The position numbers and the translations under genes were made by a program. Shown here piece by piece: positions 1 through 27,198 of a DNA stretch of 27,198 nucleotides. Every line of letters starts with the position of its first letter. Within the stretch, counting starts at the first letter, position 1. The notes below the pieces were generated by a model. It worked only from the letters and a program-made list of their open reading frames with translations, was not told the origin of the DNA and made no database searches. This stretch comes from a virus, in IMG/VR virus record IMGVR_UViG_3300043409_001314, positions 1-27,198 of that record; one strand, 5' to 3'.

Positions 1-57
1 GTGTTGGCGTCACCCACCCAAACCACATGAGACTCAATCTCAATAAGGTATACCACC

Positions 58-522
58 ATGCCAGAACAAGTTAAGCAGTTCACTTGGCAGGAGCTAGCAA
101 ACCAGCTAGGTGTAACGCGGCAGGCGCTGGTAAATTGGCGCAACATGCCAGGCGCTCCTGCCGACCGAGATCTGGCCGCATGGGATGAGTATGCCAAATC
201 TCATAACCTTGGAGCCAAGGGTGCGCGAGTAGCGGTTAGCGCCAGCCAGCTAAAGGAAGAAAAGACCAAGTGGGAGATTGAGATTCTAAAGAATAAGGAC
301 GCTAGGGATAAGCGTACCACGATTGAGCGCAGCGAGGTTAGCCAGTTACTGCTGCATATTGCCACCCAGTCGCGTACCATGCTTTATCAATTTCTTGAGA
401 CTGAGGCGCCACCTAAGCTAGATGGTCTGGCAGCAGTAGCCATGCGGCCGATCTTGCGCGAGATGGCCGACGCCATAGCCGATGCCCAGGCTGATCTGAT
501 AAACCAATTTGAGGACTTATGA
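58..522 (+). CDS. terS: Terminase small subunit (putative)
   Basis: Likely the DNA-recognition subunit of the packaging motor, which binds the phage packaging site and hands DNA to the large terminase. The 154-aa protein opens with a helix-turn-helix-like segment at about residues 8-30 (WQELANQLGVTRQALVNW), followed by a charged helical region rich in Lys and Glu (about 65-95) and a helical C-terminus that could oligomerise. Length and layout fit Nu1-type small terminases. Its stop overlaps the start of the large terminase (ATGA at 519-522), as is usual for the pair. The ATG at 58 has only a weak AAGG upstream. The call rests on the N-terminal HTH and the position directly before an unmistakable TerL; the sequence alone would be less certain. 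Confidence 0.8.
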   Translation: MPEQVKQFTWQELANQLGVTRQALVNWRNMPGAPADRDLAAWDEYAKSHNLGAKGARVAVSASQLKEEKTKWEIEILKNKDARDKRTTIERSEVSQLLLHIATQSRTMLYQFLETEAPPKLDGLAAVAMRPILREMADAIADAQADLINQFEDL

Positions 523-2318
523 GGCACGAGGAAGCTTTTCCTTCATGGCGTGCCGGCTGGAAAAAGCCAGACCGCCGGCGCATGTACGACTGGGCGCATG
601 ATCACCTTGTGCTGCCAACCAGCTACGCGCAGCCAGGGCGGTTTGATGTAAGTACGTCCAGGCATTTGATTGGCCCACTAGACGCCATTCAGAATGACCA
701 GATTAGGGAGGCTAGCTGGTGTGGCGCAATTCAGACCGGCAAGAGTTTGGTGGTCGAGGTTGGGATAGCCTGGGCGGCATGTAACTCCCCAGGGCCGATC
801 ATGTGGACAATGCAAACCGACGAAGACGCTAGGGAGCATTGCAACCAGCGTTTCATGGACATGCTCAAGGGCGTGCAACAGATCAGGGACATGCTGCCAT
901 TTGATAGGCACATGCGAACGATGACCGATATTTACTTTGGGCCGTTTTTTATGAGCGTGAACGGCGCTAACATTAACAATCTGCAGCGAGTTAGCGTAAG
1001 ATGGAAATTTAACAGTGAGGTCTGGCTTTGGAAACAAGGCTTGCTGGCTCATGCTCGTGGCCGTGTCTCAGCTTTTGAGCGTGCCGGTAATAGCAAGGTG
1101 ATTAACGAAAGCCAGGGCGGCAGCGCCGGCGATGATTTTGATTTAGCCTGGCAGGCTGGCAACCAACAGGTCTGGTCAGTCAAATGCTTTGGATGCGGCC
1201 AGCTTTCACCGCTAGCTTTTGCCGGCCGAAGCTTGACTGATCCAAGCAAATTGGCATGCGTTGTATGGGATGAAAAAGCAAGAAAAGCAGACGGCACTTG
1301 GAACATTGGCAGAGCAGCCGAAACGGCGCGGTGGCGCTGTCCGGCCTGCGGCATCGATCACGAGGACACGGCAAAGACCCGCGCAAGGTGGAATGCAGAA
1401 GGATCTTATATTGTGGGACGCCAAGATTCTGCAAAAAGTAATCAGAGTTTTAGATGGGAGGGGCTTGTGGCTCGTGAAATGGGGGCGCTCGTGGCACAAT
1501 TTCTTGAAGCTAGAAAAGCTCAAAAGCAGGGCGTGCCACAAGCGATGATGGATTTTACTCGGCAGCGCCGAGCATTGCCGTGGCAGGATGAAGATTTGAC
1601 CGAAGTAATTTTGCTTAAAGGATCTGGATATTTGCTATCACGACTTGATCCAAAAGAGTTAATTGATAACGAAGCTAAGCGCTTTGTCGTGATTGATAGG
1701 CAGCGTGATCACTTTTGGATTAACGTACGCGCATGGCGCCGAGATGGATCTAGCCGGCTGCTTTACTTTTCCAGAGTTACTACGCCAGAGCAATGCGAAG
1801 AAGTGCGCGAAACTTACGGCGTTGAGTCACAGCTTTGCTTTGAGGATGCCGGCTATTTTCCAGAAGGCGTTTATACTGACTGCGCCAGATACGGCTGGAC
1901 GGCATTAAAAGGAAGTGGTGACAACTATTTCCAGATCGAGATACGCGGCCAGAAAGTTAAGCGGCTTTGGTCTAACGCTTCTAAGATCCTGCATAACGGC
2001 AAACTGATCCCCTTGTTTCACTGGGCGTCAGATCCGGTAAAGGATGCGCTGTACAATTTGCGCAGCGGCCGAGGCGCAATCTGGGAAACGCCAGACGACG
2101 TAGCCGGCGAATACGCCAACCAGCTTAGCGGTGACCATAAAAAGCAACGTGTGAATCAGCGCACCGGCCGGCCGGAGTGGCGCTGGACTCGCCGGCACGC
2201 TAACCATGCTCACGATCTGGAGGCTATGCAAACGGTAGTGGCCATGATGCTTTCAATACTTTCTGCACCGGAAGCTGGCCAAGAAGCGCCAGAGGTGGTA
2301 GCACTTTTACCGCAATAA
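519..2318 (+). CDS. terL: Terminase large subunit, lambda GpA type
   Basis: ATP-driven DNA translocase and endonuclease that packages the genome into the prohead. The Walker A loop GAIQTGKS is at residues 69-76. The C-terminal nuclease domain shows acidic residues in the expected places: VIDRQ around D393, FEDAG around D443 and HAHDLEAM with D566. Between ATPase and nuclease lie two CxxC pairs, C223/C226 (CFGC) and C274/C277 (CPAC), which look like a zinc knuckle; such an insertion occurs in GpA-type terminases. The length of 599 aa is normal for the GpA family. It starts inside the end of the small terminase gene, with GAGG a few bases before the ATG, so the two are probably translationally coupled. 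Confidence 0.95.
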   Translation: MRHEEAFPSWRAGWKKPDRRRMYDWAHDHLVLPTSYAQPGRFDVSTSRHLIGPLDAIQNDQIREASWCGAIQTGKSLVVEVGIAWAACNSPGPIMWTMQTDEDAREHCNQRFMDMLKGVQQIRDMLPFDRHMRTMTDIYFGPFFMSVNGANINNLQRVSVRWKFNSEVWLWKQGLLAHARGRVSAFERAGNSKVINESQGGSAGDDFDLAWQAGNQQVWSVKCFGCGQLSPLAFAGRSLTDPSKLACVVWDEKARKADGTWNIGRAAETARWRCPACGIDHEDTAKTRARWNAEGSYIVGRQDSAKSNQSFRWEGLVAREMGALVAQFLEARKAQKQGVPQAMMDFTRQRRALPWQDEDLTEVILLKGSGYLLSRLDPKELIDNEAKRFVVIDRQRDHFWINVRAWRRDGSSRLLYFSRVTTPEQCEEVRETYGVESQLCFEDAGYFPEGVYTDCARYGWTALKGSGDNYFQIEIRGQKVKRLWSNASKILHNGKLIPLFHWASDPVKDALYNLRSGRGAIWETPDDVAGEYANQLSGDHKKQRVNQRTGRPEWRWTRRHANHAHDLEAMQTVVAMMLSILSAPEAGQEAPEVVALLPQ

Positions 2319-2325
2319 AAACAAC

Positions 2326-3006
2326 ATGAACATCACCGACAAAGTAACGCAGGCACTTGATGCCAATTCGCCAGAGGATAAACTGCAACTTATGACCGCA
2401 CCCTGGGGGGCTATTGCTAGCCGTGTACCAGGCTGGTCAAGAGTTATACATTACCTCTTTTTCAAATCAGTGTTCCAAGCTATGCCTGAGATCAAAACCG
2501 TTTTGATCCTTGGTGTATATATGGGGCGTGATATCACAATCATGCTCGATGTATGCGCCGGCCGAGCGTTACAAGTGGTGGGCGTTGATCGTTTTGCTGA
2601 TCAGCCATGCGATGATTGGGCGCCAGAAAAGAAAGGTCAGACTTGGGCTGAGTCTGGCTTTGGTGATGCACCAGATATAAAGAAAGCGCTTGATAACATT
2701 AACCCGCAGGAGCCACATCAAGTTAAGTTAATACAATCTGACAGCGCGGTTTTCTTGGCTAACGTAACTGGGCAATTTGATTTTATCTATATTGATACTA
2801 GCCACGACTACGATACGGTTAAACGCGAGATCGAGGCAGTGCGCAAACTTTGCCACCCTGGTACATTACTTGCCGGTGATGATTTTATAAACGAGGGCAA
2901 AGAATGGTGGGGCGTTGATCGTGCAGTTGGTGACAGTTTCAAACCACAAACCGCAAGCGTGCTTGGCCAGATGATCTGGTACGGTGCTGCTGCTGATCTC
3001 AAATGA
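2326..3006 (+). CDS. Class I SAM-dependent methyltransferase
   Basis: A 226-aa protein with a Rossmann-type methyltransferase core. The glycine-rich SAM loop is near VLILGVYMGRD (about residues 59-69), the acidic end of strand 2 is VVGVDRF, and the strand-4 motif is FDFIYIDTSHDYDTV, typical of Methyltransf_24/CmcI-like enzymes that often modify sugars or small molecules. The sequence AGDDF follows at the next strand. It does not look like a DNA methylase, because no DPPY or PCQ-type motif is visible. It lies between terL and the connector gene and overlaps the next, glycosyltransferase-like gene by ATGA, so the two probably act together on a glycan or another cell-surface or virion target. 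The ATG follows an AAAAACAAC leader without Shine-Dalgarno. The substrate is unknown. Confidence 0.75.
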   Translation: MNITDKVTQALDANSPEDKLQLMTAPWGAIASRVPGWSRVIHYLFFKSVFQAMPEIKTVLILGVYMGRDITIMLDVCAGRALQVVGVDRFADQPCDDWAPEKKGQTWAESGFGDAPDIKKALDNINPQEPHQVKLIQSDSAVFLANVTGQFDFIYIDTSHDYDTVKREIEAVRKLCHPGTLLAGDDFINEGKEWWGVDRAVGDSFKPQTASVLGQMIWYGAAADLK

Positions 3007-3728
3007 GTACCGCCATAATTATTACAGGGGAAATGCGCAGTTTTGAGCGCTGCATTAAGAATTTGGAATGGCAAGTTTTCAGACACTTTCCAGACGCTAA
3101 GTTTTACGTAGCGCCGGCAGATGATGAGGATGCTAGTAAAGCCGAGTTGCTGCGCGAAAAGCATGAGCATGTTTGGATCAAGCCGGTTACCCAGCCAGAG
3201 ATGGTAATGCCCCCAGGCTGTCCAACGACATGGACGCCAGGGCAATTCTACATGCACGAGCCGTACCATATCTCAGTGCCACCAACTGCGGTGATCGGTC
3301 AGCTTTGGTCATTACGTGAGGGCTGGCATTTATACGAGTCAGCTAATGATCCGGCTGATGTAATCATACGTTGCCGGCCAGATCTCTGGTTTCATAATTT
3401 TGTGATGCCTGGTGGGCTTTATACAGAAGGCACGGCGCTAGTAGCATACACGCCTTGGTGGGGCCGCTTTGGCGGTATAAATGATAGGTTTGCCATTATG
3501 GGTAAATACGCAGCCAGCAGCTATTTTAACACCTATACAAAATTGCCTTATTTGATTGAGTACGGATGCCCACTGCACCCTGAGTCTTTAGTAAAGGCCT
3601 CATTAGAAGCTGGCGGCAATTATGTTAGTGCTGATTTGCTGGCCGAGTTCAGCACGTTACGCAAAAACGGAGAAATGAGGATGCCAGAAATAACGGCCAT
3701 TGATCGGCATCATCATCTCAGGAGTTGA
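3003..3728 (+). CDS. Glycosyltransferase-like protein
   Basis: A 241-aa protein resembling the polysaccharide-biosynthesis glycosyltransferase-like family whose members begin with an 'ALVISGQLRSFE'-type strand; here it is AIIITGEMRSFERC (residues 4-17). Other family marks are a central VIGQLWSLREGWHLYE helix, the IIRCRPDLWF segment with R125-P126-D127, the INDRFAIMGKYAASSYF segment (about 159-175) and the late HPESLVKASL helix (about 192-201). No classical DxD is obvious and the donor sugar cannot be told. The start overlaps the methyltransferase stop (ATGA), suggesting coupled expression and a shared pathway. A gene of this kind inside a head-assembly cluster is an accessory insertion; a virion or host-surface glycan is the likely target, by inference. 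Confidence 0.6.
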   Translation: MSTAIIITGEMRSFERCIKNLEWQVFRHFPDAKFYVAPADDEDASKAELLREKHEHVWIKPVTQPEMVMPPGCPTTWTPGQFYMHEPYHISVPPTAVIGQLWSLREGWHLYESANDPADVIIRCRPDLWFHNFVMPGGLYTEGTALVAYTPWWGRFGGINDRFAIMGKYAASSYFNTYTKLPYLIEYGCPLHPESLVKASLEAGGNYVSADLLAEFSTLRKNGEMRMPEITAIDRHHHLRS

Positions 3729-3778
3729 CCTAACGACCAACAACGGCGCGGCTTTGTCGCTGCTCCATGTTGTAAACG

Positions 3779-4114
3779 GTGGCTCTGGAAATATCTGGGG
3801 TCACCGTTTTCAGCGTAATTGACCAAAGGCTTGCTGGTATGATTGTCCAGCTAGCTAATATCCTGATCAGGCAGGCCAATAAAACAAATAACCCAAGGGC
3901 TTACCTTGATGATTTGATAACGTCAAAGCTCACGACTGCCAGCGGTCAAGGTGGCGTCATCACTAGCACTAGCGTCAACGGCAAGTCTGTTACGTTTCAA
4001 GCTGCTACTGGTACGACTGTTGCAGATTTTATGAACGCAGCAGAGTTGGCATTGCAATCATTAGAGGCTGGCTTACTTAGAGTACCGCGCAACACATACG
4101 GACTTTTACGCTAA
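3779..4114 (+). CDS. gpW-like head-tail connector (putative)
   Basis: Small protein in the exact place of lambda W, between terL and the portal gene. It consists of predicted helices (around LAGMIVQLANILIRQANK), a beta segment with SVNGKSVTFQ and a C-terminal helix with ADFMNAAELALQSLEAG. That arrangement, a basic turn with a short hairpin followed by a helix that measures out Leu residues, matches gpW-like joining proteins, which plug the portal after packaging. The 5' end is uncertain. The listed start is a GTG shortly after an in-frame stop at 3773-3775. An ATG at 3839 with AAAGG upstream would give 91 aa, nearer to the usual size. The stop is adjacent to the portal start. Confidence 0.55.
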   Translation: MALEISGVTVFSVIDQRLAGMIVQLANILIRQANKTNNPRAYLDDLITSKLTTASGQGGVITSTSVNGKSVTFQAATGTTVADFMNAAELALQSLEAGLLRVPRNTYGLLR

Positions 4115-5985
4115 TGAATAAATTACAGGCTACGGCTGCCAAGTGGCTCGGACTTTCTTACTTGGTAGATGCTGCCAATTATCAGATGCGCTTGCGCCGG
4201 CCTATTGAAGCGCCGACGGTGAACACGATTGCTAAAGAGGTTAATCAATCCGATTGGCTGACGCTGTTATCAGATTCGCGCAAACTGTATTGCAATCTTG
4301 GCCCAGTCACCGGCGCCATCGATGACAAAGCAACCTACTCAATCGGCCGCGCATGGAATCCAATTTATACCGGCCAAGATCGTGAATGGGGTAAGACGGC
4401 AGAAAAGTGGCTGCGTGAAGAATGGTATCCAATGGCTGACGCTCGTGGCTCAATGTTTGATTTTAAGACTGATCTTTTCTTGATGTCAGTCTGCACAGAT
4501 CGTGATGGTGAGATCTATATTTTCCTAACGCAGTCCAAAGATGGCTGGCCGCAAATTCAATTACTTCCGGCGCACATGATTGGTCAGCGCAATGTGCCAG
4601 ATGGTATCTTGCGCGAGGGGCCATATAAAGGCCTAAGAATGATTCAAGGTGTGGTAACCAATGACGTTGGCCGTGCTGTAGCATATCAGATCTTGGGCGA
4701 AGTAGCTGCCGGCGATTACTTTTTAAGCGCTCGTGATTTAATCCAAGTATTTGACCCTCGGTGGCCAGATCAAGTTAGAGGCTTTCCAGTTTTTATGCAT
4801 GCGCTGCTTGATCTTAAGGATCTGCGCACCGTGCAAGGTTACGAGAAGATGGCAGCGCAAATCATGTCCAGCATTGGCTTGATCGAGTGGAATGAGCAGG
4901 GCGCCCCTGACCCTGGCGATCCCATGAATCTGCTAACACGCGGCGTAACCGCGCAGCCTAATTCTTTACCGTCTGTCACGACTCAGGACTTTACCGGAGG
5001 CACCGCGCATTTCTTCCGTTCAAATTCTGGCAGCAAGCTGGAAGGTCTAAAAAATGATCGCCCAGGCATTGCTGTTTCTGAGTTTATGGATCGGCTTATT
5101 CGCAATGCATGCGTAGGCGCCGGCTGGCCGTATGAGCTAACTTGGGATGCCAGCAAACTTGGTGGCGCCAATGTGCGACTCTTAATTGCCAAAGCCATGC
5201 GTGCCGTTGAGGACAGGCAAGATCTACTCCTGCCAGTTGCTCGGCGCTGCGTAGGCTATGCGGTGGCAAAGGCTATTAAGGAAGGTATCTTGCAGCCTAA
5301 CGATGAGTGGTATGCCTGGCGCTTTACGCTACCGGCTAGGATGACGGCTGATTATGGCCGGCAAGCGGCTGCGGATCTGGCAGACTATCAGGCCGGCATT
5401 ACCAACCTAGGCGATATCTTGGCTGAGGAAGGTAAGGATCTGGCTACGCACATCAAAGAACGTGCTGAAGAAAATGAGATGCTACGTGAAGCAGGCATGC
5501 TGCCTGAGACTAATGGCAATGAATCAAAAAAAGAGGAAGAAGAAGTAAAGCCAGTAGCGCCTGAATCTGATGATGCTGACGAAGTTGCAATTGATGCTAA
5601 CTGTCCAATTGAAACGCAGGACGTAAAAGCTAATTTAATTAATCGATCTAACGCTATTGATCTTGCGCGATACGGCCCAGCAAATCCATTACAGCCTAAT
5701 GATGCATACTGGCAAGCAAAGGCTGACCAGTTTAAGACTACAGTAGCCGAAGCCAAAACTATGCGCTGCGGTAATTGCGCCGGCTTTAATCAATCGCCCA
5801 GGATAAAAGCCTGCATCGATGCTGGCATCGGCGCTGATGCTAGTGAAGTTGAGATGGCCGGTGACTTAGGTTATTGCGAAGTGTTTGACTTTAAGTGTGC
5901 TGCAAAACGTACATGTGATGCATGGATCGTAGGCGGCCCAATCACTAAGGATCAAGCAGTTGACCAAAGTACTTTAACTAAATGA
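4114..5985 (+). CDS. Portal protein with C-terminal cysteine-rich domain
   Basis: Forms the dodecameric portal ring at one head vertex through which DNA passes. Residues about 1-450 look like lambda gpB-type portals: an N-terminal YQMRLRRP region, WLTLLSDSRKLYCN, RDLIQVFDPRWPDQVRGFPVF and GGANVRLLIAKAMRAVEDRQ. A Lys/Glu-rich linker follows (about 465-490). The last 130 residues carry a separate module with six cysteines: C552, C555, C567, C588, C595 and C601, in the order CGNC, KAC, GYC, FKC and RTC. This module resembles a domain I recall from other aquatic phages, in some as a separate protein; it may bind metal or an iron-sulfur cluster. At 623 aa it is longer than a plain gpB portal. Its end overlaps the protease gene by ATGA. 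Confidence 0.88.
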   Translation: MNKLQATAAKWLGLSYLVDAANYQMRLRRPIEAPTVNTIAKEVNQSDWLTLLSDSRKLYCNLGPVTGAIDDKATYSIGRAWNPIYTGQDREWGKTAEKWLREEWYPMADARGSMFDFKTDLFLMSVCTDRDGEIYIFLTQSKDGWPQIQLLPAHMIGQRNVPDGILREGPYKGLRMIQGVVTNDVGRAVAYQILGEVAAGDYFLSARDLIQVFDPRWPDQVRGFPVFMHALLDLKDLRTVQGYEKMAAQIMSSIGLIEWNEQGAPDPGDPMNLLTRGVTAQPNSLPSVTTQDFTGGTAHFFRSNSGSKLEGLKNDRPGIAVSEFMDRLIRNACVGAGWPYELTWDASKLGGANVRLLIAKAMRAVEDRQDLLLPVARRCVGYAVAKAIKEGILQPNDEWYAWRFTLPARMTADYGRQAAADLADYQAGITNLGDILAEEGKDLATHIKERAEENEMLREAGMLPETNGNESKKEEEEVKPVAPESDDADEVAIDANCPIETQDVKANLINRSNAIDLARYGPANPLQPNDAYWQAKADQFKTTVAEAKTMRCGNCAGFNQSPRIKACIDAGIGADASEVEMAGDLGYCEVFDFKCAAKRTCDAWIVGGPITKDQAVDQSTLTK

Positions 5986-7001
5986 CGCAACAACCTGATC
6001 ACATTTGCTTTCAGCAGATTCAATTTGCTGCCGTCACACGCAACGGCTTTTCCGACGTGTCAATTTTGACCGCCGGCGAGGCTGATGGCCACGGCGTTAT
6101 GGTCGATGAGGAAACTATTAACGATTTTATGAAGTTATCGATGGGTAAAACCATCCCAGCTTACCTTACGCATGCCGGCGCAGTCGATGCTAATGGCCGG
6201 CCAGTTGATCGGCTAGGCAAAGAGATTGGGATGTTCTCTGGTTTCTATCGCGACGGCATGAAAGTGCGTGCCAAGAATTTTAAGTTTCTGCAAAGTTTCA
6301 TCGACAGTGAGCCTAAAGCATACGCCACGCTCATTGAGATGGCGCAGAATTTTAGCGATAAGCTTGGCATCAGCCCAGTCTTACAGCAGATCCGCAATTG
6401 GGTGATGGGTGATGGTAGCGAAGTGCCAGCAGACGGTGAACGCCCAGAAGGTGCAGCCGGCATGCTACCGATTATGCGCATCCTGGGCATTAAGTCTTTA
6501 GATTTTGTACAGCAACCCGCTGCCAACATTGGTCTTTTTGAGGCTAAAGTTGACGCAACACCTATTATTATGAATCCCGAATCAGTACTTTTGTCAGTCC
6601 ACACCGCTGCTCTTTCCGCTAAAGACGGCGAGATCACCGTTTTGTCTACAGCCCACAAAGATAGCATCGTTGCCTTAGAAGCTAAGCACGCTGATGAGAT
6701 TGTGGCGCTCGGTGCCAAGTTGAGCGATGCAATTGCCAAGCTTAGCGTAGCTACCGAAAGCGAAAAAGCGCTCAACGCTGCTCTTGCTGCTAAAACGCAA
6801 GAGGCTGAAATGGCCGCCAAGTACGACATGCGTAAAGCCGGCGCCCCTGCTCTTGAGATCGCGCTGCAATCGCACACCAATGCTGGCGTGCCTGCCCCTG
6901 CGGTGGGTGACCACGCTAAGTGGGCGCAATTTATCGAGCTATCTAAGACCGACGCGGCTGCTGCTGCGACCTTCAAGGCTAAATATTTATCCCGCAAGTA
7001 A
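5982..7001 (+). CDS. Prohead maturation protease fused to scaffold
   Basis: Capsid maturation protease with an internal scaffold. Residues about 1-190 form a serine-protease-like domain: H64 in IPAYLTHAG and a candidate serine in FSDKLGISPVL (S131, with S125 as alternative) fit phage prohead proteases with a His/Ser pair. The conserved-looking segment ILGIKSLDFVQQPAANIGLF ends the domain. Residues about 215-285 are Ala/Glu/Lys-rich heptad-like sequence (KHADEIVALGAKL and following), suited to a coiled-coil scaffold core. The C-terminal piece may bind the coat protein. It overlaps the portal stop and is followed 25 bp later by the major capsid gene, the classical order portal-protease/scaffold-coat. 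I cannot decide the catalytic serine without an alignment. Confidence 0.82.
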   Translation: MTQQPDHICFQQIQFAAVTRNGFSDVSILTAGEADGHGVMVDEETINDFMKLSMGKTIPAYLTHAGAVDANGRPVDRLGKEIGMFSGFYRDGMKVRAKNFKFLQSFIDSEPKAYATLIEMAQNFSDKLGISPVLQQIRNWVMGDGSEVPADGERPEGAAGMLPIMRILGIKSLDFVQQPAANIGLFEAKVDATPIIMNPESVLLSVHTAALSAKDGEITVLSTAHKDSIVALEAKHADEIVALGAKLSDAIAKLSVATESEKALNAALAAKTQEAEMAAKYDMRKAGAPALEIALQSHTNAGVPAPAVGDHAKWAQFIELSKTDAAAAATFKAKYLSRK

Positions 7002-7026
7002 CCCTTAATTTAACTAACTCACTACT

Positions 7027-7911
7027 ATGGCTACAAATGCATTAAATGGTGTCTTCATGACACGTATCGCCCAGCTTACCCTGGACGCTCTCCTTACTTC
7101 TAAGCTTCCCCTCATGTCCATGTGGACTGATTTCAGCGCAGAGGTAGTTCCCTACGGCAATGCCGTAACCACGCGCTATCCTAACGCTGTTTCGGCTGTT
7201 GATTTTTCGACGACCAAAACGCAGATCTCGGCTAACACCGTTGCTCGCACCATTACGCTTGATAAATATATTGGCATTCCGATCAGCTTTACCGACACTG
7301 AAGTTTCCTTCTCTGACGTTAAGCTTTCCGAGATGTTCGTGCAGCCTGCTCTCGTTGCGTTGTTTGAAAACGTAATGGCGACCAGCCAAGCGCTGATTAC
7401 TCCTGCCAACTACTCCAGCAACACCGTCCTTGCAGCCGCTAACTTTAGCGCTGCTAACGTCGCTGGTATCTGCTCTACGCAGAACGGCTTGAAGGTTCCC
7501 CAGGGGCGTCGTACGATTGTCGCCCCTCCTTCTTATGCGCTTACGCTTAAGAAAGATAGCGCCGTCCAAGCTGCTTATGCTTACGGCTCTGCTCAAGCGA
7601 TCCAAACCGGCCGTCTTCCTGACGTTTATGGTTACCAGATCCAAGAGTGGAATGGCACGATCCCGACCACGAATAACTTGGCGGCCTATGCGTTTGCTCC
7701 TCAAGCGCTGCTCGTTGCTGCTCGTCCTCCTGCACTGCCACGTAACTGGTACGGTGAAGTTTCTAACGTCACCGATCCTGATACCGGCTTGACCATCCAG
7801 ATCCGCGATTATTACAATGGCGTATCGCAAGTCACCGAGTGGTGCTTTATCTATGGCGCGGCTGTTGGTAACCCTGGTAACCTCACCCGCATCACTAACG
7901 TCGCTGAGTAA
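7027..7911 (+). CDS. Major capsid protein
   Basis: Main shell protein, 294 aa, placed after the protease/scaffold gene and before a strong terminator. It has the look of HK97-fold coat proteins of the P22-like branch: an N-terminal helix (VFMTRIAQLTLDALL), a beta-rich A/P-domain with TVARTITLDKYIGIPISFTD (residues about 72-91), a helix with LFENVMATSQALI, and a late domain with RRTIVAPPSYALTLKKD and VYGYQIQEW. Codons differ visibly from neighbouring genes, with many GCT, CGT, AAC and ACC and no GCCGGC word in the gene. This fits selection for high expression. The start lacks a Shine-Dalgarno sequence (leader TAACTAACTCACTACT). Identification rests on position and overall pattern, as no short diagnostic motif exists. 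Confidence 0.85.
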   Translation: MATNALNGVFMTRIAQLTLDALLTSKLPLMSMWTDFSAEVVPYGNAVTTRYPNAVSAVDFSTTKTQISANTVARTITLDKYIGIPISFTDTEVSFSDVKLSEMFVQPALVALFENVMATSQALITPANYSSNTVLAAANFSAANVAGICSTQNGLKVPQGRRTIVAPPSYALTLKKDSAVQAAYAYGSAQAIQTGRLPDVYGYQIQEWNGTIPTTNNLAAYAFAPQALLVAARPPALPRNWYGEVSNVTDPDTGLTIQIRDYYNGVSQVTEWCFIYGAAVGNPGNLTRITNVAE

Positions 7912-7942
7912 TCAGAAGCCTGGCAATAGGCTAGACAGTCTT

Positions 7943-7973
7943 AAGACCACCGAATTGCCTCGGTGGTTTTTCT
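7943..7973 (+). terminator. Rho-independent terminator after capsid gene
   Basis: A perfect 8-bp stem, ACCACCGA at 7946-7953 and TCGGTGGT at 7960-7967, closes a 6-base loop. The stem is extended by AAG/TTT pairing at its foot and leads straight into a T run at 7967-7971. It lies 34 bp after the capsid stop. It should separate high-level capsid transcription from downstream genes, or act as a partial terminator, since no clear promoter is visible before the next gene 17 bp on. Confidence 0.85.
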
Positions 7974-7989
7974 TTAATCCAACAACAAC

Positions 7990-8871
7990 ATGGAAACAAC
8001 AAATACTGCTAGCGTTACTCCGGCTGATAACACGGCCATTGTTAAAGATCCCCGCATCGTAATGTGTCTGCCTTGCTTTGGTGGCAAGATCGACCAGCCA
8101 TTTATGCAATGCGTGCTGCATGCACTTGGCACGATTAACATCGTTCCCTTCATCGACTTCATGCCAGGGGATAGCCTAGTGAATCGAGCGCGGAACAATC
8201 TAGCCCACAATTTCATTCAAGGCTATCCTGATGTGATCGATGGCAAGCCGGTCAAGCGCCAGTATGACTGGATGCTTTTCATTGATACCGATCTGATCTT
8301 TCAGCCAGACGGCATTACAACGGTCTACGAAATGGCTTTAAGACGTGGCCCAGGCATTTACGCCGGCACGTACCCGATCAAGCAGCTGAAGCCTAAGATC
8401 GTGTTTAATCCAATGCCAGGCTGCGTGCCTGATGCTAATGGTGAAGTTGAAGTGCGCGAGGCCGGCACCGGATTTATGCTGATCCATCGTGACGTGTACA
8501 CAAAGATGGTTGAGCGCTTTAGCGATGAGATGAAGTTTGAAACTGACCAAGGCGACACCCAGTTGCCACGTACGATCAAGTACGACTTCTTTACGGTGGG
8601 CGTGCGCAGTGACCCTACGCTCGGCTACAAACGCTTCTTGTCAGAGGACTGGTACTTTTGCCAACGCTGGCGCGAGATGGGCGGCAAGATCTGGATGAAC
8701 GTCAAAACGCAATGCGGCCACATCGGCAATTTTGTTTACCCTGGCAATGCCAAGGACATTCTTGAGACGGCCGAAATCCTCAAACGTCAGCAAGCAGCAG
8801 AAAAGCCAAAGTCACTTGTGGTCAAAGTTGGGCCACCAGAAGCTTTTGAGCCAGTTGCCCAAACGCCATAG
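7990..8871 (+). CDS. Glycosyltransferase, GT-A fold
   Basis: A 293-aa enzyme expected to transfer a sugar from a nucleotide donor. Residues 22-27 (RIVMCL) form the first strand. The metal/donor motif is DTD at 99-101 within DWMLFIDTDLIFQP. AGTGFMLIHRDVY (about 158-170) and LSEDWYFCQRWREMGGKIW (about 217-235) match the acceptor-side and catalytic-acid regions of GT2-like families, and H244 follows in CGHIGNF. It sits directly behind the capsid terminator and before the neck genes, separate from the other sugar-related pair at 2.3-3.7 kb. Decoration of the capsid or tail, or alteration of host surface glycans, are the likely roles by inference. The ATG follows CCAACAACAAC without Shine-Dalgarno. 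Confidence 0.8.
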   Translation: METTNTASVTPADNTAIVKDPRIVMCLPCFGGKIDQPFMQCVLHALGTINIVPFIDFMPGDSLVNRARNNLAHNFIQGYPDVIDGKPVKRQYDWMLFIDTDLIFQPDGITTVYEMALRRGPGIYAGTYPIKQLKPKIVFNPMPGCVPDANGEVEVREAGTGFMLIHRDVYTKMVERFSDEMKFETDQGDTQLPRTIKYDFFTVGVRSDPTLGYKRFLSEDWYFCQRWREMGGKIWMNVKTQCGHIGNFVYPGNAKDILETAEILKRQQAAEKPKSLVVKVGPPEAFEPVAQTP

Positions 8872-8874
8872 GTT

Positions 8875-9201
8875 ATGGGCTTTAACGAGGTAGCTGCATT
8901 TGGTCAGGCTTTTTCTGAAAACACAGAAGTTTTCGGAGAGTCTTTTACTTATGGCGGCGCATCGTTAATCGGCGTATTTAATCAAGTCGAGATTGAGTAT
9001 GCGTTTGGTGAATTCTCTACAAAGAAAATTACTGGACTTATGCTTGTCACATCTAAACCGCAATGGACGGCGGCCGGCGTTACTCCGGCTGACCGTGGCG
9101 TGGTGACTTATGGATCAGTAACTTACCAGATCGACAAGATCGATGGCATCAATACAGCAGCCGAAGCGGCATTTACGTTAACGCTCAAAAAGCTAACATG
9201 A
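8875..9201 (+). CDS. Head-tail joining protein, FII-like (putative)
   Basis: A 108-aa protein of mostly beta character. The C-terminal part, with GLMLVTSKPQWTAAGV, ADRGVVTYGSVTYQIDKI and FTLTLKKL, looks like the small beta-barrel neck proteins (lambda gpFII, or head-closure type) that bridge portal complex and tail. Position supports this: it follows the capsid block and overlaps (ATGA at 9198-9201) a probable neck/tail-completion gene. The N-terminal 40 residues are Phe/Gly-rich (AFGQAFSENTEVFGESF) and without clear counterpart. No enzymatic motif is seen. The ATG begins 3 bp after the glycosyltransferase stop. Confidence 0.5.
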   Translation: MGFNEVAAFGQAFSENTEVFGESFTYGGASLIGVFNQVEIEYAFGEFSTKKITGLMLVTSKPQWTAAGVTPADRGVVTYGSVTYQIDKIDGINTAAEAAFTLTLKKLT

Positions 9202-10001
9202 GTGACAATGTTACAATGACAGTTAACTCGGTGGCGTTTGCTGCTTCAATGCTGCGCTTGCAGCAAGGTGTTAGGGATGGTATTGTTGATAAAAGGTATG
9301 GCACGCTAGCGGTGCAGGCTGAATTGCTAAGCAAGCGCTGCCAAGATTTTACACCACCTAGAAACTCAGGACAAGGCAGGGCTGCGGTTGTGCGAGATCT
9401 TACAGTTATATTTAAGCCAATAAGCCAAACCACGTTTGATAATAAAGGCATTCGTAAAATTATACGCAGGGACGACCGACCAGCATGGGAGCAGGCGGCA
9501 ATGAAATTTGATAATAGCCATCAGCTTAAAAACACCAAGGCAATTGGTTTTAGCATAGCCAGGCATCAGCAAAACAGAATGAGCAAAGGGCGTGGCCGGC
9601 GCGGTAAAAACGGCAACCTCGGCTTTGTAACTTTAGGCGCCGAAGCTAGGCAAGTCAGGGCATATATTAAAACAGTCAAAAAGCGAGTTGGTTGGGCGCG
9701 AGCAGGATGGAATATGGGCATTATTGCTTTTGGCGGCACGGTTAGCAGCGGATGGATTAGCAAACACGGTATGATTCGTGGTGCCGTGGTAGACGGCAGA
9801 ACAAATGCCTCACCTTACATTCGTGTGCTTAATGATACTGGATGGGCTAAATACAATGCCGGCGGTGAAGGACAGCGCATTCTTAGCAATGCCGTTAGAT
9901 CACGCGCAGCCGATATGCAGACTTATTTTAGACGCATGATGCTTTTGGCTAAAAACAAAGCAGAAGCAGCAGCCAAATCAGCAACCCAATTAGCAGCATG
10001 A
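9198..10001 (+). CDS. Neck / tail-completion protein (gpZ- or gp10-like, putative)
   Basis: A 267-aa, strongly basic protein. The N-terminal half contains VQAELLSKRCQDFTPPRNSGQGRAAV cut by a short linker to VRDLTVIFKP, which recalls the start of HK97 gp10/lambda Z-type proteins, where a helix ending in an aromatic-Pro motif precedes a basic loop. A very basic loop lies at about residues 125-140 (RMSKGRGRRGKNG), followed by VKKRVGWARAGWNMG and a late ASPYIRVLNDTG. Such proteins sit at the head-tail interface. The gene overlaps both neighbours by ATGA, within the usual order joiner, completion protein, tail terminator, tube. The assignment depends more on context than on motif. Confidence 0.5.
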   Translation: MSDNVTMTVNSVAFAASMLRLQQGVRDGIVDKRYGTLAVQAELLSKRCQDFTPPRNSGQGRAAVVRDLTVIFKPISQTTFDNKGIRKIIRRDDRPAWEQAAMKFDNSHQLKNTKAIGFSIARHQQNRMSKGRGRRGKNGNLGFVTLGAEARQVRAYIKTVKKRVGWARAGWNMGIIAFGGTVSSGWISKHGMIRGAVVDGRTNASPYIRVLNDTGWAKYNAGGEGQRILSNAVRSRAADMQTYFRRMMLLAKNKAEAAAKSATQLAA

Positions 10002-10528
10002 GCGTAGCCCCAAACATTGCCACTCTGTATGATTTTGAGTCTCAGTACGAGAACGCCGTACAGAATTATTTTACTAATCTAAACGTAGGCGGCCAAGTCT
10101 TTACCCAAGTTGTAACGCCACGCACTAACTTAACTGCGGCAGAATTTACCGTAACGCCAAGGCTACAAGTTAAACTTAGCCAAATTGGCATTGGCGCTAG
10201 TGGCGTAGGTTTTCAAGAATCGCCGGTCACCGTAGCTAACGTAGCCAGTAACTACTACAGCTACTACGAGTTTGGTCTGCAACTTGATGTGGTAACGGCT
10301 AGATCTAACAGCAGCCAGAATCATGGTTTGCTACGTGGCGCCGTGCGCCAGGGCATGCTAGAAATTACGGCAAGTCTTAACGCCAATACGATACCGTATT
10401 ACCAGACGGCTTACGTGACGCCAATGGCGAGCATGCAGGGCATCGATGCTGATAATGATGAAATTCAGACGCAGCTTACTTACGAGCTATCAGTCTTTAT
10501 CCCGCCATCGTCTTTTCCTGCAAGTTGA
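9998..10528 (+). CDS. Tail terminator protein (putative)
   Basis: A 176-aa protein in the place where gpU-like tail terminators occur, right before the tube protein. It starts with a helix, ATLYDFESQYENAVQNYFTN, then alternates beta segments such as RLQVKLSQIGIG and YYSYYEFGLQLDVVT, and has a central helical stretch, NHGLLRGAVRQGMLEITASLN. The helix-then-sheet layout with a long conserved-looking YYEFGLQLDVVTAR strand is compatible with the alpha/beta fold of tail terminators, which cap the growing tail at the length set by the tape measure. The start overlaps the previous stop (ATGA). No single motif proves it. Confidence 0.45.
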   Translation: MSVAPNIATLYDFESQYENAVQNYFTNLNVGGQVFTQVVTPRTNLTAAEFTVTPRLQVKLSQIGIGASGVGFQESPVTVANVASNYYSYYEFGLQLDVVTARSNSSQNHGLLRGAVRQGMLEITASLNANTIPYYQTAYVTPMASMQGIDADNDEIQTQLTYELSVFIPPSSFPAS

Positions 10529-10558
10529 CGCATGGCCTAAGTTCAAACCCATCTTACT

Positions 10559-10927
10559 ATGCCTACTTACGTTGACGGCTCATTTCCCACAGGCTCACCG
10601 GTGCTGACGATTAACTCGGTCACCTACAAGTGCAACAGCTTCACCACCAGCAAGGGCAGCGAGACTGTCCAGATCTCTGACGAGAATGGCGCCCACAGCG
10701 GTGCAGTTTCGGTTACCAGCCCTATTACCGGCACGGCCGAGGTGCAGTATGCGTCGATTAACACTGCCTCGCCGACCACGGCTGCGGCCAATAGCACGCT
10801 AGGTGTTATCCCTAACGTAAACATTGATGGCACACTGACGACTTGCTTTATCCAATCGGTCAGCACCGTTAAGCCGGCTAAAGGCCCCTGGGTGTCCACG
10901 CTCGGCTTTCAAGCAAAGGTTAACTAA
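10559..10927 (+). CDS. Major tail tube protein (putative)
   Basis: A 122-aa, Thr/Ser-rich beta protein, small for a tube protein but fitting the position between tail terminator and chaperone/tape measure genes. It contains SVTYKCNSFTTSKGSETVQISDENG (residues about 20-44 in two adjoining pieces) and TGTAEVQYA, a pattern of strands and loops like tube proteins that assemble as hexamer rings. The C-terminal TLGFQAKVN would close the barrel. It has its own 30-bp leader with no Shine-Dalgarno (CCCATCTTACTATG), and, like the capsid gene, uses codons that look more selected than its neighbours. That supports a high-copy structural product. Confidence 0.5.
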   Translation: MPTYVDGSFPTGSPVLTINSVTYKCNSFTTSKGSETVQISDENGAHSGAVSVTSPITGTAEVQYASINTASPTTAAANSTLGVIPNVNIDGTLTTCFIQSVSTVKPAKGPWVSTLGFQAKVN

Positions 10928-10947
10928 GGCATGGCGCCACTTGGCCC

Positions 10948-11586
10948 ATGTCTGCCACCTTACAAACTGTAGCGATACCAGGCTACGCTGACGCATGCCG
11001 AAAAGAAGCACGCGTAAGGGATACGGCGTTTCTGGACGGTTTAGAGATAGTTTGTGGCGTTGAGGTTTACCCGCTATCACTACGCCGGCTGATCTGGCTG
11101 GAAATTGCACGCAATGGCTTTGTAGTGCCATGCCGTTTCGACAATCAAAACGAGATGCTGGCGCATGCAGCCCAAGTCCTCTTTTTCTGTTCACCAAAGT
11201 ATGCGTTACCAAAAAGCCCAAAGCTCAGTTTTTGGGAAACATTTGTAAACGGAGTAAGGCGCCATAATTTTATGCGTCAAATGCTTAAAAGTGGAACTGC
11301 TCATGAGATTATTATGGAGGTCAAAGAATGGCAGGATACTAATTTTATGGATGCGCCGGCTGGATCTGATGGCCCAGCTACGGCAAGTTATGCAGCCTAT
11401 CCAGCCATGATGATCGATGCGCTGGCAGCGGCCGGCCATACGTTGACTTACGATCAGATCATGGACATGCCTTTGCGCCGGATCTGGCAACATTGGCGCA
11501 TGGCAATGAACCGAGTTGGTGGCATGACGCTAACTAACCCAAGTGACAACCTAGCTGTTGAGCATTTAGAAAAGGTAAAGCTATGA
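10948..11586 (+). CDS. Tail assembly chaperone-like protein (putative)
   Basis: A 212-aa, largely helical protein immediately upstream of the tape measure gene, where tail assembly chaperones are encoded in siphoviruses. It begins with a short beta segment including LEIVCGVEVYPLSLRRLIWLEIARN (about residues 32-57, in overlapping helical turns), typical of chaperones that act on tube or tape measure proteins. The C-terminal half has YAAYPAMMIDALAAAGHTL and MPLRRIWQHWRMAMNR, similar to helices seen in chaperone or neighbouring tail proteins. I looked for the usual slippery sequence for a programmed frameshift near its end and found none; the next gene simply overlaps by ATGA. The role is therefore an inference from position. 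Confidence 0.45.
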   Translation: MSATLQTVAIPGYADACRKEARVRDTAFLDGLEIVCGVEVYPLSLRRLIWLEIARNGFVVPCRFDNQNEMLAHAAQVLFFCSPKYALPKSPKLSFWETFVNGVRRHNFMRQMLKSGTAHEIIMEVKEWQDTNFMDAPAGSDGPATASYAAYPAMMIDALAAAGHTLTYDQIMDMPLRRIWQHWRMAMNRVGGMTLTNPSDNLAVEHLEKVKL

Positions 11587-12824
11587 GCATTGGCATTGAT
11601 TATATTCTCAGGGCAACGACTGAAGGCTTCACCGCCGGCATGGCTAAAGCCAATAATGCCATTGAGGATACTAAGAAAAGCCTAAAGGGCTTTGGTGGCG
11701 CTTCACTAGTAAGCACTATTGGAGTAGCTGGCGTTATCGCTGGATTCAAAGCAGTTTTAAGCACCGCTCAAGAAGTCAGGGATGAGCTAGAAAAAATGGG
11801 CAAACCAGTAAGCGCAGCTACCGCAAGCGTGGCTCGTTATGGAGATGCATGGGATCAGATTAAAAAAACTTTAAGCGAAGCCGCGGTTTTTTCACTTAGC
11901 ATATTTACCAGAACAGGTGAAGCAATCGGCAGCTTTATTAATCGTATGCGCGGTATAACTGCTGAGCAAGAGGCGCAGTGGGAACAATCAGCTAGAGATG
12001 CAGATAAACGTGAAAAGGAATATAATCAAAAACTTTTGGAGCGTGCGCAGATAGAAAAGAAATTAGCAGCGGAAAAGAAAAAAACTAATGAAGATGCTTT
12101 TGCTGCATTTATAAAAGCAGAACAAAATGAGCTAGATGTAATAAATAAAACTGGTGCTATACGTATTAAATTAGGCGAACAAATTAAAAAGGATAAATAT
12201 TCCGAGTTATCGCTGAATGATAAAATAAAAAGCGATAGACAGGATTTAGAAAAAGTTGAAAACCAAATATCAAAATTTAAGAAAGATAATCTGAATAGCG
12301 CCAATGATGAACTTGAAAAAAGCCTACTACAAACCAAGGCCTATGAACTAACGCATCAGATTGCTGTTAATACAAAGAAAGTAGAGGAAGAAAGGCTGGC
12401 AGCAAACAAGGCTATCACGTCTGAGTTAAAGTCTCAATTAAATGCTATAGCCGGCATTGGTGGTGGCGGCCAATTTAATGAGGCATCAGATGCGACATTG
12501 CGTGAAGTTATACGTCGAAATAAAGCGCAAGCTGGGACAATGACCCCATCACCAGGCTTGCAAGGTATACCGCAAGCTAACGAGTTAGTCAGGCTTGTGC
12601 TGGAAACCAAAAACGCAGAGAAGGAGTTAAAATTTAGAGCAGGCATAAACTTAGATTTCAAACGCGGCGGCGAGTTAGGCGCACGGCAAAACTTTGCTGG
12701 CAATCCCCTCAACTTTGATCAAATCTTTTCACAACTTGTCAAAGGTCAGACAGTGGCCGAAGAAAGCAACAACACCTTAAAAACAATTGCCACGAACATA
12801 CGCGGCATAATAAAAGCACAATAA
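11583..12824 (+). CDS. Tape measure protein (short)
   Basis: Sets tail length and is thought to be ejected ahead of DNA. The 413-aa protein has a hydrophobic Gly/Ala/Val segment at about residues 40-58 (SLVSTIGVAGVIAGFKAV), then a long charged helical region (about 135-290) rich in Lys, Glu and Gln with heptad-like spacing, as in NQKLLERAQIEKKLAAEKKK. It ends with another helix, ESNNTLKTIATNIRGII. The coiled-coil part is richer in A and T than the neighbours. Using the usual ratio of roughly 1.5 angstroms per residue, the tail would be only about 60 nm, so the virion likely has a short siphovirus tail. AAGG lies 8 bases before the ATG. Confidence 0.75.
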   Translation: MSIGIDYILRATTEGFTAGMAKANNAIEDTKKSLKGFGGASLVSTIGVAGVIAGFKAVLSTAQEVRDELEKMGKPVSAATASVARYGDAWDQIKKTLSEAAVFSLSIFTRTGEAIGSFINRMRGITAEQEAQWEQSARDADKREKEYNQKLLERAQIEKKLAAEKKKTNEDAFAAFIKAEQNELDVINKTGAIRIKLGEQIKKDKYSELSLNDKIKSDRQDLEKVENQISKFKKDNLNSANDELEKSLLQTKAYELTHQIAVNTKKVEEERLAANKAITSELKSQLNAIAGIGGGGQFNEASDATLREVIRRNKAQAGTMTPSPGLQGIPQANELVRLVLETKNAEKELKFRAGINLDFKRGGELGARQNFAGNPLNFDQIFSQLVKGQTVAEESNNTLKTIATNIRGIIKAQ

Positions 12825-13420
12825 TGAGTGGTTATGTAGACGGTAATTTTGCCAACGCTTTTCTGACCTCTAACGTGGTCAGCTATCCTTTCCAGATCCC
12901 TGGCAATTCAACCACTGCGCTTTTTACTTTAGAGTATATCCGAAACGCAGCCAACTATACGGCGGCATCATTAGCCAGTAACTCGGCTGACGCACCTAAC
13001 GCATACTTAGTCGAGCAAGGGCCAGTAACTAAAATTGGTAGCTTGGTTAAATATACCAGAATTTATTGCCAGTTACCAGTGGGCTGGACTGAAACCCAGC
13101 AAACGACTTACACTTTCCCAGGCTTATCCGGTGGCGATCCTTGGAATCCCTATTTTGCTCGGCAGCCTATCACGCTTTATTGCAACGCAACATTGACCCA
13201 TTCTTACACGGTAAGTGCTGCCAGCCCTACCATTGCCGGCGCCTTTACGGTAACCGATCATGGTAACGTGGTAGATTACATCGGGCCCTGCAATCCTGAG
13301 TACGGAAGTGGCTCAACTGATCCTGCGGTTGAACCGGCTGTTTATACCATTTCTGGACAATCTAGTATGATTAAAGGTCTGATCTGGGAAAAGATAGTAA
13401 CAACCGTACCAAGTCCTTAA
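12824..13420 (+). CDS. Tail/virion structural protein, unknown
   Basis: A 198-aa beta-rich protein in the tail-tip region, directly after the tape measure gene. It is rich in Thr, Ser, Tyr and Pro, with strands such as TALFTLEYIRNAANY, VKYTRIYCQLPVGW and AGAFTVTDHGNVVDYIG, and has four cysteines or fewer and no catalytic motif. Proteins like this, found between tape measure and fibre, usually form distal tail or baseplate-like pieces. The ATG shares its A with the last base of the previous stop (TAATG). I do not recognise the family. Confidence 0.5.
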   Translation: MSGYVDGNFANAFLTSNVVSYPFQIPGNSTTALFTLEYIRNAANYTAASLASNSADAPNAYLVEQGPVTKIGSLVKYTRIYCQLPVGWTETQQTTYTFPGLSGGDPWNPYFARQPITLYCNATLTHSYTVSAASPTIAGAFTVTDHGNVVDYIGPCNPEYGSGSTDPAVEPAVYTISGQSSMIKGLIWEKIVTTVPSP

Positions 13421-13421
13421 C

Positions 13422-14024
13422 ATGGCAGCCGGCGCCCCGCAGATCCCTTTATGCATCCCTGGTGGCTCGTCGCTGATTTCGGCCTCGTATGCCAATCAGT
13501 TAATCACGCCAATTAATGGCCTGCTAAATGGCACCGTAGCACCGATTGCAAGCGTTGGCAGCATGCTCTACAGTGGCGGCGCCTTTGTCTTAGATCTCAG
13601 CCCTATAGATCAGCGAGTGCGTAAGCTTGAGCGTGCCGGCGTGGCCGTGCTAACCTACCCTTTCCAGATCCAGAATTTTTATGCCAATATCAAGGTGCGG
13701 TATGGCACGGTAAACGATTTAGCGCCAAGCGGTCTGGCTGCAAATGTGACGCCTAACAATACGGCAACTAGCAATGTGTGGATTAACTGCACTTTGGCGG
13801 CAAATGGTGTTATTACGGCAGCAGCATTACAGGTCAGCACATCAGCGCTGCCGGCTGCTAGCACGTACCAGGCTTACAAGCTTCTCGGTCAGGTAACGGT
13901 AGCTGAAAACGTGGTCACATCGATCAACCAGGCTGTCACGCATAGCATGGGCTTTTATGCGTGTGATAGAAACACCGCAGATCCAGCCACTACACGTGGC
14001 ACATACGAATTCTGGGGAGTTTAA
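13422..14024 (+). CDS. Tail/virion structural protein, unknown
   Basis: A 200-aa protein, probably a tail-tip or fibre-adaptor component. The N-terminal half has PIDQRVRKLERAG (about residues 60-73), a short coil that could trimerise. The second half, from about residue 80, reads as a beta domain: FYANIKVRYGTVNDLAPSGL, NVWINCTLAANGVITAAAL and YQAYKLLGQVTVAENVV. The combination of short coil and beta domain resembles small trimeric adaptor or receptor-binding proteins. It begins one base after the previous stop, with no Shine-Dalgarno, and is followed 2 bp later by another tail gene. Function is inferred from context only. Confidence 0.5.
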   Translation: MAAGAPQIPLCIPGGSSLISASYANQLITPINGLLNGTVAPIASVGSMLYSGGAFVLDLSPIDQRVRKLERAGVAVLTYPFQIQNFYANIKVRYGTVNDLAPSGLAANVTPNNTATSNVWINCTLAANGVITAAALQVSTSALPAASTYQAYKLLGQVTVAENVVTSINQAVTHSMGFYACDRNTADPATTRGTYEFWGV

Positions 14025-14026
14025 TC

Positions 14027-15244
14027 ATGATCTGGCCTCCACAAAATACTGGAGTGTTTGCGCCGGCGCTATGTGTTGTTTGTTGCGCAATTCCAAATGA
14101 TTCTTTCGCATGCTTTTGTAGCATTTCAAATAACACAGTTTATGGTAACATAACTTTATTTGATTATGCGGGTGCTGAGAATTTTTTAGATGGGTCTGCT
14201 TCAGAAGCCATTATGGCAAATTGCAAAATTTTAATGGCTAGCGGTCCTAATTTCTATTTTTCTAATTATAGTGTTAATGAAACAACACCAAACCAAGTAA
14301 CCATTACCGGAACATCCGCTCATGATACTATTGTAAGCGGAAACCCAGGTATTAATTTTTGGACAAGCTTATCTTTGAAAAAAGATAGCATTTTAACAAT
14401 TGAGAATTTTATAGCTTCTCCAAATCCAACTGATTCCTCCTACAAATCAGCTGCATTATATGAATGTAACAACTCTGGATACATAGGTTTGGCACAAGGA
14501 AATGTATTATCATCGCCCTACTCTTTTGTTAGTTTAGAAAATGATGGTGAGTATCTTTTAATTATGAGTGTAGTTGGAGATTATGAAGAATCATCCTATT
14601 TGCCTATGCAATTGGTATCTACAATCAGCAGCGATGATACTATGATTGTAAACCGTGGTGTAGCTATTTATTATGATGCTGGTATAGACGATTACAGCAC
14701 CCTTGAGGCATGCCCAAAATTAAAATTACCGCCTTTAACCGAATCAAGTGGTGATTGGTACATAGATGAAGGTGCTGCACAAACTGTAATAGATGATTTA
14801 ACAAGCAACTGCATAGCATACATAGAAACATTGTCAGCAAATCAGAGCATTACTGCCACAGAACCATCATCTGATTTATATATTGTTTTTACTGATAGCA
14901 CTAATCTTCCTGCTGCATCCCCTTATATTTGGTGTTCAATAAATGTAATAAACGACGAAACATTATCATTTGATTATGTTCATTACATTGGTGGAACAAT
15001 ATCAATTTATAATTATAATGGAATTTTGGTAGAATCATTATCTGGATCTACTTCTAGCATTACGTCCAGTGCTGTTCCGTACCACGGAAGATACATAATT
15101 AAGCTATTATTAAATAACGAAACCAGCGGGCCATTTACAAACGCAAGCGTAACAATTACTTCTTCCGGTGCTATGTCAGTTAATGAAATATCTGCGGCGT
15201 ATGATGTGGGATTAACATGTCCAGCGTACCTTGATTGCGTATGA
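14027..15244 (+). CDS. Unknown beta-rich protein, atypical composition
   Basis: A 405-aa protein I do not recognise. It is rich in Ser, Thr, Asn, Asp and Tyr, with runs of predicted strands such as NTVYGNITLFDYAG, YSFVSLENDGEYLLIMSVVGD and GGTISIYNYNGILVESL. The N-terminus is cysteine-rich (CVVCCAIPNDSFACFC at about residues 16-31). No coil or TM segment is evident after that. The DNA is clearly more AT-rich than the flanking genes, codons favour A/T endings, and after its first 40 bases it holds no GCCGGC word, unlike nearly every other part of the window. It lies among tail-tip genes and its stop overlaps the next start, so a receptor-binding or tail-decorating role is plausible. It looks recently acquired. 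Confidence 0.5.
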   Translation: MIWPPQNTGVFAPALCVVCCAIPNDSFACFCSISNNTVYGNITLFDYAGAENFLDGSASEAIMANCKILMASGPNFYFSNYSVNETTPNQVTITGTSAHDTIVSGNPGINFWTSLSLKKDSILTIENFIASPNPTDSSYKSAALYECNNSGYIGLAQGNVLSSPYSFVSLENDGEYLLIMSVVGDYEESSYLPMQLVSTISSDDTMIVNRGVAIYYDAGIDDYSTLEACPKLKLPPLTESSGDWYIDEGAAQTVIDDLTSNCIAYIETLSANQSITATEPSSDLYIVFTDSTNLPAASPYIWCSINVINDETLSFDYVHYIGGTISIYNYNGILVESLSGSTSSITSSAVPYHGRYIIKLLLNNETSGPFTNASVTITSSGAMSVNEISAAYDVGLTCPAYLDCV

Positions 15245-15435
15245 ATCCTAAAATTATTACTTTAAGTGAACGCATAAACAGGCAATCTGGTCTTGGCAGT
15301 CAGATCCAAAGCGTAATACACAGCGCACTTGATGCCACTCCTATGCCGGCTAAAATGCGCCACGCAATCAAGGGATGCCGTAGCTGCCGTCAACGCAAGG
15401 ATGCGCTTAATCGTATCTTCCCAGGCACTAGTTGA
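15241..15435 (+). CDS. Small CxxC protein, unknown
   Basis: A 64-aa basic protein. The ATG at 15241 overlaps the previous stop (ATGA) and is preferred over the in-frame TTG at 15235. The C-terminal third contains GCRSCRQRKDALNRIFPG, a CxxC pair followed by a basic helix. This C-x-x-C-x-x-(R/K)-x-x-x-L-N pattern is one I recall from small proteins in many tailed phages, usually near tail or lysis genes and of unknown function; a single CxxC might bind metal as a dimer. The middle part SGLGSQIQSVIHSALDATPMP appears as a short helix and a turn. GCCGGC returns in this gene, marking the end of the unusual stretch upstream. Confidence 0.55.
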   Translation: MNPKIITLSERINRQSGLGSQIQSVIHSALDATPMPAKMRHAIKGCRSCRQRKDALNRIFPGTS

Positions 15436-15451
15436 CTGACTGACCTTTTTC

Positions 15452-15817
15452 ATGGCTGGCGACTACCTAAATATCATTCAAGGCGATACCTATGTTTTTA
15501 GCACGAACGTATCTATCGACGGCGTTGCGCAAAACGTAGCCGGCGCAACGATCTGGTTTATGGCCAAGACTCCTGGTCAAGATCTGCCAGACAACCAGGC
15601 TAACATCAGCGTCAGCACCAGCACCGGCCAGATCGCCATCAGTGGCGCCAACAGCAACGTCATTACTGTTACGCTTAACACGGCTTACACGGCCAACCTA
15701 GCAGAATCAAACGTGCTAAGCTGGGCGCTAAAGATGCGCAGCACGGTGGGTAACGTCTACACACTCGACCGTGGGCAGGCTGCGGTTTGCGTGCCGGTCA
15801 TAATCACCAATAGCTGA
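15452..15817 (+). CDS. Baseplate/fibre-associated beta-sandwich protein (BppU-N-like, putative)
   Basis: A 121-aa protein with the pattern of N-terminal beta-sandwich domains of upper-baseplate proteins: IIQGDTYVFSTNVSIDGVA (residues about 8-26), a central AGATIWFMAKTPG and a late WALKMRSTVGNVYTLDRGQA. 'QGDTxxF' followed by 'G...x-F.AK' occurs in many such domains, here as a free-standing small protein before the fibre gene. It probably forms part of the tail tip to which the fibre attaches. There is no Shine-Dalgarno; the leader is TGACTGACCTTTTTC. A tail adaptor is the safest description. Confidence 0.5.
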   Translation: MAGDYLNIIQGDTYVFSTNVSIDGVAQNVAGATIWFMAKTPGQDLPDNQANISVSTSTGQIAISGANSNVITVTLNTAYTANLAESNVLSWALKMRSTVGNVYTLDRGQAAVCVPVIITNS

Positions 15818-15821
15818 TGCC

Positions 15822-16112
15822 ATGCCTTGCCAGATCCTCACCAGTGGACTGAAGGCTAAAGCAACGCCAGCCGGCGCCTTGGCTTTAAGCGCAACGCCAG
15901 CCGGCGCACTTTATCAAAATGCCAACCCATCAGGATCAATTTCAGAAAACGGTAGACCGGCCGGCGGCATGGCAGAGAATGCTAGACCACAAGACTCTGG
16001 CTGGTGCCAGGTCTATCAGTTTGCAGTGGACGCTCGGCTCATTGTTACCTTTGACGATGTGCAAATGGTCACTTTTAGTGGCAATGATCTAGCAACCTTT
16101 TCTTCAATATGA
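15822..16112 (+). CDS. Small protein with decapeptide repeats, unknown
   Basis: A 96-aa protein between tail-tip and fibre genes. Residues 14-63 form about five degenerate 10-residue units: [40 protein letters not shown] and [10 protein letters not shown]. The constant part is Pro at position 3 and Gly at position 5. The C-terminal 35 residues, ending [19 protein letters not shown], look beta-like with two similar half-units (VTFDDVQM and VTFSGNDL). A regularly turning repeat of this kind could wrap around or stack on the fibre. Its end overlaps the fibre start (ATGA at 16109-16112). I do not recognise the family. Confidence 0.5.
15861..15907 (+). repeat. Two 17-bp direct repeats, 30-bp period
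   Basis: The 17-bp word GCAACGCCAGCCGGCGC is present at 15861-15877 and again at 15891-15907. The 30-bp spacing equals the 10-residue protein repeat of the gene it lies in, so it marks a recent duplication of one repeat unit. Confidence 0.9.
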
Positions 16113-19100
16113 GCGTTAATTTTGCAAATTTTACTGCGGCAACTTCGCCGGCCTTAACTGATAACGTGGTTGGCTATGCAAACACCCTACCCAATGGTGA
16201 GCGCCGTACTACTTTAGCGGCCACGCTGGCCTTGTTTCAGACCAATTCTAACCTTTCTGGGGACGTTACCAGTGTTGGCTTGGTTACAACGCTGGCTAGC
16301 AACGTGGCCACGGCCGGCACGACTGGCAGCAGCACGGCTATTCCGGTTATTACGATTAACGCCAAAGGTCAGACTACTGGCATTACGACTAGCCCAGTGG
16401 TGGCGCCGGCATCTACCTTAACAGGCAACCTAGGAATTAGCAGTTTCAATTCTGGCACCTCGGCCAATGCCAACACCTATTGGCGTGGGGACGGTACTTG
16501 GGCAAACATTACTGCCGGCGGCAGCGGGACCGTAACGAGCGTATCAATAAACACCAATGCTGGCGTCTCAGGCAGCGTAGCCACGGCCACTACTACCCCA
16601 AATATAACACTTACCCTGGGCGCGATTACCCCAACCAGCGTTAATGCGGTTATCCTATCTGGTACATCTTCGCCGGCGCTGGCAGTATCTGGCTCTAGCT
16701 CGATCAGTGGGGCCAATAGTGGTGATCAAACAATTACCCTGACCGGTGATGTAACCGGTAGCGGGACTGGATCGTTTGTTACAGCAATTGCAGCTAACGT
16801 AATTGTTAACGCCGATATCAATACTGCTGCCAATATCGCTGATACCAAATTGGCTACGATCAGCAGTGCATCTAAAGTAAGCAACAGCGCTACTACGGCT
16901 AGTAGCAGCAATGTGGCATCAGCCATTGTCGCCAGAAGCGCGGCCGGCAGTTTTACGGCTAACATCATAACGGCTAACGTGCCTACGGTGTTTAATGTAA
17001 TTATCTATGGCGCGACAGGGGATGGCAGCACCAATGACACGACGGCAGTGCAGGCAGCAATAACGGCAGCAGCCGTGGCCGGTGGCGTAGTCTGGTTCCC
17101 AGTTGGTACGTACATCATTGGTACGGCGCTAACGATTTCAGCAACTAATGGCGTGATCTTGCGCGGCGCCGGCGTTGGCAGCATAATCAAATCAAACAGC
17201 CAGGCACTAGGCGAGATCCTGACCATCACCGGATCTAACGTAGTGGTGGAGTATCTTACTTTTGATGGGGCTTATGTTTCTGGAGCAAGCAGTGGTGCGA
17301 GTGGTCTAATTAAAACATCTAACGCCCAAGATGTGATTATTCAGAATTGTTTAATTAAAAACTCACTGCGCAACGGCGTGCTGATTTACGGTGATTCACA
17401 GCGGGTACAGATTCTTGATACCAAGCTAAGCAATAATTATTGCTCGATTAGATCATTTAGCAACGGCGCCACAAATAAAACACCAACGGCAGTAAGTGTA
17501 CGCAATTGCGAATTATTGAGCAACTGGGACAGATCAAGCAATGATCAGACCGGTGGCATTAAACTAGAAGCAAGCAGCGCAGTAACTATGGAGTCTAGCG
17601 GCCACATTATTTCTGATAATTATATTTATTCGGTTGGATTGTTAGGCATCGAATTGTGGGGCGGGGGTGGCGTAATGAGTTATTCTGTAATCTCAAATAA
17701 TAGAATTTTTGGTATTGATAGCGCAGATGAATTTGGAATCAGTCTTAATGATTGCCGTCACGTTACTGTCATTGGAAACAGCGTACGGCTTTACGATGGC
17801 TTTGTTGGATTAGAAGCAGCTAACGCTTGCAAATTTTGTATTTTTGAGGGCAACAATGTAAATGTATTTGGTAGCAATGGCACGACAAGATCAAGTTGCG
17901 TAGCGTGCGGCATATTCAATAACAGTGGGCCGGCTCCAGAGCATACCAGCGTTATTGGTAATCTATTATGCGGAGGTGATAAAGGCGTGCAGATTCAAGC
18001 TGCATCAAATACGATTATTTCCAATAATCAGATTAGCGATTTTGAACAAACAATTGTGACGCAGAATGCTAGCTATATAGATGTTAACCATAATCGCTTG
18101 ATGGGCGATTGCACTGCACAGATCACAATTTATGGCACTAATGCCAACATAGCTGACATAGATATTGGGTATAATACTTTTATTGGTAACGCTAGTTTTA
18201 GAAATGTTTTTGGGTATAACGACAGCAGTGCTTACACTTTTACTAATTTTCATTTCCACCATAATGATGGCAAGCTGGCCACTTTTGTTGGCGGTTATGA
18301 TTCTTTTACCCTGCAATGGGATGCGGCCGAATTAATTAATTTTATACGCGAGGATAATTATTACGTCACTGAAGCAAATTACGCTAGTTGGCCATACGAA
18401 ACTAGCACTGATGTTCCGGTGCCACCGTATGCACCATCTGAACAAGAATTTTCTATCCCTATAGCTAGTAAATATGATATCGCAATTACTTCAAGCGCGG
18501 TAGCTCGCTGGTACAAAATTTTTAGTTTAGATTACGGCACGGCAATTGATTTTGCAGTGCATATACAATGCGATTTTCTGGCTACCGATAATACTGCATC
18601 AAGCCAGACCTTTTGGATTTCAGGCACACCCTATGGACAGGGCGCCAACATATTAAAGCTACCGGATGGCAGCTACAATGGCGGGAGTCTTTCACAGATT
18701 ATTTATAATAATCTTTCTAATTACTCAATCCATGAGGTCTGGCTAAAGTTTGACGCATGTGGCGCCGGCACTGTCACGGTGGGTGGTGCAGACTTTGCAT
18801 CAAGCTGGATCATTGCGCCAACCGCAGTTACAACGCTGCCAACTTTTGCTACCAATAGTTACACTTTCAACGCCAAGGTAGATCAATCGGCTTTGTCCTC
18901 CAGGTACATGGCTACGGATATGATCACGGTAGCCAATACCGGCCTGCATATTCTTGATAGCAATGCCACGCATGATCTAATTATTAAGCCTGGCAGTAAC
19001 GTAACAGCAGATCGAACACTGACGCTAACTACTGGAGATGCTGACCGCACTGTTACCTTGGCCGGCGATCTTACCACGGCCGGCGCCTATGCGCTCACGC

Positions 19101-21274
19101 TCACCAGTACTGCTGCCACTAACGTAACGCTGCCAACTACAGGCACGCTGTTGGCCTCCGGTGGCGCTTTGGGTACACCAAGCAGCGGCACCCTTACAAA
19201 CGCAACAGGACTACCGTTAAGCACCGGCGTAACTGGTAACTTGCCGGTCACTAATTTGAACAGCGGCACTAGCGCTTCTGCCTCAACTTTCTGGCGCGGT
19301 GATGGCACTTGGGTAACACCAACAGCCGGCAGCGGGACGGTAACGAGCGTGGCTGCTTCGGTGCCAAGTCTACTTTCAATCTCAGGCAGCCCGATCACGA
19401 CCAGCGGCACCCTGGCGATTACCTATAGCGGCACAGCACTTCCGGTGCTAAACGGCGGCACCGGCGTCACAACCTCAACAGGCACAACAAACGTAGTGCT
19501 GTCAGGCTCGCCCACAATCACCACCCCAGTGATTGCCCAAATCAATGACGCAAACGGCAATGAGACGCTGAAGCTGGCTTCGGTGGGGTCTGCAATAAAT
19601 GAGGTCACGATAGAAAACGCACCGAGTGGCAGTGCCGTCCACATCACAGCCACAGGCGGGGATGCTTCGGTTGGGCTGCATCTAGCAGGCAAAGGCGCGT
19701 CAGGTTATGTCAACGTGCAAGATTCGGTTGATGCCACAAAACGCATCATGTTCAACGCTAGCGGTGGAACGACGAACACGCGAACAATGCTGAGCAGCAC
19801 GCAGACGGTAGACAGAACGCTCTCGCTGCCAGATGCCACGGATACGCTAGTTGGTAAGGCGACCACGGACACTCTAACGAATAAAACGCTCACGAGTCCG
19901 ACGATGACTGCGCCTGTTCTGGGAACGCCAGCCAGCGGCACGGTGACAAATCTCACTGGGACGGCCAGCATCAACATTAACGGCACGGTGGGTGCCACCA
20001 CGCCTAGCACGATTGCGGCGACGACGATTAGTGGAAGCGGGACGGCAACTATTGGGCCGGGTGGAGTTGGTAACGGAAATGGAATTGTTAATATTAACGG
20101 TGGCTCTGGAGCAACTGGCGGCCCATACCTTGCTCTCCAAGCAAACGGTTCAAATATTTCGCGTCTTGGGTCTGAAGCAGGAATTCTTGGTAGTGGTTCT
20201 ACAACAAAAACTATATTTTTTGGGCAATCTGCTGGACTTGATATTTACGCAAACGGAGGGCTGGTTTCTACTTTCACCTCCACTGGCCTAAACTCCACGG
20301 CCATCGGAGCCACCACACCTGCGGCGGGTAGCTTTACGACGCTGGCGGCGAGCGGCGTTAGCACCCTTCGGCAGATTAACATTAACACGGGGTCTGCGAG
20401 CAACGTATTCGTCGGCTACACGAACAACGGAACATCTCGCTGGATGACTAGCATCGGCGGCACGGAGTCTGGCAGCAACACTGGTTCGGATTTCCGATTC
20501 GATAACTACAACGACGCGGGCGCACAGATTTCCACGGCGGTCAGCATCACCCGCAGCACGGGAGTTTTGAACGCGCTTAACGGCCTCGCGGTCACTGGGA
20601 CTTTGTCGACAACAGGAACAATAACAGGAAACATTGATAACGGTTATGTTCTTCTCAATAGAAGCTCTACGTCTTATTATGTCGGAGTTAATTATAGAAC
20701 AGCAAGTGCTGAAAAATGGTTTACTGGTTTGCGCGAAAATCTAACATCAAATAATTATATAATATTCAACCCAGTAACTGGACATGATGTTTTAACATTA
20801 AATACGACTACGGATGCGGCTACTTTTTATGGCGCACTCTCCAAAGGTTCTGGCTCGTTTCGCATCGAGCATCCGCTGCCATCTAAGTCTGCTACGCATC
20901 AACTTGTTCACTCCTTTATCGAAGGGCCAAAGTGTGACCTAATCTATCGCGGTAAAATAAACTTAGTGGACGGCAAGGCATCCGTAAACATCGACACCGT
21001 TGCAACAATGACGGAAGGAACATTTGAAGTGCTTTGCGGCGACGTGCAATGCTTTACCAGCAACGAGTCTGGCTGGGGTGCAATTCGCGGCAAAGTGACT
21101 GGCAACATCCTCACCATCGAGGCGCAAGATGCGGCATCCACAGATAACGTAAGCTGGATGGTAATTGGTGAGCGCAAAGACAAGCACATCATGGACACGG
21201 ACTGGACGGACGATAACGGTCGTCCAATCGTTGAGCCACTCAAGCCAGCAGAACCCGCCCTAGAATCCAAATGA
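16109..21274 (+). CDS. Tail fibre / tailspike with pectate-lyase-like beta-helix
   Basis: Receptor-binding fibre of 1721 aa. The N-terminal 290 residues are low-complexity Thr/Ser/Gly/Ala repeats with [10 protein letters not shown] at W125. Residues about 295-730 look like a pectate-lyase-3-type right-handed beta-helix, starting at [20 protein letters not shown] and continuing through rungs such as [20 protein letters not shown]; this fold often carries polysaccharide-degrading or binding activity. A jelly-roll-like segment follows (about 770-950). A second repeat region contains FWRGDGTW at W1062. [17 protein letters not shown] begins at residue 1400. The C-terminal domain from about 1580 ([38 protein letters not shown]-like [19 protein letters not shown]) is a fibre tip I recall from aquatic phages. 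The part after about 19.35 kb has a different word usage, suggesting module exchange. Confidence 0.88.
16520..16542 (+). repeat. Fibre 23-bp repeat, copy 1
   Basis: This 23-bp segment (begins GGCAGCGGGAC, ends AACGAGCGT) recurs at 19328-19350 with one mismatch (C/G at position 12). Each copy lies about 40 bp after a WRGDGTW-coding segment and encodes GSGTVTSV. Confidence 0.85.
19328..19350 (+). repeat. Fibre 23-bp repeat, copy 2
   Basis: Second copy of the segment at 16520-16542. It coincides closely with the last GCCGGC word (19325-19330) before a 2.7-kb stretch lacking that word, so it sits at a likely recombination joint. Confidence 0.85.
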
Positions 21275-21492
21275 ATTTTGACCCATTGAGCGTAAATGCC
21301 CAGCTGTCCTCGATTCTAACCAGAATGGACGCGCAGGATAAGATGCTTGAGCAAGTGTTGCAGCAGTGCATCAAGACCAACGGTCGAGTGACGATGCTGG
21401 AGAGTTTTAAGAACGAGCTTAAAGGGAAGGTGGCAGTTTTGGCGGCCGTGATTTCGGCAATCACCGCATGGTTAATCAAACGTAACGTCTAA
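21271..21492 (+). CDS. XhlA-like membrane protein, probable lysis accessory
   Basis: A 73-aa protein with a helical, charged N-terminal part (residues about 10-50, [27 protein letters not shown]) and one C-terminal membrane segment at about 53-69 ([17 protein letters not shown]) followed by KRNV. A coiled coil with a terminal TM helix and basic tail is the layout of XhlA-like phage proteins that assist holins, and also of some small proteins that anchor other lysis factors. The start overlaps the fibre stop (ATGA). It lies 0.7 kb before a second membrane protein of holin type. The exact role in lysis is inference. Confidence 0.6.
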
Positions 21493-21510
21493 CAATAACA
21501 ATAATACAAC

Positions 21511-21663
21511 ATGAACAACATGACACTAGATCAGGCCTTGAACAATATTTACAATGCGGCTCGGCTCGCTCCGCTGAACGCTGAGCAGCATGAACTGATC
21601 CGCAAATGCGCGGAGCAGATCGCGGAGGCACTCAAACCAAAAGAAGAACCGAAGGGCGACTAG
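21511..21663 (+). CDS. Small conserved-looking phage protein, 50 aa
   Basis: ATG at 21511 to TAG at 21663 encodes 50 residues, starting MNNMTLDQALNNIYNAAR and ending PKEEPKGD. It is a single helical protein, with LDQALNNIYNAARLAPLN and HELIRKCAEQIAEAL forming two helices joined at a Pro. I recall very similar short proteins near lysis genes in aquatic phages, always of unknown role. The leader TAACAATAACAATAATACAAC has no Shine-Dalgarno, as in other genes of this window. The next gene starts 2 bp after the stop. Good codon usage and a complete, evenly charged helix support a real gene despite the length. Confidence 0.6.
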   Translation: MNNMTLDQALNNIYNAARLAPLNAEQHELIRKCAEQIAEALKPKEEPKGD

Positions 21664-21665
21664 CT

Positions 21666-22199
21666 ATGAGTGGCACGAAGGACACCAACTGGAAAAGCTA
21701 CGGACAAGAGTATGACGGTCGCATTATCGGGCCAGACAACTGGCAAGCTCCGGCTGTTCCTTCGGACTACGACGATCTGTTCAAATGCTCAGACGTGAAC
21801 GTGCTTAACGTAGTCGATCTGGATATTCCAGACGGCTCGCAAGAAGATGCGATTGATTGCGTGCGCGGATCGTTCTACAATTTTAGCAACTGCAAGGTGC
21901 GCGGATCGGTTACGGTGAAGGGCAGTATTAACGGCTGGACGTTGCAAGACTCGCTCGCCGACGGCTTGTTAGAGTTTGGGCAGTATGACAATTACTGGTA
22001 TGCTGGCCGGCCACCGACGCAGGAGATCAAGATTAAGAACTGCACGTCATCGAGTGGCGGCAAGATTACGATACGGCTATGGGATGCCAGCTATCCGTTT
22101 GTTGCTAACACTCAACATCGCGTTCAGCGCGTGCCTAAATTTATTTGGTTCCCTTACTTCTGCTTCCGTAAATTGCAGCAGACAATCTTTGGAATTTAA
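21666..22199 (+). CDS. Unknown phage protein, 177 aa
   Basis: I prefer the ATG at 21666, two bases after the preceding stop; an upstream in-frame start at 21606 would overlap the 50-aa gene throughout. The protein begins MSGTKDTNWKSYGQEYDGR and includes IIGPDNWQAPAVPSDYDDLFKCSDVNVLNVVDL. The middle (SFYNFSNCKVRGSVTVKGSINGW) reads like short beta-helix rungs, and the end is aromatic and basic: RVPKFIWFPYFCFRKLQQTIF (about residues 155-175), which may lie on a membrane. From memory this is a widespread family in aquatic phages, encoded between fibre and lysis genes, with no assigned function. A membrane-associated accessory to lysis is possible but unsupported. Confidence 0.6.
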   Translation: MSGTKDTNWKSYGQEYDGRIIGPDNWQAPAVPSDYDDLFKCSDVNVLNVVDLDIPDGSQEDAIDCVRGSFYNFSNCKVRGSVTVKGSINGWTLQDSLADGLLEFGQYDNYWYAGRPPTQEIKIKNCTSSSGGKITIRLWDASYPFVANTQHRVQRVPKFIWFPYFCFRKLQQTIFGI

Positions 22200-22204
22200 C
22201 TACC

Positions 22205-22603
22205 ATGCTTGACCTACTTACAAACGCACTCGGCGGTGGCGCACTCGGTGTCTTGCTACGCATCGGCAATGGCTTCTTTGATAACTTCAAGGCCGGTCAA
22301 GATCACAAACGCAAGCTAGAGGAAATGCAAGTCCTGGCACAGATCGGCAGCGACAAGGCGCGTTGGGAGGCTTTTACCGCAAGCCAACAGGCAGCAACCC
22401 CGCCGGCTAACGTATCGCCCTGGGCAGCTAATCTGATTACGCTATTTAGACCTTTTATCACGATCACGCTAGTGCTGATCGCAACGGTGATTTACTTTTA
22501 CTCGACGACGGAAGCGCAAAGCTCGACCGCAGACCAACTAAACTTTGCCGCATTCAATTGCATTGGCTGGTGGTTCGGGGATCGGATGAACCGTAAGAAG
22601 TAA
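22205..22603 (+). CDS. Holin-like membrane protein
   Basis: A 132-aa protein with a strong membrane segment at about residues 76-99 (NLITLFRPFITITLVLIATVIYFY), a second weaker one at about 113-124 (NFAAFNCIGWWF), and a hydrophobic N-terminal stretch (LTNALGGGALGVLLRIGNGFF). The C-terminus GWWFGDRMNRKK matches the ending I know from three-TM phage holins of the 'gene-transfer release' type, where a final FGDR-like turn is followed by basic residues. It lies at the end of the late gene block, after the XhlA-like gene. Expected role is timed permeabilisation of the inner membrane. The endolysin partner is not in the window. The leader TTTAACTACC has no Shine-Dalgarno. Confidence 0.65.
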   Translation: MLDLLTNALGGGALGVLLRIGNGFFDNFKAGQDHKRKLEEMQVLAQIGSDKARWEAFTASQQAATPPANVSPWAANLITLFRPFITITLVLIATVIYFYSTTEAQSSTADQLNFAAFNCIGWWFGDRMNRKK

Positions 22604-22608
22604 TTTAC

Positions 22609-22674
22609 ATGAGAGGCCCAGATGAAGATGAAGACGAACAAGAAGACGGTGAAGATATACGCATGCAAATGTGA
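22609..22674 (+). CDS. Tiny acidic ORF (21 aa), possible leader peptide
   Basis: ATG at 22609 (leader TAATTTAC) encodes MRGPDEDEDEQEDGEDIRMQ plus a final Met. Of 21 residues, 11 are Asp or Glu. Its TGA overlaps the GTG start of the phosphoesterase (GTGA at 22671-22674), the same stop/start overlap used by the real genes here. It may be a genuine micro-protein or a coupling device that lets ribosomes reach the GTG start, which has no Shine-Dalgarno of its own. Too short to be proven by sequence. Confidence 0.35.
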   Translation: MRGPDEDEDEQEDGEDIRMQM

Positions 22675-23408
22675 AAGCTAAACGATTTATTGTTTGCTCT
22701 GACATACACGGCGATATGCGCGATGAGCATGCATGCGCTATGCTGCTGGCGTTCACAAAAGATTTTGATCCAGAAATACGAGTAATTAATGGGGATCTCT
22801 GGGACTTCCGTAACTTGCGCAAAGGCGCATCAGATGATGAAAAAGCGGCATCGATGGCCGAGGACTGGGAAGCTGGAATTGATTTTGCTAGTAGGTTTTT
22901 TAACGGCGGCACACAAAACCATTTTCTGCGCGGTAATCACGATGAGCGCATCTGGGATTTTTCAAGATCAGCTACCGGCTTAATTCGCGATTATTCTGAC
23001 GACGGCATTAAATCAATTAACGGCTACGTTAAAAGGTGGCATGCCAAAATGCTGCCATACGATGCAGCGCTTGGCGTATTAGAACTAGGCAAGCTCAGGG
23101 TGGTGCATGGATACTTTGCTGGCGTTAATGCAGCCCAGGCTCACGCTAGAGTGTACCGCAATTGCTTATTTGGCCACACGCATGCCATCGAAGTAGGCGC
23201 CATAGCCTCCTTAGAACCAGAAGAAGCCAGGGGAATTGGTTGCCTTTGCATTCGTGACATGGATTACGTTAACAAGAAAGCCGGCAAGCTACGCTGGTCA
23301 CAAGGCTGGGCGTATGGCTTTTTATTTGAAGACGGCAGCTATCAGTTATTCCAAGCACGGCGCATTAACGGAGTTTTTCATGTCGCAACTCAAATTAAAC
23401 AATACTAA
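22671..23408 (+). CDS. Calcineurin-like metallophosphoesterase
   Basis: A 245-aa phosphoesterase with all metal-binding motifs in order: D11-x-H13 (SDIHGD), GD at 41-42 (NGDLWDF), GNHDE at 88-92, H146 (VVHGYF) and GHTH at 168-171. These bind two metal ions and hydrolyse phosphomonoesters, phosphodiesters or nucleotides. In phages, related enzymes have been tied to DNA ligase-region repair, cyclic nucleotides or 2',3'-phosphate removal, but the substrate cannot be read here. The GTG start overlaps the stop of a tiny acidic ORF. The 3' end overlaps the next gene by 29 bp. Its place at the end of the late genes, away from replication genes, is unusual. Confidence 0.88.
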   Translation: MKAKRFIVCSDIHGDMRDEHACAMLLAFTKDFDPEIRVINGDLWDFRNLRKGASDDEKAASMAEDWEAGIDFASRFFNGGTQNHFLRGNHDERIWDFSRSATGLIRDYSDDGIKSINGYVKRWHAKMLPYDAALGVLELGKLRVVHGYFAGVNAAQAHARVYRNCLFGHTHAIEVGAIASLEPEEARGIGCLCIRDMDYVNKKAGKLRWSQGWAYGFLFEDGSYQLFQARRINGVFHVATQIKQY

Positions 23409-23634
23409 GTGGCTTGATCAGTTGCAGGGCTTGATTGCCACTAAAGAATCAAGACCGCCAGGCAACGGCTGGAATACTCATGCAGAGATAGAAAAGATCT
23501 ATGGCTTTGGTAAATGCAAAACAGCTAGGGTGCTTACTGAATTAAAACAAAAGGGAAAGCTTGAGATGTTTTTTGGCAGCGTAATAAACGCCAAAAAGAT
23601 TAAAGTAAAAGCAGTCTGGTATCGCATCAAATAG
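23380..23634 (+). CDS. Small winged-helix-like protein (putative regulator)
   Basis: The ATG at 23380, with GGAG about 8 bases upstream, is the likely start. It gives 84 aa and lies inside the end of the phosphoesterase gene by 29 bp; the longer in-frame version from 23236 would overlap that gene fully. The sequence GNGWNTHAEIEKIYGFGKCKTARVL cut at a turn, then TELKQKGKLEMFF, reads as helix-turn-helix plus wing, and the end (KKIKVKAVWYRIK) as a basic beta hairpin. This resembles small DNA-binding proteins that read 'condition, then tag with a wing'. It is the last gene of the + strand block, beside the inverted repeats at 23.66-23.71 kb, which could be its operator. Function is inferred. Confidence 0.5.
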   Translation: MSQLKLNNTKWLDQLQGLIATKESRPPGNGWNTHAEIEKIYGFGKCKTARVLTELKQKGKLEMFFGSVINAKKIKVKAVWYRIK

Positions 23635-23655
23635 CGTCCTTGACAGATGCATCAT

Positions 23656-23678
23656 TTATTTACCCCTTTGGTAAATAA
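23656..23678. other. Perfect 9-bp inverted repeat in convergent gap
   Basis: TTATTTACC at 23656-23664 and GGTAAATAA at 23670-23678 flank the 5 bases CCTTT. Both strands give an AT-rich hairpin. It lies 22 bp after the last + strand gene. It could be an operator for the neighbouring HTH-like protein or part of a bidirectional terminator. A TTGACA hexamer lies at 23640-23645, but no good -10 box is at the right distance. Confidence 0.5.
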
Positions 23679-23680
23679 GT

Positions 23681-23709
23681 AAGGCAGGAAGCTATGAACT
23701 CCCTGCCTT
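23681..23709. terminator. Candidate hairpin terminator between convergent gene blocks
   Basis: AAGGCAGG at 23681-23688 pairs with CCTGCCTT at 23702-23709 across 13 bases, in the gap where the + and - strand operons converge. The T run is poor on both sides, so it would be a weak Rho-independent terminator. Position is the main support. Confidence 0.4.
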
Positions 23710-23827
23710 GTAGAGTTAGCTGCTGCCGGCCGGTAGCGTTTCGCGGGACTCAGTTACCGCGTGCCAGGGTCTATTGTTTGCAATGTGTAAATCCGGCCGG
23801 CGGGTGGCAAGCCTAAAGCCTAGCCGG
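23710..23827. other. GC-rich palindrome cluster, non-coding
   Basis: No gene is seen here. GCCGGC occurs at 23725-23730, 23796-23801 and 23823-23828, twice extended to CCGGCCGG. The last is the centre of a near-perfect palindrome at 23816-23836 (AAGCCTAGCC then GGCTA, one extra A, GGCTT) that covers the stop codon of the - strand nuclease gene. CGCGG and CCGCG form a further short stem near 23743-23762. Confidence 0.6.
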
Positions 23828-24250
23828 CTAAGGCTTGATCTCGGTGCAGATCCAAGCACCGGCCTTACGTTCAACCAGGACAAAGCCTACAAACGGAAAC
23901 ATTCTGGCTGCCACCTTAAGTTTTACCCTGGCATCGTCGCGCATAAAGCCTTTGGTTTCGTAGGCTATTAACTCACCATCGAGGTTAAGCGCTATAAAGT
24001 CAGGAGTGTACCGGCAATCGTCACCGATCTTGAAGGTCAATGCATGTACGCCAACCCAAGCCAGCGTAATATCGGCACAAAGTACGGCCAGCCAGGCTGA
24101 TTCCAGTTTGTTAAGCTTAGACTCATCAGCGTTCGGCTTGGCTTTAATAGCCACCTTGATGCTAGATGCTGGGGCAGCCGGCGCAGCATGCAGCTGGGCG
24201 CTGACCTGATCTTGCATGTGCCTGGGCAGATCCGTTAGCTGTAATCTCAT
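23828..24250 (-). CDS. PD-(D/E)XK nuclease, DUF1064-like
   Basis: A 140-aa protein with the core of the PD-(D/E)XK fold: RYTPDFIAL (P83-D84), then GELIAYETKG with E98 and K100, then a helix with K110 (DDARVKLKVAARMFP). An upstream helix with E50 (LNKLESAWLAVL) supplies the additional acidic residue. This order matches DUF1064-type phage nucleases, related in arrangement to junction- or strand-cleaving enzymes of recombination and replication. It closes the early operon, after a 118-bp non-coding gap, and would work with the ERF protein upstream. The start ATG has no Shine-Dalgarno (GATAAAAAAACAGCG). The N-terminal 45 residues are Ala/Pro/Lys-rich and probably loose. Confidence 0.78.
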   Translation of the reverse strand: MRLQLTDLPRHMQDQVSAQLHAAPAAPASSIKVAIKAKPNADESKLNKLESAWLAVLCADITLAWVGVHALTFKIGDDCRYTPDFIALNLDGELIAYETKGFMRDDARVKLKVAARMFPFVGFVLVERKAGAWICTEIKP

Positions 24251-24368
24251 CGCTGTTTTTTTATCACGTCTTAGATGATGTGTTAAGTTTTATCGGTTTT
24301 TTTACTACCTTTAAGAAGTGTTTCAGCTTTATACCTAATCAGGAGTTTCTAAACCTTGCGACGTTATG
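24251..24368 (-). promoter_or_regulatory. AT-rich gap with two A-tracts, possible promoter
   Basis: Non-coding on both strands. On the - strand it holds two A7 tracts (24303-24297 and 24262-24256) 41 bp apart, about four helical turns, which could bend DNA. A TTAACA hexamer with a 17-bp spacer to TAAAAA lies just before the nuclease ATG; if used, the mRNA would be nearly leaderless. This is the only clear break in the early operon. Confidence 0.3.
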
Positions 24369-24596
24369 TTAGTGAATTGGCGCCGTAGTAAATAATCGGC
24401 GCCGGCCTTTGATTACTTCAAGTGGCGGTGGTTCTACTGGCGGCTGATAGCGATAAATAGGCGGGATATAATACTTAAAAGGCTTGGCCGGTGCTGGAGG
24501 CTTAGGCATGCGTTTGTGTTTAGGCGCGGGATCTCCAAGCTGAATGAGGCCGGCAGCAATAGCGTCAGCCACTATTTTTTTAGGATCAAGGCGCAT
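24369..24596 (-). CDS. Small Pro-rich protein, unknown
   Basis: A 75-aa basic protein. The first 22 residues form a helix (PKKIVADAIAAGLIQLGDP); the rest is proline-, lysine- and tyrosine-rich (KPPAPAKPFKYYIPPIYRYQPP, then VEPPPLEVIKGRRRL in pieces) and probably disordered. The start overlaps the end of the SWIM-type gene by 11 bp, so it belongs to the early operon. Near its 3' end GGCGCCG (24379-24385) and CGGCGCC (24397-24403) form a 7-bp stem that may stabilise or end the transcript. No family recognised. A helix followed by a flexible tail suits a binding adaptor, but that is inference. Confidence 0.45.
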   Translation of the reverse strand: MRLDPKKIVADAIAAGLIQLGDPAPKHKRMPKPPAPAKPFKYYIPPIYRYQPPVEPPPLEVIKGRRRLFTTAPIH

Positions 24597-24810
24597 CGGC
24601 TAGGTGGTATTCTGAGTATTCTTTTACGGCTGTTAGGTGCCTACAATAAAATTGGTTACCAGTGCGCTGCCTATAACGTCGCTGCCGTGTCGTCCAAGAC
24701 ACGCAACCGCATGACTCAGCAATAATATCGACGGTGTGGCATTGCGGTGGAAAGCTTACACTGCTTACCAAAAAACGATCAGGCTGACCTTTAATGGGTG
24801 TAACGGTCAT
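24586..24810 (-). CDS. SWIM-type zinc-finger mini-protein
   Basis: A 74-aa protein consisting of little more than a SWIM-like zinc finger. The ligands are arranged C-x-C (SCGCVSW, about residues 33-35), about 20 residues, then C-x-H (FYCRHL), with a short beta hairpin before (DRFLVSSVSFPPQCHTVDII). SWIM fingers (CxCx(n)CxH) bind DNA or protein in recombination-related factors and transposases. The gene overlaps its upstream neighbour by ATGA and its downstream neighbour by 11 bp. Similar free-standing fingers occur beside replication genes in other phages as I recall. Roles in single-strand DNA handling or as an adaptor for the operon's ERF/nuclease are guesses. Confidence 0.6.
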   Translation of the reverse strand: MTVTPIKGQPDRFLVSSVSFPPQCHTVDIIAESCGCVSWTTRQRRYRQRTGNQFYCRHLTAVKEYSEYHLADAP

Positions 24811-25418
24811 GCTTGGCGTAGTCTTGTCTGTTCATCATCTTGCTCAACAGGCTCACTAAAGTGCGCAGCAGTTGCCGTATTGTTAATCAAAAAGGTCTGC
24901 TGGATAGTATCAAGGTCATGCCAGGGCTTGTCACGATCTACAAACTCAGGAAACGCATTACGCCAGCCAGCCGGCTCAGGTGGTGACACTTTCTGATGCG
25001 GGGCTGGTGTATGCGCACCACGCCGGCGCCATGTCGATACGTCATCAGCAAACCTACCCTGGCGATACCATGTGCCAGGGTTAGGGCATCGATCTCCACC
25101 GTCTTGCATGTAGCGGTAAGATGATGGCCACGACCTTACTGCCTCGGCAAACTGGCTGGTTTTATCTAGAAGATACGCTGCCTCATGCTTACGCAGCGCA
25201 CCAGTTATGGCTAGCAAGGCATCTTCTTTGCCTACCTTGCGCGGGTATAGCTCATAAATACTTTCAGCAGCCGGCACGATCTCTGACTTGCGCCGTGCTT
25301 TGCTAGCCGTCTCATGCAACGCACTAGCTGCCTCGACAATCTCCATCGAGGTCAGCCTGCGGCCTAGCTCTTTAGCTTTGAGCGTGCAGTTAGCTATTAA
25401 CTTTTCGCGGAAAGTCAC
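24807..25418 (-). CDS. Phage replication-associated protein (putative)
   Basis: A 203-aa protein with a domain common in phage replication genes. Its signature is IYELYPRKVGKEDALLAI (residues 54-71), a helix with LLDKTSQFAEAVRSW, and NPGTWYRQGRFADD (about 113-126). This 'YP.K.GK..A..AI...L' plus 'P.TW...GR..DD' pair occurs at the C-terminus of replisome-organiser or helicase-loader-like proteins, where an N-terminal HTH is often present. Here that part is short (residues 1-50, helical, Lys/Arg-rich), so the protein may work with another DNA-binding partner. The start overlaps the 69-aa gene by 29 bp; an internal ATG at 25346 is an alternative. Its stop overlaps the SWIM gene start by ATGA. 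Confidence 0.6.
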   Translation of the reverse strand: MTFREKLIANCTLKAKELGRRLTSMEIVEAASALHETASKARRKSEIVPAAESIYELYPRKVGKEDALLAITGALRKHEAAYLLDKTSQFAEAVRSWPSSYRYMQDGGDRCPNPGTWYRQGRFADDVSTWRRRGAHTPAPHQKVSPPEPAGWRNAFPEFVDRDKPWHDLDTIQQTFLINNTATAAHFSEPVEQDDEQTRLRQA

Positions 25419-25599
25419 TGGCTCTATTTAGGTTAACTGCTTTGATCTCTGCTGCTCTCACTTCTGCGCACATGCCAACAGTGCGATGGCTGGGGCCATG
25501 ATTCCAAAAGCGTGCTACTGTTTCAATCTTCTCACGACCCTCCCAGTACAGGTCAGTACGCTCTTGGCAGATGCCGTTTCGTGTATTCGGCTCATTCAT
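25390..25599 (-). CDS. Unknown 69-aa early protein
   Basis: Small protein between the ERF gene and the replication-type gene. Its ATG shares one base with the ERF stop (TGATG at 25601-25597), indicating coupled translation, and its end overlaps the next gene by 29 bp. The sequence has no recognised motif: a charged N-terminus (NGICQERTDLYWEGREKI), aromatic/His residues in VARFWNHGPSH and an Ala/Val/Glu helix MCAEVRAAEIKAVNLNR. Two cysteines are too few for a finger. It is kept because of its coupling and placement, not because of similarity. Confidence 0.4.
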   Translation of the reverse strand: MNEPNTRNGICQERTDLYWEGREKIETVARFWNHGPSHRTVGMCAEVRAAEIKAVNLNRASDFPRKVNS

Positions 25600-26360
25600 C
25601 AGAATGGTACGTCATCAAGTGCGTTATCATTCAATTCTGCCTGCTTTGGCGCTGACGCAACAGCAGCCGGCTGGCCGCGCCCAGTTGCCTGGTCTAACGC
25701 ACTGCGCAGATCTAGATCAGCCTGGGCGATAGCGCCCCGAAACTCTTTCGGCGTATAATTACCCGCCCACCACTCCAGATCACGTTGCGGCATGTCACCG
25801 AGCGTCTGGCCGGCATACTTCTTAATAAACTTAGGCACTACCATTGAGCGCCAACTGCCGTCATTAGCGGCCGCAGGCGCTGCCAAAGGCTGACTTGGTA
25901 CGGAAACCGGCTTAGATGGCTTCATAACGGTGGCAATCGGTGCCTGATAGGCTGGCGCATGTGATGGCAGGCTAGCTTTCTGGCCATCATCGTCCTCATC
26001 AGCCACAATGCCCAAGATCGATGCCAGGCTATAGCGCCGTGCATAAGTGGCAGCGCTGCCGATCCCCTGGGGATCTGCCTTAGCCGGCACCATTGAGATC
26101 GTGCCTGAGATCCATTGGCCAGACTCGTGCATCAAGGTGGTTACAAGGTCTAACCGAGTGCCATCAGTAGGCGCATAGGTCTGGACTACGCTCAGACCAT
26201 TGGCGCCGAGTACCTCGCGTGCTGCATCCCAGACGCTGCCCAAGCTGGCATAATGATTACGGAAATGCGGATTGACCGCATCTTTGGCAGCCGGTGACAG
26301 GCTGGACTGAGCAACAGCCAAGGCTTTTGCTAGGTGATTAATTTCTGGTGAATGACTCAT
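25599..26360 (-). CDS. erf: ERF-family single-strand annealing protein
   Basis: Recombinase of the ERF superfamily, which coats single-stranded DNA and anneals complementary strands for phage recombination and repair. The conserved domain is residues about 5-130: NPHFRNHYASLGSVWDA (30-46), LMHESGQWISGTI (76-88) and KADPQGIGSAATYARRYSL (94-112), then LGIVADEDDDG. A Pro/Ala/Ser linker follows (about 130-170), then a C-terminal domain with WRSMVVPKFIKKYAGQTLGDM and LEWWAGNYTPKEF. The last residues, NALDDVPF, resemble the acidic tip of bacterial SSB proteins. The start overlaps a 38-aa basic ORF (ATGA at 26360-26357), and the stop overlaps the next gene. 253 aa is normal for the family. Confidence 0.92.
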   Translation of the reverse strand: MSHSPEINHLAKALAVAQSSLSPAAKDAVNPHFRNHYASLGSVWDAAREVLGANGLSVVQTYAPTDGTRLDLVTTLMHESGQWISGTISMVPAKADPQGIGSAATYARRYSLASILGIVADEDDDGQKASLPSHAPAYQAPIATVMKPSKPVSVPSQPLAAPAAANDGSWRSMVVPKFIKKYAGQTLGDMPQRDLEWWAGNYTPKEFRGAIAQADLDLRSALDQATGRGQPAAVASAPKQAELNDNALDDVPF

Positions 26361-26473
26361 TGGCTTGGGATGTTTAGTTTGCTGTAGCGTTTACGTTTCT
26401 CAGCCTGGGCAGCCCAAAGTTTTGATTTGGTTACTCCAGACTTGTTAATTTTATATGTGCGGCGACGGCTCAT
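26357..26473 (-). CDS. Tiny basic protein, 38 aa
   Basis: ATG at 26473 to TGA at 26357 encodes 38 residues, starting MSRRRTYKINKSGVTKSKLW and ending YSKLNIPSQ. Fourteen of 38 residues are Lys or Arg against one Glu, so it is strongly basic and could bind nucleic acid. The stop overlaps the ERF ATG (ATGA). The same overlap style is used by the surrounding genes, which argues for a real gene. The start lies at the end of a 21-bp direct repeat. It fills what would otherwise be a gap of 140 bp in a compact operon. Confidence 0.55.
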   Translation of the reverse strand: MSRRRTYKINKSGVTKSKLWAAQAEKRKRYSKLNIPSQ

Positions 26474-26510
26474 GTATGTTAAATTGGCTGTTATGTATGT
26501 TAAATTAGCT
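26472..26510 (-). repeat. Two 18-bp direct repeats, 21-bp period
   Basis: On the + strand, ATGTATGTTAAATTGGCT at 26472-26489 and ATGTATGTTAAATTAGCT at 26493-26510 differ at one base and start 21 bp apart, two turns of the helix. One copy covers the start codon of the 38-aa gene, the other the stop of the 60-aa gene. This may be a regulator binding site (operator) or a duplicated translation-start leader. Confidence 0.7.
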
Positions 26511-26682
26511 TGGTAGGTTTCACGATGTCAGCGCACACCAGAAACACATCTTGGCTGCGCTTATCCCTGGCTTGCTTCATCTCGTGCTGCTGTAGCACGG
26601 CTTCAGCAATGTGTTTATCAGCCTCATTCCCGCGCAGGGACAGGCGCAGGGCATCAAGTAAATTTGATTCGTTATCGGTCAT
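26500..26682 (-). CDS. Unknown 60-aa early protein
   Basis: A short, mostly helical, acidic-to-neutral protein (TDNESNLLDALRLSLRGNEADKHIAEAVLQ in continuing helix turns, then HEMKQARDKRSQDVFLVCADIVKP). It has no recognised motif. Its ATG overlaps the stop of the winged-helix-like gene (ATGA at 26682-26679), and its own stop lies within the second copy of the 21-bp direct repeat. It appears to be an ordinary member of the early operon, transcribed before ERF. Function unknown. Confidence 0.4.
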   Translation of the reverse strand: MTDNESNLLDALRLSLRGNEADKHIAEAVLQQHEMKQARDKRSQDVFLVCADIVKPTKLI

Positions 26683-26927
26683 GGTGCTAATAATCGGTAA
26701 AAGCTATGGCGCACTCCATCTTTCGCCACTTCAGTACGCTGCTCTATGCAGCAGCCACGCTTACGAGCGTCACTGACCCTGCTATGCACCGCGTAAGCAC
26801 CAGTATAGCCTACTAACGTAGGCAGGCTGACCCATTGGCCGGCCGAGCGCTGGAGACGATCAATCAGCTTATCAGTCTGAGTGATGCCACCACCGGTAAA
26901 CACAAACGTAGCTTGTAGATCATTCAT
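26679..26927 (-). CDS. Winged-helix-like DNA-binding protein (putative)
   Basis: An 82-aa protein with a helix-turn-helix reading QWVSLPTLVGYTGAYAVHSRV and DARKRGCCIEQR: a 'W-v-s-l-p-L' helix, a turn and a recognition helix ending SDARKRG, followed by a wing (VRHSFYRLL). This pattern ('lL..Gw.t...L......hSRisdLR..G..I') is common to small phage regulators and replication-related DNA-binding proteins. It lies in the early operon after the methyltransferase, overlapping it by 8 bp. A regulatory role, perhaps at the 21-bp repeats about 200 bp downstream, is inference. Confidence 0.6.
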   Translation of the reverse strand: MNDLQATFVFTGGGITQTDKLIDRLQRSAGQWVSLPTLVGYTGAYAVHSRVSDARKRGCCIEQRTEVAKDGVRHSFYRLLAP

Positions 26928-27198
26928 TGATTTGTTTAATTAAGGTTAAGAAAGCTTTGGTTGCGGTTGCGGGGACAACTCCGTTGCCGAGCAGTCGAAG
27001 TTCGTCGGTGCGATTGTCACAGGCAGCCTGCAACTTGGCATAGTCCAGCCCACTGGCAGTCCCATCAGCGTCTCGACCCAACGGGGATTGAGTTTGCCGT
27101 TTGCCTGCGTTTGAAGATTCTGCGCTCCTTCTTTGTTTGGTGCCTGACCCGCACCAGTCGAGCAATTGGCATGCGGTGTTGCCCACGACTCTTGGCGG
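26920..27198 (-). CDS. DNA cytosine methyltransferase, C-terminal part (cut by window edge)
   Basis: Partial gene; the frame stays open to the right edge (5' end outside). The visible 90 or so residues end with NRTDELRLLGNGVVPATATKAF and LTLIKQINE in direct continuation, the final motif of phage and bacterial DNA (cytosine-5-)methyltransferases, 'L-R-x-L-G-N-x-V-x-P', which precedes the last helix. The segment before it (QTQSPLGRDADGTASGLDYAKLQ) is variable in the family. The SAM loop and PCQ catalytic motif are not in the window, so target base and specificity are unknown. It is first in the visible part of the early operon and overlaps the winged-helix gene by 8 bp. A GTG at 27186 is not its true start. 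Confidence 0.7.
   Translation of the reverse strand, partial: PPRVVGNTACQLLDWCGSGTKQRRSAESSNAGKRQTQSPLGRDADGTASGLDYAKLQAACDNRTDELRLLGNGVVPATATKAFLTLIKQINE

Follow-up and report, generated by a model that had tools for sequence, protein, structure and literature searches.

A probable exchange by recombination of the fibre end and the following small genes in a bacterial virus

Introduction

Where in the genome of a phage does resident DNA end and acquired DNA begin, and to what extent does the word usage of the genome itself reveal the joints? The question is raised by the fibre gene of a freshwater-type bacterial virus. Its linear contig of 27,198 bp, which is the whole IMG/VR record IMGVR_UViG_3300043409_001314, was analysed at full length and is called the window here. 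The palindrome GCCGGC occurs 72 times in the window, compared to 10.7 +/- 3.5 expected from dinucleotide shuffles, i.e., in about 7-fold excess. The longest gap between these sites covers the C-terminal half of the fibre and small genes behind it. The initial annotation had proposed that this stretch was acquired by recombination as one block comprising a fibre tip and a lysis module, with a 23-bp repeat near its left joint. Below, the proposal is examined using word statistics, alignments and trees.

Results

The window and its relatives

The window codes for a lambda-type terminase (PF05876/PF20454), a lambda-family portal, an uncharacterised tail region, a fibre of 1721 aa, several small genes, and a minus-strand arm. 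The nearest syntenic record, IMGVR_UViG_3300036985_003224 (27,790 bp), is referred to as the sister. Its TerL is 97% identical to that of the window, and the DNA is 86% identical over positions 1-12,783 and 84-88% over 21,255-26,687. The sister fibre has 891 aa and differs from the window fibre except for short stretches; a match to the window fibre tip (aa 1561-1721) was not found in the sister. A second group of records (L003-L007, L009 and L018), termed donor-type, possesses TerL proteins which, where found, are merely 38-39% identical to that of the window (E about 1e-116). The intervals that they have in common with the window are 19.45-19.89, 20.83-21.27 and 21.26-22.26 kb, and the DNA identity there is mostly 80-95%. 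Continuous co-inheritance across 19.35 kb in relatives had been named as the finding that would speak against an exchange. The opposite is the case: the sister lacks this fibre, and phages with an unrelated TerL carry its tip.

The following features are relevant (coordinates in the window, strand, description).

16,109-21,274, plus: fibre gene, 1721 aa, with a pectate-lyase/beta-helix domain at aa 295-550 (PF12708, E 5.6e-12)
16,109-19,331, plus: resident (older) fibre part, GCCGGC-rich; k-mer score resident-like up to about 19.2 kb
19,328-19,350, plus: second copy of the 23-bp repeat, candidate for the left joint; encodes GSGTVTSV after WRGDGTW
19,332-19,451, plus: bracket of the left joint, where DNA similarity to other phages starts
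19,451-19,893, plus: fibre segment, probably acquired; 81-86% DNA identity to donor-type phages (74% to L003 and L018), 68-90% at the amino acid level
19,894-20,830, plus: inner, variable stretch of the C-terminal fibre half; foreign word usage, no close relative found
20,831-21,274, plus: fibre tip, the C-terminal ~150 aa; 94% aa identity to L005, L006 and L007, 81% to L016
21,271-21,492, plus: 73-aa gene with one C-terminal hydrophobic segment (borderline); 85-93% aa identity in sister and donors
21,511-21,663, plus: 50-aa gene, conserved upstream of the 177-aa gene
21,666-22,199, plus: 177-aa gene; 94-96% aa identity in donors and sister, 34-54% in many other phages
22,205-22,261, plus: first 57 bp of the 132-aa gene, donor-type; 93% identity to donors versus 65% to the sister, reversing thereafter
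22,262-22,603, plus: resident rest of the 132-aa gene, which is placed like a holin gene and has a membrane segment near aa 74-102
25,599-26,360, minus-strand arm: ERF recombinase gene
26,923-27,198, minus: ORF cut by the contig end, C-terminus NRTDELRLLGNGVVPATATKAF; no family match

Two further observations concern the comparison with the sister. The contigs of the window, L037 and the sister share their first base, which lies just upstream of the small terminase gene; this suggests that position 1 is a true, cos-like genome terminus. Positions 12,783-15,429 of the tail region are a second stretch replaced between window and sister; parts of it have 36-40% GC, the flanking DNA is 80-86% identical, and in the window the stretch has retained resident-like words and GCCGGC sites.

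Word usage

The GCCGGC-free stretch is real. Sites at 19,325 and 22,006 bracket it (free stretch 19,331-22,005), it ends at about 22.0 kb as initially described, and the estimate of some seven missing sites agrees with the roughly 7 that the average of the window predicts. The gap alone is weak, marginal evidence: if 72 points are placed uniformly, the longest of the 73 gaps reaches this size with P about 0.04, and among 33 common hexamers tested alike it ranks sixth, five others being more extreme. One may ask whether any exchange took place at all, i.e., whether the gap and the word shift reflect chance plus the amino acid and codon make-up of the fibre C-terminus. The P value leaves room for this, as does synonymous resampling with pooled codon usage, which yields about 1.2 GCCGGC in the stretch. 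Yet by equal resampling the N-terminal part of the same fibre should have about 1.5 sites and it has 12. This part is an internal control: it has the same motifs and the same S/T/G-rich composition, yet resident word usage.

The change in fibre word usage, also claimed initially, holds much better than the gap. Against a first-order model, observed over expected counts of GCCGGC are 40/5.7 in 1-15.4 kb, 12/1.2 in the fibre before 19.33 kb, 1/1.0 in 19,332-22,260, and 15/2.1 thereafter. For GATC the respective counts are 102/38.5, 18/5.2, 9/9.3, and 32/12.2. Within 19,332-22,260 GGCGCC (0/1.0) and CCGG (5/9.1) were also counted; several words which are in excess on both flanks fall back to expectation there.

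In a scan of k-mer log-likelihood ratios, a resident model was set against one of the donor phages that left out the shared cassette; the resident windows were kept out of the training set. All scan windows starting at 19,201-21,601 were negative; elsewhere a single one, at 6,901, was slightly so. With the sister backbone as resident model, the maximally scoring donor-like segment is 19,390-21,963 (k=4, 80.7 nats) or 19,413-21,962 (k=5, 100.3 nats), the runners-up attaining 12.0 and 20.1 nats, respectively. When the backbone of the window itself served as the resident model the segment was 19.69/19.71-21.96 kb with 66-77 nats, i.e., the left edge came later. The sliding profile proposed as a check is unequal on the two sides and resolves a single donor-like segment with edges at 19.4 and 21.96 kb. 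The switch spans many words and runs on through three further genes, homologues with mostly 80-95% DNA identity sit on foreign backbones, and a tree conflict exists at 22,262 (see below). All this contradicts an explanation by chance and composition, which we consider hardly credible.

The left joint

The 23-bp repeat exists. Its copies at 16,520-16,542 and 19,328-19,350 match in 22 of 23 bases, and the GSGTVTSV which it encodes is a recurring fibre motif and a shared fibre module boundary. DNA similarity to the window starts at 19,332 in L061 and L120 and at 19,334 in L122; in the closest donors, L005 and L009, it starts at about 19,444-19,451. From these alignments the left joint is placed within 19.33-19.45 kb, at or just past the repeat, and the initial view that the repeat lies near the joint is confirmed insofar as donor-type similarity begins at or just after it. 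It is plausible that the repeat was a site for recombination via short homology.

The right joint

At its right end the block had been drawn about 255 bp too short. The GCCGGC at 22,006-22,011 (plus strand) lies within the acquired block and is common to the donor-type phages L003 and L009. Because this site came in with the block, 22,006 is ruled out as the joint.

To locate the switch, informative sites were collected over 21,255-22,660: at 97 sites the window agrees with the donors and not with the sister, at 111 with the sister and not with the donors. A single switch fits best at 22,261, where sites of the first class divide into 84 left and 13 right, those of the second into 29 left and 82 right; none of 20,000 permutations was as extreme. 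In a tree of 21,666-22,255 a tight clade (100/100), without a resolved order inside it, unites window, sister and donors; for the 177-aa gene it does not decide whether the window is nearer to the sister or to the donors (p_AU 0.41). For 22,262-22,600, window and sister pair with 100/100, and a grouping of window with donors is rejected (p-AU 1.7e-5). The whole 132-aa protein is 97% identical to that of the sister versus 72% in donors. There is, then, phylogenetic conflict across a localisable joint at about 22,261. The alignment to relatives, as had been suggested, placed both joints, the left one at 19,332-19,451 and the right one at about 22,261. The module is similar on unrelated backbones, differs in the closest backbone relative, and displays a tree conflict at its joint; these are marks of a mosaic module.

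Direction and number of the probable exchanges

The different ancestry, word signature and joints of the block are observations. We are highly confident in the following explanation: 19.33-22.26 kb is a host-recognition cassette exchanged by recombination, in which DNA from phages of an unrelated backbone took the place of the resident version. The cassette would run from the C-terminal half of the fibre through the 73-, 50- and 177-aa genes into the 132-aa gene, of which it would include the first 57 bp.

Similarity alone carries no direction, and the lineage of the window could conversely have given the cassette to the phages with a 38% TerL. This is very unlikely, considering that the words of the block match the donor genomes and not the window backbone, and that GCCGGC is avoided throughout the donor genomes (0-1 per 10-20 kb in donor loci, under expectation) and the block is poor in it. 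Word usage matching the donors makes the phage of the window the likely recipient. In L004 the cassette is present and GCCGGC is absent; its remaining words are like those of the window backbone (score +0.043).

Was it a single event? At least two successive exchanges, e.g., early acquisition of the 73/50/177-aa genes, prior to the split from the sister, followed by a swap of the fibre tip, are a possibility to be taken seriously. The sister has the 73-, 50- and 177-aa genes (80-94% aa identity) together with another fibre, sister and donors share a patch of 98% identity at 21,255-21,312, and informative sites are mixed at 22,124-22,182. There, sites common to window and sister alone cluster, a conversion patch or a second joint, which reads against a single clean block. 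Donor similarity is also missing from 19.9-20.83 kb: a short piece of the fibre, 19,914-20,036, recurs in many fibres, and a search for relatives of the inner fibre at 20,039-20,788 gave none. Set against this are the donor-like word score, which is uniform over 19.4-21.96 kb, and the fact that donor-type sequence present in the window but not in the sister reaches 22,261 without a clean break. So acquisition by recombination stands, and the single uniform piece of the initial annotation does not, as 19.9-20.83 kb has no relative; without a matching donor for this part, the block is possibly composite. As the 177-aa tree cannot place the window, some of the cassette may predate the split of window and sister. 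The downstream cassette exists in the sister in another version; its acquisition may date from before that split, or there may have been several.

The sister fibre is likewise GCCGGC-free, with a gap that covers the equivalent of about 15.5-23.7 kb. Because the sister's own fibre is equally devoid of the palindrome and is followed by its own version of the 73/50/177-aa genes, we infer that the fibre end and the following genes are an exchange hot spot in this lineage, with at least one exchange in each of the two phages. In the right arm of the sister, 3.8 kb (L008, 14,297-18,078) are without GCCGGC, a candidate for a further recent import.

The genes behind the fibre

The genes named initially are all present in the block, i.e., the fibre C-terminal half and the 73-, 50- and 177-aa genes. 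The label 'XhlA-like' for the 73-aa gene is not upheld: searches of Pfam, PHROGs and NCBIfam gave no match, XhlA (PF10779) included, and assignments to XhlA and holin families were dropped. The designation as a lysis module finds no support in these collections either. The 132-aa protein has a hydrophobic segment and a sole family match, PHROG 6637, of unknown function, and no endolysin family was detected among the window proteins scanned.

The 177-aa gene represents a widespread, unnamed phage family, which in dozens of viral contigs follows a fibre and precedes the 132-aa gene. Invariant residues form a GQYDNYW block and a C-terminal block resembling PK-x-W-x-PYF-x-FR. AlphaFold2 predicts a beta-rich protein (pLDDT 91.1), and the model confidently indicates a compact fold like a right-handed beta-helix with a C-terminal helix. 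A fold search of the PDB with this model returned only weak beta-helix matches (pectate lyase family 3, best E 0.12), and at this E value an enzyme function is not claimed. One viral homologue, of unknown function, was found. Sequence searches of the PDB with the 177-aa protein and with the fibre tip gave nothing convincing. In L200 a 180-aa protein (YDDVWKVSNC..., 15,213-15,755, minus strand) is placed like the 177-aa gene and is possibly a far relative with little sequence similarity.

GCCGGC as a possible HIP-like palindrome

Within genes GCCGGC occurs 58 times versus 12.9 by codon resampling (4.5-fold). As in highly iterated palindromes (HIPs), neither base composition nor dinucleotide or codon usage accounts for the over-representation. 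Only the hexamer is in excess, with no flanking consensus. In the left 14.5 kb of the sister backbone 32 sites were observed and 5.3 expected; the distant backbone relatives L034 and L035 do not share the excess (10/10.4 and 11/7.9). Other words are skewed as well: in 1-15.4 kb GATC is 2.6-fold in excess and GCGCGC is absent versus ~11 expected, and CAGATC is 6-fold over-represented in the window. This HIP-like word signature is common to window and sister, not to relatives with a TerL identity of 73%.

The turnover of GCCGGC sites is much like that of other G+C hexamers; where only one of the two phages, window or sister, has a site, the other mostly differs by a single mutation. Selection for keeping GCCGGC was not apparent in the sharing of sites between the two (31 of 47 versus 72 of 133 for the permuted hexamers, which is not a clear difference). 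The ORF at 26,923-27,198 (minus) ends in NRTDELRLLGNGVVPATATKAF, which we take to resemble motif X of an m5C DNA methyltransferase. A full methyltransferase was not found in the window; L200 carries a full m5C methyltransferase at 8,080-8,946 (PF00145). A search for the host via TerL in genome_contigs returned a sole relative, a 52% match on a 3.2-kb MAG contig, and a host assignment from so small a contig was not trusted.

Discussion

Exchanges of this kind are ordinary phage evolution, and mosaic fibre ends are well known. Mosaic exchange of the ends of tail-fibre and receptor-binding proteins by shuffling of protein fragments has been described (PMC10684548, Nat Commun 2023). As in such cases, the crossover here lies inside the fibre gene at a conserved module boundary, and the distal part stems from an unrelated lineage. 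Two things differ: the exchange also took in three small genes behind the fibre and the first codons of a membrane protein, and a further mark of the foreign stretch is the loss of a hyper-abundant palindrome.

Mechanistically, the left crossover would have occurred in or just after the GSGTVTSV motif, and the right one early in the 132-aa gene, in whose first part donor and recipient may have been similar enough to recombine. Recombination would have used short shared motifs, perhaps with the phage's own ERF-family recombinase, and selection would have acted on receptor specificity. The block would be devoid of GCCGGC because donor phages avoid it while the window backbone accumulated it, with too little time for the block to be converted.

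The less ordinary element of this case is the hyper-abundant GCCGGC acting as a residence marker. Alternate HIPs of cyanobacteria include rCCGGy/GCCGGC in Oscillatoria PCC 10802, which has a methyltransferase of matching specificity (Elhai, 2015, PMC4390886). The likeness consists of a G+C-rich hexameric palindrome in several-fold excess (7-fold in the window) lacking a flanking consensus, and of non-shared sites that mostly differ by a single change. Unlike the cyanobacterial examples it is found here in a phage, and its density in the window is 2.6/kb versus about 1/kb reported for most HIPs. Tentatively, GCCGGC might be HIP-like and accrue via host or phage methylation and mismatch repair, in which case its density could be a residence clock mapping every recent import.

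From word usage alone the recombinant block was located to an accuracy of about 100 bp at its left end and about 300 bp at its right end, and the comparative data confirmed it. Among phages whose packaging genes are unrelated, the fibre tip moves together with a constant set of small genes, those of 50 aa and 177 aa. Because these orphan genes accompany the tip across unrelated backbones, a role at the fibre or in interaction with the host envelope is suggested. If the residence clock is true, it would date imports, namely the fibre-tip cassette in the window and, separately, the fibre in the sister; the GCCGGC excess would then be a route to dating imports and perhaps to finding the host.
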